Virus record (IMG/VR): IMGVR_UViG_3300011113_000784
Location: 46,968 to 110,967 of that record
Direction: 5' to 3' (one strand)
Origin: a virus
Length of the DNA: 64,000 nt
The translations under genes and the position numbers were made by a program. A model generated the notes under the pieces. It searched no databases, had not been told where the DNA came from, and worked only from the letters and a program-made list of their open reading frames with translations. Position 1 is the first letter of the stretch; every line of letters begins with the position of its first letter. Below, piece after piece: positions 1-64,000 of this stretch.

Positions 1-1
1 T

Positions 2-49
2 CAACCGACTTCTGCTAAAAAGCAAATGAAAAAACTATTTAAGATTTAA
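2..49 (+). CDS. C-terminal end of an upstream gene (partial)
   Basis: The frame starting at base 2 is open into the window edge and ends at TAA 47-49. The visible 15 residues end in a lysine-rich tail (KKQMKKLFKI). Its stop overlaps the next start as TAATG, the coupling seen elsewhere in the window. Too little is present to assign a function. Confidence 0.55.
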   Translation, partial: QPTSAKKQMKKLFKI

Positions 50-636
50 TGCTTCTCTTTCCAAAACAAAATTATCAAAAGTTTAATTTGGGTATTATTG
101 TACCTCCTCGTAAGCCCCACGATATTCTTTCGTTTCTTTGTTGGTTCTCATTTTTTAAGTTTTTGCCAAAAGTAAAACCAATTATTATTGTTGCAGGTAA
201 TCCACCTGTTGACTTTGCATCTTGGGCTAGAAAACTTAATTTTCCTGTTTTTTATGCACACGAATGCTTTCATCCAAATCAAATAGTAGATCTCGATATA
301 TGGGATGAATCATATGCAATAGTTATTTCTAATGTTTTTTGCATGAGGAAGTTCCAATTAAATAAAAATTTTGATAGTGATTTTATGGTTCTTAGATCAA
401 AAACTCCAAATAATAAGGATTTTTTGATAGAAGATATAAAAAATAACAATTATTGTCATGCTGTTTTCTGGGATATCAAAAATAATTTTGAAGAAGTTAG
501 AGATAGTCTAATAAATAATATCGGCATATTCCCTAAAGATAAAAGTTTAAATCAAATTAAACTGGAATCTATATGGGAAGATGCGAAAAACATAAGAACT
601 CTTTTAAATCAGGAGGTTCGCCATGAAGAGATTTGA
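49..636 (+). CDS. Hypothetical protein, 195 aa
   Basis: I do not recognise this family. The start overlaps the upstream stop (TAATG), suggesting coupled translation. The N-terminal half is hydrophobic with alternating beta/helix-like segments (GIIVPP, PIIIVAGNPP, AIVISNVF), as in a Rossmann-like or GT-B-like fold, and the C-terminal half is charged. No membrane anchor or signal peptide is evident. Its 3' end overlaps the next gene by 14 nt. Confidence 0.7.
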   Translation: MLLFPKQNYQKFNLGIIVPPRKPHDILSFLCWFSFFKFLPKVKPIIIVAGNPPVDFASWARKLNFPVFYAHECFHPNQIVDLDIWDESYAIVISNVFCMRKFQLNKNFDSDFMVLRSKTPNNKDFLIEDIKNNNYCHAVFWDIKNNFEEVRDSLINNIGIFPKDKSLNQIKLESIWEDAKNIRTLLNQEVRHEEI

Positions 637-895
637 GTTTACTTATGGCGATGGCGAGTTCGATGATGAGGACGAAGATCAAGAAGATCAAGAAGGAAAC
701 TTTATTGATTCTCAAATGCTTGCCATGCAGATGGAACAAAATGTTCTTATAGAACAAGAAATACAAGCAAAGCTTTTAGAAGAAGCTTATAAAATTTGTA
801 AAGGATCTTGGATGTGGTCGTTTATGTCGATACCTTCCAGAATGAAAAAAGTAAAAATTGTATACGAGGAAATAAAAAAAATTATTAACGAATAA
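623..895 (+). CDS. Hypothetical acidic protein, 90 aa
   Basis: The start is supported by a strong CAGGAGG Shine-Dalgarno site inside the end of the upstream gene. Residues 8-25 are an acidic low-complexity run of Asp/Glu; the rest is predicted helical with a Trp-containing basic C-terminus. An acidic head with a helical tail can mimic nucleic acid or act as a small adaptor, but no function can be assigned. Confidence 0.7.
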   Translation: MKRFEFTYGDGEFDDEDEDQEDQEGNFIDSQMLAMQMEQNVLIEQEIQAKLLEEAYKICKGSWMWSFMSIPSRMKKVKIVYEEIKKIINE

Positions 896-900
896 ATTTT

Positions 901-930
901 TTAGACTATATTAATTTAATTATGGTCTAA
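901..930 (+). promoter_or_regulatory. Stem-loop overlapping the ribosome-binding region of the next gene
   Basis: Bases 901-910 pair with 921-930 (ten pairs including one G-U) around a 10-nt AT loop. The 3' arm runs into the AAGGG that serves as Shine-Dalgarno for the TTG start at 942. There is no U-tract, so a translational control hairpin or an operator is more likely than a terminator. Confidence 0.4.
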
Positions 931-941
931 GGGTTATAATC

Positions 942-1268
942 TTGCCTACATATAATTTCGAATGCAAGAACTGCAATAAAATCTATGAGACACTAGCATC
1001 ATTCGACCAAACAGGCAAGTATGCTAGTGTCTCTTGTCCTCATTGCAATTCTAAGAAAAAGAAAAAATTGCTTAATGACGCTAATATCAAATTTGCTCAA
1101 CCAAAAGATACGAGCAAGTTTGATAATTTCAACTATCGTGCAGGCTATAACTTAGAACAAGCACAGAATCTTCGTAGGGATGCACAAGCTGCATCGCACA
1201 TGGGCACAGATCCATATAGAGCGATTGATGATATTAACAGTGGTGAAAATTTTGGCGAAGTGAAATAA
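942..1268 (+). CDS. FmdB-like zinc-ribbon protein, 108 aa
   Basis: The protein opens with PTYNFECKNCNKIYE and continues with SCPHC about 20 residues later, the CxxC...CxxC zinc ribbon of the FmdB regulatory-protein family. After the ribbon is a lysine run and a polar C-terminal segment. The start is TTG, chosen because the family begins directly with P-T-Y. FmdB-like proteins are common small putative regulators; the target here is unknown. Confidence 0.75.
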   Translation: MPTYNFECKNCNKIYETLASFDQTGKYASVSCPHCNSKKKKKLLNDANIKFAQPKDTSKFDNFNYRAGYNLEQAQNLRRDAQAASHMGTDPYRAIDDINSGENFGEVK

Positions 1269-1296
1269 TTGACACTAATTTATGGTGCATTATATT
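1269..1296 (+). promoter_or_regulatory. Sigma70-type promoter ahead of the PrkA operon
   Basis: TTGACA at 1269-1274, a 16-nt spacer and TATATT at 1291-1296 give an almost consensus housekeeping promoter. It lies 40 nt upstream of the PrkA start, directly after the FmdB stop, and would drive the PrkA/YeaH/SpoVR block. Confidence 0.7.
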
Positions 1297-1337
1297 AAGT
1301 TTAAGTATTCTTGAATTACACGGAGAGGTAAATCGAC

Positions 1338-3413
1338 ATGGTTACTTTGAGCCAATTTGTAGATAAGAGCAAGTTAGAACAATTTAATAAATTAAATGAA
1401 GTGATTGGTTTTGAGGAGTACCTTAACAGGTGCTATGCTAATCCAAAACTTGTCAGAAATTCACATCAAAGAATTTATGACATGATTGTCTCGCAAGGCA
1501 CATCTGAAATTGAAAAATATCGCAAGAAGGTGACAGTTTATAACTTCTTTGAAAAGCATGAACAAATTAAAGTGTTCGGCATCGAAGAGCAACTTGAATC
1601 ACTTGTTGCTCACTATAAGGGCGCTGCTGGTAGCTATGGACCAGAAAAGCGCATTCTTCTTCTCTGCGGTCCTGTAGGATCTGCAAAGTCTACAATCGTT
1701 CGTCTCATCAAGCGCAGCATGGAAGATTATTCTCAAACTGATGCTGGCACATGGTTTACCTATCGCTGGATTAATCTTCCTACTGGTGGCGATGGTATTT
1801 ACACATCTGACACTTGTGAATGCCCAATGAATGAAGAGCCTTTAAAGCTTCTTCCATTTGATGTTCGCAAGAAGATTCTTGATGAACTTAATGCTATTCA
1901 CAAAGAGCAAGCTGACGCATCCCAGCGCACAACGCTCTACTCACTTGATGTTAAAGGCGAAATTAATCCTAAGTGCAAGTTCTTCTACGACAAGCTTCTT
2001 GAAAAGTATAACGGTGATTGGTCACAAGTTATTTCTAATCACATTGAAGTAGTTCGTAAAACTTACAATGAAGCCAAGCGTGTCGGTATTGCTTCTTTCC
2101 AACCAAAAGATGAGAAGAATCAAGATAGCACTGAATTGACTGGCGATATTAACTTTGCGTTGCTTCCAACATTTGGTAGCGATTCTGATCCAAGGTGTTT
2201 TAACTTTGATGGTGAGTTTGAAGTTGCCAATCGTGGCATCATTGAATTCATCGAAATGTTAAAGCTTGAAGTTGCATTCCTTTACGATCTCTTGGGTGCT
2301 TCACAAGAGCAATCTATTAAGCCCAAAAAGTATTCTCAAATTTCAATCGATGAGTCGATCATCGGGCATACAAACATGCCTGAATATGAAAAGTTAAAGA
2401 ATAACCAGTTCATGGAAGCTCTCAAGGACCGTACTGTTCGTATTGAGATTCCTTATCTCCTTGAATGGAGCAAAGAACTCAAAGTTCTTGAGCAAGATTA
2501 TAACTCCGATAAGATTAAGCAGCATATTGCTCCTCATACTCTTGAAATTGCTGCTTTGTTTGCTGTCCTTACCAGACTTGAGGACGATAAGGACAACAAG
2601 ATCACTATTACGGAGAAGGCTGATCTTTATGATGGCAAGATGCTTCCCGGTTGGACTGTAGATAGAGTTAAGGAACTACGAGACAAGAACCCAGCCGAAG
2701 GCATGGTCGGGCTTTCTGCTCGTTATGTTCAAGACAAGGTTTCTTCTACTTTGTCTAGCCGACATGATTATATTAATCCATTCATGGTCCTTAATGCTCT
2801 TAAGAGCGGTCTTGATAACCACTCGTTGATTACAAACAAGGATCTTGTTCGCAAGTATCAGAACTGCATTACTTTGGCTACAAAGAAGCTAGATGATATT
2901 CTCAAGAATGAGGTTCAAAAAGCCTTGGTTGGTGACGAAGAAGCTATCGTGAGGTTGTGTGCTAACTATATCGATAACCTCATGGCTTATATCAACAAGG
3001 CAAAGATCCTTAATAAGATTACTGGCAGGGAAGAAACTGCTGATGAAAAGTTGATGCGATCAATTGAATCTAAGATTGATGTGCCAGAATCAACCTGTGA
3101 TGACTTCCGTAGAATGATTGCAGCTTTCATCGGTGACCTTGCGGTTAAGGGCAAGACTTTTCGATGGGATAGCAATCCCCTTCTTAAGAGAGCTTTGGAA
3201 TCCAAGTTGTTTGAAGATACAAAGGATCATATTAAGCTAAGTGCTTTTTCTTCTGGCGCAAGTACAGTTGATCCTGATGTTCAGAAGAAAATTGATGCTG
3301 TAAAGCAGCGTTTGGTTGATAAATACGGTTATAACGATCAGTCTGCCACAGATGTTCTAGATTATGTTTCTAGCATCTTTGCCAGAGGCGATCTTGCAGA
3401 CGATAACGACTAA
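1338..3413 (+). CDS. prkA: PrkA-family serine protein kinase (YeaG-like)
   Basis: A 691-residue protein, close to the 640-680 typical of bacterial PrkA/YeaG. An AAA+ region carries the Walker A loop GPVGSAKST at residues 111-119; downstream are the PrkA-specific segments (CPMNEEPL after the ATPase strand, IDESIIGHTNMPEY, the C-terminal helical part). In bacteria PrkA is a stress/starvation kinase or ATPase encoded with YeaH and SpoVR, and the next two genes here are exactly those partners. A clear GGAGAGG ribosome site precedes the ATG and a sigma70-like promoter lies just upstream. The gene is intact, so it is probably functional rather than a relic. Confidence 0.93.
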   Translation: MVTLSQFVDKSKLEQFNKLNEVIGFEEYLNRCYANPKLVRNSHQRIYDMIVSQGTSEIEKYRKKVTVYNFFEKHEQIKVFGIEEQLESLVAHYKGAAGSYGPEKRILLLCGPVGSAKSTIVRLIKRSMEDYSQTDAGTWFTYRWINLPTGGDGIYTSDTCECPMNEEPLKLLPFDVRKKILDELNAIHKEQADASQRTTLYSLDVKGEINPKCKFFYDKLLEKYNGDWSQVISNHIEVVRKTYNEAKRVGIASFQPKDEKNQDSTELTGDINFALLPTFGSDSDPRCFNFDGEFEVANRGIIEFIEMLKLEVAFLYDLLGASQEQSIKPKKYSQISIDESIIGHTNMPEYEKLKNNQFMEALKDRTVRIEIPYLLEWSKELKVLEQDYNSDKIKQHIAPHTLEIAALFAVLTRLEDDKDNKITITEKADLYDGKMLPGWTVDRVKELRDKNPAEGMVGLSARYVQDKVSSTLSSRHDYINPFMVLNALKSGLDNHSLITNKDLVRKYQNCITLATKKLDDILKNEVQKALVGDEEAIVRLCANYIDNLMAYINKAKILNKITGREETADEKLMRSIESKIDVPESTCDDFRRMIAAFIGDLAVKGKTFRWDSNPLLKRALESKLFEDTKDHIKLSAFSSGASTVDPDVQKKIDAVKQRLVDKYGYNDQSATDVLDYVSSIFARGDLADDND

Positions 3414-3428
3414 TATGAGGACTAACAA

Positions 3429-4622
3429 ATGCCTCGCCGTATTGATTCTGACCATAAAGACTTCAGAGATGTAGTCAGTGGCAGAATTAGAAAAAATCTA
3501 AAAAAGTTTATCAAGAGTGGCGAAATATTTCGCCACCGTGGTAAAAATGGCAAAGTATCAATAAAGATTCCTGCAATTGATATCCCTCACTTTCTTCACG
3601 GCAAGAACCCTAATGGGGTAGGTCGTGGAGAAGGACAAGAAGGAGATACTGTTGGCAAGGACAAGGGGCAAGGTCAAGGACAAGGAAACGGCGCTGGTCA
3701 GGATGAAAGCGAAGGCGTAATTGTTCAGCTAGATATGGAGGACATCCTTCACTTCATGAAGGATGAATTGATGCTTCCTAATCTCAAACCTAAGCAACAA
3801 GCCAACCTTGAAGATGTAAAAATTAAGTATAATAATATCTCTCTAGTTGGTCCAGAATCACTTAGGCATACTCGTCGCACAATGTTAACTGCGATGAAGC
3901 GCCTTTGCGGTACTGGCGAAATCAATAATTTATATGAAATTCCCGGCATTAAAGATAAAGTCAAAATGATCAATCCGATTAATTCGGATAAGAGATATCG
4001 TCAATATAAAGAGATTAGATTTCCTTCCAGCAATGCTGTTGTTATTTTTGCTCGTGATGCCAGTGGATCAATGGATGATCGTAAAGTGGCAGTTGTTTCT
4101 GATATGGCTTATTGGATTGATGTTTATATTAGGAATTTCTATGAACGAGTTGAGAGGCTTTATGTTTGGCACGATGTAGCTGCCCATGAAGTTGATGCAA
4201 AAGATTTTTATCGAATCAGAAATGGTGGTGGCACTACTTGTTCTACTGCTTTAGAATTAGTTGCCAAACAATTTGAAAACAGATTTCCTCCTAAAAATTG
4301 GAATATTTATTTCTTTTATTTCACTGATGGTGAAAATTACGATAATGACAACGATGTTTTTACGACTTTGTTAAAGAAAGAGTTTCCTCAAAATATTGTT
4401 AATCTTGTTTCTATAACTCAAATTGGTGCTTATTCTTACAAAAACAGTGTTGCTGAGGTAGTTGAAAAAGAAATTGTTGAAGGTGGCTTAGATGATAATG
4501 TAATTGTTACAGAAATTCCATTTGATGCAATTAACAATGAAGAAAAAAGAAATGAAGCTATATTAAAAGCAATAAAAGATATATTGGGCAACCCGTTTAA
4601 AAGCGCCAATGAGGTTTTCTAA
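3429..4622 (+). CDS. yeaH: YeaH/DUF444 family protein (von Willebrand A-like)
   Basis: 397 residues. The N-terminal YeaH signature (MPRRIDSDHKDFRDVVSGRI) is followed by a basic region, a Gly/Gln-rich low-complexity linker at about 65-95, and a vWA-like domain with the metal-site motif DASGSMDD at 210-217 and GGGTTCSTAL later. DUF444 proteins are partners of PrkA and SpoVR in stationary-phase and nitrogen-stress operons. It starts 15 nt after prkA and overlaps spoVR as TAATG, so the three are translated as one operon. Confidence 0.92.
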   Translation: MPRRIDSDHKDFRDVVSGRIRKNLKKFIKSGEIFRHRGKNGKVSIKIPAIDIPHFLHGKNPNGVGRGEGQEGDTVGKDKGQGQGQGNGAGQDESEGVIVQLDMEDILHFMKDELMLPNLKPKQQANLEDVKIKYNNISLVGPESLRHTRRTMLTAMKRLCGTGEINNLYEIPGIKDKVKMINPINSDKRYRQYKEIRFPSSNAVVIFARDASGSMDDRKVAVVSDMAYWIDVYIRNFYERVERLYVWHDVAAHEVDAKDFYRIRNGGGTTCSTALELVAKQFENRFPPKNWNIYFFYFTDGENYDNDNDVFTTLLKKEFPQNIVNLVSITQIGAYSYKNSVAEVVEKEIVEGGLDDNVIVTEIPFDAINNEEKRNEAILKAIKDILGNPFKSANEVF

Positions 4623-6217
4623 TGTCAGACAAATTCTTATTTGGTTCGCCTGTTCTTTTCGGATCTGCTACTACTCCCGGCGTACCTATTCCTGAAGAAC
4701 TCAACAAACATATTCCAACTATTTTTCAAGCTTGTAAAGATTTTGGACTAGATTTTTATCCAACAATTGTCCAGATGCTTTCTCATGACGAAATGAGTGA
4801 AGTTGCAAGTTATGGTGGATTTGCATCGAGATATCCACATTGGAAGTTTGGTGCTGAATATGAAGAGATGCAAAGAGGTTATCTTCACGGAAATCATAGA
4901 ATATATGAAATGGTGGTAAATTGTAATCCGGCTTATCTATATTGCCTGAATTCGAATACATTGCTTGACAATATTACAGTAATTGCTCATGCGCTTGGTC
5001 ATGTTCATTTCTTTAAGAATAATATTCATTTTTCTAGAACAAATACAAATGCACATAACGAACTGGCAAATAACGGTTCTAATGTAAGAAAGTATATGTC
5101 TCGTTATGGTAGAGAAACTGTAACAGAATTTATGGATCATTTGTTCCGAATTGAAACTCTTGTTGATCCAATGAATATCTGGAAAGAAAGAAAAGCTAAA
5201 GAAGTTGTCATTAGGGACAAAAAAGACTATGTATTTCCTAAAAGGATTAAGACAAATCAAGATTATATGGAAAACTGGATTAATACTCCAGAGTTTATAG
5301 AAGCTCAAAATAAGAAAATTGAAGAACAAGAGATCATGAGAGATCTCAATGCATTCGCTTCTCCTGAATCAGATATATTTGGATATATCAAAGACAATGC
5401 GCCATTCAAACCTTGGCAGCGTGATATTGCTGAGATTTTGTACAATGAAGCTATTTATTTTAGTCCACAAGGCAAAACCAAGGTAACTAATGAAGGTTTT
5501 GCTAGTTATTGCGATTATCATCTTATCGCTAAACAAGGATACGCTTCTTTAGGACAAGATAATGAGGATGGGGGTATTGTTGAGTACTCTATTCATAAAG
5601 CTGGTGTATTGGGCGGCAAATATAGCATGAATCCATACAAGCTTGGATTTATGTTATTAATGGATATCGAAGAAAGATGGAACAAGGGTAGATTTGGATC
5701 AGATTATGCCAATTGCACTAATCCAATTGAAAGGGAAAATTGGGATCTTAATCTTGGACTTGGTAAGGAAAAAGTTTTTGAGGTTTGCAAGAACTACGAT
5801 GATTATCAATTCATAAATGAATTTTTTACCAAGGAGTTCTGTGAAAAGAATGAGTTCTTTGAGTACAAGCGTTATCCGACTGGTGAAATAAAGTTGGAAA
5901 GCAGAGATTACAAAAAGATCAAAAGAGAGTTGTTGCGTAAGCATATTAATCGTGGTTTGCCAAATATTAAGCTTGTTGAGCCTAGATTTAAAGGCAACAT
6001 GTTTTTCATGGAGCATAAGTGGCAAGGTGTAGAACTTTATAAACCTTATGCTTACGAAGTGATGAAGTCTATTTGTTATCTTGTGAGACAACCTGTTGTA
6101 TTGCAAACCAAGAATCATAATGGGGATGAAGCATTTTATTATTGCCAAGATTTGAACGGGGATTATGCTGCGGCTGATCCTAAATCTTTAACAAGAGATC
6201 AATTGAATAAACTATGA
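4622..6217 (+). CDS. spoVR: SpoVR/YcgB family protein
   Basis: 531 residues, the usual size for SpoVR. It has the conserved N-terminal pattern (FYPTIVQMLSHDEMSEVASYGG, FASRYPHWKFGAEYE), the YEMVVNCNPAYLYC segment and the histidine-rich VIAHALGHVHFFKNN block typical of the family. Named for a Bacillus cortex-formation mutant, the family is widespread in non-sporulating bacteria beside PrkA and YeaH. Start overlaps the yeaH stop; stop overlaps the next start as ATGA. Confidence 0.93.
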   Translation: MSDKFLFGSPVLFGSATTPGVPIPEELNKHIPTIFQACKDFGLDFYPTIVQMLSHDEMSEVASYGGFASRYPHWKFGAEYEEMQRGYLHGNHRIYEMVVNCNPAYLYCLNSNTLLDNITVIAHALGHVHFFKNNIHFSRTNTNAHNELANNGSNVRKYMSRYGRETVTEFMDHLFRIETLVDPMNIWKERKAKEVVIRDKKDYVFPKRIKTNQDYMENWINTPEFIEAQNKKIEEQEIMRDLNAFASPESDIFGYIKDNAPFKPWQRDIAEILYNEAIYFSPQGKTKVTNEGFASYCDYHLIAKQGYASLGQDNEDGGIVEYSIHKAGVLGGKYSMNPYKLGFMLLMDIEERWNKGRFGSDYANCTNPIERENWDLNLGLGKEKVFEVCKNYDDYQFINEFFTKEFCEKNEFFEYKRYPTGEIKLESRDYKKIKRELLRKHINRGLPNIKLVEPRFKGNMFFMEHKWQGVELYKPYAYEVMKSICYLVRQPVVLQTKNHNGDEAFYYCQDLNGDYAAADPKSLTRDQLNKL

Positions 6218-6960
6218 ACCACCCCTCTTTTAGGTTTGTTTTTCAAAATGCTCCCGGTTTGCCATTTACTAAGTGGTACAAACAATTTGATGAAAGTTTA
6301 AGTGATAGAAATTCTAAAACATTTTTATTTGCTGACAGGTCAATTGCAAATTCTTGTTTTGTCAAAAGTATTCTTAGCCACAAAATATTTTTGAATATTT
6401 TTTGTTCAGAAAATATATTTGAAGAATTATCTTTAATACAAGAAAATATTAAGAAGCATTGCGAATCAATGCTTTTGAGAGGTATGTTTTCTGAATGTAA
6501 AATTGATTTCAATAGTGAAAAACATAAAGATTTTGTTTTAAGAGATTATAATCAAATTAATATAGGTGATATGTTTGGAGAAGAGTGGCAATTTTACTCT
6601 CAAAACAAAGCTAGATTGTTTTACAAACTAAGTGATTATTATTCAAATCTTTCTTTTGGATATATTTGGTCTTTCTTTTTTACAGAAAGTGATACAGAAG
6701 CACTTGTAGCAGACGAGTATGTAAAAAAGAATTTACATATTTTCAGTCGTCATATGAAATTAAACTATGAACCAGAAAACAATAAAAAATATAAAATAAT
6801 TTATTTGGATACAATGGGTAAGAGAATAAATATCAATACATTTATGGAAAAATTGGAGCAAAATGGTTTGTTGTTATTAAAAAACCTTGATGTTGAAGGA
6901 CCAAACATGGTAGGATGGCGTGATCTGAAAAATAAAATGATTGGACTGGTGAAGATTTAA
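6214..6960 (+). CDS. Hypothetical protein, 248 aa, last gene of the PrkA block
   Basis: Coupled to spoVR by an ATGA overlap, so probably co-translated. The family is not recognised. The C-terminal 50 residues (KIIYLDTMGKR..., NGLLLLKNLDVEGPNMVGWRDL) resemble the last strands of a class I methyltransferase or similar Rossmann fold, but no SAM motif is clear, so this is only a hint. The protein may be an accessory to the stress trio or an unrelated gene that joined the operon. Confidence 0.7.
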   Translation: MNHPSFRFVFQNAPGLPFTKWYKQFDESLSDRNSKTFLFADRSIANSCFVKSILSHKIFLNIFCSENIFEELSLIQENIKKHCESMLLRGMFSECKIDFNSEKHKDFVLRDYNQINIGDMFGEEWQFYSQNKARLFYKLSDYYSNLSFGYIWSFFFTESDTEALVADEYVKKNLHIFSRHMKLNYEPENNKKYKIIYLDTMGKRININTFMEKLEQNGLLLLKNLDVEGPNMVGWRDLKNKMIGLVKI

Positions 6961-6961
6961 A

Positions 6962-7072
6962 ATGGCACAACTTATGTTAGAATATGTTTTATTTTTAATT
7001 TTAGTTTCTGCAATGTTAGGTTTTATTGCGTATTTTTCCTATCAAGATAGAAGGAGAGATTTAGATGAATAA
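6962..7072 (+). CDS. Small single-span membrane protein, 36 aa
   Basis: A short ORF with one strongly hydrophobic segment (YVLFLILVSAMLGFIAYF) followed by a basic tail (YQDRRRDLDE), giving an N-out/C-in single-pass topology. It starts 1 nt after the upstream stop and its end overlaps the next gene by 8 nt, which supports it as a real gene. Function unknown; small phage membrane peptides often act on the host envelope. Confidence 0.55.
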   Translation: MAQLMLEYVLFLILVSAMLGFIAYFSYQDRRRDLDE

Positions 7073-7406
7073 TAAAAAAGAAATTAGTTATCAAGATCTC
7101 GATGAAATGGAAGAAATTATCGAAGCGTCTACGGATGGACCGTGGGAGATTTCTTCTCCAGAAGGAGAAGAATGGAGGCAACAAGCTAAAGATTTTGCTT
7201 TTATTGCAATGGCTAGAAATGAAATGCCTCGTTTAATCAAACAGTTGCGCTTGTATATGAAATGCAATGAAGAATTGCAATCATTAGATGGAATGCAACA
7301 GATGGCAATCGAAAGACTCAATAAGGAAGTTTCTCTTCTTCGTGAATCTTTGCGTGTACTTGAACAGCAACATAAATTGATGCTTGTGCAACAAGCAGGC
7401 TTGTAG
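7065..7406 (+). CDS. Hypothetical phage protein with coiled-coil C-terminus, 113 aa
   Basis: Preceded by AAGGAGAG. The pattern IEASTDGPWEI...DFAFIAMARNEMPRLI matches a common small phage/prophage protein type of unknown function (Ea22-like), in which the 'GPW' and 'FIA.AR..MP.L' blocks recur. Residues 65-110 form an amphipathic coiled coil. I know of no established activity. Confidence 0.75.
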   Translation: MNNKKEISYQDLDEMEEIIEASTDGPWEISSPEGEEWRQQAKDFAFIAMARNEMPRLIKQLRLYMKCNEELQSLDGMQQMAIERLNKEVSLLRESLRVLEQQHKLMLVQQAGL

Positions 7407-7412
7407 TATAAT
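7384..7412 (+). promoter_or_regulatory. Possible sigma70-type promoter ahead of the polymerase
   Basis: TTGTGC at 7384-7389, a 17-nt spacer and a perfect TATAAT at 7407-7412, overlapping the end of the upstream gene and about 75 nt before the polymerase start. The -35 box is weak. Confidence 0.45.
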
Positions 7413-7487
7413 TATCGAATACTAACCCTCTTTCTAACGGTGACGATCATGGAAGAATTGAACAAGGAAGGAGGGCAGCACAAGCAG

Positions 7488-8833
7488 ATGAAGATTGTTG
7501 GTTATGAACATCTTCATCTGCACTAGGTCAAACAGAATACTCTGTCCTCGACGGTTTTGGTAGCGTTCAGGATTATATTGATAGGTGGTCACCGCATGGC
7601 GATTATCTCTGTGTAACAGATCATGGATTAATGGGTGCTATACCAAGCTTAATCACAAAAACAGAACAAGCAGAAAAGAAATTAAAAAGTTTGTACGGGT
7701 GCGAATTGTATGTGAACCCAATTCACAATGAACCAACTGAGACTGAAGAAGCTAGAGACAAATTTATAAAAAACTTGTCACCACAAGAATTTGAAGATTT
7801 CAAAGTCTCTAGCCACATATTAGCAATTGCCGTAACCAATAAAGGTTATGAAAACCTAACAAAATTGTGTAGTCTTGGCTGGAGCCAAGGATTTTATCGT
7901 AAGCCTAGAGTCAATCACAAAGTTCTTCAACAATATAAAGAAGGCATTGTTTTCACTTCTTGTTGTTGTGCTTCTGAAGCAGCAAGAGCTTTGCGTGTAC
8001 ATGGCAAAGAAGTTGCTGAAGCGACTATTCTTAAATACAAGCAAATGTTTGGAGATAACTTCTATCTTGAAATGATGCTTCTCGATTTTGAGTATCAACA
8101 TGAGTATGATCAATTTTTAGTTGAGATGCACATCAAACATCAAATTCCAATGATCATTACCAATGATGTTCATTACGCATATCAAGAGGATAGCAAGTAT
8201 CAAACATTAATGATGTTGGTTAATACCAAAAGGACATTGGCTGAGATTGAGAAGTTAAAAGCTGAGAATGCTGATGTGTTTGAATTGCAAGATAGAAATT
8301 TGTGGATGAAAACAGAGGAAGAATTGAATCAAAAGTGGGCTGAAAAGTATTCCGATGTAATTCCTTTAGAAATTTATGAACAAGCTAAAATGAATACTGT
8401 TAAGATATGCAGAATGGCATCTGGCTTAAAATTAGATAGAAGTGTAAAACTACCAAGGCTCAATGATGATGAAGGCGTTTTAAAAGATTTGGTTTTAAGA
8501 GGAATGACATATAGGGGAATATCAAAATCTAATCGTATTTACACAAAGCGTATTGCAGAAGAATTAGATCTTATTTTTAGGAAACAGTTTGCTAGTTACT
8601 TTCTCATAGTTAAGAGTTTTACAGATGAAGCTAGAAGAAAGTGTCAAGAGATTACTGGGTTGGATGGCGTTTATGCGGTTGGACCCGGTAGAGGGTCTGG
8701 TGCTGGTTCTCTTGTGTTATATCTTCTTGGCGTTACTGATGTAGACCCAATAAAGCATGAACTTCTGTTCTCACGATTCTTATCGGAGAACAGAGGTTCA
8801 CAAGCAGTATTAAAATTTAGTCAAGGTGACTGA
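7488..8833 (+). CDS. dnaE: DNA polymerase III alpha subunit, N-terminal piece (PHP domain and start of palm); frame interrupted
   Basis: From ATG 7488 the reading gives MKIVGYEHLHLH and then TAG at 7524-7526. The polymerase continues in the -1 frame: TEYSVLDGFGS from 7532, then VTDHGLMGA, NDVHY and the palm motif GPGRGSGAGS, ending at 8833. Together these are the PHP phosphoesterase-like domain and the first palm motif of DnaE. Relative to the canonical HLHxHTEYS the DNA has eight extra bases (7524-7531). Without recoding, the first in-frame ATG is 7631, which loses the PHP metal motifs. The catalytic aspartates are absent here and lie in the next plus-strand gene. GGAGG upstream supports the 7488 start, though spacing is long. 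It could be a frameshifted gene, a sequencing error or a recoded gene. Confidence 0.8.
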
Positions 8834-9110
8834 CTTCATAGTCATCAAAGTTACTTCCTTTAGAGAAGTCAACATTTGGTGTTCCAAGATCGCCAAAAGG
8901 TTTGTCAGTATTATAACCTTTTGCACGATATGCTTGGCTCTTTTTGCCTTGTAGTGGGAAGCTATAATGCTTTCCTTTAACGCCAGTATCTTCAGGGGCT
9001 TCTGGTTGGGGGAAAGCATAAGATTTCATGATATCTTGAAGTTTTTTCTGAGAATCGCTAATTTCTAGATCTTTTTTATATTGCTCTAAAGTCTTAATTT
9101 TCTTTGCCAT
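8817..9110 (-). CDS. Hypothetical protein between the two polymerase pieces, 97 aa
   Basis: A minus-strand gene with a good GAGGTGA site before its ATG. The protein is hydrophilic: a helical, charged first third, then Gly/Pro/Ser-rich extended sequence with many aromatic residues. It overlaps the end of the polymerase N-piece by 17 nt. I do not recognise it; its strand matches that of the virion genes. It sits exactly where the polymerase gene is split, so its arrival may be linked to the split, although it has no nuclease motif. Confidence 0.65.
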   Translation of the reverse strand: MAKKIKTLEQYKKDLEISDSQKKLQDIMKSYAFPQPEAPEDTGVKGKHYSFPLQGKKSQAYRAKGYNTDKPFGDLGTPNVDFSKGSNFDDYEVSHLD

Positions 9111-9175
9111 GATTCACCTCTACTTTATTTAGATTTTCACATTGATTTTTACCGCTAAATGCTTAAAATCATGGT

Positions 9176-11647
9176 ATGAATACCATATCTGTCGAAGATT
9201 TTAATAAAATTATCAACAATCAATTCAAGAAATTTCCTTTTCATGATGATCCACGATATCAATTCAGGCTTAGATATGAGCTTTTAGAAATAGAAACACA
9301 AAATTGTTGTGATTATTTTATAGATTTGGTCAAACAAAAGAAAAAATTTCTTAATGAAAACAATTTACTTGTCCCAGTGTTACTGGGAATTTGCAATGAA
9401 TTCAATATTGATGAAATGCCCAAAACTAAAACAAATGAATTCCCCGATGTTGATATCGATTTCTTGGCAGATGTTCGTGATTATCTAAAAAACGAATATG
9501 CTCCCAATCAATATAAAGCTGAAAATACATGCTCTATTGGTACTTACGGCAGATATGCTTTAAAGAGCGCCATGATTGATATGGCAAGAATCTATGGATA
9601 TGACCGACAAGAAGTTTTAAATATTACAACAAATTTGAGAATGAAAGACGAAGATGGAGATGAATTGACATATGAAGAAGCTTTAGAAATGTATCCTGAG
9701 TTGAAATCTTATATGGACAAGTATCCAGAATTAGCATTAGCTGTTCAAAAGCTTATTCACAGAGTACGCAATACCGGCAAACATGCTGGCGGTGTAATTG
9801 TTGCCAAGGACGAGATTAATAAGTTTGTTCCATTGATGAAAACCACAGGTGGTGACCAGCTTGTATCACAGTTTGTAGAAGGTTTGGCTACACAAGAATT
9901 AGGACCAATAGGTCTGGTAAAATTCGACTTGCTTGTTGTGTCTGCGTTAGAGCAGACGGGTCACGCAGTAAAAATGATAAAGGATAGGCATAATATCAAA
10001 TTAATTTCAGGTGACAATCACGATTGGGACAACACAGATTATTTGAATGACCCCAAGGCTATTGCGAATGCCAACGAAGCAGATTTGATTGGCATATTCC
10101 AATATGATAGCAATGGGATTAGAGAAGTTGTAAAAGCTTCTGGTATTGATAGTTTTGATGACTTGGTTGCGATTGTCAGTTTGTATCGTCCCGGTCCATT
10201 GAATGCAGAAATGGATCAAGTGTTCATCAGAAGAAAAACAGGACAAGAAGAATATACAATCAATCCCGTGCTTGAACCTGTTCTTAAATCAACTTATGGA
10301 ATTATTATCTACCAAGAACAAGTAATGAGGATTCTGAATGTTGTTGGCAAAATCCCTCTGAAAGATTGCGAAACAATCAGAAAGGCTATTTCTAAAAAGA
10401 AGATATCAAGTTTCATCAAGTATAAAGAACAATTCATTGAAAACGGTGTTAATGTTCTTGGAATTTCCAGAGAAGAAGTCGCTGATATATTTCAGAATAT
10501 TGAATTCTTCTCAGCTTATGGTTTTAACTTAAGTCATGCCACCGCTTATACTTACATCAGCAGCCGACAATTATATTTGAAAACTTATTATCCATTAGAA
10601 TTCTTTACTGCTTTGTTGATGTTGGAAGGTAGTGAAGAGAAGAAGCGCATTTATATTACAGATGCTCAAAATCATGGAATTGAAGTTCGGGCAGTTGACC
10701 TAAACACAAGCAAAGCCAATTTCTCGATACAAGATAATGCCATTTACATTGGTTTTGGCAATATTAAAGGTATCGGAATGGATACTGCCAATAAGATTGT
10801 AGCCTTGCAACCGTTTAAAGACATAGATGATTTTCTTCGTCGGTTTGGCACAGACTCTAGTGTTTTGAAAGCACTGATTCCGTTGAAGGTCTTTGGAGAA
10901 GACACAAAGAGAGCTTACAACTATTGGCAAGCTTTTATGGCTAAGAACAAAAAGGTTGTTGACAAAAATAAGAGATCTAATAAGTCTTATCTCGATCTGA
11001 AGAAGACAGTGTTATATCTGTTGCCTGAAAAGTATAGGAATTTGGAATTGTCTGAAGAATTGTTTTCAATTCTTAAATCAATTAATGATTCTGCTGATGT
11101 GAACAAGCTGCATAAGAAATGGGTGAGGATGAATTCTAAAGAAGAAGCAAAGATTGAAATTTCTTATGAAGACTTTGATGATGATGACATTGTCATCGAA
11201 GATAAAGAGTTGCTGCTTGAATTAAATGATATTTGTGTGGCTGAGAGAAAGTATTATGGGTTTCAGTTTACTTGCAGACTAAGAATGCTAAAGATGTACA
11301 GTGAGAACTGTACATTTGACCGTGTTATTAATTCTCATGCCTTGGGTGCGACTAAGCACATGGTTCAAATTGAAATATTGGATGTCAATAAAAGATATTC
11401 AAAATCTGGTAAGCCCTATTGCCAGTTAGTTGCTATGGATAGTAATTTCAGAATTGAGAGGATTAATGTGTGGGAAGATGATTACGCTATATTCAAACAT
11501 TTGCTTGAGGTTAACAAATGTTTGTCAATGCAGGTCAAACCACCTTCTAATGGATTTTCTACTTATAGCCTAAATTCTCCTCCTAAAAACAGGAGATATT
11601 TACTTCCATCATCAGAGATGGATTTCAGAATTGTTTTAATGGACTAG
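9176..11647 (+). CDS. dnaE: DNA polymerase III alpha subunit, C-terminal piece (catalytic palm, fingers, HhH, OB)
   Basis: 823 residues. PDVDIDF at 90-96 supplies the first two catalytic aspartates (D91, D93) and KFDLL supplies the third (D251); HAGGVIVA, YRPGPLNAEMD, YQEQVM and the SHATAY block are standard DnaE. Near the end is an OB-fold-like segment (MVQIEILDVNKRYSKSGKPY). The first ~88 residues are not DnaE-like and no split-intein ending precedes PDVDIDF. Start at ATG 9176 lacks a strong Shine-Dalgarno. The two products must associate to form a complete palm. Role: replicative polymerase of the phage. Confidence 0.9.
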   Translation: MNTISVEDFNKIINNQFKKFPFHDDPRYQFRLRYELLEIETQNCCDYFIDLVKQKKKFLNENNLLVPVLLGICNEFNIDEMPKTKTNEFPDVDIDFLADVRDYLKNEYAPNQYKAENTCSIGTYGRYALKSAMIDMARIYGYDRQEVLNITTNLRMKDEDGDELTYEEALEMYPELKSYMDKYPELALAVQKLIHRVRNTGKHAGGVIVAKDEINKFVPLMKTTGGDQLVSQFVEGLATQELGPIGLVKFDLLVVSALEQTGHAVKMIKDRHNIKLISGDNHDWDNTDYLNDPKAIANANEADLIGIFQYDSNGIREVVKASGIDSFDDLVAIVSLYRPGPLNAEMDQVFIRRKTGQEEYTINPVLEPVLKSTYGIIIYQEQVMRILNVVGKIPLKDCETIRKAISKKKISSFIKYKEQFIENGVNVLGISREEVADIFQNIEFFSAYGFNLSHATAYTYISSRQLYLKTYYPLEFFTALLMLEGSEEKKRIYITDAQNHGIEVRAVDLNTSKANFSIQDNAIYIGFGNIKGIGMDTANKIVALQPFKDIDDFLRRFGTDSSVLKALIPLKVFGEDTKRAYNYWQAFMAKNKKVVDKNKRSNKSYLDLKKTVLYLLPEKYRNLELSEELFSILKSINDSADVNKLHKKWVRMNSKEEAKIEISYEDFDDDDIVIEDKELLLELNDICVAERKYYGFQFTCRLRMLKMYSENCTFDRVINSHALGATKHMVQIEILDVNKRYSKSGKPYCQLVAMDSNFRIERINVWEDDYAIFKHLLEVNKCLSMQVKPPSNGFSTYSLNSPPKNRRYLLPSSEMDFRIVLMD

Positions 11648-11655
11648 TTTAATTC

Positions 11656-12093
11656 ATGGAAGATGACATTATAATTGATGATAGCAATTTTCATAAGTAT
11701 TTTCGTAATACCAGAAATAGCAAAAAGCAAAAAAATGACATCGTTGTTATGTTCTATACTTCAGCTGTTTTTGCAACTGGGAAATTAAAGGAAGAAATTG
11801 TTGATTTGTTGGCAACAGAATTTAGCAGTGTGAACAAATGCTTAGGCAAGTTGTTTAAATTTGCTTATGCGCCACATGTAGAAGGCATGAAAATTTGTAA
11901 AAGTATAATAAAAGATTATATCGATGGCATGTCTAAGGATGATATAATAAATAAAGAATATCCTTTTGTATTGCAGATGTTTTTTTACACGAAGGAGAAA
12001 TATATTCCTAGGAATGATAGGCGTTGGTTGGTGGTTCCAGATGAATTCAGAAAAAATAATACGAATTTTGCTGCCCTACAAAGAAAAGACTAA
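11656..12093 (+). CDS. Hypothetical protein, 145 aa
   Basis: Begins 8 nt after the polymerase stop with an acidic N-terminus (MEDDIIIDDSNF) followed by a mixed alpha/beta core with several aromatic and basic residues. No motif recognised. Position suggests an operon with the polymerase C-piece. Confidence 0.65.
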   Translation: MEDDIIIDDSNFHKYFRNTRNSKKQKNDIVVMFYTSAVFATGKLKEEIVDLLATEFSSVNKCLGKLFKFAYAPHVEGMKICKSIIKDYIDGMSKDDIINKEYPFVLQMFFYTKEKYIPRNDRRWLVVPDEFRKNNTNFAALQRKD

Positions 12094-12583
12094 TGCTTTC
12101 AGCGTAGCGCTTTCTAAAAGAAATGATTTTTTTGTTGTAGAGCAATTCTACAATTGTAGGGAAATATTTCATGAAGACTTTCCTACAACTAAAAATTTGC
12201 TTATTTGTGTGCCATCTTATAAAAAAAATAGAATTATAAAATTGTTTGAATATTTAGAAAACAAATTAAATGTTTTGAAAAAATCAAAAGTATTCATTAC
12301 ACAAAGAAAGAACATATTCTTTGTAAAACTAAGTGTTTTTTGGCAATCAAGAATGAAGTTCAGTTTATTAACACTTTTGATAAGGGCAGGATTAAGGATT
12401 TCTGATGGCTTGTCATTGGATAAAATTATGAACAAGTCATCTTATTTAAAGAAAACTTCCAATGCTTTTTATGTTTTCTTTTCAGGAAATACTAAATATT
12501 CTGGAAAAAAAAATTCTTGGTTTAAAGAATTTAGAAATAAAAGCATGGAAGAATGTGAAAAATTGTTAAAAAAGAGGCGATAA
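12041..12583 (+). CDS. Hypothetical basic protein, 180 aa
   Basis: Starts inside the end of the preceding gene; the ATG at 12041 is preferred to 11966 because it shortens the overlap to 53 nt. The product is very lysine-rich with a hydrophobic core (LLICVPSYKKNRI, FSLLTLLIRAGLRISDGLSL). The 'LIRAGLRISDGLSL' stretch looks vaguely like a tyrosine-recombinase entry motif (T.LRisEl..L), but the catalytic R...HxxR...Y set is not visible, so no call is made. Confidence 0.6.
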   Translation: MNSEKIIRILLPYKEKTNAFSVALSKRNDFFVVEQFYNCREIFHEDFPTTKNLLICVPSYKKNRIIKLFEYLENKLNVLKKSKVFITQRKNIFFVKLSVFWQSRMKFSLLTLLIRAGLRISDGLSLDKIMNKSSYLKKTSNAFYVFFSGNTKYSGKKNSWFKEFRNKSMEECEKLLKKRR

Positions 12584-12610
12584 ATAATATATAAATGGAT
12601 GGAGGGCGAT

Positions 12611-13342
12611 ATGTCTGAAATTACTGAATGGGAAAAGCAAAAGAATTTCATCAAAGATCTTTGTGACACTTGGGAAAAGTCTAAGCAAGAGAAAACCGTT
12701 GATACAGATAAAATCGTTGAAAACAAAGCATATTGCACACTCAAAGAATCATTTGATTACACCAGTGCAAATTACATGAGTGATTGGGACAGGATTTTCA
12801 ATCATCAGTCAAAATTTATTTCAGAAGATGGCGATGGCAGCATTCTTAATGAAGCAACCAAGAAATCCGCTAAAAAAAAAGTAAGTAAAAAGAAAGCTCC
12901 TTCAGCTAAGAAAGCTATCATGAAGGAGAATAAGCCAAATAAGAAACCTTATGATTTACTAAATCCAGATGCTTTCAAGTATGTGGATTTGAAATCAAGC
13001 ATCGAAGAACCTTATTCCGATGACACTGCTCTTACCCCCAAGGTTAAGAAGTTGGCTAATCTTCCTAACAAGGTTGATTCTTACACTTATGGCAGAGATG
13101 GTTCTGACAAGAGTGGCAAGACCAAAGTTGCTGCTGGTTGGACCGAAGATCCTAATATGCGTAAGTTAGAAGATCTCAAAAAGAAGCTTTATGATCTTGA
13201 GTGCAAGATGAGTAAACCAGATGGTCTTGATGAAGTAAAAGCAAAAAAAATGCAAAAGCAGTTTACTAAGTTAAATAATGACATCGCTGATTTAAGCGAT
13301 AAGTTTGCTGGTGATTATAAGACCAATCATTATTATGGATGA
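12611..13342 (+). CDS. Hypothetical lysine-rich protein, 243 aa
   Basis: ATG 12611 follows a good GGAGGGCG site. The N-terminal third is acidic/helical, residues ~85-115 are Lys/Ala/Ser-rich like a nucleoid-type tail (KKSAKKKVSKKK), and the last 60 residues form a charged coiled coil. This looks like a scaffold or DNA-associated protein, but no family is recognised. Confidence 0.65.
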   Translation: MSEITEWEKQKNFIKDLCDTWEKSKQEKTVDTDKIVENKAYCTLKESFDYTSANYMSDWDRIFNHQSKFISEDGDGSILNEATKKSAKKKVSKKKAPSAKKAIMKENKPNKKPYDLLNPDAFKYVDLKSSIEEPYSDDTALTPKVKKLANLPNKVDSYTYGRDGSDKSGKTKVAAGWTEDPNMRKLEDLKKKLYDLECKMSKPDGLDEVKAKKMQKQFTKLNNDIADLSDKFAGDYKTNHYYG

Positions 13343-13535
13343 TTTAGAAAAAAAATTCATGATTCGTTGTTTGAAATGCCGGTGGGCTGAAACCTCCACC
13401 GGCATTTCTGCTGATTTGACTCATTTAACAGAGATACCTCGTACATGCATGAATTGCGGTACTCCTCGTCAATTTAAATGTCCCAAATGCGGTCGTCCTG
13501 CCAAGATGATGCGGATCAAGAAAAGTGCCCCTTAA
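13335..13535 (+). CDS. Small zinc-ribbon protein, 66 aa
   Basis: Overlaps the previous stop (ATGGATGA). Three cysteine pairs, CLKC, CMNC and CPKC, form one or two zinc ribbons, followed by a basic tail (RPAKMMRIKKS). Probably a nucleic-acid or protein-binding adaptor. Its 5' coding sequence contains a perfect 12-bp inverted repeat, annotated separately. Confidence 0.65.
   Translation: MDDLEKKFMIRCLKCRWAETSTGISADLTHLTEIPRTCMNCGTPRQFKCPKCGRPAKMMRIKKSAP
13374..13407 (+). promoter_or_regulatory. Perfect 12-bp hairpin inside the zinc-ribbon gene
   Basis: AAATGCCGGTGG (13374-13385) and its exact complement CCACCGGCATTT (13396-13407) flank a 10-nt loop; one further G-U pair is possible. It is unusually GC-rich for this AT-rich region and lies 39 nt after the start codon. 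No U-tract follows, so it is not a standard terminator. Confidence 0.6.
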
Positions 13536-14664
13536 ATTCATTAAAAAAGAAACAAATAGAAAAATATTATTTAACGAGTTATCGTTTAATAAACATATTT
13601 TCAATGAGGAAAAAGATTTCCAAAAAAAGCTATTTTATCTTTCATTTGGTGAATTCGGTTGTGAAACATTATTGCCATCATTTTTGATTCCAAGAGTTAA
13701 TAATAATTTCCCTGAATACAGAAAGATAATTGTCGGATGGAGCAATAGGGAGTATTTTTATCGTGAGTTGTGTGATGAATATTGGGAATTAGACTCTAAG
13801 TACATGTCTTTGAAAGATTATTCATATGCTTTTGAAAGCACTGCTGTTGAAATTTTAAGTATTTATAAAAGACTTAGTCCTCTTGGCGTTGTAATCGATG
13901 GCACAAAGATTGGTAAATTGTGTGTTAGGGCTAAATGTAAAAAATGTGCTTTTGAATTTGAAGTTGATCGTGGAGATATTTATTGTCCAAAATGTTATTC
14001 AGATAATATTGAAAAGTCTTTGTTTCAAGGATCAAAAATTTATAGAAAGTACGCTGTTCCTTTACCACATATTAGCAAAAAATATGAAGATTTTGCCAAT
14101 AATTATGTTCCAGAAAATACTGTTGCATTGTTTGCTAGAAATAGAAAAACATATAAAAGGAATTTGACTGTTAATCATTATGAAAAACTGATAAACATGA
14201 TAACATCTTTAGGTTATAATATTGTTTTGCTTGGGGAAAATGTTTCTTCTTATAATTTGAAAAATGATAAAATAATTAATTTTATGGATCATCAATTAGC
14301 TGGCAATTTGGAAGCTGCTTTTGCAATTGTTAATCGTTGTGTTTTTTCTTTGCAATTTTTTACAGCTTCAAGTCGAATTAGTAGTATGTTAGGAAAACCT
14401 TTTATTTTATTCGAATCAATTGATCAAATATATGGAAGAGGTCAAGAGGGAATGAGATTATCTTTGATGACAAAAAACTATAATAATAAGAAGATAGTAT
14501 TAGCTAATTTTTTAGATGTTTTTGAAAATACAGACGAATCAATTGAATTAGCTAGAAAGGCTATACATGAATTGATCGTAGAGAACAATGCTAATGATTT
14601 GTTTTTGCGACCAAGTGCGTATGCCTCTTCAATACAAGAAAGCAGCATGAAAAGATTATGGTAA
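13525..14664 (+). CDS. Glycosyltransferase-like (GT-B, family 9-like) protein with embedded zinc ribbon
   Basis: 379 residues from GTG 13525, overlapping the upstream gene by 11 nt. The C-terminal half reads like the donor domain of heptosyltransferase-type GT-B enzymes: VALFARNRKTYKRN, NIVLLGE, MDHQLAGNLEAAFAIVNRC, then FFTASSRISSMLGKPFILFE. The N-terminal half contains a CKKC...CPKC zinc ribbon, unusual for this fold. The next gene is a shorter-range relative. Similarity is by pattern only, so the acceptor is unknown. Confidence 0.5.
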   Translation: MPLKFIKKETNRKILFNELSFNKHIFNEEKDFQKKLFYLSFGEFGCETLLPSFLIPRVNNNFPEYRKIIVGWSNREYFYRELCDEYWELDSKYMSLKDYSYAFESTAVEILSIYKRLSPLGVVIDGTKIGKLCVRAKCKKCAFEFEVDRGDIYCPKCYSDNIEKSLFQGSKIYRKYAVPLPHISKKYEDFANNYVPENTVALFARNRKTYKRNLTVNHYEKLINMITSLGYNIVLLGENVSSYNLKNDKIINFMDHQLAGNLEAAFAIVNRCVFSLQFFTASSRISSMLGKPFILFESIDQIYGRGQEGMRLSLMTKNYNNKKIVLANFLDVFENTDESIELARKAIHELIVENNANDLFLRPSAYASSIQESSMKRLW

Positions 14665-15803
14665 CACAAATTGATATCAAAGAAATTATTGAATCTGCCG
14701 CAGTTAGAGGTGATTTCAATAGAGAAAAGTTTGATTCTAAAAACATACCTGACAATATGCAAAAAATTATTGTTATGCCAATATTTGGTGACATTAATCA
14801 TGTGATTGTATTTGCCAATTTTATTTTTCCAACTATTAGGAATGACATTAATCTAAAAGATAAATACATTATCATTGTTACTTGGAAGGGATTCTCAAAG
14901 TTCTTTGCTGATGCTGATGAAGTATGGTCTATTAAAAGCAATGAAAACATTGACAGGTTCTATGAGAAAAGCGAAGGATTTTTTAATAAATCTGAAATGT
15001 TAAATGTGGTATACAGAAGTCTCAACGAATTTTTTAGAAATGTAATTGATCCAGCAAAATTCTCCAATCAATTTCATTTTGGATTCAAAAAAGATAACAT
15101 TAAGAATAAAAATGTTGAAATAATTAAAAATAAACTGCCAAATCTTAATTATTTGAATCAAGCAATTCTCAATCAAATCAATAGTCTCGGTGATAAAAAA
15201 GTTTTTATAACTCCATTTAAATTCTTACGACAATGGAACTTAGGAAAAGTTAATAATTATAAATTGTCTTCAACATTTTATATTAATGTAATTGATTCTT
15301 TAATAAAAAGAGATTATAAGTGTGTAGTAATTAAGAATTATTTAACTTTTGATGTATCAAATAATTATTTGAATAATCCTAATGTTGTTTTTGTGCAAGA
15401 AGATGATTGGTTCATGGTGATGGCATACATGCTTGCAACTAAAATGTATGTTGATTTGTTTTGTGGTTTGAATTCTCTAGCTATTTATTGTGGTTGTCCC
15501 AGTGTAACAGTGACTGAGAGGAATATGTATATTTCATCTAATCATAAAGAGATAGAAATGTGCATGAGTAATAAAATATTTGATCATAAAGTCTTTTCAT
15601 TTTTTGAGTTAAATTACAATTTACTTGATAAAAAATTGTTTTTCATAGATAAATTAATTTGTCAAATTGAGGAAGCTAGTTCGAATAAGATTGATTTTGT
15701 TGAATCAAGATACAATATTGATCTTAATGCTGCTGTTGTTGAAAAAACAAAAAAGTTGCAGCCTAGATTTATTGGTTTGAATAAAAAGGTAATTGAGGAT
15801 TAA
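14658..15803 (+). CDS. Second GT-B-like glycosyltransferase-type protein, 381 aa
   Basis: Overlaps the previous gene by 7 nt. It has the same overall plan: an N-terminal Rossmann-like half (KIIVMPIFGDINHVIVFANF) and a C-terminal half with CVVIKNYLTF, VVFVQEDDWFMVMAYMLA and a 'DLFCGLNSLAIYCGCPSVTV' segment comparable to the SG(x)LAA(x)LG(x)P loop of family 9 enzymes. Likely works with its neighbour on the same glycan; substrate unknown. Confidence 0.45.
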   Translation: MVTQIDIKEIIESAAVRGDFNREKFDSKNIPDNMQKIIVMPIFGDINHVIVFANFIFPTIRNDINLKDKYIIIVTWKGFSKFFADADEVWSIKSNENIDRFYEKSEGFFNKSEMLNVVYRSLNEFFRNVIDPAKFSNQFHFGFKKDNIKNKNVEIIKNKLPNLNYLNQAILNQINSLGDKKVFITPFKFLRQWNLGKVNNYKLSSTFYINVIDSLIKRDYKCVVIKNYLTFDVSNNYLNNPNVVFVQEDDWFMVMAYMLATKMYVDLFCGLNSLAIYCGCPSVTVTERNMYISSNHKEIEMCMSNKIFDHKVFSFFELNYNLLDKKLFFIDKLICQIEEASSNKIDFVESRYNIDLNAAVVEKTKKLQPRFIGLNKKVIED

Positions 15804-15806
15804 AAT

Positions 15807-16082
15807 ATGTCACGCAAGGCTAATGTTAGGGTTGTTTCAAAAGATAACGGTTATGATGATAACAGAGAGAAATCATTTAAATCTCTTCTTAGTGCATTTC
15901 GTCAAGCTGTAAACAAGGCTGGCATTTTGAGAGAGTATAGGCTTCGTGAATCTTATGAAAGTCCTGCTCAAAGAAGAAGGCGTAAGGAAAGAGAAAAAGA
16001 AGCTACTATTCTTAAAAATCAAATGCGTGAGAGTTTTCCTGTTAAAAAGAAAGAAAAGCCATGTCCGAAAAACAAAAAGTAA
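15807..16082 (+). CDS. rpsU: Ribosomal protein bS21 homologue
   Basis: 91 residues. The central block (SFKSLLSAFRQAVNKAGIL, REYRLRESYESPAQRRRRK) aligns with bacterial bS21, including the AGIL/REYR hinge, the 'YE.P..RRRRK' stretch and the basic helical tail. Compared with cellular bS21 it has about 20 extra N-terminal residues. bS21 sits on the small subunit near the anti-Shine-Dalgarno and helps initiation; phage copies are thought to replace the host protein on ribosomes. TGAGGA precedes the ATG. IF3 is encoded 2.4 kb downstream. Confidence 0.85.
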   Translation: MSRKANVRVVSKDNGYDDNREKSFKSLLSAFRQAVNKAGILREYRLRESYESPAQRRRRKEREKEATILKNQMRESFPVKKKEKPCPKNKK

Positions 16083-16372
16083 TTACTTTTGGCGTACCTG
16101 AATCCTTTTACCAAAAGGTAAATGATGCAGCCCTTTCAAGGGGTCAAAAAATTTCTGACTACATGAAGAAATTTGTTAATGATTATTTCAATGACGACAT
16201 GACAGTTTCAAGAATTGTTTTGGATGTTCCTAGGGACAAGCGTGGTGACAAAGCTTATTTGAAAGCTTGGTTCAAACAAAAATCTGATTATTTAGTTGAG
16301 CATTTTTATCAACAATATCAAAACGAACAAAGTCCAAATAATACTCCAACGGCACATGAGGATGTGGGCTAA
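16061..16372 (+). CDS. Hypothetical protein with ribbon-helix-helix-like N-terminus, 103 aa
   Basis: Overlaps the bS21 gene by 22 nt. Residues 5-45 (KVITFGVPESFYQKVNDAALSRGQKISDYMKKFVNDYF) have the strand-helix-helix pattern of RHH DNA-binding proteins, with 'SRG.KISDYMKKFV' as the second helix. The rest is charged and polar. Probably a small transcription regulator, but this is inferred from pattern. Confidence 0.55.
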   Translation: MSEKQKVITFGVPESFYQKVNDAALSRGQKISDYMKKFVNDYFNDDMTVSRIVLDVPRDKRGDKAYLKAWFKQKSDYLVEHFYQQYQNEQSPNNTPTAHEDVG

Positions 16373-16626
16373 TGCCTCTTAGTTTAGCTCAAGTTTATGA
16401 TATTTGTTTGGCAACAGATCCAGATGGCAAATGTTGTCGTTATCTGTCTCAAGATGGTCAAGGTTCTGATTATCATTGTTTAAAAAAATCAAAATTTAAA
16501 AAAGAAATAGATGAAGAGACAAGTAGCGGTGTTTTTAAAGGATTGAAAATTCCACAAGGTGATAATTGCGAAGGTTATCCTATTTTTTCTCATTTAGTTG
16601 TAGGATATGACATAAAAAATCCTTGA
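16372..16626 (+). CDS. Hypothetical cysteine-containing protein, 84 aa
   Basis: TAATG overlap with the preceding gene. The sequence has conserved-looking cysteines (LATDPDGKCCRYLS, DYHCLKKS, GDNCEGYP), consistent with a metal or disulfide site. Family not recognised. Confidence 0.6.
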   Translation: MPLSLAQVYDICLATDPDGKCCRYLSQDGQGSDYHCLKKSKFKKEIDEETSSGVFKGLKIPQGDNCEGYPIFSHLVVGYDIKNP

Positions 16627-16650
16627 CTTCGAAAATTTTCTTGTTAAACT
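16623..16650 (+). promoter_or_regulatory. Sigma70-type promoter
   Basis: TTGACT at 16623-16628, a 16-nt spacer and TAAACT at 16645-16650. It starts inside the stop of the upstream gene and is 41 nt from the next ATG. Same 16-nt spacing as the other good promoters of the window. Confidence 0.55.
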
Positions 16651-16690
16651 TCGGCAGTTATGAAGCGAATGGATTTGCGAGGGCTTTAGC

Positions 16691-17104
16691 ATGATGCACA
16701 GTCTCAAAAATGTGATGGTTATTGATTGCCAAGATGATGTGGAATTCTATGCCGAAGGCAATTATTTAGAAGAAATGTTTGACAAAGTTTTTTTAAATTT
16801 AAACGATAGCGATGGAATTCCATTAAAAGGAAGAGCAAAATATAAAAATAATTTCAATGATATTCTTGAAAAGTGTAATATAGAAAATTCTATAGATTTG
16901 GTTTACAAACTTTTAAACAAACATGTTTCCAAGCAAGATGATGGATATTATGTGGATAATGATGAATCGGTTCCTTCTCCTGATGTATTAAAAGTTCTTG
17001 AATTTTTAAGTCATTTGCATGACAAGAAGATTCCTAAAAGATTTGTGGGTGGTTTTTTGATTCTTATGGTCAAATTTGTTTATTTTCCTTTAATTAATGT
17101 GTAA
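16691..17104 (+). CDS. Hypothetical protein, 137 aa
   Basis: Start supported by GCGAGGG 8 nt upstream and a promoter just before it. Mixed alpha/beta with an acidic middle region and a hydrophobic C-terminal end (FLILMVKFVYFPLI) that could be a core helix or a short membrane segment. No family recognised. Confidence 0.65.
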   Translation: MMHSLKNVMVIDCQDDVEFYAEGNYLEEMFDKVFLNLNDSDGIPLKGRAKYKNNFNDILEKCNIENSIDLVYKLLNKHVSKQDDGYYVDNDESVPSPDVLKVLEFLSHLHDKKIPKRFVGGFLILMVKFVYFPLINV

Positions 17105-17113
17105 ATAATTAAT

Positions 17114-17455
17114 ATGGCATGTTTTGAAGAATATAATCTTTTGTGGTTGAATTCTGATTTTGCCAGCAAAAAACCTGCAAAAGAACATTCATTTCTTTAC
17201 AAGTATTTCAAAAATAAAATTCAAAAATTAGCAATGGAGTATTTTTATGTGATGGGGGAAGAAAATATATACCATTTTCAAGATCATACAGGATACAAAG
17301 TTTCCCCATCTTTTTTATGCAAGCAATATTTTAAATTTAAAAGTTTAATGGGCATATATAATAAAGCAAAGAAAAACTTTGACTTTGAAGTTCTGCGTGA
17401 TTTAGATCAAGGCAGAATCAAAATTAAAGATTTAGGAGAAAAAAATGCTAATTAA
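17114..17455 (+). CDS. Hypothetical protein, 113 aa
   Basis: Aromatic- and lysine-rich, predicted mostly helical, with no recognised motif. Lies 9 nt after the previous stop and overlaps the next start, so it is part of the same run of genes. Confidence 0.6.
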   Translation: MACFEEYNLLWLNSDFASKKPAKEHSFLYKYFKNKIQKLAMEYFYVMGEENIYHFQDHTGYKVSPSFLCKQYFKFKSLMGIYNKAKKNFDFEVLRDLDQGRIKIKDLGEKNAN

Positions 17456-17666
17456 GTATACTGATTGGCGAAAAATGCACGAATCATCACCAATGACCCG
17501 ACAAAGGCTTGGCTGGGGCAGGATGGGTACTTATCCGCTTAGAGCCGATTTCATGTCTCATAGCACTCCACCACCAGACATTATGAATAAATTAATAGAT
17601 ACTTTTGGGACTACAGACGGTAAAATTAAACCAAAGCACAAGAAACATAGGAAGAAACATGGTTAA
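17445..17666 (+). CDS. Small basic protein with capsid-targeting-like N-terminus, 73 aa
   Basis: AGGAGAA precedes the ATG. It begins MLIKYTDWRKMHESSP, resembling the F/Y-x-x-W...E leader seen on several proteins in this window, and ends in a strongly basic tail (KPKHKKHRKKHG). A basic tail with such a leader fits a DNA-packaging or virion-internal protein; this is inference. Confidence 0.55.
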   Translation: MLIKYTDWRKMHESSPMTRQRLGWGRMGTYPLRADFMSHSTPPPDIMNKLIDTFGTTDGKIKPKHKKHRKKHG

Positions 17667-18429
17667 TTGCAGGTATTTATCCAATTCGTTGACATCAACA
17701 AGCTGTGGTTGCAACACCGCAATCGCAGAAATGCCTATTTATGTTGTAAAACAACATAGCACATACCCTCCATTTAAAGTTGATGTTACAGATTGCAACG
17801 GTGAACCTTATGATTTGAAAGATTTAGTCGTTGAAGCTGCTATGTGGACAAATGCTAAATTAAAGACGGCATTAACAATTACAGATAATTTAATCAGATT
17901 TGCTGACAATATTGGTTATGATAGTGTTGGTCCTAATTCGATTCTTCATGTTTCAAATGGTAGAGATTTTGAAAGAATGTCAATTGTTGGATTTGACGAT
18001 GTTAATAAAGTCATTCAGGTAAACAGAGGCGCTTGCTCAACTACTGTTCGTCCTTGGGCAAAAGGATCTTCTGTAAGAATATTAAGATTTTTCAATTCTC
18101 CAGCTTCTTCTGAGCTTACTTACTACGATAGAGAAAATATTGACGGAACAACAACGCAAAATGTTTTACAAAGAAGCACACTCATTTATGAATGGCAACC
18201 TGAAGATGTTTGTTTCATTGGCAAATATTACTTTGAGTTTAAAGTTTTGAAAATGAATTTGTTGGTTAATTTGAACGCTTATGATCCTGCGACTGTCAGT
18301 ATCACACCAGTTAGCCAAATTGATTATCATTGTGATCTGGGTCTTGGTGTTGAATGGGCAAGAAGATTCCCAAATGATAAAGAAGGCTTTGTAATTGAAG
18401 TTACCAGTAGTCCAACAGCGGAGTGTTAA
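17659..18429 (+). CDS. Probable virion structural protein, 256 aa
   Basis: ATG 17659 is chosen over earlier in-frame starts because of the AGGAAG site and the 8-nt overlap with the previous gene. The sequence is beta-rich: short strands, 'ADNIGYDSVGPNSILHVSNGRDFERMSIVGFDDVNKVIQV', typical of phage baseplate/tail accessory proteins. It contains 'CGCNT' near the start. No specific family identified. Confidence 0.55.
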   Translation: MVNCRYLSNSLTSTSCGCNTAIAEMPIYVVKQHSTYPPFKVDVTDCNGEPYDLKDLVVEAAMWTNAKLKTALTITDNLIRFADNIGYDSVGPNSILHVSNGRDFERMSIVGFDDVNKVIQVNRGACSTTVRPWAKGSSVRILRFFNSPASSELTYYDRENIDGTTTQNVLQRSTLIYEWQPEDVCFIGKYYFEFKVLKMNLLVNLNAYDPATVSITPVSQIDYHCDLGLGVEWARRFPNDKEGFVIEVTSSPTAEC

Positions 18430-18432
18430 ATT

Positions 18433-18966
18433 TTGGTAGATATCAATCGTTTGCGTGTTAATTTTCATATTCGCATCCCACAAGTGAGAGTAATGCAAAA
18501 TGGAGATCAGCTAGGCATTATGCCTACAGAAAAAGCTAGAAATTTAGCTTTTGATCAAGGATTAGATTTGGTTGAAATGGTGCCAAATGCTCATCCTCCA
18601 GTTTGTCATATTCTTGACTATTCCAAGTACAAATATGAACAAAAGGTAAAGCATAAAGAGCATATGAAAAAACAGCGTGAGATGGTTCAAGCTGTTAAAG
18701 AAATAAGACTTTCTCCAGCAATTGGTCAACATGATCTTGATATTAAAATCAAACATATTGTTGAATTTTTGCATGATGATAAAAAAGTGCAAATTTTTAT
18801 GAAGTTTAGATCTAGGGAAATGCAACACAAGGATGTTGGATTTGAAAAAATTAATCAGATCTTAGAAAAATGCAAAGAAGTGGCATCAATAGAACTTCAT
18901 CCTAAATTTGAAGGATCAAAATTAATTTGTCGATTAGCTCCTCAAAAAACAAAAGTTTCAAACTAA
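18433..18966 (+). CDS. infC: Translation initiation factor IF-3
   Basis: 177 residues, standard IF3 length. N-domain: VRVMQNGDQLGIMPTEKA, then GLDLVEMVPNAHPPVCHILDY; linker KYKYEQKVKHKEHMKKQ; C-domain: VKEIRLSPAIGQHDLDIK, MKFRSREMQHKDVG and the closing RLAPQKTK. These are the diagnostic IF3 signatures in order. It starts at TTG 18433 with GGAG 9 nt upstream. Since IF3 discriminates against non-AUG starts, the UUG start could give self-limiting expression, as AUU does in E. coli infC. bS21 is encoded nearby. Confidence 0.95.
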   Translation: MVDINRLRVNFHIRIPQVRVMQNGDQLGIMPTEKARNLAFDQGLDLVEMVPNAHPPVCHILDYSKYKYEQKVKHKEHMKKQREMVQAVKEIRLSPAIGQHDLDIKIKHIVEFLHDDKKVQIFMKFRSREMQHKDVGFEKINQILEKCKEVASIELHPKFEGSKLICRLAPQKTKVSN

Positions 18967-18971
18967 TTTAA

Positions 18972-19001
18972 ATTACATTGTGTTTCTAAGGGCAATGTAA
19001 T
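18972..19001 (+). promoter_or_regulatory. Perfect 9-bp inverted repeat upstream of the GroES-like gene
   Basis: ATTACATTG (18972-18980) and CAATGTAAT (18993-19001) separated by 12 nt, located 18 nt before the GroES-like start. No U-tract follows. The geometry is like the CIRCE operator of bacterial groE operons (9-bp arms) but the sequence is different. It may be an operator or an mRNA stem-loop. Confidence 0.5.
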
Positions 19002-19019
19002 AAACAGAGGATTATAAAA

Positions 19020-19334
19020 ATGAGTGAATTCGGTAAGGTAGTTGACTGTAAGCCTTGTGGTAATCAGGTTTTGATTGAGCTTTTAACTACTCAAGAAATG
19101 GCAAACACCAAGCTTATTCTTAACAATACGAATAAGAAGCTTGGCGCAGAATTTCAAGCGATTGTGCTAGCAGTTGGTCCACAAGTAAATTTTGAATCTT
19201 TTGGTTTCAAGGTTGGTGATCGTGTTGTCATTTCTGGCAACGCTGTTCCTGCACCAGAATATGGACCAGATTCAGATCGTGAGAAGGTTCTTATCGATCC
19301 ATATGCTATTAAAGCTGTAGTGGTTTGTAAGTAA
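19020..19334 (+). CDS. groES: GroES-like co-chaperonin
   Basis: 104 residues with the GroES beta-barrel pattern: KPCGNQVLIELL, a mobile-loop region (ANTKLILNNTNKKLGAEFQA), AIVLAVGP, FKVGDRVVISG and the C-terminal strand AIKAVVV. Tailed phages such as T4 (gp31) use their own GroES to let host GroEL fold the capsid protein; a similar role is likely. AGAGGA precedes the ATG. Its 3' end overlaps the next, convergent gene by 26 nt. Confidence 0.85.
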   Translation: MSEFGKVVDCKPCGNQVLIELLTTQEMANTKLILNNTNKKLGAEFQAIVLAVGPQVNFESFGFKVGDRVVISGNAVPAPEYGPDSDREKVLIDPYAIKAVVVCK

Positions 19335-19773
19335 CTTTTTTGATTTTGTACATAGGGCGTAGGTAATCTGGACCTATAAATGACGATTCTATATCAATTA
19401 TATTTGACGCACTCAAGCTGAAGTCTTTTCCTAAACGCTGGAAAACGACCTTCAGCTTGGTGAATTTAGGGACCAAGGGTGTTTCACCTTTTATTGTACG
19501 ATATTGTGTTGGGCTAAAAAACAATTTGGTCCCATCTTCTAATTCAACTTCAATGATTTTCGTTTTGTCAGATAATCTTTTTACTATGCCTTCTCTTGAA
19601 ACAGTTGGTATATCGAATATTCCATTATTAATTGCCATGTCAATATCTGGAAGATGATTTGGATGACCAGTATAACCTAAAGTAGAAATAGCTTGTGATC
19701 CGGTGTCGCTACTTGTAACCATAGCACCGGGAAATATCGACATGCTTTCTATAAATTTTTTAAAACCAATCAT
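19309..19773 (-). CDS. Hypothetical protein with capsid-targeting-like N-terminus, 154 aa
   Basis: A lone minus-strand gene among plus-strand genes. It starts MIGFKKFIESMS, like the MKTYQEFIAE capsid-targeting leader of T4 internal proteins. The body is beta-rich (IIEVELEDGTKLFFSPTQYRTIKG). Probably a virion or head-associated protein; no specific family. Confidence 0.6.
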   Translation of the reverse strand: MIGFKKFIESMSIFPGAMVTSSDTGSQAISTLGYTGHPNHLPDIDMAINNGIFDIPTVSREGIVKRLSDKTKIIEVELEDGTKLFFSPTQYRTIKGETPLVPKFTKLKVVFQRLGKDFSLSASNIIDIESSFIGPDYLRPMYKIKKVTYKPLQL

Positions 19774-19818
19774 TTTTCACCCTATATTAATATGTATGTA
19801 AAATTATAAGGATTTTAT

Positions 19819-20211
19819 ATGGGAATTGAAAACAACAAAGTGGATTTGCAAGCAAAACCAAAAAAATCAATGATGTCTGATAGAAATTATCTCATTAGAA
19901 ATCAACCGAAACCTAAATATTTAACACATGATATTGTGGCAAAATTTGTAAAAGATAATATTGTTGAAGAAGATATTAAACAAAAATTGCTTGAAAAATT
20001 GAAAAAATGCCCTGATGGCGCTTTACAAAACTTTATTGATAATATTGATAAAAAGATCGAAATTATTTTACAACAAATGGCTCCTAAAAATGATAAACAA
20101 AACTTGCAGAATAATTCGCAAGAGATTACAATTGAAGACATGATTTCTATGAGGAACAGGCTTTCAGAAGAGTCTATCAAGGAGTTTGAAAATGAACAGC
20201 CTCAAGGTTGA
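19819..20211 (+). CDS. Hypothetical helical protein, 130 aa
   Basis: AAGGATTT precedes the ATG. Basic, polar N-terminus, then a run of charged amphipathic helices (residues 35-130). It overlaps the dUTPase start by 20 nt, so the two are co-translated. Function unknown. Confidence 0.65.
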   Translation: MGIENNKVDLQAKPKKSMMSDRNYLIRNQPKPKYLTHDIVAKFVKDNIVEEDIKQKLLEKLKKCPDGALQNFIDNIDKKIEIILQQMAPKNDKQNLQNNSQEITIEDMISMRNRLSEESIKEFENEQPQG

Positions 20212-20635
20212 AATAGTTTGCGAAGATAATGAATTCATGCCAGTAAGATCAACCGCAGGGGCTCTTGGTCTTGATTTAAAAGCAAAGCTTGATTCGGATG
20301 AAATTCTTTTAAATCCATTAGAAACCACTAAAATCAAAGCTGGTTTTTCAATTGGCATTCCAGATGGTTATCATGCCAAAATTGTTTCCAGAAGCGGCAT
20401 GTCAAGCAAAGGAATTATCGTTACCAATGCACCGGGGATTATTGACTCCGACTACTCTGGTGAAATTTGCATACTTTTAACAAATATTGGCAAGCAACCT
20501 TTTAAATTAGAAAACAAGACAAGAGTAGCGCAAATGTTTGTAGAAAAAAATATTGATATTGAATTTGTGCATGTAAACAAGTTAAAAGAAACAGAGCGGG
20601 GCGCAGGAGGATTTGGTTCTACCGGAATGAAATAA
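20192..20635 (+). CDS. dut: dUTPase
   Basis: 147 residues from ATG 20192 (AAGGAG 7 nt upstream; preferred over TTG 20186). All five trimeric dUTPase motifs are present: RSTAGALGLDLKA, SRSGMSSKG, GIIDSDYSGEI, the R-containing AQMFVE strand and the C-terminal ERGAGGFGSTG arm. It hydrolyses dUTP to dUMP, keeping uracil out of phage DNA and feeding dTMP synthesis. Confidence 0.95.
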   Translation: MNSLKVEIVCEDNEFMPVRSTAGALGLDLKAKLDSDEILLNPLETTKIKAGFSIGIPDGYHAKIVSRSGMSSKGIIVTNAPGIIDSDYSGEICILLTNIGKQPFKLENKTRVAQMFVEKNIDIEFVHVNKLKETERGAGGFGSTGMK

Positions 20636-20731
20636 TTTATAGTCTTATAGAAAAAAACAATGTTAATTATACTAATGTAAATTAGAAAGAAACATGTCCT
20701 CAGATGACATGGATCAACCGGGGTTAGATAA

Positions 20732-20941
20732 TTGAAAGCTTATATTGTTGTTAGTGTGGCAATGGAAATTGAAGGCAGGCTTACTGCCGTAAAACTTGAA
20801 AAAGGTTTCACAACTTCTGAAGCAGCACAAAAGTATATGGATAGTGTCCCTAAGACTTTCCCCGACCAAATTAAAACAGGCACTTCTACAATTAGTTGTT
20901 GGTGCGAACGGAATGTTCAAGAATTAGAAATCGAGGGATAA
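20732..20941 (+). CDS. Hypothetical protein, 69 aa
   Basis: TTG start with GGGG upstream; a 6-bp hairpin (20693-20711) lies in the leader. The product is a short alpha/beta protein (AYIVVSVAMEIEGRLTAVKL...) with two cysteines at the C-terminal end. Begins 2 nt before the end-to-start junction with the glycosyltransferase downstream. Not recognised. Confidence 0.5.
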   Translation: MKAYIVVSVAMEIEGRLTAVKLEKGFTTSEAAQKYMDSVPKTFPDQIKTGTSTISCWCERNVQELEIEG

Positions 20942-20942
20942 T

Positions 20943-21671
20943 ATGCAAGCGAATGTTGCTGAAGTCAAGAATGAGATTAAGATTGATTTAGCTAAAGCAA
21001 ATGTTCAAGACTCTGTGTCGGTTGTAATCGTTCACAAAGACAAACCAGAATATTTGAATATTGCTTTGCAATCAATTGCAGTTAATTCTATCAACAATAA
21101 TTATGAAATTATTGTTGTTGATAATGCAAGTGGATCTGATACACAAGCATTTCTAGATGATCTTGAAAAGGACATCAAGATAGTTCGATCAGACAAGAAT
21201 CTTTATTTTAGCGCAGCAGCTAATCTTGGGTTTCGTCATGCTGACAAGAATAGCAAGTATATTCTTTTCTTGCATCATGATATTGTTGTACTTAATCCAG
21301 CTTGGATTGATTTGATTATCAATGTTGCTGAAGCAAATAAGAGCGGATTTGTTGGTGTTGAAGCTGGATCATATTTTATCGGAAATCAAAAAGCAGAATT
21401 TGTGCAAGAATGGTGTGTTTTATTATCAAGGCAATGTTTTGAAAAGATTCATGGTTTCCCAGAGCAGCTGCCTTTGGTTGGTAATGCTTTTATTGCAACT
21501 CTTAAAGCGCAGCAAGAAGGATTTAAGCCACAAGTGATGAAGAACAATATTATTCACCATTACAAGAACTTCGCAATTGATGTTAATACATTTGAAAAGC
21601 TTTCAGAGGAAGCAATGGCTCTATTGCCAAAGATTGTGAGTCAAACACAAAGCAGATCAGTTACCAATTAG
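20943..21671 (+). CDS. Family 2 glycosyltransferase
   Basis: 242 residues with a GT-A fold: VSVVIVHKDKPEYLNIALQS, EIIVVDNASGSD, the nucleotide-sugar segment VRSDKNLYFSAAANLGFRHA and the metal-site region ILFLHHDIVVLNP. The last part is shortened compared with cellular GT2 enzymes. It would transfer a sugar from a nucleotide donor; the acceptor (virion protein, modified base or host glycan) is unknown. Confidence 0.85.
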   Translation: MQANVAEVKNEIKIDLAKANVQDSVSVVIVHKDKPEYLNIALQSIAVNSINNNYEIIVVDNASGSDTQAFLDDLEKDIKIVRSDKNLYFSAAANLGFRHADKNSKYILFLHHDIVVLNPAWIDLIINVAEANKSGFVGVEAGSYFIGNQKAEFVQEWCVLLSRQCFEKIHGFPEQLPLVGNAFIATLKAQQEGFKPQVMKNNIIHHYKNFAIDVNTFEKLSEEAMALLPKIVSQTQSRSVTN

Positions 21672-21679
21672 GAGATATC

Positions 21680-22135
21680 ATGAAAGTTAGTGAATTTTTT
21701 AAGTCACTTGATTCTATTTCAGATGATTGTAATATCTTGTTTAAGTCTCCAGATTGCAAGTTACTTCCGTTTCATTTTCATATAACTGAAGCAGCTACTG
21801 TCAACAAGAAGTTTGTTGATTGTGGAGGAACTGAGCGAGAAGAAAATTACGCATCAATTCAGTTGTGGACTGCAAATGATTATAACCACAGAATCACAAC
21901 AGGAAAACTTAGGAAAATTATTCTCAATCATTTATTAGAAAACAATCAAGATATGGAAATTTTTCTTGAATGCGATGAAACAAGTCTGACTACTTATACA
22001 ATTGAAAGCTCTGAAGTAATTGGAACTACGATTATTTATGCTTTGGGCAAAAAAACCACACAGTGTCTTGCACCAGATCAATGCGGGGTTAAAGAAACGC
22101 CTAAAAAATCTTGTTGTAAAGGTAAATGTTGTTAA
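21680..22135 (+). CDS. DUF6428-like protein with cysteine-rich tail, 151 aa
   Basis: The pattern HITEAATVNKKFVDCGGTERE...ASIQLWTANDYNHRITTGKL matches, from memory, the bacterial DUF6428 family of unknown function, often found near metal/thiol genes. The tail ends in SCCKGKCC, a soft-metal-binding-type cluster. GGAGA precedes the ATG. It shares TTAA at its stop with the opposite-strand gene. Confidence 0.65.
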   Translation: MKVSEFFKSLDSISDDCNILFKSPDCKLLPFHFHITEAATVNKKFVDCGGTEREENYASIQLWTANDYNHRITTGKLRKIILNHLLENNQDMEIFLECDETSLTTYTIESSEVIGTTIIYALGKKTTQCLAPDQCGVKETPKKSCCKGKCC

Positions 22136-22566
22136 GCAAGATTCTTAATAAAAGCGGTTAATTTTGGCTGACTGTATGTTTTTACATGATGGTTTGCATA
22201 AACAGACGCAAAAAACATACAAAATAACTCTTCTTCATTCATTTTGGGCTTGTTCTTGTATAAAGGAGCAAGCCTTTTCCATTCTTTTTTTTGGTCCTCT
22301 GTAATTAGTTTTTCCCAAATAAGATGAGCTACTTCGTGCAAAAATGTAAATTCTCTTCCATAGTTCCAAGGTGCTGCCACTTCAATATCAAATTTGTGTA
22401 TAACTCCGATATGGTCTTTATCGCCATTTAATGTGTTTTTACAAGTTAATTTTATATTGAAATTCTTTAATAATTTTTGATATTTTTCGGGCAATTTTGC
22501 AATTGTTTTTTGGAGGTTTTTTTCCTCCTCACTTTTTTGTTCTACGAACTGAATAAAACTTCTCAT
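22132..22566 (-). CDS. Putative zinc metallopeptidase (HExxH) with capsid-targeting-like leader
   Basis: 144 residues. HEVAH is a canonical HExxH zinc site in a helix (FTFLHEVAHLIWEKL), and a downstream acidic residue (EEELFCMFFAS) could provide the third ligand, as in gluzincin/ImmA-like enzymes. The N-terminus MRSFIQFVEQKSEEE resembles the leader shared by other proteins here. It may be packaged in the virion. It lies back-to-back with phoH, separated by only 9 nt. Confidence 0.6.
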   Translation of the reverse strand: MRSFIQFVEQKSEEEKNLQKTIAKLPEKYQKLLKNFNIKLTCKNTLNGDKDHIGVIHKFDIEVAAPWNYGREFTFLHEVAHLIWEKLITEDQKKEWKRLAPLYKNKPKMNEEELFCMFFASVYANHHVKTYSQPKLTAFIKNLA

Positions 22567-22575
22567 GCCCTATAT

Positions 22576-23268
22576 ATGGTTATGAAAAGAAGAAAAAAAA
22601 CCAAGGCTGAAGAAATTCAGAAACCAGTTCATGCCTCTCAGAAGGCAAAATCCGTTTTTCATATTGAGTTTTTAAATCCCGTACAGAAAAAATGTTGGGA
22701 AACCATAGAAAACAATGATATTGTTTTTCTTCTTGGCAGTGCTGGTAGCGGCAAGACATTTTTATCCACGGCATACGCTGTTTTTAGTTTGTTGAAAAAA
22801 CAAGTTCAAAAAATTATGATTACTCGTCCAACTGTTGAAGCTGGCGCAAGTATTGGTTTTTTACCCGGTGGCGCAGACGAAAAACTTCATCCTTACATGC
22901 TACCAATTTATGACACTTTGGATGATTTGATTGGCAGAGATGGTACACAGCGTAATTTTGTTAGTAAATCTTTAGAAGTTGCTCCTATAGGTTATTTAAG
23001 GGGTCGCACGGTAAAAAATGCAGTATTTTTGCTAGATGAAGCACAAAACTGTACTTACACACAAATTAAATTGTTTTTGACTAGAATTGGTCAAAACGGC
23101 AAGTTGATTATCACGGGCGACCCCAAGCAATCTGATTTGCCCGGAAGAATTGCTTTACTTGAAATTGTGGATAAACTCAAAGATGTAAAAGGAATAGGCA
23201 TTGTTGATTTGCCAGATTCTTCAATTGTAAGGCATCCTTTGATAGCTTCAATAGTTGAAAGAATATGA
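22576..23268 (+). CDS. phoH: PhoH-like ATPase
   Basis: 230 residues from ATG 22576 (22582 is an alternative). FLLGSAGSGKT is the Walker A loop at about 52-61; VFLLDEAQNC is Walker B and LIITGDPKQSDLPG the sensor region, all diagnostic of PhoH. The family is an RNA helicase/NTPase linked to phosphate stress and very common in phages. A basic stretch (KRRKKTK) opens the protein. Confidence 0.9.
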   Translation: MVMKRRKKTKAEEIQKPVHASQKAKSVFHIEFLNPVQKKCWETIENNDIVFLLGSAGSGKTFLSTAYAVFSLLKKQVQKIMITRPTVEAGASIGFLPGGADEKLHPYMLPIYDTLDDLIGRDGTQRNFVSKSLEVAPIGYLRGRTVKNAVFLLDEAQNCTYTQIKLFLTRIGQNGKLIITGDPKQSDLPGRIALLEIVDKLKDVKGIGIVDLPDSSIVRHPLIASIVERI

Positions 23269-23269
23269 A

Positions 23270-25903
23270 ATGGCTCTTACTTATAAATATTCTACTTCTG
23301 GAGGTTTAAAACTATCAGGATCGGCTGATAATTTGTCAAGTATTTTACATTATTATCAATTTGAAAACAATAATTTAGATAGTTTTGGTTTTTTTGATCT
23401 AGTTGGCAATAATCAATATCAAGCCGGTGTTGTAAATGAAGCTGCTTTAACTTCTAAATTTTCTACAATACAAGGAAATGCAAATAAAAACGGCGCATTT
23501 TATAATGGCAATTCTTTCACATTTTCTATGTGGTTCAAAATAGGCACAACTACTAAAGACCAAAATATATTTTATCTTGATAGCCCAGATGAAGATTTTG
23601 TAATTAAATACGATGCAGCAAGCAAGAAGATATATTTTAATTCATTAAGCAATCCTATTTCTTCTGCAATATTATCTGGAACAACATGGTATTTTGTTTG
23701 TATAAGAAAAAATGGTTCTAATGTTTATGTTCAGTTAAACAATCAACCAGCGGTAAGTTATTCTTATAGTTATTTGCCAATTAGGTTTAATTCTGTTGTT
23801 GCAACAAATTTAGATGTTGTTGCTCCTTCAAAATATTCTGCTTTATTTTGGGACGATGTAAGATTTTATAAAAATTATTTAAGATCAGAAGAAGTAAGTT
23901 ATGTTTACAATAATGGTAGTTCCAAGCCAATATCTGGTGGGGATCAAGCAAACTTATGGAATAAACAAAATCATTATTATGCTTTTGATGATTCTGCGAA
24001 TGATAGTTCTGGATCTGCAAATTTAGTATTAACTCAATACAGTATTTCAGGCGGAACTAGTCCAATACTTGCTGGAAAATTTAATAACGCACTACAAATT
24101 GGAAACACTTATAGTTTAAACAGCTATCTTGGTTATGATTATTATGGATACACATCTTATAATGGAAATATTTTAGGCACTGCTGGAGAAAGTTATTCTT
24201 TATCTTTTTGGGTTAAAAGATTTGCCGACCCTCTTGAAGAAATAGTTAATCAAATTTCTATTCTTTCTATTTTGACATCTGCAAACAATAATATAATTCA
24301 ATTTGGCTATGGTGGAAAAAATTTATTTAAAGTTGATGACGGAACAGTATCTGGTGCCACCATTGAAGTTCCAGCTACTTTAACTAATTGGAATCATTTT
24401 GGTGTTGTCTACAACGCAGATCAAGGTAGATATGCATTTTATTTAAATGGAAATATTTTTGGAGAAATTAAAGCAACAAGAAGTTTGATAAATGCGGGAA
24501 GATTTTATCTTGGATGGGATGGAACAACATATGAATCTGGCAATCCATATTTATGCCAAGATGCTTTAATAGACGATTTAAGAATTTATAATTTTGCAAT
24601 TACAGGGTGGGACTTTGTTGCTCTTTATGCATTAGGATCGTTTAACACTTTAGAAAAAAGTTTGAATATTAATTTTGCAATGGGAACTTTGCCGCTTAAA
24701 ACATTTCAAGTTGAATCATATGATTTTTATGAAGATAGTTCCACAACTCAAATTGTCATACCTAATGCACAACATAAATTAAGAACAATAATTCAACAAA
24801 TATCAGCAACTGATATCAATGAAGTTTGTAAAAAAATAAAAGATATTAATTTTTTCATGAACATAAAATCAATTGCTGAATGGTCAAATAATTTGTTTGG
24901 TCCTTATGGTGGAGGAAAAGCAGGAAGAGATCAATACGGATCTTATGTTGATATACCAAATTTTTGTGAAAATGCAGAATGTGTTGATTTTTGTCTTGGA
25001 GTAAATGCCATAGTTTCTATAGCAGGAGTTGCCTATGCCTCCAGTGAATACAATGCTGTCGTTGGTTCCGGTGGTGCTAATTTATATGGAACGGCTTCAG
25101 CCTTATTGAACAAATATCAGTATGCTACTTCTGGTTATTTTGAATTGGCTGGTAGCGCCATTGCTTCTCAAGTAGGTGGCGCTACTGGTAATCCTTATTC
25201 TGGAGGCGGAAGTTTTGAATTGGGAGGATCGGCTGGTCAACGGTCTTCAGATCAAGGCAATATAGTTGTAGAAACAGAACTGAGCATGTCTGTTACACAA
25301 ATTACTGCTTTATTGAAAACAGATCCCGGTTCTGCTTTGACAGGCACGGCTGTTTCCTCAAGACAAAGTATATGTGATTGTAAAAATGTCCCCCAACAAA
25401 TTTCATTGCGTCATAATTTAAACAAATCAAGCGAATTGACTAGATTTTTGACAAGAAACAATTTGACCATACCGTCAATTGTTACAATGCTTTATAATAA
25501 AAAGATAGACAAGTATTCTGCAAATATAAACTTAGAAGGTTTTTCTTCATTCGTAAATGCAAAAGAATATTGGAATATAATTTTTACCATGTATTGCACA
25601 GGAGAGTACAACTCATTTGCAGGAAGATATAATTGGATTTTAAACATGAATATAAGAAGAAGCACAGTTGGGTTTGGAGATAAAGAAACAAATGTAATAA
25701 CTTATCTTTTAAGCAGTTATATTTGCCCTCAATTTGATGCAAGCAAATTTAATTTTAAGGTTAATATCAATTTGAACACATTGATCGTTCAGGTTAATAA
25801 TTCGTCTTTCATTAACTCTGTTAATATCAATGATGGAATTGGCTTATTTTTATCTGATGCGTGGAAAGCTGATCCAAATATTACGATGGCGGTTGGAGCT
25901 TAG
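23270..25903 (+). CDS. LamG-domain virion protein, 877 aa
   Basis: ATG 23270 overlaps nothing and fits better than the TTG at 23255. Two concanavalin/LamG-type lectin domains are visible: ~20-215 (HYYQFENNNLDSFG, FTFSMWFKIGT, LFWDDVRFYKNYL) and ~225-460 (HYYAFDDSANDSSG, YSLSFWVKRF, ALIDDLRIYNFAI). The C-terminal 400 residues are Gly/Ser/Ala-rich and beta-like with no clear family. Tandem LamG domains usually bind glycans on phage tail fibres or host cells. It is the only large virion-type gene on the plus strand in this window. Confidence 0.75.
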   Translation: MALTYKYSTSGGLKLSGSADNLSSILHYYQFENNNLDSFGFFDLVGNNQYQAGVVNEAALTSKFSTIQGNANKNGAFYNGNSFTFSMWFKIGTTTKDQNIFYLDSPDEDFVIKYDAASKKIYFNSLSNPISSAILSGTTWYFVCIRKNGSNVYVQLNNQPAVSYSYSYLPIRFNSVVATNLDVVAPSKYSALFWDDVRFYKNYLRSEEVSYVYNNGSSKPISGGDQANLWNKQNHYYAFDDSANDSSGSANLVLTQYSISGGTSPILAGKFNNALQIGNTYSLNSYLGYDYYGYTSYNGNILGTAGESYSLSFWVKRFADPLEEIVNQISILSILTSANNNIIQFGYGGKNLFKVDDGTVSGATIEVPATLTNWNHFGVVYNADQGRYAFYLNGNIFGEIKATRSLINAGRFYLGWDGTTYESGNPYLCQDALIDDLRIYNFAITGWDFVALYALGSFNTLEKSLNINFAMGTLPLKTFQVESYDFYEDSSTTQIVIPNAQHKLRTIIQQISATDINEVCKKIKDINFFMNIKSIAEWSNNLFGPYGGGKAGRDQYGSYVDIPNFCENAECVDFCLGVNAIVSIAGVAYASSEYNAVVGSGGANLYGTASALLNKYQYATSGYFELAGSAIASQVGGATGNPYSGGGSFELGGSAGQRSSDQGNIVVETELSMSVTQITALLKTDPGSALTGTAVSSRQSICDCKNVPQQISLRHNLNKSSELTRFLTRNNLTIPSIVTMLYNKKIDKYSANINLEGFSSFVNAKEYWNIIFTMYCTGEYNSFAGRYNWILNMNIRRSTVGFGDKETNVITYLLSSYICPQFDASKFNFKVNINLNTLIVQVNNSSFINSVNINDGIGLFLSDAWKADPNITMAVGA

Positions 25904-25905
25904 TT

Positions 25906-26238
25906 GTGCTTATTGAATTGCTTCTAATTATCAACTTGGTTTTTTTACTTATTTTCTTTTTCTCTGTAGTATATTTTTTAAGATATTTGTATCTTGTGCT
26001 TCAAGATACAGCCAATGCATTTCAAATGCTTACTGAATTCATTAAGAAAAATTTTGAGAAGAATTTAGAAGATCATGAAAATATTATTAAAATAATTGGT
26101 GATAATGATGAAAAAGTTGTTTTAAATTTGACTGAAAATGATCAGAAAATTGTAGATATGATTTCTGAAAATCAAAAAAACCTTATAAACTTGGCTATGT
26201 TTTTGGGCTATAGACCAAGAAATTTAGAAGATCTTTAA
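25906..26238 (+). CDS. Membrane-anchored helical protein, 110 aa
   Basis: GTG start 2 nt after the LamG stop. Residues 1-30 form a strong transmembrane helix (IELLLIINLVFLLIFFFSVVYFL), then a cytosol-facing charged helical tail repeating 'E.DE.I....' (EKNLEDHENIIKIIGDNDEK). This plan suits a spanin-like or membrane-tethered accessory protein, but no motif confirms it. Confidence 0.6.
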   Translation: MLIELLLIINLVFLLIFFFSVVYFLRYLYLVLQDTANAFQMLTEFIKKNFEKNLEDHENIIKIIGDNDEKVVLNLTENDQKIVDMISENQKNLINLAMFLGYRPRNLEDL

Positions 26239-26280
26239 ATTAAACAATGCTCTATTAAATTGAACTAGTGGGGCTTTGAT

Positions 26281-27246
26281 ATGCGTGTGCAATATAAAAA
26301 ATTCAGTTCAACACGCAATTTTGGAGTTGAGCTTGAAGTGGGGAATGAATATCCAAGGAGTTTTATATCTAGTTTGATAAAAAACTCCACTAATATGAAA
26401 GTTAATATTTCAAACTACACACAATCTGTTAATAATGCTCACTGGGTTGTGAAAACAGATGCTTCTTGTGGAAGAAGAGTTAGAAGCAATGGTATAAATG
26501 AAGGTGGATACGAAATTGCTTCATATGTTGCTTCAGGCATAGACGATATAAACAAAATTTCTAAAGTTGCTTATGACCTTAAAAGAGGCGGCATAAGAAC
26601 AAATAATAATTGTGGTTATCATATTCATATTAATGTTTCAGATTTTAATGAAGAAGAGATGGGAAGACTTATTAGCTATTGGCTATTAATTGAAGATGTA
26701 TTTTTCAACATGGTCCCATTTAGAAGAACTGTTAATCGTTATTGCAAAAAAATAAAAATTAAAAATAATGTTTATGAAAAAGCATTGAAAGTTATTAAAA
26801 ATAGTTTGAAAATTTGGGAAATGTATAAACCCAGAACAATTAATATTAGAAACCCAGCTGAGAAAAGATATTCTCTCAACTTATTGAATTTTTATGCTGC
26901 TTCAAAAACAAAATTCAAGAGAAAAACAATTGAATTTCGCTTTCCTGAAGGAACTCTTTGCCACAAAACAATAAAAAATTTCATATTTATATTTTTGAAT
27001 TTTGTCGAAAATATGAAAGTTACAAAATCGCCAAAGTCTAAAATAATGAATATAGATTATTTTCTTAACATTTGTGGATTTTCTGATAATAATACATTTT
27101 GTATTTTAGATAATGATTTAATCAAAACAAAGATATGGATGTTAAAAAGATTGGTCAGATTTGGCAAGGTTCAAGATTACAAGAACCAAGCTAAAAAGTT
27201 GCTCGTTAGGATTTATAGGGGATATGGTAATGCCAAAAGCTTCTAA
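26281..27246 (+). CDS. Amidoligase-family enzyme (glutamine synthetase-like)
   Basis: 321 residues. FGVELEVGNE is the ATP/metal beta-strand motif, followed by WVVKTDASC, GYEIAS, CGYHIHINV and FRFPEGTL, the E..., H-x-H and E/R-containing blocks of the amidoligase_2 family. Such enzymes form amide/peptide bonds with ATP, often beside gamma-glutamylcyclotransferases and papain-like amidases; those two types occur at 33.6 and 58.7 kb. The substrate is unknown. Confidence 0.75.
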   Translation: MRVQYKKFSSTRNFGVELEVGNEYPRSFISSLIKNSTNMKVNISNYTQSVNNAHWVVKTDASCGRRVRSNGINEGGYEIASYVASGIDDINKISKVAYDLKRGGIRTNNNCGYHIHINVSDFNEEEMGRLISYWLLIEDVFFNMVPFRRTVNRYCKKIKIKNNVYEKALKVIKNSLKIWEMYKPRTINIRNPAEKRYSLNLLNFYAASKTKFKRKTIEFRFPEGTLCHKTIKNFIFIFLNFVENMKVTKSPKSKIMNIDYFLNICGFSDNNTFCILDNDLIKTKIWMLKRLVRFGKVQDYKNQAKKLLVRIYRGYGNAKSF

Positions 27247-27433
27247 AACAAACCGTCAAATGTTTGATGCCTTTGCAAGTAAATACGAGGATGTTCCTGC
27301 CGTATTTATTGCTAGAACTTTAGACTATTTAGAAAATTATGGAAATTGTTTTGATGCAATTCTTGATTACAAGCCAATTGCTATTCAGGAATTTAATACT
27401 GAAAGAAACAAATGGCAAAACAAAAAACTATAA
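27230..27433 (+). CDS. Hypothetical protein, 67 aa
   Basis: ATG 27230, with AGGGGA 7 nt upstream, overlaps the amidoligase end by 17 nt. Small helical protein (ASKTNRQMFDAFASKYEDVPAVFIARTLDYL). Not recognised. Confidence 0.5.
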   Translation: MPKASKTNRQMFDAFASKYEDVPAVFIARTLDYLENYGNCFDAILDYKPIAIQEFNTERNKWQNKKL

Positions 27434-27513
27434 AAAAAATATTGAAGGATAATAAATATTTATTGGTTCACAATCCCAGCAATCTTGGTAATTTAATAAA
27501 AAAAGGTGATATC

Positions 27514-27816
27514 ATGGCAGAACAAGATGCAAATGTTCCTGTTACGCCTGCAACTAAAATATTATATTATTTATATGGTTTTGTAAATTTTATATTGATG
27601 TTATTCAAAAGTACAGTTGTTTTTTTGTGTGGCATTCTTGTTGGAATGGGAGTTATTATTAAAAACCCTCCTGCCGACAAAACAAACATTGCCATTATTG
27701 AAAAATTAGAATCTGAAAATTCTGCTCTCAAAGATTTAATCAAAAAAAAGAATAGCGAAGAAATAAGACTTGCTTCTCCAGAAGTAGTTCAAAATGGTTT
27801 TGTAATGCCTCGCTGA
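27514..27816 (+). CDS. Small membrane protein with coiled-coil tail, 100 aa
   Basis: ATG 27514 has an AAAGGTGA site; an in-frame ATG at 27412 would add 34 residues but has a weaker site. One transmembrane segment (LYGFVNFILMLFKSTVVFLCGILVGMGVII) at ~20-50 and a short coiled coil (IEKLESENSALKDLIKKK). Probably an envelope-anchored phage protein; function unknown. Confidence 0.55.
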   Translation: MAEQDANVPVTPATKILYYLYGFVNFILMLFKSTVVFLCGILVGMGVIIKNPPADKTNIAIIEKLESENSALKDLIKKKNSEEIRLASPEVVQNGFVMPR

Positions 27817-27856
27817 AACTTATATTTGATTATTCTATTAGTTTAGGAGATTGGCA

Positions 27857-28096
27857 ATGGATAAAAACTACATAAAAATGATTCAGGGATTTGAACAAGC
27901 TAGCGCCATGATGAAACCATTTGCCAATTTCATTGGTGTTTATTTTAAAAATTTGATTGAAAATGGTTTTACTCGTCAAGAAGCATTAGCTCTTGTTGAA
28001 AATTATCAAATCATGATTTTCAATAGAGCTTTTGAAATGAATAATAACCAAAATATTGATTTTGGCGATATAGAAGAACAAAACAGCGAAGATTGA
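27857..28096 (+). CDS. Hypothetical helical protein, 79 aa
   Basis: TAGGAGA precedes the ATG. Predicted two- or three-helix protein (MIQGFEQASAMMKPFANFIGVYFKNLIENGFTRQEALALVEN) with an acidic tail. Not recognised. Confidence 0.55.
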   Translation: MDKNYIKMIQGFEQASAMMKPFANFIGVYFKNLIENGFTRQEALALVENYQIMIFNRAFEMNNNQNIDFGDIEEQNSED

Positions 28097-28113
28097 TTTT
28101 CGAGGGTTTTGAC

Positions 28114-28365
28114 ATGAGTTTTCTTAACATTGGTAGTTCCAAGCATCAAATTGGACAATCATCTTGCGATGAATGCTTGAGCGGATACCCACGCAAATGT
28201 CGTTGTGGCGGAATGATTCACGCTGAATTTGGTGGTCAAAACTCACCATCAAAATATCTTTGTGACAAGTGTGGTGACCGATTTATCAGGAACACTTATG
28301 TTCCTAAGAATCGTAAACCATTTTACAAAAATAAGACCAAGATCAGAGCTAAAAATGACAGCTAA
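28114..28365 (+). CDS. Zinc-ribbon protein, 83 aa
   Basis: CDEC...CRC and CDKCGDRF segments suggest one zinc ribbon plus extra cysteines; the tail is basic (YKNKTKIRAKN). It overlaps the start of the adenosyltransferase by 11 nt. Role unknown, likely nucleic-acid or protein binding. Confidence 0.55.
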   Translation: MSFLNIGSSKHQIGQSSCDECLSGYPRKCRCGGMIHAEFGGQNSPSKYLCDKCGDRFIRNTYVPKNRKPFYKNKTKIRAKNDS

Positions 28366-28936
28366 GCTTTATACTGGATACGGTGATAAAGGTTGCACTT
28401 TTACTAAGCGTAATCCTAAAACACCCAAATACGACAAACTTATTCATCTTATTGGAGAAATAGATGATTTAAATAGTCATATTGGCTATTTGGTTTATTT
28501 GCTTGAAAAGAAATTCCATCAAGCAGAATATGCAATTTTTCAAAACAGAATTCAATCCCTTCTTTTTCATATTGGTGCTTTTTTAGGATATAACAGTCCA
28601 ATAAAAAAAGAAGTGCTAGAAAGAGCTATTTCAACAATCGAATATCAAATTGACGATCAAGAAAAGAAGAACGAACCTATTAAGAATTTTATTTTGCCAT
28701 TTGGGACTCAAGCAGCTTCTTTTGCTCACATTTGTCGTTCTAAAGCAAGAACTGTTGAACGATTAGTTTGCGAACATCTGTCTCATCAGGATGAAATATC
28801 CGAAACCAATGGATTGATTCAAGTCTTATTTAATCGTTTAAGCGATTACTATTTTAGCTTAGCTAGAACAATTAATCGCCTAAACGGGAAAAAAGATCTT
28901 GTTTGGAAGGCTGATTCAAGTGAATACGATTTCTAG
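28355..28936 (+). CDS. pduO: PduO-type ATP:cob(I)alamin adenosyltransferase
   Basis: 193 residues from ATG 28355. YTGYGDKGCTFTK is the ATP-binding loop of PduO, ERAISTIE and FILPFGTQAASFAHICRSKARTVERLV the central helices, and LFNRLSDYYFSLAR the signature C-terminal helix, matching the family almost exactly. The enzyme makes adenosylcobalamin from cob(I)alamin and ATP. In a phage this could supply coenzyme B12 to a class II ribonucleotide reductase encoded by phage or host, but none is in this window. Confidence 0.92.
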   Translation: MTAKLYTGYGDKGCTFTKRNPKTPKYDKLIHLIGEIDDLNSHIGYLVYLLEKKFHQAEYAIFQNRIQSLLFHIGAFLGYNSPIKKEVLERAISTIEYQIDDQEKKNEPIKNFILPFGTQAASFAHICRSKARTVERLVCEHLSHQDEISETNGLIQVLFNRLSDYYFSLARTINRLNGKKDLVWKADSSEYDF

Positions 28937-28951
28937 CTCCAAAAGACACGC

Positions 28952-28982
28952 TTGGTCCATAAATAATAAAGAGATGGACCAA
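28952..28982 (+). promoter_or_regulatory. Perfect 9-bp hairpin sequestering the start of the HNH gene
   Basis: TTGGTCCAT (28952-28960) and ATGGACCAA (28974-28982) are exact complements around a 13-nt loop. The start codon ATG 28974 lies in the 3' arm and the AAAGAG ribosome site in the loop, so folding would block initiation. Confidence 0.6.
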
Positions 28983-29600
28983 AAGCTGACTAAACCAGTC
29001 CTTGTCTTAAACAAGCATTGGATTGCTGTAGGAACCACGCCGCTTTACAAAGCATTTAACCTCATATTTAACAACACACAAAACAAACATAAAGCAGAAA
29101 TAATTGATATTGATTGCGCTCCTTATACTTGGGAGCAATGGAGTCTATTAAAACCAAATAGCAATGAAGAAACAATTAATACAGTTTCTTGTTCATTTAG
29201 AATTCCTCAAGTAATTAGACTTTATGGTTATGATAAACTTCCACAACAAAGAGTAATATTTTGTCGCCATAATCTTTACAAAAGAGATAATTATCAGTGC
29301 CAATACTGTGGAGTTAAACCCGGAACAGAAGAACTAACAATTGACCATGTTTTGCCAAGATGCAAAGGTGGCATGACCACTTGGGAAAATTGTGTTATTT
29401 GTTGTCCTGATTGCAACAAAATCAAAGGCGGAAGATTGCCAGAAGAAGTTAAACACCGTAAATTTCCCGGCGGTATGAAACTGCTTAAAGAACCAAAAAG
29501 ACCAAAATATAGAGAAATTAGAATGCATACTGTTTATCCAAGTTGGAATCAATGGTTAACAGAAGCTTATTGGAACATAGAGTTAGAAAATGACAACTGA
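28974..29600 (+). CDS. HNH endonuclease, free-standing
   Basis: 208 residues. KPVLVLNKHWIAV opens the family; CQYCG, TIDHVLPRCKGGMTTWENCVICC and CNKIKGGR provide the zinc-bound HNH active site. Phage HNH enzymes of this type are often mobile or packaging-linked. The start is chosen because the protein begins directly at the family core; a hairpin covers it. It overlaps the end of no gene but its stop overlaps the next start by 11 nt. Confidence 0.9.
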   Translation: MDQKLTKPVLVLNKHWIAVGTTPLYKAFNLIFNNTQNKHKAEIIDIDCAPYTWEQWSLLKPNSNEETINTVSCSFRIPQVIRLYGYDKLPQQRVIFCRHNLYKRDNYQCQYCGVKPGTEELTIDHVLPRCKGGMTTWENCVICCPDCNKIKGGRLPEEVKHRKFPGGMKLLKEPKRPKYREIRMHTVYPSWNQWLTEAYWNIELENDN

Positions 29601-30345
29601 AAGAAAAGGGTTTAACCCAGTAGTTAATATTAAATTTCCGGTTGAAAAATTAATCGACATAATTGTTCCATTTCATGGATGCTATGAATCTGTTTCCAAT
29701 TTGATTAAAAGTGTGTTCATGCATTCGCCACAATTAGTAAATAAATTAATTTTAGTTGATAACGGTTCTGAAAATAAAGAATTTGGCTTAATGTATAGTG
29801 AACACCCTAAAATAAAAATTGTTAGAAGTGAAGAAAATTTAGGATTTGGTGGTGGCATCAATCTGGGAATGAAAAATGCTGAAAAAACAATTGCTATTGT
29901 CATGCACAGTGATTCTTATTTAGCTGATAAAAAATCTTTATCTAATTTGTATAATGATTTTATCTCTATGAGAGATAAAGCTGTTGGCATGATGACAGCT
30001 GTTAGTAACAACCCTCAGACAAATGAAAAGATTTTACAAAGAAGCAGTGTAGTTGACGAAACCCCCCAAATAATTTCAAATAATTTTATACCAATGTATG
30101 GCTGTATTATTGATCTTGCAGCTTGGCTTAGTTGCCAAGGAGTCCCAGAATTTCCACTGGCTTGGTTTGAAGATGAAGCATTTTGTTACAAATTAAACAG
30201 ACTCAAATATAATATTGCTGTTTCTTATAGAAGTTTTATAGGTCATAAGGGATCTGTAACAGTTAAAAGTCTTGTAAATAAAAATAAAAAAAATCTAGAA
30301 ACAATGAAATCTAATATCAATCTTTTAAATAAAATTAGAAAATAA
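29590..30345 (+). CDS. Family 2 glycosyltransferase
   Basis: 251 residues of GT-A type: DIIVPFHGCYESVSNLIKS, KLILVDNGSENKE, the VRSEENLGFGGGINLGM donor loop and VMHSDSYL in place of the DxD metal site. Similar to the GT2 gene at 20.9 kb but not a close copy. Acceptor unknown. Confidence 0.85.
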   Translation: MTTERKGFNPVVNIKFPVEKLIDIIVPFHGCYESVSNLIKSVFMHSPQLVNKLILVDNGSENKEFGLMYSEHPKIKIVRSEENLGFGGGINLGMKNAEKTIAIVMHSDSYLADKKSLSNLYNDFISMRDKAVGMMTAVSNNPQTNEKILQRSSVVDETPQIISNNFIPMYGCIIDLAAWLSCQGVPEFPLAWFEDEAFCYKLNRLKYNIAVSYRSFIGHKGSVTVKSLVNKNKKNLETMKSNINLLNKIRK

Positions 30346-30372
30346 TACTAAATATTTTAGGAGGAGAAAAAT

Positions 30373-30552
30373 ATGAATAATGTTTTTACTAATACCTTGG
30401 TTTGTTTAAAATCTGACAATACTACTGTTAATGTTGGCATTAGACAGTTTCCACCTAACTGCCCTAAAATTAATTACAACAATCAGTGCAGCACCCTTTA
30501 CAGCGCATGGCTTCCTGCCATTACTGTTTGCCGTCAAGCTCTTTTTGTTTGA
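30373..30552 (+). CDS. Small hypothetical protein, 59 aa
   Basis: A very strong AGGAGGAG ribosome site supports this short gene. Sequence is polar with four cysteines (LVCLKS, NCPK, NQCST, TVCRQ), no charge bias and no signal peptide. It overlaps the opposite-strand gene by 32 nt. Not recognised. Confidence 0.5.
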   Translation: MNNVFTNTLVCLKSDNTTVNVGIRQFPPNCPKINYNNQCSTLYSAWLPAITVCRQALFV

Positions 30553-31393
30553 TTTTTAATAATTTTTTCTTGGTTCTTGCAGGAATTTCACGAATCTTGC
30601 AAGAACCATCTTTATTTAAATTCTTCTGCTTTTGTTTTACAAATGTTGTGCTGTCTTTCTTGTCATAATCACTTATATTGTTATTCCCACCACTAGTGAA
30701 TTTTTGAACATTATAATCAATATAAAATCTAGCAGCAGCTTTTGCATCGGGTTCTCCAGAATTAATCATTTTGCTGCTGACATTCCAATCAGATGTAAAG
30801 CTTTGCCTATGAATAGGCACAAGTTGAGCAATTGGAGTCTTATCATCTGGTTTGAATCGTAGTGGCTTAAATTTTTGTGTAAACACAAGATTTATCCAGA
30901 TGTCGTATTGCATCCAATCTGTTTCTAAAATGCCTTCCATGACAAAATATGGTTGTCTTTCAGGAAAATTAATTGGGGACCGTATTTGCATACACCAATT
31001 GGGTGGTGTTTTGAAAATACAACCAGTGTACACCTGAACAACACCAGCTTCCACTAAGCCATAAGTAAACTTCGATCTACCAATTCCAACATGATTCCAT
31101 TTTTCTGATTTTGTTAATTCTGGTGCCCGTAACATGCTATGAACAATTCCGTAATCAGAATCATCATAATCTTCATAATTTTTATATGTAAAATCTTTAC
31201 CTCCATGCCAAGTGATTTCAAAATCTATAGGAGGGTATACCCAAAAACCCATTTGATTCGCAATTTTGTAAGGCATGCACCACTTGATGCCGTTTTTATC
31301 TGCGGTGTCTTTTAGTGTTTTTTCTGCTTTTTCAATCCTGCTGGCTTTTGGATGTGTTTTAAAAACACTAAAATCAAGAATTTCTTCACGCAT
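30521..31393 (-). CDS. DUF6065-like protein, 290 aa
   Basis: The pattern NQMGFWVYPPIDFEITWHGG, RSPINFPERQPYFVMEGILETDW and 'AQLVPIHRQSF' resembles, from memory, the DUF6065 family of bacteria and phages, whose biochemical role is unknown. The C-terminal tail is very lysine-rich. Minus strand, with AAAGGAG before the ATG. Confidence 0.6.
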   Translation of the reverse strand: MREEILDFSVFKTHPKASRIEKAEKTLKDTADKNGIKWCMPYKIANQMGFWVYPPIDFEITWHGGKDFTYKNYEDYDDSDYGIVHSMLRAPELTKSEKWNHVGIGRSKFTYGLVEAGVVQVYTGCIFKTPPNWCMQIRSPINFPERQPYFVMEGILETDWMQYDIWINLVFTQKFKPLRFKPDDKTPIAQLVPIHRQSFTSDWNVSSKMINSGEPDAKAAARFYIDYNVQKFTSGGNNNISDYDKKDSTTFVKQKQKNLNKDGSCKIREIPARTKKKLLKIKQKELDGKQ

Positions 31394-31470
31394 GTCCTTG
31401 CTCCTTTAATTTAATTGAGTGAGCCAAACAGCAGTTGACAATCCAAAATAGTTTTTTTAGCATTGGCTTG

Positions 31471-31487
31471 GATGAGTAGGACTCATC
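31471..31487 (+). promoter_or_regulatory. 7-bp hairpin presenting AGGA in its loop, in the ParB-like leader
   Basis: GATGAGT (31471-31477) pairs with ACTCATC (31481-31487) around AGG, so the loop displays AGGA. That is the recognition form for CsrA, which this phage encodes at 33.2 kb. It lies 23 nt before the ParB-like start. A TTGACA-17-TAGCAT pair (31435-31463) just upstream may be a weak promoter. Confidence 0.45.
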
Positions 31488-31509
31488 ATTAGGCTGAAAG
31501 GAGTTTGCT

Positions 31510-32760
31510 ATGCAGACGATTGATGTACAGACTGGTTTGACTCGCATTTCATTCAATTCTATCAAACCTGCAAAGGAATTTGATGAATTTGAATTTGGTT
31601 TCTTTAACCCTAGAATTCTCGATTCTAAAAATCGTGAAAACTATGGATTCTCTAAAGAAGAAATTGAAAACTTAAAGAATTCCATTAAATCCAAAGGTTT
31701 AATGGAAAACTTTCATGTTAACGCAATTGATGGCGAATATGTTCTGATTGATGGACATCGCAGACACGAAGCTATTTCACAATTGATTGCTGAAGATGCT
31801 CTTTGTTATGACAGGCATACTAATCAGTATGTCAATGCAAAAGAAATATATTCTGAAATTATTGTTGTTCTTCATAGAGGATTGAATCCTTCTCAATGCT
31901 TTAGCCGAGCATTTGAGAGCGATAGCAATAAGATTTCTTTTGGTGAAAATGCCACCATTAGATTTATTGATTATTGCGTCAACTTTAACATGTCAGAAAA
32001 CAAAATTATTGAAATGTGTGGAAGGAGTATTTCTTGGTTTCGTTATGCAACAAAATTGTTGCAAAAAGTAAATGGAGATTCCGATATCAAGGAAGCACTT
32101 CTTGATGGAAGAATTAATGCAACTGCTGCTAATTCTTTGATGGATATTGCAGATGTAGAAGAAAGGCAGCGTGTATTTGAAAACGCTTTGCAAAAAGCAG
32201 AACAAGATTATGTTGAAAAGGTAAAGAAACAAGATTTAGCTATCTCTAACACAAAGAGAAAGCTGAAAAAAGCTGAAAAGAAAAAGGAAGAAGCTGAAAT
32301 CGTTGGTGATATTGAAGATGTCACCGATGCAGATGCTTTGATTGAAAAACATACCGCAACGCTTGAAGATCGCAAGCGTGAACGCAACGAGATCACTCCT
32401 CGCATCAATAGCAAAAATATTGAAGAAGCTATTGATGATATCGATTCCTCAGAAATTGAAAACAGGTCTGAGGAAGAAACTCTTCCAACCAAGAGTAAGC
32501 TGCCCAAACTCACGATGAAATCAATTCGTGATAGCTGGACAAAGGATATTGATGCTGCTATTGCTAGAGGTCACATGACCGATGAGCATGAGGCTATTAC
32601 TCCTATTCTCAACAATTGCTTTGCTGATATGATCAAGGCAATGTTTGAGGAAAAAATTTCTTATCAGGATTTCGTTTATCGCTGGTCAACTCGTTTTGCA
32701 GAAGCTGGTCTTTCAGATAATGCGGGAGCTAATGTTGACACTAACAAAGAAGTAGAGTAA
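31510..32760 (+). CDS. ParB-like nuclease-domain protein, 416 aa
   Basis: The N-terminal ParB/Srx domain has FGFFNPRILD, LKNSIKSKGLMENFHVNAIDGEYVLIDGHRRHEAI, the G-H-R-R signature. A central helix-turn-helix-type region follows, then a long coiled coil (residues ~235-275) and an acidic Ser/Asp/Glu-rich section. ParB-like proteins in phages serve segregation, transcription or nuclease roles. AAAGGAG precedes the start. Confidence 0.8.
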   Translation: MQTIDVQTGLTRISFNSIKPAKEFDEFEFGFFNPRILDSKNRENYGFSKEEIENLKNSIKSKGLMENFHVNAIDGEYVLIDGHRRHEAISQLIAEDALCYDRHTNQYVNAKEIYSEIIVVLHRGLNPSQCFSRAFESDSNKISFGENATIRFIDYCVNFNMSENKIIEMCGRSISWFRYATKLLQKVNGDSDIKEALLDGRINATAANSLMDIADVEERQRVFENALQKAEQDYVEKVKKQDLAISNTKRKLKKAEKKKEEAEIVGDIEDVTDADALIEKHTATLEDRKRERNEITPRINSKNIEEAIDDIDSSEIENRSEEETLPTKSKLPKLTMKSIRDSWTKDIDAAIARGHMTDEHEAITPILNNCFADMIKAMFEEKISYQDFVYRWSTRFAEAGLSDNAGANVDTNKEVE

Positions 32761-32770
32761 TATCTGACTA

Positions 32771-32851
32771 ACAGGTGGTGGGTAAAAAAAGGTGGGACTA
32801 TCTCTCTGAAGTGCAGTGTCTTGTGACACAGGAGAGATACCCGCCACCTGT
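32771..32851 (+). ncRNA. Long structured RNA hairpin after the ParB-like gene
   Basis: ACAGGTGG (32771-32778) pairs with CCACCTGT (32844-32851); inside are GGGT/ACCC, ATCTCTC/GAGAGAT and GTGTC/GACAC, giving a branched rod with a short bulge. There is no U-tract, so it is not a simple terminator. It is followed 5 nt later by the tRNA-like element, so both may be one processed transcript. Confidence 0.6.
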
Positions 32852-32855
32852 TATT

Positions 32856-32927
32856 GGTTCCTAAGCATAGATAACGATGCAATCGGCTTTTAACCGATTG
32901 AGGATGGTGTAAGTCCATCAGGAACCA
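32856..32927 (+). tRNA. tRNA-Lys(UUU)-like cloverleaf with non-canonical elbow
   Basis: The 72 nt fold as: acceptor GGTTCCT/AGGAACC plus discriminator A, D-stem GCAT/ATGC, anticodon stem ATCGG/CCGAT with loop CTTTTAA (anticodon TTT, U33 and A37 present), T-stem GATGG/CCATC. Stem lengths 7/4/5/5 are exactly tRNA. However the D-loop lacks GG and the T-loop reads TGTAAGT instead of TTCRANT, so both partners of the elbow contact are missing. CCA is not encoded. It may be a degenerate or specialised tRNA, or a tRNA mimic. Confidence 0.6.
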
Positions 32928-32950
32928 TTAACTAACAATTAATAAGAAGT

Positions 32951-33283
32951 GTGTCTACAATTGATACAGACACAATAAATACTAATATTATGCCAATCTT
33001 GAATTGTCCATTTTGCGGTGATTATTTACCATATGTTTTAAACGAAGGAATTGTTTTTTGCGACCATTGTGAAAGAATGGTGGATAGTTCTTATAAAAAC
33101 AAAATGCTTAGTGTATTCAGAATACTTAATAAAAATCAAGGCATGAAATATGATCACATCAAGCTTGAATACAAACTTGATGATAAATCATGGGAAATAT
33201 TAACAAAGGCAATAGAAGATTGCCTTACGCATCAAGAATTTGAAGCCTTGTTAAAAAGAATATCATCATCTTCTTCAGAATGA
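32951..33283 (+). CDS. Zinc-ribbon protein, 110 aa
   Basis: GTG start with AAGAAG upstream. CPFCGDYLPY and FCDHCERM make a CxxC...CxxC zinc ribbon, then a helical domain, ending in a serine run (SSSSSE). It overlaps the CsrA gene on the other strand by 52 nt. Unknown role. Confidence 0.6.
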   Translation: MSTIDTDTINTNIMPILNCPFCGDYLPYVLNEGIVFCDHCERMVDSSYKNKMLSVFRILNKNQGMKYDHIKLEYKLDDKSWEILTKAIEDCLTHQEFEALLKRISSSSSE

Positions 33284-33468
33284 TTCTTATTCTTTTCTGG
33301 AATTAATTCTTCTCTTGCAATTACATAATTTTTGTCTGCATCAATTCCAATCTTGACTCTTCCTGATTTGCCATAACCTTGAATTCCACAAATAGTTAAG
33401 GCAATTTCCTTGCCTTCTGGGGTTGTGATATAAACCTTTTCATAAAGTTTGCGAGTAAGTACTAACAT
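33232..33468 (-). CDS. csrA: Carbon storage regulator CsrA
   Basis: 78 residues. MLVLTRK with the RNA-contact Leu4/Arg6 region, the beta-strand core (VYITTPEGKEIALTICGIQG, GRVKIGIDADKNYVI) and the AREEL motif with the key arginine match CsrA throughout. The ~18-residue acidic tail (KNHSEEDDDILFN) is longer than usual. CsrA dimers bind GGA in hairpin loops and block or stabilise mRNAs; here it would reprogramme host or phage transcripts. AAGGAGAGG precedes the start. Confidence 0.93.
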   Translation of the reverse strand: MLVLTRKLYEKVYITTPEGKEIALTICGIQGYGKSGRVKIGIDADKNYVIAREELIPEKNKNHSEEDDDILFNKASNS

Positions 33469-33568
33469 GTGCCTCTCCTTGGTTTTGTGTCTTTTTAAAC
33501 ACTTTCCAAATTAATTGAGTATGTGCGACTCATTTAAATACGATTCTTTTAAAATTTGAGGGACCGTC

Positions 33569-34009
33569 ATGCGTAGCAATAAGAAAGTTCCTGTCTTTGT
33601 TTATGGCACTCTTAAGAAGGGCGAAAGAGCGCATGATAAAATGCAAGGCTCTAAACTGATTGCAACCGCAGAATTACAACCAGAATACAAATTATTGAAT
33701 TGTGGACGATATCCAGCCTTAGTTAAGGCAAAGAATGGTACAAATTATGTCCCCGGTGAAATTTATGAAGTCACAAAAGATGTGTTAAAAAATCTTCATG
33801 AATATGAAGGCGTAAGCAGTGGTTTATTTTATTTTGATTTTCTTGCCTTAGATAATTTCGAAATTGTAAATGAACCACAAAGCAATCTTACACACAAGAT
33901 GCTTAATCGTGGATTGGTGTTTGGTTATTTGTTTGGCAATCAAAGAATTAATTTGCCAGAAATCACTCACTGGTCGATTGATTCTCTCTGTTATGCAGCC
34001 ATTCCGTAA
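33569..34009 (+). CDS. Gamma-glutamylcyclotransferase-like (AIG2/GGCT) protein
   Basis: 146 residues. VPVFVYGTLKKGERAHD is the substrate-binding signature of the GGCT fold, with YVPGEIYEV and LHEYEGV, where the Glu is the expected catalytic base. The family cleaves gamma-glutamyl peptides to 5-oxoproline; phage copies are found near amidoligases. TGAGGGA precedes the ATG. Confidence 0.88.
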   Translation: MRSNKKVPVFVYGTLKKGERAHDKMQGSKLIATAELQPEYKLLNCGRYPALVKAKNGTNYVPGEIYEVTKDVLKNLHEYEGVSSGLFYFDFLALDNFEIVNEPQSNLTHKMLNRGLVFGYLFGNQRINLPEITHWSIDSLCYAAIP

Positions 34010-34940
34010 ATGTTGGCAAATTTTGTTCTTTTAGCATACCTTTGCGCCATGTGCCGCCATGTTGTTTGTACCACTTACTAGCCCAAGCATTCGCATAAGC
34101 AGAGTTTCCAGTTACGCATGGTTGATCATTAATTTGTGTAATCCATGTACTTAATGGAGTCTGAGGACACCAAACCATCTCGTTACCAGATGGGTGTACT
34201 TCAAAATTAGTCAATAATGGTAAGCCTTCACCAACAAACAATTTGGTATAGGACTCAAATCCCATTGTTTTTTCTAGCATTAAATTGCCATCTTGCTCAA
34301 TTATCCATTTGTGATCGAGGGTAGATGTAGCAAAGTAATGACCATCGCTATATATCTCGTAAACAGGAGCGTTTTCATGGACATGAATTTTTTCTATTTT
34401 GACAAATTTTCTTACTCTTTCTTGCACATCGAATGCCGCAATCTCATCACCTTCTTTTAATTCATTGTAATATTTCCAGCCATCTTTTGTTAAAGCTGGA
34501 TATGAAATGGGTAAGCAAGGATAAACATCAAATTTTTGTTTAGCTGCTGCTTTTGCCCTTGCCCATAGTGATGGGTTATTTGGCTTGTTTTTAGATGCCT
34601 CGTTTAATTCAATCATCTCTTGTTCTGTCATAAAGTCCTCCTTGAGATTTTCGTGACTAACCCAAACAGGCTTTCTGCCTTTGTGGTGGGTTTTCTTTTT
34701 CTCTGCTCTTCTTTTTTGTTCTGTAGCTTTTTTCTTAAGTTCAGGACTCATGGCAGCGGCTTTGGCAGCAGGACGACATTTGGGATAAGATTTCTTTTGA
34801 TCCTTTTTCCGTTTGCCTTTTTTTGCAGAAGCGCCGCATTCAGGATGTTTGCCAGACTTGTCTTTGCGGGAAATATCTACCCACTTTTCAGCAAACCATT
34901 TGCCTAATCCAGAATCGCTATATGTTTCATTAATATCCAT
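33963..34940 (-). CDS. DUF5872-type phage protein interrupted by a mini-intein
   Basis: 325 residues from ATG 34940 (a TTG at 34961 is less likely). N-extein: GLGKWFAEKWVDISRKDKSG, HPECGAS and SYPKCRPAAKAAAM, a conserved phage domain (DUF5872), then KAAAKQKFDVYP. This last motif normally continues SAYANAWASKWYKQHGGTW, which appears after the intein. Splicing would restore it exactly, leaving 187 residues. The end of the protein, TFTEWLHNRE, resembles the capsid-leader motif elsewhere. Role of the extein: small virion/DNA-associated phage protein of unknown function. Confidence 0.85.
   Translation of the reverse strand: MDINETYSDSGLGKWFAEKWVDISRKDKSGKHPECGASAKKGKRKKDQKKSYPKCRPAAKAAAMSPELKKKATEQKRRAEKKKTHHKGRKPVWVSHENLKEDFMTEQEMIELNEASKNKPNNPSLWARAKAAAKQKFDVYPCLPISYPALTKDGWKYYNELKEGDEIAAFDVQERVRKFVKIEKIHVHENAPVYEIYSDGHYFATSTLDHKWIIEQDGNLMLEKTMGFESYTKLFVGEGLPLLTNFEVHPSGNEMVWCPQTPLSTWITQINDQPCVTGNSAYANAWASKWYKQHGGTWRKGMLKEQNLPTFTEWLHNRENQSTSE
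34104..34517 (-). other. Mini-intein (Hint domain), 138 aa, without homing nuclease
   Basis: It begins with Cys of CLPISYPALTKDG (block A), has TSTLDHKW (block B, T-x-x-H) and ends WCPQTPLSTWITQ...CVTGN followed by Ser +1. The terminal residues are Gly-Asn rather than His-Asn, a known variant among phage inteins. Size and spacing leave no room for an endonuclease. The insertion sits between P and S of the conserved FDVYP|SAYA motif. Confidence 0.87.
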
Positions 34941-34995
34941 AAAACTATATATTTTTCTCAATGAAAATATTTATAAAATTAATATATATTATTGG

Positions 34996-35120
34996 ATTCG
35001 TGTAGTGGTGGGCGTTTTTGCTGTTTCCTGCTCCGGTACACGATTAAGGATTGTCCTGAAGATTAACAGCGTCAAGGCATCCCCTTTAAACCGTAGTGCA
35101 AACTACGGTTTTATTTTTAT
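34996..35120 (+). ncRNA. Possible small RNA ending in a strong terminator
   Basis: No gene lies on the plus strand here. TCGTGTA (34998-35004) pairs with TACACGA (35037-35043), GGATTGTCC forms a small hairpin, and the stretch ends with the terminator at 35089-35118. AT-rich sequence just upstream could be a promoter. The mixture of local hairpins, then a terminator, is what a short regulatory RNA looks like. Confidence 0.4.
35089..35118 (+). terminator. Intrinsic terminator
   Basis: AACCGTAGT / ACTACGGTT stem of 9 bp, a GCAA tetraloop and TTTATTTTTA after it. It is the clearest rho-independent terminator in the window. Confidence 0.85.
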
Positions 35121-35260
35121 TCAAAAAATGAATCATACCAAACATCAGATGATATCAAATTGTTCTCCCAATTCAAAGACCAAACTTCTTTGCAAAACAT
35201 GCTAACACGCCAAAAACTACTAAATTCACGACTCAAATCAAAACAATTGCTTTTTCTCAT
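35117..35260 (-). CDS. Small hypothetical protein, 47 aa
   Basis: Minus-strand ORF 23 nt after the methyltransferase stop with AAAGG ten bases before its ATG. Aromatic-rich and acidic at the end (SSDVWYDSFFE). No family. It ends at the terminator, consistent with being the last gene of that operon, but it may be chance. Confidence 0.4.
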   Translation of the reverse strand: MRKSNCFDLSREFSSFWRVSMFCKEVWSLNWENNLISSDVWYDSFFE

Positions 35261-35283
35261 TTGGTCAAAACCTTTCAATATTT

Positions 35284-36909
35284 TTAAGGTTTTATCATTT
35301 CTACAAACAAACTAATTTCTGGCAACATATCAAATGTTTCTCTGACAATTTGATCATGTCCTTGTCCAAAATGTCTTTTTTCTACAATAAATCCAACTTT
35401 TTCTCCAATGGTTTTTAACCCTTGATAATCATAAGCAATCTTATGTCCTTCAAATAACAATGACCAAAGTTTTCCACTCTCAAACTCATTATTAGCACAA
35501 TTGTCATTAATCTCATCAAACATGCTTAATTCTTTTGCTTGATAATAAGAGATTAATTTAGCTGCATCAGGCACAGCAATACGCAATACAGCACCTTTTT
35601 TCATACACCGATAACATTCACTAAGGAAATTAATTCCCTCTTGAACAGTCAAATGTTCAATCATGTGACTACTATAAGCCAAATCAATTACTTCATTATT
35701 GAATGGCAAAGGATTTTTTGCATCAATTGGCATAAACTTGTAACGATGCCTTGATGCAAATTCTTGCATATTAATAACATCGGTATTAATCCATCCATGA
35801 TAAAACATGTTGATGAAACTGCCAAAATTGACTTTGATCTTGTTGTCCCCAAATGGGATGTGTAAAGCTACATTCCCTCTTTCCAATTCTTCTTTATCAA
35901 CAACTTGTTGAGTTGCTGGCATTCTTTCTAGCCACCACTCTTTAGTTCTCAGTGTGCAATGCGTTTTATCAAATCCATCATCGTTTTCACCAAAGTCAAT
36001 GCCATGAATGCCTCGCTTAGATACACGATCAAGCTCTGCCAACACTGCTGGCAAATGTTCTTCTGGAATGTGTTCAAAGACAGCAGTAGAGAATGCTAAG
36101 TCAAACTCTTTATCATGGAAGCTCCAAGGAGTTTGACAAATGTCCCATTCAATTACATCGTTTGTAACTCTGGTTAATTGGCAGTGATGACTTATTTCCA
36201 AACCCTTGGCTTTTATGCCTGCATCATTGAAACGCTTGGTCATATAACCCCTAGCGGCACCAATCTCAAGGATCGATGTAGGGTTATGTTCCATAATTTT
36301 ATCGAAAGTCAACCAATGGACGGGATAATCCCAATAACCTTCATAAGCGTAACCGCCTACTTTGCCACCGCCATTAAAATAATGCTTGTCAAATAACTTT
36401 TTACGATCTTCTTTTTCTGGTTTTGTCACTTCGATTATCATGTCTGTCCCCAATGCTCCATGTGGTAAAATTATTACATTTTCAAATCCTGCTTCACGCA
36501 TCAATTTAATTGCGTAAACAGGACAAAGGCTATTTCTGTGAGTGTTTTCATCATAATTTTGATCACCAAATATGATGGATGAACTATCATCATTCCATTC
36601 TTCTTGATTCAAAACCCATTCCATTTGTCTTTTTGTGTTAGCAGTTACAAATACTGCTTTGCCATTTTCACGAAGTATTCTGAACACTTCTGAAATGAAT
36701 AGTTTTACTTTGCGCCATGAAAGATGTTCAATACAATAACAACTAAAAACGCCGTCATATGTGGCGTTAGTGAGTGGCAGAGGTTTGTTAAAATCTGCAA
36801 CAATATCTACAGTAGGACCAGAACGAACATCAACATTGGGTCGAAAATAAGGATTATCTCCACCACCTAGTTCAATAACATTTTTTGTAAATGGAAAAGT
36901 ATAACTCAT
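35284..36909 (-). CDS. Triple SAM-dependent methyltransferase, 541 aa
   Basis: ATG 36909 overlaps the upstream gene stop by ATGA. Three class I methyltransferase folds follow one another: (1) ~1-180, VIELGGGDNPYF and CYCIEHLSW; (2) ~185-360, ILEIGAARGYM and STAVFEHIPEE; (3) ~360-541, VNFGSFINMFYHGW, SSHMIEHLTVQ. In each the 'EHL/EHI' motif after the SAM loop is kept, which resembles sugar or O-methyltransferases of glycan clusters. The third lacks a clear G-x-G loop. Likely methylates sugars made by the adjacent glycosyltransferases. Confidence 0.82.
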   Translation of the reverse strand: MSYTFPFTKNVIELGGGDNPYFRPNVDVRSGPTVDIVADFNKPLPLTNATYDGVFSCYCIEHLSWRKVKLFISEVFRILRENGKAVFVTANTKRQMEWVLNQEEWNDDSSSIIFGDQNYDENTHRNSLCPVYAIKLMREAGFENVIILPHGALGTDMIIEVTKPEKEDRKKLFDKHYFNGGGKVGGYAYEGYWDYPVHWLTFDKIMEHNPTSILEIGAARGYMTKRFNDAGIKAKGLEISHHCQLTRVTNDVIEWDICQTPWSFHDKEFDLAFSTAVFEHIPEEHLPAVLAELDRVSKRGIHGIDFGENDDGFDKTHCTLRTKEWWLERMPATQQVVDKEELERGNVALHIPFGDNKIKVNFGSFINMFYHGWINTDVINMQEFASRHRYKFMPIDAKNPLPFNNEVIDLAYSSHMIEHLTVQEGINFLSECYRCMKKGAVLRIAVPDAAKLISYYQAKELSMFDEINDNCANNEFESGKLWSLLFEGHKIAYDYQGLKTIGEKVGFIVEKRHFGQGHDQIVRETFDMLPEISLFVEMIKP

Positions 36910-37913
36910 GACTCTAACATTCCTCTCCAAGTTTGCACATATGATTCTCTTATATTCTTCCAATTATAAGTTTGGGTATGTCTAATTAGTTCTTCTCTAA
37001 AATCCCATGTATTGGTCTTATACCAATCAATAGCTTTTGCAATACAATCTGGATCTTTCTTCATTACAAGCTTGCAATTATTGTCTAAACAATCAGCAGC
37101 GCCTACACCATAAGACGCAATGACTGGTCTGCCAAATGTCATTGCTTCAAGAATCTCAATACCAAAACCCTCTGTAACACTTGGCTGAACATAAACAGTA
37201 ATAGATTTGAAGAAATCATCTAAATTTTTCACATAACCAAGTATGTTGTAATTTGCTTTACCACCAAATTGGCGAATCATGTTTATAAGATATGGAGATT
37301 GCGCTCCCGCAAATGTCAAAACAGCATCTTTGTAGTTTAATTTTGCCCAAGCTTCAATTAGATACTTTATTCCCTTATCAGGTCCGATTTGACCTAAGTA
37401 TCCAACTGAAAAGGTTTTAGGATAAGAATAGTTAAAACCCTGATAACACCCATGTGGAATAATGGTTGTGTTTTTACAACCAAATTCTTGCATTATTTTG
37501 CTGCTATGTCTACTTGGACAAATCACAAGATCCGCATTTAGATAGCTAGATATATATTGATTCCATAGTGCAGGTTCAGTAATATGTGGAAAATCATAAG
37601 GAATACCAAGAATTTTAAATTCTTCTTGGCTTTCTTTGATGTCGTGTGCTGCTGCCGTGTAAGAAATCTTTACGCCTTTTTCTTTCAACTTTTTGGTTAG
37701 TTGAGGAAATGTTCCAGCATAAAAATGTGCCAATTTATATTTTTCTAAATCTGGAATATCAATTCCAACTTCTGCTTGAAATGGATCTTGCGTAGGTTGA
37801 GGATTGATAATATCAACCGGACCTAATTTGTTTAATGCTTCTAATTCGTTTTTGGTGACTGTTCCACCACCAGTTCCATTTCCAATTCTGTCACAAGTTA
37901 TGTAAAGAAACAT
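36906..37913 (-). CDS. GT4-family glycosyltransferase, 335 aa
   Basis: GT-B fold: TGGGTVTKNELEAL at the N-terminus, VICPSRHSSKIMQEFG, VGYLGQIGPDKGIKYLIEAW, and PSVTEGFGIEILEAMTFGRPVIAS with the E-x7-E donor motif. It ends overlapping the methyltransferase. Belongs to the cassette of sugar genes preceding the giant fibres. Confidence 0.88.
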   Translation of the reverse strand: MFLYITCDRIGNGTGGGTVTKNELEALNKLGPVDIINPQPTQDPFQAEVGIDIPDLEKYKLAHFYAGTFPQLTKKLKEKGVKISYTAAAHDIKESQEEFKILGIPYDFPHITEPALWNQYISSYLNADLVICPSRHSSKIMQEFGCKNTTIIPHGCYQGFNYSYPKTFSVGYLGQIGPDKGIKYLIEAWAKLNYKDAVLTFAGAQSPYLINMIRQFGGKANYNILGYVKNLDDFFKSITVYVQPSVTEGFGIEILEAMTFGRPVIASYGVGAADCLDNNCKLVMKKDPDCIAKAIDWYKTNTWDFREELIRHTQTYNWKNIRESYVQTWRGMLES

Positions 37914-37970
37914 TTGTTTTCCTTTAAGTAAATTCTGCTTAACTAGTTGTGTCTCTTAGTAAAGCTGATT

Positions 37971-39029
37971 TTACCAGCCACCTGTATCAATTGCCTCGTA
38001 GCACAGAGATTCGTATCGGTCCACCATGTTCTCGTATGAAAACTGTCTTGCCCATTCGATACAGTTTTCTGGCTTAATTGTGCTAACCGCATCTGCCCTT
38101 ATTAGATTCTCCATCTCTTCTTGAGTCCTAACTAAGAACCCAGTTTCTCCATGTTTAACTGTTTCACGCATGGCACCATTATCCCATGCAATTACAGGCA
38201 TTCCGCATAGTTGTGATTCTACAGGAGCAAGACCAAATGGTTCCCTATAATGCAAGTTAGGATGCAATAAGGCTTTATTTGAATTAAACCATTCTACACA
38301 TTCACTCCTAGTTTGATGTCCAATATATCTCAAATGAGGAGAAATGACACATGCGTCTTTTATTCTTCTGAGAAGATCTGGTTCGCCAGTAATTCTATCA
38401 TCGCCAACTAGATCAAGACTGACGCTGCAATTATTGGCTACATTAACTGCAATGTGCGGTCCTTTGATTGTACTAATTCTTGCCAAGAACAAATATCTAT
38501 TGTTTCTTGGTTTGTTGCTTCTAGAATAGAAATTGACATCCACGCCATTGTAAGCAGTTCTTGAACTACATTTGAGATGTGTTGTGCATACTTCAGCTTG
38601 ATCATGAGAAATACAAATTAAACATGGGAATGGTACAGGAGGAGCAGTGTGGTACATTGTTTCCACAGGAGCATGTAAGACACCCAAAACAGGTTGAGGA
38701 AGGTTACCTTCCATTTTCAGTATGTAAGACCATTTTTCCCAACTATGATCAATAATTACATCAAATTGATTAAGTTTTTGCCAATAGCCACTATAAGCTT
38801 GTCTTTCAGATTCACCCAAAGTTGTTTCATGTAACTTAGCATTAGTTTTTGATCCTCTTGGAGCAATAAGAGTTACATCATGACCTTTATTGTGCAGTCC
38901 TTCGGCACATTGCCAAGAGATCATTTCTAAACCGGCATAGCCATTTGGAGGACAAGGTAGAACTGTAGTAGAAATAACACAAATTTTAAGCTTATTTGTG
39001 TTCGTAGAAGGTAAGTGTGTCATTTTCAT
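37971..39029 (-). CDS. GT4-family glycosyltransferase, 352 aa
   Basis: N-domain: VISTTVLPCPPNGYAGLEMISWQCAEGL; C-domain: RYLFLARISTIKGPHIAV, ALLHPNLHYREPFGLAPVESQLCGMPVIAWDNGAMRE, ending with the usual C-terminal helix. Coupled by ATGA to the glycosyltransferase upstream on the same strand. Confidence 0.9.
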   Translation of the reverse strand: MKMTHLPSTNTNKLKICVISTTVLPCPPNGYAGLEMISWQCAEGLHNKGHDVTLIAPRGSKTNAKLHETTLGESERQAYSGYWQKLNQFDVIIDHSWEKWSYILKMEGNLPQPVLGVLHAPVETMYHTAPPVPFPCLICISHDQAEVCTTHLKCSSRTAYNGVDVNFYSRSNKPRNNRYLFLARISTIKGPHIAVNVANNCSVSLDLVGDDRITGEPDLLRRIKDACVISPHLRYIGHQTRSECVEWFNSNKALLHPNLHYREPFGLAPVESQLCGMPVIAWDNGAMRETVKHGETGFLVRTQEEMENLIRADAVSTIKPENCIEWARQFSYENMVDRYESLCYEAIDTGGW

Positions 39030-39697
39030 GGTTTAATTTCCAAAGGCTTGTATCCTTCTAAAGAAGAACTTGCATAGCCAATATGGCTACATTGTATGCT
39101 TGTATCGACATGAATTTTAAATCCATGATTTCGTGCATGTTTGCAGAATGTGAAGTCTTCACTTGTTTTTTCTAGGTGAGGAAGATCAGTACGGTCGCAT
39201 CGCCATTCAAACCAATGACAACGATTGCTTAATGGAGGCAATGTTTTAAGAACATCTCTGTGTATCAGAAGACATCCAGAACCAACAAAATCTACTTCAA
39301 TCAAGCTGTTTGCTGGGTATTCTGTGATCCATTGTGGTCCATTTGGACTGTCTTTTAACATTACAGGAGCTAAAGGAGGATATCTTCTGTAATAAACACC
39401 GCTAACAATTGGTTTATTATGGTTTATTAATCTAACTACAGTGTCTGGAGGGGCAATAACATCGTCATCAAGGAAGAATAACCATTCCCAACCTAATTCA
39501 ATTGTTTTTAAACATCCTGTATTTCGTGCCATGTCGAATGGCATTCCGCTCAATGCTGTCCAAGCACCATTGGGCAAATACATATTCCTTAGTCCAAATG
39601 CCCAAGCTGTTGTTACTGTTTCTCTAGTTAAAACACATCCAAGAACTCTATTTTGATTAACTGGTTGTGCGTTTATTTGTTCCCATGATCCCGGCAT
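39026..39697 (-). CDS. GT2-like (GT-A) glycosyltransferase, 223 aa
   Basis: VLGCVLTRETVTTAWAFGLRNM resembles the opening strand; WLFFLDDDVIAPPDTV supplies the DxD metal site, SGVYYRRYPPLAPV and EVDFVGSGCLLIHRD the acceptor lid, and EDFTFCKHARNHGFKIHVD the C-terminal strand with the catalytic acid. First gene of the minus-strand sugar operon; divergent from the next plus-strand gene. Confidence 0.8.
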   Translation of the reverse strand: MPGSWEQINAQPVNQNRVLGCVLTRETVTTAWAFGLRNMYLPNGAWTALSGMPFDMARNTGCLKTIELGWEWLFFLDDDVIAPPDTVVRLINHNKPIVSGVYYRRYPPLAPVMLKDSPNGPQWITEYPANSLIEVDFVGSGCLLIHRDVLKTLPPLSNRCHWFEWRCDRTDLPHLEKTSEDFTFCKHARNHGFKIHVDTSIQCSHIGYASSSLEGYKPLEIKP

Positions 39698-39771
39698 TTT
39701 TATTACCTGATAAGATTATAATTTAACATAGAACAAATTAATAAATTCTATATTAGGTTAAGGAGAAAATC

Positions 39772-40941
39772 ATGAGCGAACTTGTGCCAATCAATGAAAG
39801 AGTTAATAAAGCAATTGATTTAGTTAAGGAAATGGAAGATGCTTTTCTTGAGATTCAGCAACCAAGAACTGCTTATGTCTTGGAAAAATTTGTCGTAGGA
39901 CAACATGATCATGTCACACAAAGCTACGCACAGTGTGTATTGGAGCTTCAAGTAAAATATGATAATTTGAGGAGAGCAAAACTCAATAGAAGAAAACTTG
40001 AAATTAAGATTAAAGAATATGAAGACAAGGCAACAGAATTGGATTTAATTGAGGCTGATCTTGTCCGTATTGACTTGGAAGAACAAGATCGTGCTGTTTT
40101 AGGTGCTTTGAGAGAGTTTGAAGCTCTTTATAAACTTTGGAAGAATTTTCCTAAGAAATATACAAGGGCAGAGCTTGATGCTGCACAACCAGATTACTGG
40201 AAGGCAAGGCTTGAAAGACAAGCACAACAAGACCTCCAAGCTACTGGAAGAATCGGTGTTGGCAATAATGAAGCATTGCGTCAGATTGGTTTAACTGGAA
40301 CACCACAACTTGATCATATTAGAGAAGTTGAGAAGAAATATCTTGAAGTAGGAGATATCAAGGTTTTAGTTTGCGTACCGACTAGGGAAAAAGCTGAAAA
40401 GCTGCCTGTTCTTGAAAACTTGACAATTCCATCTGGTGTTCAAGTAAAGTTCTTGAATGTTTTCGGAAGGACTACTGCCGATGCCTACAACGAAGCTATT
40501 CAAACAGCTTTGAATGATGGGGCTGATTTTTTCCTCACTGTTGAAGATGATACTTTCCCACCAGATGATGCATTCTTTAAGATTTTGAAGCGTTATCGTG
40601 AATTAGGAGAACCTAAAGCTGTTATTGGTGGCTACTACATTAAAAAATCACCTACTAGAGAAGGTGTTCACATTACTGTTGCAAATGGTAAGCGTCAAGC
40701 TCTTACACTTAGTCAGCAAGATCGTGGACTTTATGAAGTTTATACTATCGCTCAGGGGTTTACTTTGTTCCCAATTCAATGCTTTTTGCAGACTGAATAC
40801 CCTTGGACTGTAACTACTTCACATTTGACACAAGATAGTTTCTTGTCGCAAAAGCTTAGAGACAAGGGATTTAAGTTGTTTGTTGATGGCGATATTCGTT
40901 GTCGTCATTTGGATGTAACTACTGGCGAATATTATGAATAA
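39772..40941 (+). CDS. Coiled-coil domain fused to a GT-A glycosyltransferase, 389 aa
   Basis: Residues 1-190 form charged coiled coils (KYDNLRRAKLNRRKLEIKIKEYEDKA). From ~200 a GT-A domain begins: VLVCVPTREKAEKL, DADFFLTVEDDTFPPDDA, with 'EDDT' as metal site, AVIGGYYIKKSPTREG and RHLDVTTGEYYE at the end. Related in plan to the gene across the divergent promoter region. AAGGAGAAAATC precedes the ATG. The coiled coil may anchor it to a virion or assembly partner. Confidence 0.7.
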   Translation: MSELVPINERVNKAIDLVKEMEDAFLEIQQPRTAYVLEKFVVGQHDHVTQSYAQCVLELQVKYDNLRRAKLNRRKLEIKIKEYEDKATELDLIEADLVRIDLEEQDRAVLGALREFEALYKLWKNFPKKYTRAELDAAQPDYWKARLERQAQQDLQATGRIGVGNNEALRQIGLTGTPQLDHIREVEKKYLEVGDIKVLVCVPTREKAEKLPVLENLTIPSGVQVKFLNVFGRTTADAYNEAIQTALNDGADFFLTVEDDTFPPDDAFFKILKRYRELGEPKAVIGGYYIKKSPTREGVHITVANGKRQALTLSQQDRGLYEVYTIAQGFTLFPIQCFLQTEYPWTVTTSHLTQDSFLSQKLRDKGFKLFVDGDIRCRHLDVTTGEYYE

Positions 40942-41527
40942 TAAAATTAACTGTGAATTAGTTTTTCCAACCACAATATTCTTCTGTGATCTTCATGATA
41001 GTTATCGTGAAGATCTGATTGATTACACAAGATATTGTCAAGCTGTTGATCCAATTGGTGTGGAAAAAACCAATATGGGTGGCGGTTGGCAAAGTAAGGA
41101 CAATTGGCTTGATAATCCATCGTGCAAACTTTTAAAGGATGACTTAGAAAATGTGGTAAATAATATTTGTGAATCACTAAAAATAAAAGAAAAATTAAAG
41201 ATTTATAATTCTTGGGTGAATGTAAATCCTACTGGTGGATATAATGTTGCCCATATGCATCCAAGGAATTTATTTTCTGGGTGTTATTATTTACAAACTC
41301 CTAAAGATTGTGGAAATATAATTTTTTATTCTCCTTTACATGCTAAGGAAATGATTGATGCTAGTTATAATGAAATGAGTATTATTACTGCAAATCATTT
41401 AATTTATCCAGCTATTGCTGGTCGTGTTTATTTGTTTCCATCTTGGTTGCAGCATAGTGTTCAAACCAATCTATCTTCTGAAGATAGAATTAGCATGAGT
41501 TTTAATGTGTTTTTTGAAAATTTTTAA
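40934..41527 (+). CDS. 2-oxoglutarate/Fe(II)-dependent oxygenase-like protein
   Basis: 197 residues of the putative 2OG-Fe(II) oxygenase (TIGR02466-like) type. Residues 'VNVNPTGGYNVAHMHPRNLFSGCYYLQTP' contain the first iron ligand, 'GRVYLFPSWLQHSVQTN' the second His and 'RISMSFN' the Arg for 2-oxoglutarate. It would hydroxylate a sugar or protein side chain; its overlap with the glycosyltransferase and closeness to the fibre genes suggest a role in decoration. It ends 4 nt into the opposite fibre gene. Confidence 0.8.
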   Translation: MNNKINCELVFPTTIFFCDLHDSYREDLIDYTRYCQAVDPIGVEKTNMGGGWQSKDNWLDNPSCKLLKDDLENVVNNICESLKIKEKLKIYNSWVNVNPTGGYNVAHMHPRNLFSGCYYLQTPKDCGNIIFYSPLHAKEMIDASYNEMSIITANHLIYPAIAGRVYLFPSWLQHSVQTNLSSEDRISMSFNVFFENF

Positions 41528-44500
41528 CGCATATTATATGGCAATGTGCCTTGGAATCCGCTTCTGATCATCATGGGGCTTGGCATTACAAAAAGTCCTC
41601 CACTCATGGCAACACCAATAGATTGTTGCATGTCTCCTGAAAGGAATGGTGCGCCCGAAGCTGCTCCTCCCATGAATCCGCTTCTGTTTACAATAAAACC
41701 ACCTGATCCGACATAAAGTGGTTGTCCTTGAAATCCTGATGCGACTTGACCTGAAACAGTTTGACCAACATATCCATAGTAGAAAACTCTGCCAGTCGTT
41801 CCACTTAGAATTGCACCACTTGTTACACCAATTGCGGGAAGTCTTAATCCGCTTGCTCTTTCTGCTCTACGAATGAGGTTACCAGAACCAATGCATACTG
41901 CTTTTATTCCAGAAATCAGTTCTCCTGCAAGGAAATAATCAAACATTGGTCTGTTTGTGTTTATTTGCGCTGTTTCTGCTAGGTTATAAGGGAATGCTGC
42001 ATTTTGTCCACTAGCAGTTACCAATGTAATAGTACCGGATGCTAATTTGCTGCTAGTAAGATAAGCTAATGAAGTATCACCAAGATGCACATTTCCAATT
42101 TGTCCGCTACCAATACTCACATATTGAATTACATCTCCAAGAAATGCTGGGAAGTTGATGACACCGCTTCCAATATTGCCAGAAAGTATTGTGGCGTTTG
42201 CAAAATGAACTCTTGCAATTTCTCCTGATTGAATGTTTCCACTCGCAATGCCTCGGTTTGAGAAGTTATTTGTGGTTCCATCGCTAAATACAACGCCTGA
42301 AACAATGTTTCCGCTTAATATTGAACCAGATGCTAAGTTAGTAAAACGAATTTTGTCTGCTGTTGTTGTTGTAATTTTTCCAGATATAATAATTGTGTTG
42401 TATGTGTATACAGGAGCAGTTCCTCCATCAACACCATAACCAACATATCTAGATTGGCTTAAATTAGCAGTTGTTTGAGCGGCAGTGGTGTCTGTTGAAT
42501 ATGTTAATTTGTCTGCCAAAGAAACAATTCCAGTAGAAGGAAGTCCGCCAGCAAAATATCCTGCTATTGAAACATTAGAAACTCCAGCAGGTGCCCATCT
42601 TCCTTGGCTGAGATTTGCACTTGTTTGAGCAGCAGTTGTGTCAGTTGAAAATGTTATTTTATCTGCTGTTGCCAAGTAGCTTGTTGAACCATCGCCACCA
42701 GCAAAATAACCTTTTGTTATCCCTTCTGAAACGCCTGTTAAATAAACTCTTGTTTGACTAACATTTGCAGTTGTTTGGACAGCAGTTGTATCAGTTGAAT
42801 ATGTTAATTTGTCTGTCAAATCAGTGACGGCATTATTACTAAATCCGCCAGCAAAATAACCTTTTGTGCCTTCTCCATTACATCCTGCTAAACCATATCT
42901 AGCAAGACTTAAATTTGCCGTTGTTTGAGCCACGGTTGATTCATTAGAATATGTTATCTTATCAGCAATATTGCTAAAATTGTTACTATATCCACCAGCA
43001 AAATATCCTTTTGTTGTTCCTTCTGTAACTCCAGCCAAGCCCCATCTGTTTTGGCTTATGTTCGCACTTGTTTGAGAAAATGTTGTATCTGATAAGTATA
43101 TTATTTTTTCTGTAGCGGCGGTATAATTTACAGCGGTAGTAAGACCGCCAGTAAAATATCCTTTTGTTCCTTCGCCAGAACATCCAGCTAAATAACCTCT
43201 TCCCAACCTTAGATTTGCGGTTGTTTGGGCAGTAGTTGTATCATTTGAATATGTAATTTTATCTGTTGTTGCAAAAAATAAGTTTCCATCTGAACCACCA
43301 GCAAAATAACCAGCTTTATCTGTAGATGAAATATATGAAAAACAGTTTAAATTTATGGAGTTATTGTTAAACATGAATGCGGTTATACCGCCAGATACAT
43401 ATTGTGCTGTTGGAACAGTCCACAATCCGCTTGTTAAATTATCACTTGCTACACAGCCAAAGTTAAAACTTCCAGAAGATAAGGATGTATCTGCAAAATG
43501 ACCGCTGTTTACTGCGGTTAATGCAATGCTAAATTGATATATTTGTCCACTTGCAATAGCTCCACTTTCGACTCCGTTATTTCCTATAGCTGTATTTCCA
43601 ATTATACCGCTTGCTATATCGCCACTTTGTATCGCATTGTTTGCAATCAAGTCATTAGAAATAATACTTGGCTCAAAGTTACCACTTAATACAGAGTTAT
43701 TATCAGCGTATACAACAGAGCCAGATGCAAATTTTCCGCTTGCATTTATTGCACCAGAAGCAATGTCGAAATTATTGATTTCTCCGCTTGCTATATGCGG
43801 AGACACTATTCTACCACTTTGAATATCGCCACTATTAACTGATTGGTTTGCAAAAGCAAAATTAAATAAAGCTCCTGATGACAATGCAGTTACAGATATA
43901 CCACCACTATAAATAAGATCGCTATTAATGCTATTATTAGCAAATGCTGCAACTGATCCGCTTGAAATAGAACCACTTATAACAGATGCTTCTCCTAATT
44001 CAAAACTGGTTACTGTTCCACTTTGAATGCTTCCTGAAACAACTGAATTATCAGCAAACATATCAGATGTAATTATACCAGATCCAAGCGTTCCTGAAAC
44101 TAAATGAAAACGACTTATTTGACCGCTTGCGATACTACCACTTACTACTGAATTGTCACCAAATACATAAGAAAATTCTTGACCTGCTCCTACTAAATTA
44201 TATCTTCCTTGGCTTAAATTAGCCGTTGTTTGTGCTGCAATTGTGTCATCTGAATAAGTTAATTTGTCTGTAGTTGTAGAAACAGTTGTTCCGTTATCCG
44301 TAGTGCCACCAGCAAAATATCCTTTGGTGGCTCCCTCAGTAACTGATCCAAGCACCCACGATCTTGGTTGACTTAAATTAAGAGTCGTTTGAGAAGATGT
44401 AGTATCTGTAGAGTAAATTATTTTATTTCTAAGTGACATAGCAGTGTTGTCAGAGGCTATTAAGTAACCTTTTGTTCCTTCACCAGAACATCCATATGGT

Positions 44501-47500
44501 CTTATTGCTGCCGTGGTCAAATTGGCAGTTGTTTGAGCAGCAGTTATGTCTGTCGAGTATGTCAGCTTGTCCGCTGTTACAACATATCCTGTTGTAGAAT
44601 TTGTATTGCCACCAACAAAATAGCCTTTTGTAAATCCTTCTGAAACTCCTATTAAAAATGATCTTGCTTGACTTAGATTTGCGCTTGTTTGAGCGGATGT
44701 TGTATCATTAGAATATGTTATCTTGTCAGTTGTCGCCAAAAATCCGCTAGTACCGCCTCCAAAAGTTGCACCTCCACCAAAATAGCCTTTTGATGAATAT
44801 TGAGATATAGAAGCTAAATATGACCTTGCCTGACTTAAATTTGCTGTTGTTTGAGCAGCACTTGTGTCTGAAAAATAAATTATTCTTTCTGTTGTAACAA
44901 CTGGATTTCCACCACCAGCAAAATATCCTTTTGTTACTCCATTTCCAGAACATCCAGCTAATCCAGCCTTTGCCTGACTTAAATTTGCTGTTGTTTGAGC
45001 AGTAGTTGTTTCCGTTGAATATACTAATTTATCTGTTCTTGTTGTTACACCAGAGATAGCATCTGTTCTGCCACCAGCAAAATAACCTTTGCTTCCACCT
45101 CTAATTCCACGAAAAATATTAATTTGACCAATTATATCGTTGATAATTATTGGTGCAATTTGTCCAGATCCAATATTTCCACTTGTTACTGCAACATCAC
45201 CAATATTACCACTTTGAACAATTCCTGAAGGTAAATAATTAAAAGCAAAATGATATTGTCCTATTTCGTTACTTGATATATTCCCGCTATTGACGGAATT
45301 ATTGCCAAAGTTACCACTTATAACTTGACCAGATGAAATATCGTTATAACCAATTACTGAATATTGATTAACAGAAGCTAGTCCTCCTCTAGCTTGACTC
45401 AAGTTAGCGGTTGTGGATGCATTGGTTGTATCATTTGAATAATTGATTTTGTCTGCATTAGGAGAAAATATAAATCCTGTAGATAATCCTCCTGCCACAA
45501 ATCCCTTGCTTATGCCTTGAGAAACTCCAGTACTTTGATATTGGTTGGTACTTAGATTTGCAGATGTTTGAGCAGAAACTACTTCTGTTGAATATATGAT
45601 TTTATCTGCTGTTCCTAAAATATTGCCAGCTAAGTATCCACCTATGAAATAACCTTTTGTAGTTTCACCAGTAACACCAGATAAATATCCTCTATTTTGG
45701 CTAAGGTTAGCTACAGTTACACTAGAAGTAGTATCATTAGAATATGTTATTCTATATACATCAGTTAGTTCATTGCCGCCACTATCATAACCACCAGCAT
45801 AAAATCCTTTTGTGCTTCCGTTTGTAACTGCCGCCAATCCAAAAATGCCTATTGGTAAATCAGCGGTTGTTTGAGCCGCTGTTGTGTCATTAGAATATGT
45901 GATCTTATCAGAAGTAGTAAGTGCTGCACCTCCGCCAGTAAAATATCCTTTTGTTCCTTCGCCAGAACATCCGGCTAAATAACCTCTCGCTTGACTTAAA
46001 TTAGATACAGTACTTGCAGAAGAAGTATCAGTTGCAAACAATAATTTATCGGCGTTTACTGTATCCCCACTAACTCCATCATAACCTCCAGCCAGATATC
46101 CTTTAGTTGTATTTTCAGACACACCAGCTAAATTTATTCTTATTTGACTTAGATTTGCTGTTGTTTTTGCTATTGTTGTATCGTTTGAGAAATTTAGTTT
46201 ATCTCCTGTTTGATATATGGCTAATGAATCACCACCTGCAACAAAGTAACCTGCTCCATTGACACTTTGAGCAAAACATGTACTATTAATTTGTCCACTT
46301 GCTATGTTTCCTGAAACAATAGAATTATTACCAAAATTACCACTCTGAACTTGTCCAGAATTTAAAAATGTGCCAGAAGCAAAATGATTAATTCCTAATT
46401 GACCAGAAGAAATGTTACCAGAGCAAATGCTATTTTGATCGAAAACATTTGTAAATTCTTGCCCAGCAGCAGCTAATCTTTCTATTGATCCAATAAGATT
46501 TGCACTTGTTTGAGCAGCAGTTGTGTCTGTTGTATATGTCAATTTGTCTGCTGTTGATGTAGGTGAGCCTGTGTTTCCACCAGCAAAATAACCTTTTGTT
46601 GAACCTTGAGAAATTCCTGCTAAATAATTTCTAGCTTGGCTAAGATTAGCTGATGTTTGAGCAACATTTGTATCTGTTGAATATGTCAATTTGTCTGCCG
46701 TTGCAACAGAGCCACTAGTTTGTCCACCTGCAAAGTAACCTTTTGTTCCTTCGCCAGAGCATCCTGCTAAACTAAATCTCGCTTGGCTTAAATTTGCCGT
46801 TGTTTGAGCAGCAGTTGTGTCTGTTGAATATGTGATTTTATCTGCTGTAGAATATGAACTTGTACCAGTATCTGTAGTTCCTCCAGAGAAATAGCCTTTG
46901 TCTATTTCGTTTGAAATCCCAGCCAATGAGTTTCTAGCAAGACTTAAATTTGCTGTTGTTTGAGCAGCAGTTGTGTCTGTTGAATATGTGATTTTATCTG
47001 CTGTTGCAACAGGAACACTTGCTCCAGTTTTGCCTCCAGCAAAATAACCTTTTGTTTTTTCACCGGAACATCCAGCTAAGTAACTTCTTGCTTGACTAAG
47101 ATTTGCGCTTGTTTGTGCATTAGTTGTTTCTGTCGAATATGTCAATTTATCTGCCGTTGCAACAAGAAGATTTGTGTCGCCGCCAGCAAAATATCCTTTC
47201 ATATAACAATCTGAAACCGCTGCTAAACCAGATCTCGCTTGGCTTAAATTTGCCGTTGTTTGAGCAGCAGTTGTGTCAGAAGAATAAATTATTTTATTGA
47301 CAGCTACTAATAACTGTGAAAATATTTCATTACCACCAGCAAAATAACCTTGATTACCGCCTCTTGTTGTCGTCAATATTCCAACATTAAAGTTATTTAT
47401 GTGATATTGTCCAATTTGTCCAGAAGCTATATTGCCACTTGTTACTGCATTATTGCCAATAAATCCAGATGTTACCGATCCGCTGGTAATAGAAATGACA

Positions 47501-47715
47501 CTGCCACCGCCACCAACACCACTTGCTAAATGAAAATTTCCTACTTGTCCCGATGGTATATTTCCGCTGAATACAACAGGAGTTCCTAATTGACCACTTG
47601 TAACTGCACCAGATGCACGAACAGATGCCCAATATGTTCCATTATAGATCCAACTTTGACTTAAATAGTCATATCGTTGACCGGATGATGGAGGAAATGG
47701 AAAGCTAATAGGCAT
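41524..47715 (-). CDS. Giant fibre protein with four six-bladed kelch-like propellers, 2063 aa
   Basis: Starts MPISFPFPPSSGQRYDYLSQSW. Between Ser-Gly-rich stretches lie 24 repeats of about 50 residues with the pattern KGYFAGG...TADKITYSTDTTAAQT(S)ANLSQAR, the double-Gly and the aromatic/Arg signature of kelch blades, in four groups of six (see repeat features). The C-terminal 150 residues (FLAGELISGIKAVCIGSG to FQGTLPYNMR) match the end of the next gene upstream. Likely a long receptor-binding or side fibre. Minus strand, preceded by a paralogue 13 nt away. Confidence 0.85.
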   Translation of the reverse strand: MPISFPFPPSSGQRYDYLSQSWIYNGTYWASVRASGAVTSGQLGTPVVFSGNIPSGQVGNFHLASGVGGGGSVISITSGSVTSGFIGNNAVTSGNIASGQIGQYHINNFNVGILTTTRGGNQGYFAGGNEIFSQLLVAVNKIIYSSDTTAAQTTANLSQARSGLAAVSDCYMKGYFAGGDTNLLVATADKLTYSTETTNAQTSANLSQARSYLAGCSGEKTKGYFAGGKTGASVPVATADKITYSTDTTAAQTTANLSLARNSLAGISNEIDKGYFSGGTTDTGTSSYSTADKITYSTDTTAAQTTANLSQARFSLAGCSGEGTKGYFAGGQTSGSVATADKLTYSTDTNVAQTSANLSQARNYLAGISQGSTKGYFAGGNTGSPTSTADKLTYTTDTTAAQTSANLIGSIERLAAAGQEFTNVFDQNSICSGNISSGQLGINHFASGTFLNSGQVQSGNFGNNSIVSGNIASGQINSTCFAQSVNGAGYFVAGGDSLAIYQTGDKLNFSNDTTIAKTTANLSQIRINLAGVSENTTKGYLAGGYDGVSGDTVNADKLLFATDTSSASTVSNLSQARGYLAGCSGEGTKGYFTGGGAALTTSDKITYSNDTTAAQTTADLPIGIFGLAAVTNGSTKGFYAGGYDSGGNELTDVYRITYSNDTTSSVTVANLSQNRGYLSGVTGETTKGYFIGGYLAGNILGTADKIIYSTEVVSAQTSANLSTNQYQSTGVSQGISKGFVAGGLSTGFIFSPNADKINYSNDTTNASTTANLSQARGGLASVNQYSVIGYNDISSGQVISGNFGNNSVNSGNISSNEIGQYHFAFNYLPSGIVQSGNIGDVAVTSGNIGSGQIAPIIINDIIGQINIFRGIRGGSKGYFAGGRTDAISGVTTRTDKLVYSTETTTAQTTANLSQAKAGLAGCSGNGVTKGYFAGGGNPVVTTERIIYFSDTSAAQTTANLSQARSYLASISQYSSKGYFGGGATFGGGTSGFLATTDKITYSNDTTSAQTSANLSQARSFLIGVSEGFTKGYFVGGNTNSTTGYVVTADKLTYSTDITAAQTTANLTTAAIRPYGCSGEGTKGYLIASDNTAMSLRNKIIYSTDTTSSQTTLNLSQPRSWVLGSVTEGATKGYFAGGTTDNGTTVSTTTDKLTYSDDTIAAQTTANLSQGRYNLVGAGQEFSYVFGDNSVVSGSIASGQISRFHLVSGTLGSGIITSDMFADNSVVSGSIQSGTVTSFELGEASVISGSISSGSVAAFANNSINSDLIYSGGISVTALSSGALFNFAFANQSVNSGDIQSGRIVSPHIASGEINNFDIASGAINASGKFASGSVVYADNNSVLSGNFEPSIISNDLIANNAIQSGDIASGIIGNTAIGNNGVESGAIASGQIYQFSIALTAVNSGHFADTSLSSGSFNFGCVASDNLTSGLWTVPTAQYVSGGITAFMFNNNSINLNCFSYISSTDKAGYFAGGSDGNLFFATTDKITYSNDTTTAQTTANLRLGRGYLAGCSGEGTKGYFTGGLTTAVNYTAATEKIIYLSDTTFSQTSANISQNRWGLAGVTEGTTKGYFAGGYSNNFSNIADKITYSNESTVAQTTANLSLARYGLAGCNGEGTKGYFAGGFSNNAVTDLTDKLTYSTDTTAVQTTANVSQTRVYLTGVSEGITKGYFAGGDGSTSYLATADKITFSTDTTAAQTSANLSQGRWAPAGVSNVSIAGYFAGGLPSTGIVSLADKLTYSTDTTAAQTTANLSQSRYVGYGVDGGTAPVYTYNTIIISGKITTTTADKIRFTNLASGSILSGNIVSGVVFSDGTTNNFSNRGIASGNIQSGEIARVHFANATILSGNIGSGVINFPAFLGDVIQYVSIGSGQIGNVHLGDTSLAYLTSSKLASGTITLVTASGQNAAFPYNLAETAQINTNRPMFDYFLAGELISGIKAVCIGSGNLIRRAERASGLRLPAIGVTSGAILSGTTGRVFYYGYVGQTVSGQVASGFQGQPLYVGSGGFIVNRSGFMGGAASGAPFLSGDMQQSIGVAMSGGLFVMPSPMMIRSGFQGTLPYNMR
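42395..43330 (-). repeat. Propeller block 4: six kelch-like blades
   Basis: Six consecutive blades with YFAGG, YFTGG, YFAGG, YFAGG, YFAGG and YFAGG. Each ends in an 'ANLSQxR'-like strand except where divergent. Boundaries approximate. Confidence 0.75.
44160..45115 (-). repeat. Propeller block 3: six kelch-like blades
   Basis: Six consecutive blades with YFAGG, YFAGG, YFGGG, YFVGG, YLIAS (a divergent fifth blade) and YFAGG. Boundaries approximate. Confidence 0.75.
45345..46265 (-). repeat. Propeller block 2: six kelch-like blades
   Basis: Six consecutive blades with YFVAGG, YLAGG, YFTGG, FYAGG, YFIGG and FVAGG. The most divergent of the four blocks. Boundaries approximate. Confidence 0.72.
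46440..47379 (-). repeat. Propeller block 1: six kelch-like blades
   Basis: Six consecutive blades with YFAGG (x3), YFSGG, YFAGG (x2). It directly follows ~112 residues of the shared Ser-Gly head. Boundaries approximate. Confidence 0.76.
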
Positions 47716-47728
47716 AATTTACATCCAA

Positions 47729-50185
47729 TTAAACATCATATGGTAAACTGTTTTGAAAACCACTTCTCATGACATAAAGATTTGGCATTACAAACATTCC
47801 ACCACTTACTGAGACACCAATAATTTGTTGCATGTCTCCAGAAAGGAAAGCAGCTTGTAAAGTGCCACCCTGAGTAAATCCACTCGTACTTACGACAATT
47901 CCACCAGAACCCACATAAAGAGAATTACCCTCAAATCCACTAGCTAACATGCCAGAAGCAGAATTGAATATTCTTCCATAAGAAACAACTGTGCAGGCAG
48001 TGCCGCTCAAAGCACCACTCATAGTTACACCAATTGCGGGCAACCTAAGTCCACTAGCTCTTTCTGCTCGTAAAACAACACCACCAGAACCCATGCAAAC
48101 AGCTTTAATACCAGAAATTAGTTCTCCAGCTAAAAATGATGTTGTTAGCAACCTATAAGCCTGTAATGCTATAGCAGTTGGTGCCAAATGTACCGTGTCA
48201 ATTTGTCCTGATCCAATATTTGCAGCAATTATAGATGAACTTGCCAAATGGAATGTGCCAATTTGACCACTGCCAATTTGACTTGATGCCAAAGCACCAG
48301 ATGATAAATGAATTGCTCCAATTATGCCGCTTGCTATGATTCCACTTACAAAAACTCCTGATGCCAAGTGAACACCAGCAACTTGACCTGATGCTATATT
48401 TCCACTTCTGACAGCGTTATTAGCTAGATGAAATTGTCCAATTTGACCAGAGGCTATGGCACCGCTTGTGACGCTGCCTGAACCTAAATTTGTTGCAAAA
48501 ATAACTCCAGAAGCGATGTTATTGTTAATTATTTGACCTGAAGCAATATTGAAGTTAAATACAGCACTATCACCAACCATGCCAGATTTTATATCACCTG
48601 ACCTAATATTTGGAGTTGTAAATATACCACTTGCTAAATGGCTGCTAGCAATTTGTCCTGATGCAATGTTCCCGCTTACAATTGCACCACTACTAATTTT
48701 ACCGCTTGTTATGCAACCTGATGCTAAATGGAATTGACCGATTATGCCTGATGCTATATTGCCACTTCTAACAGCACCTGATGCCAGATGAAATTGACCT
48801 ACTTGACCCGATCCTATTGCGCTACTTCTGATTCCACCGGCGGCAATATGTACTGTATCAATTTGACCACTTGCAATATTTCCGCTAGTTATTGCAAAAT
48901 TACCTATTTTGCCACTTGTTACTGCACCAGAAAGAATGTGATAATTGGCAATTGCATTTTGATTTATATGATAGTTTTGAATAGATCCAGATGCTATATG
49001 TAATGATCCAATTTGTCCCGATGATATGTGGGCGCTTAAAACAGCGCCTGAGTTTATTTTTCCGCTTGTTATTGTGCCTGATGCTATATGAAATCCACCA
49101 ACCTGACCAGATCCAATATAACCACTCAATATAGATCCAATAGCTATATGGAATGTTCCAACTTGACCACTTGCAATGTTTGAGCTTCTAACTGCGCCTG
49201 AAGACAGATGAAAAGATCCAACTTGTCCACTTGCAATGCTTCCACTTACAACAGCATTGTTTGCAATCATTCCTGAAGTAATTTGTCCTGATCCAATAAA
49301 ACCTGAAGAAAGATGAAATTGTCCAATTGTTCCAGAAGCAATTGCTCCACTAAGAATCGCTCCATCTGCAATCATACCGCTTTGAATTTGACCTGAAGCT
49401 ATTGTTACTGCACCTGACGCAAGATGAATACCACCGATCTGTCCAGAAGCAATATTGCCACTTGTAACTGCGTTGTCTCCTATGTCACCGCTCGTAACTT
49501 GACCAGATAAAAGGGAAATAGCTCCACTAGAAATATGAAACTGTCCAATTTGACCAGAAGCGATATTGCCTGAATTTACCGCATTATCTCCAATCATTCC
49601 GCTTTGGACTTGTCCAGAAGTCAGAGCTGTTGCACCTGATGCAAGATGAAAATTACTTATTTGTCCACTTGCAATATTTCCAGAAAAAATTGCAGCATTT
49701 CCAATATTGCCACTTTGAACTTGACCAGAAGATAAAACAACTATTCCAGATGATAAATGTACAGTTCCAATTTGACCGCTTGCTATATTTCCGCTTAAAA
49801 TAGCATTATTGCCAACATTTCCGCTTTGAACTTGACCAGAAGTTAAAACAATTGCACCGCTAGAAATATGAAATTGTCCTATTTGACCAGAAGCAATATT
49901 CCCAGAAGTTACTGCGTTATTTCCAATATTACCACTTTGAACTTGACCAGAAGTTAAACTTCCACCGCCACCGCCTCCTCCTCCAACACCACTTGCTAAA
50001 TGAAATTGTCCTACTTGCCCGGAAGCAATATTTCCACTAAATACAACAGGAGTTCCTAATTGACCACTAGTTACATTGCCAGAAGCGCCAATTGAAACCC
50101 AAGCAGATCCGTTATATGTCCAACTTTGGGTTAGATAATCATATCTTTGACCGGATGCTGGCAAACTAGGAAAACTAATAGGCAT
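47729..50185 (-). CDS. Ser-Gly-repeat fibre protein, 818 aa
   Basis: Its first ~75 residues and last ~150 residues are near-copies of those of the 2063-aa downstream protein; the middle consists only of SGxIxSGQIGxxHLASG-type repeats, likely a beta-solenoid shaft. A glycine run follows 'HLASGV'. Ends FMVMRSGFQ-type: 'GGMFVMPNLYVMRSGFQNSLPYDV'. Probably an alternative or smaller version of the same fibre subunit. Confidence 0.85.
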   Translation of the reverse strand: MPISFPSLPASGQRYDYLTQSWTYNGSAWVSIGASGNVTSGQLGTPVVFSGNIASGQVGQFHLASGVGGGGGGGGSLTSGQVQSGNIGNNAVTSGNIASGQIGQFHISSGAIVLTSGQVQSGNVGNNAILSGNIASGQIGTVHLSSGIVVLSSGQVQSGNIGNAAIFSGNIASGQISNFHLASGATALTSGQVQSGMIGDNAVNSGNIASGQIGQFHISSGAISLLSGQVTSGDIGDNAVTSGNIASGQIGGIHLASGAVTIASGQIQSGMIADGAILSGAIASGTIGQFHLSSGFIGSGQITSGMIANNAVVSGSIASGQVGSFHLSSGAVRSSNIASGQVGTFHIAIGSILSGYIGSGQVGGFHIASGTITSGKINSGAVLSAHISSGQIGSLHIASGSIQNYHINQNAIANYHILSGAVTSGKIGNFAITSGNIASGQIDTVHIAAGGIRSSAIGSGQVGQFHLASGAVRSGNIASGIIGQFHLASGCITSGKISSGAIVSGNIASGQIASSHLASGIFTTPNIRSGDIKSGMVGDSAVFNFNIASGQIINNNIASGVIFATNLGSGSVTSGAIASGQIGQFHLANNAVRSGNIASGQVAGVHLASGVFVSGIIASGIIGAIHLSSGALASSQIGSGQIGTFHLASSSIIAANIGSGQIDTVHLAPTAIALQAYRLLTTSFLAGELISGIKAVCMGSGGVVLRAERASGLRLPAIGVTMSGALSGTACTVVSYGRIFNSASGMLASGFEGNSLYVGSGGIVVSTSGFTQGGTLQAAFLSGDMQQIIGVSVSGGMFVMPNLYVMRSGFQNSLPYDV

Positions 50186-50229
50186 ATGACTTTACTTTCT
50201 TATTATAATTTATTAATTATGCATAAATT

Positions 50230-53200
50230 TTACAATTGTACCCATTGTTGCGTTGATCCGTCATCGACATAAGTTAAAAGAATTCCTGTATCAGTATTAA
50301 ACCATCTATCTCCATTAACTGGGTTGGATGGTGTTGCATTTGTAACCGCAAATCTGTTCAATTGACCACTTGCAAAATGAAATTGTCCTATAATTCCACT
50401 AGCAATAGATCCAGATACAATAGCAGCATTACCAATATGCCCACTAGTGACGCTACCAGAAGCATGATGGAATTGACCAACACTTCCACTAGCTATACTT
50501 CCAGATACAACAGCAACATTGCCGATGTGCCCACTAGTGACACTACCAGAAGCATGATGGAACTGACCAACACTTCCACTAGCTATACTTCCAGATACAA
50601 CAGCAGCATTCCCAATATAACCACTTGTTACACTGCCACTTGTTAAACCGGCAGAAAGAACACCAGAAGCAATATGGTTAGCACCAATTTGTCCAGATGC
50701 AATACTTCCTGATACAACTGCATTGTTTCCTATTTGACCACTATTGACTGCACCTGAACTAAGGTGCATCTGACCAACACTACCACTTGCAATACTGCCA
50801 GAAACAATAGCAGCGTTTCCAATATGACCTGATGTCACACTGCCTGAAGCATGATGGAACTGACCAATACTTCCGCTAGCTATACTACCAGATACGACAG
50901 ATGCATTTCCCAATCCGCCACTTTGAACGCTACCACTTGTGACAAATGTACCTGAAAAAACAGTACCTGAAGCTAAATGAACGAGTCCTATTTGTCCAGA
51001 AGCGACAGAACCTGAAACAACACTATTGTTTGCGAGATAACCACTACCAATTGATCCTGAAAGTAAGTTGGTAATAGCAGCACCGGAAGCAAGAGCAATT
51101 GTAACTGCTCCACTTCCGTTATAACTTCCACCAGTTAAACCAGTTCCAATAGTAAGTGCTGCATTTGCGTAACTACCACCAAGAGCAGTAGAAGCACCAT
51201 TAATTGTTATTGAGTTATTAGCAAGTTGAGTGTTAGAAACGCTACCGCTTAGTAAATTACCAGTTGCTGCACCTGATGATAGATGTAAATTACTTATTTG
51301 TCCACTAGCAATATCGCCTGAAAGAATTGATCCATCAGCTAAGTGAACAGAACCAATGGCACCACTTGCGATACTACCAGACACAACTGCTGCATTTCCA
51401 ATAAATCCAGATTGAACTTGTCCACTTTGCAATGTGACAGAGCCACCAGTCATAATATTAGTGCTTACTCCTGCACCACCACTTGTAATCTGTAAGAAAA
51501 ATCCTCTATTTGTTCCACCAGTTTCAAATATCCTAAGTTTGTCTTGATAAATGTCTATTGATACTGATCCGCTAGTAATAGTAGTATTTGTTTGTGCAGT
51601 AGCCAAATTAATTTGACCACCTTCGTCAGCAATTGATTGTGTTGATGCAAACAAACCTGCTGCCAGATCATTTCCATTCCAAGTGAGTCCTGAAAATCCA
51701 TTTAATGATGCGCCATTATTAACCTGAATTTGACCAGAAGAACCACCAGTTAATGTTCCGCTTGCAATTGTTCCAGATGTGACGCTATTTGTTGCTAATT
51801 GACCACTATTAACTGCACCTGAGCTAAGATGCATTTTTCCAATTTGTCCACTAGCGATATCGCCTGAAAGAATTGATCCATCCGCCAAATGAACAGACCC
51901 TATAACCCCACTACCAATACTTCCGCTAAGTAAACCGCCTGAAGCAATATGTATGTCCCTAATGACACCAGCAGTGATATTACCAGAATTAACTGAATTG
52001 TTACCTAGGTATCCGCTTGTTACATTTCCTGACAACAGGAATGTTCCAGAAAACACAGTTCCTGAAGCTAAGTGAACAAGTCCTATTTGTCCAGAGCCAA
52101 TATCCCCAGAAAGGATTGCCCCATCAGCCAAATGAACACTTCCAATAACTCCGCTAGCTATACTTCCAGATACAACCGCTCCATTTCCTAATGCGCCACT
52201 TTGAACGCTGCCAGAGGTAACAAATGTTCCAGAAAACACAGTTCCAGAAGCAAGATGGACAAGTCCTATTTGTCCCGAACCAATGCTTCCAGAAACAACA
52301 GATGCATTTGATAATTTACCACTACCTATACCACCACTAGCAACAATGTTGTTATAAACTGAACCATCGGCTAGTTTACCACTACCTATTCCACCACTAG
52401 CAACAATGTTGTTATAAACTGAACCATCAGCAAGCTTGCCACTACCAACTCCACCAGATGCAATTGTATTATTAAAAACAGCAGCATCACCAATCATACC
52501 AGAAGTAATTGCTCCTGAAGCGATCAAGCCATCAGTGATTGCATTTTGAGCTATATGATAAGTGCCAATTTGACCGCTACTGATACTTCCAGAAGTTACA
52601 TAAAGATTGCGCCAAACACCACCATCGTAAGTCAAAACCTGATTATTAGCAGCAGAAGAAATAGTAACATCTGTCAAATCATCAAGTGTTAAACCTCCTG
52701 TACCACCACCTCCACCAGCACTATTTCTGAAGTTTCCTGCTTGAATGAATACAGCATTAGCTGTTGTGTTTAATGTGGCAGCTGCTCCTCTGACAATTAT
52801 GTAGCCCAAAAATACACATGCGGCAGATGTGAATGGATCTTCATCAAATGCTTCTAAGAATATATTTTGTGAAGCTGTTGCTGAGTTTCCATAAGTTGCT
52901 CTGCCGTAATAAATATAAACATTGTTTGTATCACCGGGAATATAGAATACTCTTTGAATTGTCCATTGATTTGCTCCGACAGCCACAAGAGTTCCGGTGC
53001 CGATGTCATAGCTGCCGGGATCTATATTTGTTACAGGACTTGTTGTGAATGTGAAATCACCAGCAGTAGCGGAACGGTAGATATAATACATATTAACCGT
53101 TGTTTTTGCGTTTTCAGTTGTTGTGCTAGGGTTGTTTATGTTATTTTCATAATTGCTGCCAAAAGCAAAAGCTGTTCCTGCTGCACGATTGACTTGAAGA

Positions 53201-56200
53201 TTGGCTCCATTAGCTGCGATTGATAGTCCTGTGACTTTTACAGGACCAAAAACTCTTGCAAATGAATCCAATTGACTTACACATGCATAGGACACATTTG
53301 GATGTGGTTCAACTGCCTGAATAGTTGTGTTGTTAGGATGTAGAACATAACCCAAAGTAATTTGTTCTAAATATTCCGTTAATGTGAAAGCAGCGTTTTG
53401 AGTTACAAATGTTCCACCTGACTTTACTGAAACATATGTAACATTACCACTACTTATGGGAATCGCCAATCCACTTGTGTATCCCCAACTGACATTAACA
53501 GATTCTGGATTTCCCGAAGCTCCTACTCTTGGAGTGCATATTACACCTTCTCCAGAAGAAATAATAATTGTATTTGCGCCAGACAAGAAACTTATTAATC
53601 CACCATAAAGCAGACCAGTAGTTTGTTGCTCTTCATATCTTTGCCAAGTTGTACCATTTAAAGTCAAGGCATTATTGATAATTGCGCCAGAACTAAAATG
53701 ATTGGTGCTTATTTGACCAGAGGCTATACTTCCAGATATGACAGATGCGTCAGCTAATTTGCCACTAACAACGCCGCCAGATGCAATATTGTTGTTGAAT
53801 ATGGCACCAGACCCAACCATTCCAGAAGTAATTGCACCTGATGCAATCAAACCATCAGTGATTGCATTTTGCGCTATATGGAATGTCCCGATTTGTCCAC
53901 TTGCAATACTTCCAGAAACAACAGAAGCGTTTCCTAACGAACCACTCTGAACACTGCCAGATATAACAAATGTTCCAGAAAATACTGTTCCAGAAGCTAA
54001 ATGAACCAAACCAATTTGTCCACTAGCAATACTTCCAGAAACAACAGAAGCGTTTCCTAATGAACCACTTTGAACACTGCCTGATGTAACAAATATACCA
54101 GAATTAACAACACCAGAAGCAATTTGATAAAGTCCGATTTGTCCAGATGATACTTTCGATGAAGTAATTGCATTGTCTGCAATTAAGTTACTAACAATAC
54201 CACCACTGGAGACACCAAGAGTCATGGCAACAGAACCGTTGTAAATTGTTCCACTGTTTAGACTTAGACCGCTGGCTATTGTCAATGGTTCTACTGCAAC
54301 GCCACCACTTATTGTCGCACTAATCGTATAAACATCATTTGCATCGGCAGTTATTGTGACATTGCTTCCTTGCTGAAGACCTTTTACAACTTGTCCACTA
54401 GCGATATGAATTTTTCCAACTTGACCGCTAGAAATGTTTCCAGAGTTGACTGCACCATTACCTAAATTACCGCTTTGAACAATGCCAGATGTAAGACTAA
54501 AACTTGTAGGAATTACTCCTGATGCAATATGGTTGGCACCAATTTGACCGCTAGCAATACTTCCAGAAACAACAGAAGCGTTTCCTAATGAGCCACTTTG
54601 TACTGTTCCTGATGCAACAAATGTTCCAGAAAATACAGTTCCAGAAGCTAAATGAACTAAACCAATTTGTCCTGAAGCTATATTGCTTGAAGTGACAGCA
54701 CTGTTTCCTATGTTGCCTGATTGAACTGTGCCAGAAGTTAGTGTGAAAGATACACCGCTTGCTAGGTGATATTGTCCTATTTGTCCACTTCCAATACTTC
54801 CAGATACGACAGAAGAGTTTCCTAATGAGCCACTCTGGACACTACCAGAAGTAACAAATATACCAGATTGAATCACGCCAGATGCAATATGATAAATACC
54901 AATTTGTCCACTACTGATATCTCCAGATTTCACAGAACCATCAGCAAGATGAATAGAACCAATTTGTCCGCTACCAATAGAACCAGATAGCAAACCACCT
55001 GAAGCAATATGAATACCATTAATAGTTCCAGCAGTTATGTTGCCAGAATTAACAGAATTGTTTCCTAAATATCCACTTGTTACATTTCCAGATAATAAGA
55101 ATGTGCCAGAAATAATAGTGCCAGAAGCTAAATGAACCAAACCAATTTGACCACTAGAAATATTTCCTGAATTTACTGAGTTGTTACCTAAATTTCCACT
55201 TTGGACAATTCCAGATGTAAGACTGAAACTTGTAGGAATGACACCAGAAGCAATATGATTTGCACCAATTTGTCCAGAAGCAATGTTTCCAGAGGTTACG
55301 GCGTTATTTCCTATGTTGCCTGATTGAACAGCGCCAGAAGTTAAAGTAAAAGATACTCCACTTGCCAAATGGTATTGTCCTATTTGTCCGCTTGCAATGC
55401 TTCCACTTACAACGGAAGCATTTCCTAAAGCTCCACTTTGTACTGTTCCAGAGGCAACAAATACACCTGAATTAATTACACCAGAGGCAATATGATAAAG
55501 TCCGATTTGACCACTAGAAATATCACCAGAAAGAACTGCACCATCAGCAAGATGAACAGAACCGATTGAACCACTTGAGATAGAACCACTGCCCAATCCA
55601 CCTGAAGCGATATGAATGCCATTGATAGTTCCAGCGGTGATATTACCGCTATTAACAGAATTATTTCCTAAATATCCACTTGTTACATTTCCAGATAATA
55701 AGAATGTGCCAGAAAGAACAGCGCCAGAAGCCAAATGAACCAAACCAATTTGTCCACTACCAATATTTCCAGACAAAATTCCTTCATTTGCTACATGTAT
55801 TGTGCCGATTGTACCAGAAGCTATCTTTCCTGAAGTAACAGCATTATTTGCGATATCTGTATTAATAATTGCGCCACTAGCAATATGTTCTGCTGTAATA
55901 CTACCGCTAGCTATGGCAAACTGACCAACACTGCCACTAGCAATTGATCCAGATACAACAGAACCATTTCCCAAATAACCACTTGTTACGCTACCAGAAG
56001 TTAATCCACCAGCCAAAACGCCAGAAGCAATATGACTTGCACCAATCTGTCCGCTTCCAATAGAACCGCTTACAACAGAAGCATTTCCTAATGCGCCACT
56101 CTGAACAGTGCCAGAGGCAACAAATGTTCCTGAAAATATAGTTCCAGAAGCTAGGTGATAAAGACCAATTTGTCCACTAGAAATATCGCCAGATTGGACA

Positions 56201-56694
56201 GCACCATTTGCCAAGTGAACGCTACCAATTTGTCCACTTCCAACAGATCCAGAAAGTAATCCGCCAGAAGCAATATGGATTCCACCAATAACACCTGATG
56301 TGATATTTCCAGAATTAACTGAGTTGTTGCCAATATATCCAGATGTAACAATTCCAGATTGAAGTGTTGTTCCTGATTGAATTACGCCTGATGCAATGTG
56401 AGATAAACCAATTTGCCCACTAGCTATACTTCCAGATACAACTGCTGCATTTGCAATATGACCACTATTAATAATTCCACTAGATAAATCGTATCTGGTT
56501 ATTTGTCCACTTGCAATATTTCTTGATGTAATTGCATCAAGACCAATATGACCGCTGTTAACCGCACCACTTGAAAGTTTAAATTGACTAACTTGTCCAG
56601 AGGCTATATTGCCAGAAAGAACTGCATTGTTGCCAATGCTTCCTGAAACTATTCCACCACTCGTTACTCTATATGCAAAACTTACAACTGGCAT
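50230..56694 (-). CDS. Giant Ser-Gly-repeat fibre protein with inserted fibre domains, 2154 aa
   Basis: Begins MPVVSFAYRVTSGGIVSGSIG. The repeat 'SGSIASGQIG(A/L)xHLASGxxxSG' runs through most of the protein; non-repetitive domains occur at about 775-830, 1010-1360 (containing TTWQRYEEQQTTG to TYDGGVWRNL) and 1640-1750. The C-terminus has NPVNGDRWFNTDTG, a 'DTGI' end also seen in other phage fibres. Unlike its two neighbours it lacks the shared head and C-terminal module, so it is probably a different fibre part. Confidence 0.82.
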   Translation of the reverse strand: MPVVSFAYRVTSGGIVSGSIGNNAVLSGNIASGQVSQFKLSSGAVNSGHIGLDAITSRNIASGQITRYDLSSGIINSGHIANAAVVSGSIASGQIGLSHIASGVIQSGTTLQSGIVTSGYIGNNSVNSGNITSGVIGGIHIASGGLLSGSVGSGQIGSVHLANGAVQSGDISSGQIGLYHLASGTIFSGTFVASGTVQSGALGNASVVSGSIGSGQIGASHIASGVLAGGLTSGSVTSGYLGNGSVVSGSIASGSVGQFAIASGSITAEHIASGAIINTDIANNAVTSGKIASGTIGTIHVANEGILSGNIGSGQIGLVHLASGAVLSGTFLLSGNVTSGYLGNNSVNSGNITAGTINGIHIASGGLGSGSISSGSIGSVHLADGAVLSGDISSGQIGLYHIASGVINSGVFVASGTVQSGALGNASVVSGSIASGQIGQYHLASGVSFTLTSGAVQSGNIGNNAVTSGNIASGQIGANHIASGVIPTSFSLTSGIVQSGNLGNNSVNSGNISSGQIGLVHLASGTIISGTFLLSGNVTSGYLGNNSVNSGNITAGTINGIHIASGGLLSGSIGSGQIGSIHLADGSVKSGDISSGQIGIYHIASGVIQSGIFVTSGSVQSGSLGNSSVVSGSIGSGQIGQYHLASGVSFTLTSGTVQSGNIGNSAVTSSNIASGQIGLVHLASGTVFSGTFVASGTVQSGSLGNASVVSGSIASGQIGANHIASGVIPTSFSLTSGIVQSGNLGNGAVNSGNISSGQVGKIHIASGQVVKGLQQGSNVTITADANDVYTISATISGGVAVEPLTIASGLSLNSGTIYNGSVAMTLGVSSGGIVSNLIADNAITSSKVSSGQIGLYQIASGVVNSGIFVTSGSVQSGSLGNASVVSGSIASGQIGLVHLASGTVFSGTFVISGSVQSGSLGNASVVSGSIASGQIGTFHIAQNAITDGLIASGAITSGMVGSGAIFNNNIASGGVVSGKLADASVISGSIASGQISTNHFSSGAIINNALTLNGTTWQRYEEQQTTGLLYGGLISFLSGANTIIISSGEGVICTPRVGASGNPESVNVSWGYTSGLAIPISSGNVTYVSVKSGGTFVTQNAAFTLTEYLEQITLGYVLHPNNTTIQAVEPHPNVSYACVSQLDSFARVFGPVKVTGLSIAANGANLQVNRAAGTAFAFGSNYENNINNPSTTTENAKTTVNMYYIYRSATAGDFTFTTSPVTNIDPGSYDIGTGTLVAVGANQWTIQRVFYIPGDTNNVYIYYGRATYGNSATASQNIFLEAFDEDPFTSAACVFLGYIIVRGAAATLNTTANAVFIQAGNFRNSAGGGGGTGGLTLDDLTDVTISSAANNQVLTYDGGVWRNLYVTSGSISSGQIGTYHIAQNAITDGLIASGAITSGMIGDAAVFNNTIASGGVGSGKLADGSVYNNIVASGGIGSGKLADGSVYNNIVASGGIGSGKLSNASVVSGSIGSGQIGLVHLASGTVFSGTFVTSGSVQSGALGNGAVVSGSIASGVIGSVHLADGAILSGDIGSGQIGLVHLASGTVFSGTFLLSGNVTSGYLGNNSVNSGNITAGVIRDIHIASGGLLSGSIGSGVIGSVHLADGSILSGDIASGQIGKMHLSSGAVNSGQLATNSVTSGTIASGTLTGGSSGQIQVNNGASLNGFSGLTWNGNDLAAGLFASTQSIADEGGQINLATAQTNTTITSGSVSIDIYQDKLRIFETGGTNRGFFLQITSGGAGVSTNIMTGGSVTLQSGQVQSGFIGNAAVVSGSIASGAIGSVHLADGSILSGDIASGQISNLHLSSGAATGNLLSGSVSNTQLANNSITINGASTALGGSYANAALTIGTGLTGGSYNGSGAVTIALASGAAITNLLSGSIGSGYLANNSVVSGSVASGQIGLVHLASGTVFSGTFVTSGSVQSGGLGNASVVSGSIASGSIGQFHHASGSVTSGHIGNAAIVSGSIASGSVGQMHLSSGAVNSGQIGNNAVVSGSIASGQIGANHIASGVLSAGLTSGSVTSGYIGNAAVVSGSIASGSVGQFHHASGSVTSGHIGNVAVVSGSIASGSVGQFHHASGSVTSGHIGNAAIVSGSIASGIIGQFHFASGQLNRFAVTNATPSNPVNGDRWFNTDTGILLTYVDDGSTQQWVQL

Positions 56695-56706
56695 ATTTTT
56701 TCCTCA

Positions 56707-57198
56707 TTATGCATAGAACAAGTTAACCCAACAATCAGCAGAGCCAATTGTCTTGGTTGGTCCGGTAGAACTGTTGCACCAAGAAATTCCATTTGAAAAA
56801 TACATACCAAATTTACTACCATCCCAGAAAAAATTATCATTTGGGAATACACAAATTATTATTTTGGGTACACTGCCATTAGCAGGAACAGTCGCAGAAT
56901 CATGAATTTGTATAAATTGGATACTTCCACTACTATTAAATCCACTAAAACCATACAAAACACCAGAACTTGCTTTGACTATGCCAGAGTTTTCATAGGC
57001 AGTCGAGTTATATGTCGATGGTGTATAAGTATTTGTGCCATCTGGTTTTTCAGCAACTCCTTGTAAGCCGCTTGGTATATTTCTAACAACCAACGCTTCT
57101 TCTGATCCATTTGGTGTGGAACTTTGCACAACAGCTTTTGAATCGTTATCAACTATGTTCACGGATAACGAAGATTGTAGATAATTCAGATCACCCAT
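56707..57198 (-). CDS. Virion structural protein, 163 aa
   Basis: Located at the start of the fibre block. Typical phage-head/tail accessory composition: '[38 protein letters not shown]...[23 protein letters not shown]' (a 'GVL.gf.g.N....rYiq..d' pattern of a common phage structural family). A beta-rich fold. Could connect fibres to the tail. Confidence 0.65.
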
Positions 57199-57260
57199 GA
57201 GTCTCCAATTTTTTATTTACATAATATATATTATTGTCAATCAAATTAAGAGGATGTTTT

Positions 57261-57575
57261 ATGCCAATCACAACTAATAATCCTGTTGTTGTTCCAGCCA
57301 CTACTGAAAAAACTTATGATTCATGGTGGATTGAAAAGATGAATATTGATGCAACTTTGCAAAATGAAGGCAAAGTTGTTTTAGTTATTGATTACAAACT
57401 TTGCTATCTTGACGAAAACCAAATGCCTGTTTTTCATCCAACCGAACCAGCTAAACAATTAATTATCAGGGATTTCTTAGCTTACACTTCACAAAGCCAA
57501 GATCTCTACAATACCGTTTGGGGTGCTGTGAATGTCATTGGCAATATCGGTAAAACTGAAGGTATTATTTCCTAA
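57261..57575 (+). CDS. Small phage structural-type protein, 104 aa
   Basis: ATG 57261 follows AAGAGGATG. Acidic/neutral beta-type sequence (TTEKTYDSWWIEKMNIDATLQNEGKVVLVIDYKLC), divergent from the previous gene. Ends overlapping the opposite glycosyltransferase by 4 nt. Likely structural; no family named. Confidence 0.55.
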   Translation: MPITTNNPVVVPATTEKTYDSWWIEKMNIDATLQNEGKVVLVIDYKLCYLDENQMPVFHPTEPAKQLIIRDFLAYTSQSQDLYNTVWGAVNVIGNIGKTEGIIS

Positions 57576-58423
57576 GATCTCATAATTCTATTGCTCACCT
57601 TTTTCCAATAAGGATATGAATTATATTCTGAAGAAGGCGAGTGATAAAACATGTACTTTGGATTATTAATGTCAATTTTAAAGCCATTGTTTAAAATTGT
57701 TTGATACATTTTTTGATATACTTGTGGGCAAGAATAGGGTTTTTTTTGTAAATTTATTTCTTTTATTCTTCCAACAACACTATCATCCCATTTGAAATGA
57801 TGTACTTGCGTAAAAAATGAATGTACTGGATATCTCCAAGGATGATCTAATTTTCTTGGTCCTATTCTTAGACCATTTTCTTTAGCATAATGTTGACCTA
57901 TAGTTACTTCAACATGCCCTTTGCATAAAGCGACTTTATTAGGACAAGCTCCACTAGTTAAAAATCCATAAAATCCAGCCATAGGAAATAGTTCCCATAA
58001 ATTTGAATCTATTTTTATTTCTGGAAAAACTCCATCTGCTCCCACTCTATCTAAAAATCCACCAGAAACATATTGCCAATTATTGACTTCACATTCTTCT
58101 ATTATTTCTTCAATATCTTTCCAATAAACATGGAATTCATCATCGTCAGCGATAATCCACCAATCATTAGGATACTTGTACTTTGTTAAGTTGTAAAATC
58201 TAGAAAGCTCTACCCAATCATTTGCTCGATGATTTTTTACTTCATAAATATTTAGACCAAATTCTTTAAGTAATTCTTGCACCTCCTCTACTAAACTTCT
58301 TGGAGAATTGTTGTTTTTATACAAAATTATAAATATATCGCTTACTTTTTCTTTGTAGTGATTTATTTGATGCCTTAATATGTTTGTTCTGCCACTTGTG
58401 ACAGTTAATAATTTCGGTTTCAT
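57572..58423 (-). CDS. GT2-like glycosyltransferase, 283 aa
   Basis: Begins PKLLTVTSGRTNILRHQINHY, with WWIIADDDEFHVYW providing the DxD-type metal site and 'GGFLDRVGADGVFPE' plus 'KLDHPWRYPVHSFFTQVHHFKWD' as acceptor regions. The pattern fits the putative glycosyltransferases (GT2/92-like) in phage and bacterial glycan clusters. Acceptor unknown. Confidence 0.7.
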   Translation of the reverse strand: MKPKLLTVTSGRTNILRHQINHYKEKVSDIFIILYKNNNSPRSLVEEVQELLKEFGLNIYEVKNHRANDWVELSRFYNLTKYKYPNDWWIIADDDEFHVYWKDIEEIIEECEVNNWQYVSGGFLDRVGADGVFPEIKIDSNLWELFPMAGFYGFLTSGACPNKVALCKGHVEVTIGQHYAKENGLRIGPRKLDHPWRYPVHSFFTQVHHFKWDDSVVGRIKEINLQKKPYSCPQVYQKMYQTILNNGFKIDINNPKYMFYHSPSSEYNSYPYWKKVSNRIMRS

Positions 58424-58467
58424 TATCTGAATATAGTGAAATTTTTAAAAATTACTATATCAATAGT

Positions 58468-58659
58468 ATGAAACCAGAATTACTTTTGTCCGATGAATTT
58501 GTTGAATTTTCAGCCAAAATTGCTGAATTGCATCAAAAAAAGAAACAACTAACAGCAGAGATCAAATCTCTAATTCAAAAACACCAGAAAGAAATTGCCG
58601 ATATTACTGAAGAAGTTCAAAAATTAACTGCTGAATTTGAAGAAAAAACCAATAAATAA
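58468..58659 (+). CDS. Small coiled-coil protein, 63 aa
   Basis: A single long amphipathic coiled coil (AELHQKKKQLTAEIKSLIQKHQ...). It starts 44 nt after the divergent glycosyltransferase start and 3 nt before the next gene. Not recognised. Confidence 0.5.
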   Translation: MKPELLLSDEFVEFSAKIAELHQKKKQLTAEIKSLIQKHQKEIADITEEVQKLTAEFEEKTNK

Positions 58660-58662
58660 AAC

Positions 58663-59313
58663 ATGATTAAACTAGGTCCACTATATCCGAAACGAAAAGA
58701 AATAGTTGCAGCATTAAAAACATTGCCAATTCAAACAGGCGATATTGTTTATAATGCTGCTGATGTCCCCGGTCCTTTTAACATACCATTTTCAAAACTT
58801 ATACAAAAATTTACTAAATCTCCATACTCTCATGGCACGGTAATGCTAGTTGAAGATGGAGAAATTTATGCAGTTGATGTATCCGATTGGGGAACAAGAA
58901 AGCTAAGACTGATAGATTGGTTTGACGATTGGTATATGGAGGAATTCTGCATATATCGTTTAAAAAATAAATCGCACGATGATCATTTGTGTTTAACTAA
59001 TCACATTTATGCTTTCCTTGATATGGACCCAAGTTATGATTTCAATTTCAATGACCCAAATAAGTTTTATTGTACAGAATCAGTGAAAACTATTTATAAA
59101 CAATGTGGTTATGATCTTGGTGGCGCATATCTTCTCAAAGATATTGTTCCCGGTTGGTTTTATCCATTAATTTTAATTGGAAATTATTTTACGGAATTTT
59201 TCTCAAAAGCATCATTGCCAACCAATGTTCCCATTAGCATCGTTGGTAATGAAATAAAAGGTATGAGAGCAAGTCCGCTTACTGAGCTAATTTTCAGCTA
59301 TCCCGTAAAATAA
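58663..59313 (+). CDS. YiiX/permuted papain-like amidase, 216 aa
   Basis: IQTGDIVYNAAD opens the fold, SPYSHGTVMLVEDGEIYAVDVSDWG gives the catalytic His in 'SHGTVM', and FYCTESVKTIYKQCG gives the Cys in 'CTESV' (circularly permuted order). The YaeF/YiiX type hydrolyses amide bonds, in cell wall or conjugated peptides. It could cooperate with the amidoligase and cyclotransferase also encoded here. ATG follows a very short intergenic gap. Confidence 0.75.
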   Translation: MIKLGPLYPKRKEIVAALKTLPIQTGDIVYNAADVPGPFNIPFSKLIQKFTKSPYSHGTVMLVEDGEIYAVDVSDWGTRKLRLIDWFDDWYMEEFCIYRLKNKSHDDHLCLTNHIYAFLDMDPSYDFNFNDPNKFYCTESVKTIYKQCGYDLGGAYLLKDIVPGWFYPLILIGNYFTEFFSKASLPTNVPISIVGNEIKGMRASPLTELIFSYPVK

Positions 59314-59314
59314 T

Positions 59315-59342
59315 TTGACTTTTAATCAAAAAATGATATGAT
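59315..59342 (+). promoter_or_regulatory. Sigma70-type promoter
   Basis: TTGACT (59315-59320), 16-nt spacer, TATGAT (59337-59342), then an AAGGAGGG ribosome site before the next ATG. Confidence 0.65.
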
Positions 59343-59366
59343 TGTTGCCTCAAGGAGGGCTGATAA

Positions 59367-59657
59367 ATGGTCGTTCGTTGTAAAATTTGCAAAAAATCTT
59401 GTATCAATTGGGAATCTACAATGCAGGAATGCAAGTGTGGAAACATAATGGGTTTTCATATTGATGAAACCAATATTTCCGTACTTTCACCAGATTTAGA
59501 TAATGTTCTTATCTGGCAAAACGAAGCACAACAATGGGTAAATTATGATAAAACGCATAATTACCCATTGATAACTTGGCAGGGCTATGCTGGTCAACCT
59601 TTTGAAATCAATCCAAAAAAGAAATCTAAGAAACTTTCGTCAACTCTGGATACCTAG
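59367..59657 (+). CDS. Small zinc-ribbon protein, 96 aa
   Basis: CKICKKSC near the start and CKCGNIMG form the metal site; the rest is beta-like with Trp/Tyr (ISVLSPDLDNVLIWQNEAQQW). Basic tail KKKSKK. Own promoter upstream suggests its expression is set separately. Overlaps the next opposite-strand gene by 32 nt. Confidence 0.6.
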   Translation: MVVRCKICKKSCINWESTMQECKCGNIMGFHIDETNISVLSPDLDNVLIWQNEAQQWVNYDKTHNYPLITWQGYAGQPFEINPKKKSKKLSSTLDT

Positions 59658-60414
59658 ATTTTAAATTATTAAGGTTGGAATTGAACCAAGTATTGAACTT
59701 TTTTTCAGCAGCTTCTGGACCAGACTCAGAAGTTTTTCCGGTTTTGCGGCGCTCTTGTTCATGAGTGCTTTCATGCACTATTGTACTGGCAATTTCTCTA
59801 ATAATATTAATTTGCGCTTCTTCAGGAGAAATCTTGCCTTCTTTTTGCAGTCTATTGTAAGTGTCATAAATATTTAAAACATTAATATGAATTGTATCAG
59901 TTGGCTGAATTGCCTGAATGACTTCTTCTGGCACTTTATGTTGCCTAAGAATATCTTCTGGCAATTGTGTCATTTTATCCATTTCTTCTTGCGAAAAAGT
60001 ATATTTTTGTTTGTTATACTGCTTTCCTAAAACAGCTTTATTTTCAGCCGAATTATACAATCCATACACACCAGCTTTGCTAATTGGTGTAATGGTTGTT
60101 ATATCTGTCAAATATTTGTTACCAGTTGCCTTATCATACTCTTGCACAATTTTTACTGCTAATCTTGATTTGTTATAAACCCTTTCCAATTGTGAAACAT
60201 CAACATCCTCAACACCAACATAACTTTGTTCTAAATAATGCCCACCTCTGGCTTTACGCTTGCAATAATTCTTTTGACTGAAACCTTTTGGGTGACTACA
60301 ATCTATACTTTTTTTGTATTTGGTTGACCAACGGCTTTTCATGCCATTGCGTGGTTTGTTGTACTCTTCTAAAGTTTCTCTATTTTCAACCCATTCAGAA
60401 AATTTGATGTACAT
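59626..60414 (-). CDS. Putative zinc metallopeptidase with capsid-targeting-like leader, 262 aa
   Basis: Starts MYIKFSEWVENRETLEE. After it, 'KSRWSTKYKKSIDCSHPKGFSQKNYCKRK' is a Cys/Lys-rich phage motif. C-terminal 'TIVHESTHEQERR' has a HExxHE zinc-site pattern typical of gluzincin-type peptidases, but no third ligand is certain. Acts possibly after injection or in head maturation. Same strand and leader as the two following genes. Confidence 0.55.
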   Translation of the reverse strand: MYIKFSEWVENRETLEEYNKPRNGMKSRWSTKYKKSIDCSHPKGFSQKNYCKRKARGGHYLEQSYVGVEDVDVSQLERVYNKSRLAVKIVQEYDKATGNKYLTDITTITPISKAGVYGLYNSAENKAVLGKQYNKQKYTFSQEEMDKMTQLPEDILRQHKVPEEVIQAIQPTDTIHINVLNIYDTYNRLQKEGKISPEEAQINIIREIASTIVHESTHEQERRKTGKTSESGPEAAEKKFNTWFNSNLNNLKSRYPELTKVS

Positions 60415-60448
60415 GATGTGTATTTATTGTTATTGAATATAATTATAA

Positions 60449-61138
60449 TTAATTATCAATTAATTTTTTAAACAACTCTCTGTTATCGACATTTATGATT
60501 TTATCAAAATGTTCACTAGGTGATACTTCTTGGAAAGAACTCATCATTCTGTCTAATACATTTTCTGGTATAGTTTTCGATCCACCTTTTGCTTTTATTT
60601 CTTCCGATCTTTTTTTAGACATTTTTTTAATAATTGATTCTGCACCACTAAAGTTAAACACAACAGCAATTTTGTTGTAATCTTCTTCTTTCCCTTCTAT
60701 TGCTCTTAACGCTTGTTTTCTTGCATTAACAGTCATATTAGTCATATCAACGATTATATCTTTACCAGAATTTATAGCTCCAGCAATTTTTTCTTTTAAT
60801 TTATCGTTTATGATTGAATTTGCTTTTAGAATTTTCGAGTAAGACAGTGGTTGCCAAGTCATGAAAGCTGGAGATTTTACAACAATTCCATATTTTGGAT
60901 TTTCATAACCTATGGATTCATCTGATTGTGGGGCAACAAACATTTCGTCATATGTCATACCCATACTTTCAGCAATTTGTTCAACGATGCTATCTCGATT
61001 AATAATATAAGGATCTTTGCCAGCAAATGTTTTCTCAATCCATGTTGATTTTCCGACTGATGGAGGACCGATCAATACAAATATTGATTTTTTTTCTGCT
61101 TCTGTAGACTCTAGCCATAATGAAAACTGTAGGTTCAT
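60449..61138 (-). CDS. P-loop kinase/zeta-toxin-like protein with capsid-targeting-like leader, 229 aa
   Basis: Leader MNLQFSLWLESTEAEK; then IFVLIGPPSVGKSTW is a Walker A loop at ~20-33, INRDSIVEQ follows and VDMTNMTVNARKQALR is the Walker B/lid region seen in polynucleotide kinase/zeta-toxin-like P-loop enzymes. Activity, such as phosphorylation of RNA ends, nucleotides or cell-wall sugars, is not deducible here. Confidence 0.7.
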   Translation of the reverse strand: MNLQFSLWLESTEAEKKSIFVLIGPPSVGKSTWIEKTFAGKDPYIINRDSIVEQIAESMGMTYDEMFVAPQSDESIGYENPKYGIVVKSPAFMTWQPLSYSKILKANSIINDKLKEKIAGAINSGKDIIVDMTNMTVNARKQALRAIEGKEEDYNKIAVVFNFSGAESIIKKMSKKRSEEIKAKGGSKTIPENVLDRMMSSFQEVSPSEHFDKIINVDNRELFKKLIDN

Positions 61139-61192
61139 AATATTTATTTATTAGTTATTTTCTTTTTTTAAGTTTGTCAAGAAAGTCGTCGG

Positions 61193-62704
61193 CTATGTCA
61201 TCGAAGTAGGACTGCTTTGCTGCAACAAATATGGTTGAATTAGTTTTTCAATTTCTGGTGTTTTATTGGTGTAATATTGATCAATGATTCTTGCTATTTC
61301 TTGCTTGCCAGATGCATAACGAATCAAATTATAAATATGATTATCATTAAGTTTATTTATATTTTCTGAGCCTAAAATTTTTGCCATTTCTTGCTTGTTA
61401 GATGCATGGAAAGATGCATTGAAAAGCGAACGATAAACATCGTTACTAGAAAGTTTATTTATAATTTCTGAACCTAAAATATTTGCTATTTCTTGCTTGT
61501 CAGATGCATAAAGAAGCAACTCAAAAACATTATCACTAGAAAGTTTTGTTTTATATTGAATTATAATTTTTGCCATTTCTTGCTTGTCAGATGCCTTATT
61601 AAGCAAATCATGAACATTATTGCTAGAAAGTTTGTTTATATTTTCTGAACCTAAAATATCTGCTATTTCTTGCGGTTTAGATGCATGGAAAAGCAAACGA
61701 TAAACATCATGATTAGAAAGTTTATTTATATTTTCTGAACCTAAAATATTTGCTATTTCTTGCTTGTTATTTTCTAGACTAAGCAAAAGTAAAATATTAT
61801 TATTAGAAAGTTTGTTTATATTTTCTGAACCTAAAATATCTGCTATTTCTTGCGGTTTAGATGCATAATGAAGTAAATAAAAAACATTATCATTAGAAAT
61901 TTCTTTTTTGTTTTGAATTATAATTTTTGCTATTTTGTCTTGATTTGCAACATGTCCCATTATAGTGCTAATATCGTCATCACTTAGCATTTGTTTTTTA
62001 CTTTTAATAAAAGATTTTGCCCATTCATCTTTATTTTTTATATTTTTAATCAAATCTAAAACGCTTGGTATATATTTTTCTTTATTTTTTTTATTTTCTA
62101 TGACATGTATTACTTTTAGAGCATTAGCAGTGAAAACAACACCTTGTGTTGGTTCAAAGGTGTGAATAGTTCCTGTGCCATGATCAAAGAAACCATCTAT
62201 GCCTAATTTTCTTAAATTAGTATTCCACAATATTGGATTTTCATTGGAAATCAATCGTGTTGCAAGCCAGACAGTTGAATAACTGCTCCTTATATCGAGT
62301 CCTTTAGTTTTTATTCGAGCAATTGCATTTTCTACTTCTGTTTCTGAAAATGTTTTCATAAGCAAATCTATGCCAAGTTGTGGTTCAACTGTTTTTTGCA
62401 TATGAAGAATTTTATTTGGTCTTACAATTTCACACACATTGATATAAGGTTGATCTCCAGCAAATGGCACATTTAGTTCCCAATCAATGACATATTTTAA
62501 TGGATAGAAATAAATTCCAAATGGTGTGTCGAATTTACTTTTTGGATTTATGCCTATTTTGTTAATTGATGTGTAAGAAACAACTAAATTGTCTGGATTA
62601 GGATGGTTAGCGTAAATGTATTTTAATGCATCTAATTTGTCACGGAATTGGACCCCGTTGACTTCTATTTTCTCTGAAAGTAATAGCCATTCTTTGAAAC
62701 GCAT
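61193..62704 (-). CDS. ADP-ribosyltransferase-like protein with helical repeats and capsid-targeting-like leader, 503 aa
   Basis: Leader MRFKEWLLLSEKIEV. Residues ~40-210 show an ART-like pattern: VVSYTSINKIGINP, TPFGIYFYPL and GTIHTFEPTQGVVF with a Glu before the terminal strand. Residues ~230-490 are about eight and a half alpha-helical repeats of ~30 residues (KQEIANILGSENINKLS...NVYxLL). The ART domain of phage 'polyvalent-type' proteins modifies host proteins after infection; T4 Alt is the analogy. Catalytic residues need modelling to confirm. Confidence 0.6.
   Translation of the reverse strand: MRFKEWLLLSEKIEVNGVQFRDKLDALKYIYANHPNPDNLVVSYTSINKIGINPKSKFDTPFGIYFYPLKYVIDWELNVPFAGDQPYINVCEIVRPNKILHMQKTVEPQLGIDLLMKTFSETEVENAIARIKTKGLDIRSSYSTVWLATRLISNENPILWNTNLRKLGIDGFFDHGTGTIHTFEPTQGVVFTANALKVIHVIENKKNKEKYIPSVLDLIKNIKNKDEWAKSFIKSKKQMLSDDDISTIMGHVANQDKIAKIIIQNKKEISNDNVFYLLHYASKPQEIADILGSENINKLSNNNILLLLSLENNKQEIANILGSENINKLSNHDVYRLLFHASKPQEIADILGSENINKLSSNNVHDLLNKASDKQEMAKIIIQYKTKLSSDNVFELLLYASDKQEIANILGSEIINKLSSNDVYRSLFNASFHASNKQEMAKILGSENINKLNDNHIYNLIRYASGKQEIARIIDQYYTNKTPEIEKLIQPYLLQQSSPTSMT
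61255..62030 (-). repeat. About 8.5 helical repeats of ~30 aa
   Basis: Units of form (K/P)QE(I/M)A(N/D)ILGSENINKLS(N/S)N(N/D)VYxLLxxAS. At the DNA level some units are near-identical (for example around 61630-61680 and 61818-61863), so unit number could vary by recombination. Confidence 0.75.
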
Positions 62705-62777
62705 AATGTGTATTTACAATTTTTAGCTAAAAATTTAATTCAATAAAATTGTTCAAAAGCTTAATCGACAAGACCAC

Positions 62778-62805
62778 TTGAAATCCTACCGGCACCTGTT
62801 ATAAT
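62778..62805 (+). promoter_or_regulatory. Sigma70-type promoter of the RuvB-like gene
   Basis: TTGAAA (62778-62783), 16-nt spacer, perfect TATAAT (62800-62805). CTTGCC/GGCAAG (62809-62826) would form a 6-bp hairpin at the very 5' end of the transcript. Confidence 0.75.
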
Positions 62806-62855
62806 GCCCTTGCCAATCACGGCAAGCAGAACCGCAGTTACATAAGGAGAATATT

Positions 62856-63989
62856 ATGGGTCAGAAGCAATTGTTATTTCACTTTGATTCTATTTTGGCA
62901 CCGAATCCCGGCTTGCCTCCTGCTCCGACTATGCAAGAGTGCGCTGAATTAGTCAATTCAAATAATCCTGACAGTCCATTTCATAAATTCGTAGGACAAG
63001 ATTTTGCCAAGAAAAAGATGGGAAGAGTATTGCTCAACGCTCTTCAGCGTCCCAATCATTGTGCTGCTGATGTATCTTGGTTGCTAACTGGTCCATCTTC
63101 TGTTGGTAAAACGACACTTGCTAGAATCTATGCAAAGATTCTTAATCTTCCATTCATTGAAATTCACCCAAAATCAATCAAGAGTCTCAGTGATATATTT
63201 GATGCAATCAACGAGAAACTCGTTGAAAGAAAACCATATCTCGAAATGGTCGAGCTAACAGAAAATAATTACTGCGCTCCTCCATGTGTAGTTTTTATTG
63301 ATGAGGTCCATACACTCAACCGTTTGTTCCAAAACGGTTTGTTGAAAGCTATTGAACCAAAGGATAGGATGCTCATCACTGAGGACAGGAGATATATCAA
63401 TACTAAAAATGTTTGCTTCATGATTGCAACAACTGATCCTGCTGATCTGTTTGATGCTTTCTTGGGCAGATTTACTGAAATTGCTCTTAACCCATATACG
63501 AAAAAAGAAGTTGCTCAGATTGTGCAACTCAATTTTCCTAATTGGGGTGCAATCGAGTGCGCTCTTGCAGCACACTTTCAACCAAGGTTGCCTCGTAAAG
63601 CAATCGAATTTGCTAAAGAAATGGATATGGAAAAAGCTATCAATCCAGAAAAGACTTGGCATCAAATAGCAGTCCAAGTAGCAGAAGAAAATCAAATTGA
63701 TATGCATGGCATGCCTTATAAGCATCTACAACTACTTAAATTTGTTAGTTGTAGGGCTTATTCTAAGGAACGAGTAGCCATTGCTCTCAACATCCGAGAA
63801 AAAGAATTGAAGGCATCTGTTTTGCCATGTCTTATGAATCCAACACCAGACAGCCCTGCCTTGGTCACTATTTCAACTGGTGGCATTAGGTTAACCTATG
63901 ATGGATATTTGGAACTCAAGAAACGCAACATGGTAAATACTATGCCAAGCTATCTTGAAGAAGAAGCTGCTGCTGAGAAAGTGCGATGA
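62856..63989 (+). CDS. ruvB: RuvB-like Holliday junction ATPase
   Basis: 377 residues. FVGQDFAKKKMGRVLLNAL opens, then Walker A GPSSVGKTT at 79-87, Walker B CVVFIDEVH near 144-152, sensor MIATTDPADLFDAFLGRF and a winged-helix C-terminus. Plan and length are those of RuvB (about 340 aa), which drives branch migration of Holliday junctions. In phages it would act in recombination-dependent replication. AAGGAGAA precedes the ATG. Confidence 0.88.
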   Translation: MGQKQLLFHFDSILAPNPGLPPAPTMQECAELVNSNNPDSPFHKFVGQDFAKKKMGRVLLNALQRPNHCAADVSWLLTGPSSVGKTTLARIYAKILNLPFIEIHPKSIKSLSDIFDAINEKLVERKPYLEMVELTENNYCAPPCVVFIDEVHTLNRLFQNGLLKAIEPKDRMLITEDRRYINTKNVCFMIATTDPADLFDAFLGRFTEIALNPYTKKEVAQIVQLNFPNWGAIECALAAHFQPRLPRKAIEFAKEMDMEKAINPEKTWHQIAVQVAEENQIDMHGMPYKHLQLLKFVSCRAYSKERVAIALNIREKELKASVLPCLMNPTPDSPALVTISTGGIRLTYDGYLELKKRNMVNTMPSYLEEEAAAEKVR

Positions 63990-64000
63990 ATAATATCGAA
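63986..64000 (+). CDS. Start of next gene (partial)
   Basis: ATG 63986 overlaps the RuvB-like stop as ATGA and continues MNNIE to the window edge. Too short to identify. Confidence 0.45.

Follow-up and report, generated by a model that had tools for sequence, protein, structure and literature searches.

A leader resembling the T4 capsid-targeting sequence begins many unrelated enzymes in a clade of huge phages

Three neighbouring genes in a 64,000-nucleotide stretch of viral DNA (the window), together with further genes of the 111-kb contig around it, begin with the same leader of about ten residues (the tag), which is probably a capsid-targeting sequence (CTS) of the T4 type with a greatly expanded cargo set, loading enzymes into the phage head (probability roughly 0.8). 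The tag, the genome-wide set that carries it, its position-specific match to the T4 CTS, its persistence in orthologues, its association with late promoters and the T4-type head genes of relatives are established here. The core of the original prediction, that a leader like the T4 CTS singles out a group of proteins to be packaged in the head, finds good comparative support: throughout a clade of huge phages with a T4-type portal, a gp21-type protease and a gp23-type head protein, this leader precedes otherwise unrelated bodies. Coordinates are given in Table 1.

All seven copies quoted in the original prediction were located: MYIKFSEWVENRE, MNLQFSLWLESTE and MRFKEWLLLSE at 60414, 61138 and 62704 (minus strand), MLIKYTDWRKMHES at 17445 (plus strand), MIGFKKFIES at 19773 and MRSFIQFVEQ at 22566 (both minus) and TFTEWLHNRE at the C-terminus of an intein-bearing ORF. 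Additional tagged genes were found in the remainder of the contig, whose further leaders are MITFIQFLES, MKSFLEFIFE, MKTFIQYITE, MTGFKKWLQVDE, MRSFIDFIED and MLSFKQFLNYIEE. The proposed bias to the minus strand holds inside the window and fails in the contig, where at least five other tagged genes lie on the plus strand. A first regular expression matched 10/124 ORF starts of the contig against 2/546 internal methionines (Fisher p = 1.6e-6); shuffled sequences gave a mean of 0.95 and a maximum of 4 (500 shuffles). A second, slightly different pattern that permitted later starts matched 11/124 ORFs (8.9%) against 1/512 internal methionines (0.2%); in unselected viral loci totalling 560 kb it matched 3/761 ORFs (0.4%), every one of them in a single T4-like contig. 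Poor single matches do occur (e.g. MTETDFVQFVRI and MKIDLFKAFM), and the leader at 17445 is the weakest member, with Arg at position 8, a Shine–Dalgarno start and no late box. The probability that the tags are merely short aromatic-rich N-termini of an AT-rich genome caught by the pattern is nevertheless negligible; for the set as a whole a chance origin is refuted by the enrichment over internal methionines, shuffles and unselected viral loci and by conservation in orthologues (the tag is retained in 4/4 pairs, with body identities of 31–43%).

A profile was built from 111 tags, for which the search had imposed aromatics at positions 4 and 7 and a hydrophobic residue at position 8. Phe occupies position 4 in 94% and Trp, Phe or Tyr position 7, the aromatics being imposed by the search; at the positions left free, Thr, Ser or Asn is found at 3, Lys or Arg (46%) at 5 and Glu, Gln or Asp (71%) at 6. 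The tag agrees with the T4 CTS (MKTFKEF in IPI, MKTYQEFIAE in IPII and IPIII) at 4 and 7 and also at the unimposed positions 3, 5 and 6, and the same kind of regular expression picks up T4 IPII, IPIII and 61.1. Genetic work on T4 assigns targeting to residues 4 and 7 and processing to residues 8 and 10 (PMC9026906). Alt had wrongly been counted among the T4 proteins that share MKTYQEFIAE; it starts MELITELFDE. A uniform cleavage site is not evident: exact LxE at residues 8–10 is present in only 23/111 tags (21%), so processing may be partial or follow another rule. The looser [LIVM]xE occurs at most nine residues past the tag aromatic in 53/111 tags against 10/111 further downstream, and Glu within six residues in 88/111 against 39/111 downstream; because position 8 is hydrophobic by selection, the Glu excess is the unbiased part of the [LIVM]xE signal. 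Phe codon use in the tag (TTT/TTC 0.59/0.41) follows that of the genome (0.58/0.42), so conservation is at the protein level.

A T4-like late promoter often lies 4–6 bases upstream of the ATG of tagged genes, which look like late genes. The box precedes 8/14 tagged and 9/110 untagged ORFs (p = 4e-5) and, in a second comparison, 33/67 tagged and 55/951 untagged ORFs (p = 3e-20); since some untagged genes are boxed too, it marks late genes generally. The contig also encodes a gp55-like late sigma factor (PHROG 234, E = 9e-8). The box-to-ATG spacing is tight (4–5 nt in 33/42 boxed tags) and could put +1 at the ATG, as would suit a start cassette acting at the nucleic acid level (late promoter, ATG and early codons for translation of leaderless mRNA) with the peptide likeness as a by-product. 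This account is most improbable, because codon use in the tag follows the genome, about one-third of accepted tags have no box and just a Shine–Dalgarno-like start, and untagged late genes are boxed without the peptide.

In tagged gene 1, leader residues F5 and W8 and H214-E215-T217-H218 are invariant across five homologues, and HExTH plus downstream Glu residues are invariant in five sequences. The leader is retained in homologues without the Cys module (L004 and L008); the module also forms stand-alone tagged proteins of ~55 residues (L009, L010 and L014–L016) and is present in T4-like cyanophages, where in P-TIM68 it is tagged and close to the major head gene. Bellamy and S-SM2 are further T4-like cyanophages that carry tagged genes. 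Searches of Pfam and the PDB gave no match for the putative peptidase, and its AlphaFold model is weak (56.6). The second tagged HExxH protein has an orthologue in LR756511 (43% identity) that begins MEGFRQFFEQ. The two peptidases originally proposed are thus HExxH motifs, one upheld by its invariance in five homologues (59626) and one read in the sequence (22132). For gene 2 the kinase call was confirmed by Pfam AAA_33 (E = 5e-15, above the cut-off), and PHROG 505 polynucleotide kinase also matches (E = 2e-12); a homologue (L018) begins MKAFAQWVEK. Gene 3 has three tandem tagged paralogues in one locus (L019) and three tagged orthologues in a contig with portal and protease (G009). Its assignment as an ART is unconfirmed, resting on block resemblance by eye: a Pfam search gave no match, hhalign of the domain against tagged ART-PolyVal proteins was uninformative (probability 4%, with too few sequences) and the AlphaFold pLDDT of the domain is 38.

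Table 1. Tagged genes, leaders, motifs and promoter-like boxes (positions in the window)
Feature	Position	Strand	Remarks
Tagged gene 1: leader MYIKFSEWVENRE, basic Cys module (DCSHPKGFSQKNYCKRKARGG), HExxH (HESTH) putative metallopeptidase	59626..60414	-	
HESTH zinc-binding-type motif	59761..59775	-	HExTH invariant in alignment A1
Basic Cys module NKPRNGMKSRWS..SIDCSHPKGFSQKNYCKRKARGG	60235..60363	-	
Gene 1 leader	60376..60414	-	13 codons
TAAATA, late-promoter-like box	60421..60426	-	6 nt upstream of gene 1 ATG
Tagged gene 2: leader MNLQFSLWLESTE, P-loop kinase (polynucleotide-kinase-like, AAA_33)	60449..61138	-	
Gene 2 leader	61100..61138	-	
TAAATA, late-promoter-like box	61145..61150	-	6 nt upstream of gene 2 ATG; second overlapping copy 2 nt upstream
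Tagged gene 3: leader MRFKEWLLLSE, N-domain ART-PolyVal-like by eye, ~33-aa repeats	61193..62704	-	
Gene 3 leader	62672..62704	-	
TAAATA, late-promoter-like box	62711..62716	-	6 nt upstream of gene 3 ATG
Small basic protein, weak leader MLIKYTDWRKMHES	17445..17666	+	SD start AGGAG; without late box
Tagged gene, function unassigned, leader MIGFKKFIES	19309..19773	-	SD-like GGTG at start
Tagged HExxH (HEVAH) protein, leader MRSFIQFVEQ	22132..22566	-	
TATATA late box	22571-22576	-	4 nt upstream of ATG of 22132..22566
DUF5872-like protein with inserted intein, motif at C-terminus	33963..34940	-	Likely start ATG at 34940
C-terminal motif copy TFTEWLHNRE	33984..34013	-	
TATATA late box of DUF5872-like intein gene	34946-34951	-	

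The 111-kb contig is a fragment without portal, prohead protease or major head protein. Its relatives have a T4 portal (PF07230, E ~1e-74), an S77 protease (E = 7e-28; PHROG head maturation protease, 3e-46) and a gp23-like major head protein (PHROG 138, E = 5e-81), and in most relatives read the protease, a coiled-coil candidate scaffold and the gp23-like gene stand in order; in LR756511 the candidate scaffold, of ~300 aa, is encoded at 525018-525950. The prohead protease proposed as a check on the prediction is present, as S77, in the syntenic LR756511 and in contigs sharing tagged genes, and absent from the fragment itself. The head protein of the clade starts MNANAKFLNEA, which contains an LxE↓A site like that of T4 at residue 10 (FLNE↓A, residues 7–10). 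LR756511 and many other contigs carry the same leader on unrelated bodies, and in a syntenic relative of 595 kb the tag, frequently MKTFxxWLE, is found on ~40 to 50 genes. Tagged genes lie within most head clusters read; in LR756511 two tagged genes, one for a NADAR protein and one of 1076 aa, are found just downstream of the head-protein gene. A T4 portal was found in 8/18 contigs with MKTFxxWL, a set that includes chance internal matches, against 4/16 contigs with a scrambled pattern, which is not significant by count; the sole clear difference is the long-portal type (835–869 aa), with six contigs against none. A small tagged ORF recurs in most genomes between the portal and a 600-aa head-cluster gene, and in T4 the protease breaks down core proteins, gp22 and gp67 among them (PMC9026906); both points count for tagged proteins being scaffold-core or minor head parts that serve assembly only and are removed before maturation. 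That they are such parts and not injected cargo is highly unlikely, as many tagged bodies belong to host- or defence-facing enzyme families, namely ART-PolyVal (e.g. L014, E = 1.7e-18), NADAR, NUDIX, RNA-repair/polynucleotide kinase, HAD_SAK and polyA polymerase; HExxH proteins are tagged as well. In cyanophage S-SM1 the hypothetical virion protein T4-GC15, detected by MS, is without a tag (it was the only one readable; T4-GC190 was not found in the stretches examined), so virion presence needs no tag.

C-terminal FxxW[LIVM] was seen twice in the contig against 0.11 expected, with a copy also in L013, and is suggestive of tag copies at that end. Genome-wide, LR756511 has no C-terminal excess (39 against 32.5 expected, or 2 against 3.5), and the copies are therefore not claimed as a signal. 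Most DUF5872 relatives (80 loci) have no terminal tag, so the domain as such does not carry it. Peptides that bind sliding clamps are typically short and hydrophobic and sit at a terminus, so C-terminal copies would suit clamp binding, and a common hub protein of the phage is a conceivable partner for an aromatic amphipathic helix; the tag might then dock proteins onto some other phage component (e.g. sliding clamp, replication or transcription body, membrane site) instead of loading them into the head. We consider this unlikely in view of the N-terminal position-specific match to the T4 CTS, the tags within head clusters, the late promoters and the lack of C-terminal excess in LR756511.

For a leader acting as a CTS, the following course may be envisaged. 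Sequence signals suggest initiation late in infection at TAAATA-type boxes 4–6 bases before the cargo ATGs, by a T4-like late RNA polymerase with the gp55-like sigma. By homology with T4, the amphipathic M-x-T/N/S-F-K-E-W/F-L helix of the nascent cargo would bind the prohead scaffold core through aromatics 4 and 7, and the shell of the major head protein would close around the cargo. The S77 prohead protease would cut nearby L/I/V-x-E sites, releasing some or all of the cargo from the core, and after DNA packaging the enzymes would be ejected with the genome and act at once on the host or its defences. More tentatively, and with rather less than even odds, the CTS may have become a portable gene-start cassette in huge T4-related phages, in which a late promoter firing at the ATG itself (leaderless mRNA) plus the tag would at a single stroke confer late expression and head loading on any acquired enzyme gene; the tag would also function C-terminally or when placed between domains, and would vary in flavour (MKTFxxWLE, or KYNQF[LIV]NE in LR745206) along with the phage's scaffold.

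The CTS of T4 IPI, IPII and IPIII is likewise N-terminal and of ~10 residues, with aromatics at 4 and 7, a hydrophobic residue at 8, Glu often just after and a K-T-F/Y-x-E start, and the relatives share the T4-type portal, S77 protease, head protein and late promoters. In contrast, tens of genes per genome are tagged here, many of them enzymes (T4 has three IPs, probably plus 61.1); Trp is favoured at 7, Glu falls at 9, 10 or 12, LxE is not fixed, the promoter box abuts the ATG (T4 IP genes have Shine–Dalgarno leaders) and there are possible C-terminal and internal copies. T4 Alt is a packaged ART cut by gp21 at both ends (PMC9026906), and some tagged cargo here is ART-PolyVal; however, the Alt leader is not of the MKTF type, and the ART of the window is a candidate. 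The giant phages phiKZ and SPN3US also have many cleaved, ejected head proteins, as propeptides and inner-body proteins (PMC9026906). phiKZ differs in its S/A-X-E sites and head lineage. We know of no short common leader in phiKZ or SPN3US. An N-terminal signal loads the anti-restriction protein DarB into the P1 head (PMC9024508), a likeness by description; that phage is of another lineage and the first 30 residues suffice. The same kinds of enzymes (ART, NADAR and NUDIX) are predicted in myovirus heads among polyvalent or MuF-fused head-packaged effectors and NAD-ADPr proteins (PMC9503650); there the basis is fusions and neighbourhoods and the text does not mention a targeting sequence, whereas here a portable peptide tag marks the cargo. 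Literature searches in an open-access library turned up no previous account of huge phages with a genome-wide CTS set.

The proteins that giant phages deliver with their DNA are mostly unknown, and identifying them normally calls for a cultured phage and its purified virions. With a readable tag, the proteins that uncultured huge phages inject could be catalogued from sequence alone; here there are dozens of candidates per genome, several of them ADP-ribose, NAD and RNA-repair enzymes fitting counter-defence. The tag gives a clear prediction for virion proteomics and would also provide new leaders, possibly new scaffold–leader pairs, for loading phage heads. Because the same ~10-residue T4-like tag starts many unrelated enzymes, the sequence evidence suggests that the huge phage carries an enzyme toolkit in its particle that would act on the bacterium at infection.

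The window spans positions 46968–110967 of a virus record 110,967 bases long. The leaders quoted in the original prediction were all found where it had placed them, and more occur in the remainder of the record, on both strands. For the search, a pattern of M, 1–5 residues, [FY]xx[FWY][ILVM] and an acidic residue within six residues was used. It matched 10 of 124 ORF starts in the contig (the whole record), whereas the 546 internal methionines gave 2 matches (Fisher p = 1.6e-6). When residues 2–20 were shuffled, the mean was 0.95 matches and the maximum 4 (500 shuffles). A further 560 kb of viral DNA, picked without regard to the motif, had 3 matching ORFs out of 761, which equals the internal rate; all three lie on one contig with a T4 portal and protease. 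Given the enrichment over internal methionines, shuffles and unselected DNA, the leader set is not a chance one.

Tag and body appear from sequence comparison to evolve separately. At other loci, homologues of the window's putative peptidase gene are arranged as tag–peptidase (L004, L008) or tag–module–peptidase (L005, L006); tag and basic Cys module occur without the peptidase in L009, L010 and L014–L016, and in L011 and L013 the motif is located after the module. The kinase homologue in L018 is tagged, as are homologues of the repeat-protein gene, three of them consecutive in L019 as longer tandem paralogues. The contig shares dozens of protein matches in largely collinear order with LR756511, a 595-kb uncultured phage genome with some 40–50 tagged starts, many of them MKTFxxWLE. 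The tag is kept in 4/4 tagged genes with an LR756511 orthologue, at body identities of 31–43%. Codon use in the tags is that of the genome, so it is the peptide that is under selection. The module is also present in the T4-like cyanophages S-SM2 (start MKTLKQFLKE), Bellamy (MKSFKQFQES) and P-TIM68 (MKSFIDFSEN, near the head-protein gene).

T4 IPI starts MKTFKEFT, IPII and IPIII MKTYQEFIAE and 61.1 MKTFKEFIKE. In the T4 capsid-targeting sequence (CTS), residues 4 and 7 chiefly govern targeting and 8 and 10 processing, and the protease cleaves after L/I-X-E (PMC9026906). Of 111 tags compared, 94% have Phe at position 4; the residue at position 7 is Trp (52%), Phe (32%) or Tyr (16%). The likeness extends to positions 3 (T/N/S), 5 (K/R, 46%) and 6 (E/Q/D, 71%), which lay outside the search constraints, and Glu is common at positions 9, 10 or 12. 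[LIVM]xE occurs up to nine residues past the tag aromatic in 53/111 versus 10/111 farther downstream, with an exact 8–10 cleavage-type site in only 23/111. From the position-wise match and the few exact sites, the case for targeting is stronger than that for cleavage at a fixed site. Another leader flavour (MISKYNQFINEE, MIKKFNQFLENN, MIKKYNQFVNDR, MVKKYNEYLTEG) is seen in LR745206.1 and LR756504.1 (L325–L328), huge phages with T4-type portals.

A prohead protease is encoded in LR756511, as an S77 protease in a T4-type head cluster. Across 11 related regions, the major head protein begins M[NS]xNA[KR]FLNEA or a near variant wherever its gene was captured (one MNARFLNEA, one with AYLNEA), with an LxE|A site at or near residue 10, like the T4 CTS. 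A small tagged ORF lies between the portal and 600-aa genes in most head clusters. Portals of the clade (T4-type) are ~840–870 aa.

Features of the window, of LR756511 and of T4
Feature	Record	Position	Strand	Remarks
Putative peptidase	window	59626-60414	minus	leader, basic Cys module, HExxH
Kinase	window	60449-61138	minus	AAA_33
Repeat protein	window	61193-62704	minus	C-terminal run of ~33-aa repeats (ANILGSENINKLSNNDVYRLLFHASKPQEI...)
Intein-like insert	window	~34105-34520	minus	interrupts conserved KFDVYP/SAYANAW motif of DUF5872-type basic protein; first residue Cys, end ...VTGN, then Ser
Three adjoining genes	window	1338-6217		first similar to PrkA-type serine kinase genes found in Thermus phages and in huge phages (63% to LR756511); second matches 'sporulation protein' PHROG
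DNA polymerase	window	7631-11647		PHROG 405; split over two consecutive ORFs, single ORF of ~1180 aa in LR756511
Terminase	LR756511 head cluster			assigned by eye
Portal	LR756511 head cluster (L030)	531014-533587		PF07230, E 1e-74; apparent intein-like insert (ACVAGDTLISTVYHGPKTIEWL...)
616-aa protein	LR756511 head cluster			
S77 protease	LR756511 head cluster			E 7e-28
Candidate scaffold	LR756511 head cluster			coiled-coil
Major head protein	LR756511 head cluster			PHROG 138, E 5e-81
NADAR protein and phosphoribosyltransferase ORF	LR756511 (L030)	520504-522461		3' of major head gene; tagged NADAR (MLTWTEFLEARQ); VDFKEWYFINEG near phosphoribosyltransferase start
Second S77-type protease homologue	LR756511	242240-243133		E 3.5e-9; away from head cluster
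gp61.1	T4, NC_000866	18966-19130		annotated hypothetical; resembles a further internal protein

TAAATA stands 6 bases upstream of the ATG in the three neighbouring tagged window genes (peptidase candidate, kinase and repeat protein). In the contig, such a late-promoter-like box lies 2–8 bases upstream of 8/14 tagged starts versus 9/110 other ORFs, and in LR756511 of 33/67 versus 55/951 (p = 3e-20); spacing peaks at 4–5 bases. A T4 late promoter is a TATA box of 8 bp, placed roughly a helical turn 5' of the start (PMC2988020). With that geometry and so tight a spacing, transcription would start about at the ATG, and late mRNA in this phage may be leaderless. Box and tag may together make up a joint promoter-plus-tag cassette, and copies of the motif at C-termini may be further tags. 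The contig encodes a gp55-like late sigma factor (PHROG 234, E 9e-8).

Tagged bodies include the polynucleotide-kinase-like AAA_33 protein of the window; NADAR, HAD_SAK, polyA polymerase and phosphoribosyltransferase in LR756511 (for the last, the longest ORF begins about 30 residues before the tag); ART-PolyVal (L014) and NUDIX (L009); HExxH proteins; and weak matches to GNAT and acyltransferase. An ART label proposed for the window repeat protein was not confirmed. The text of PMC9503650, on NAD-ADPr proteins predicted to be packaged, mentions no targeting sequence. The N-terminal tag is real, conserved as protein and clade-wide; very probably it is a T4-type CTS with a much enlarged clientele. 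The tagged proteins would then be packaged, cleaved and delivered, and their enzyme families fit action on the host or its defences.
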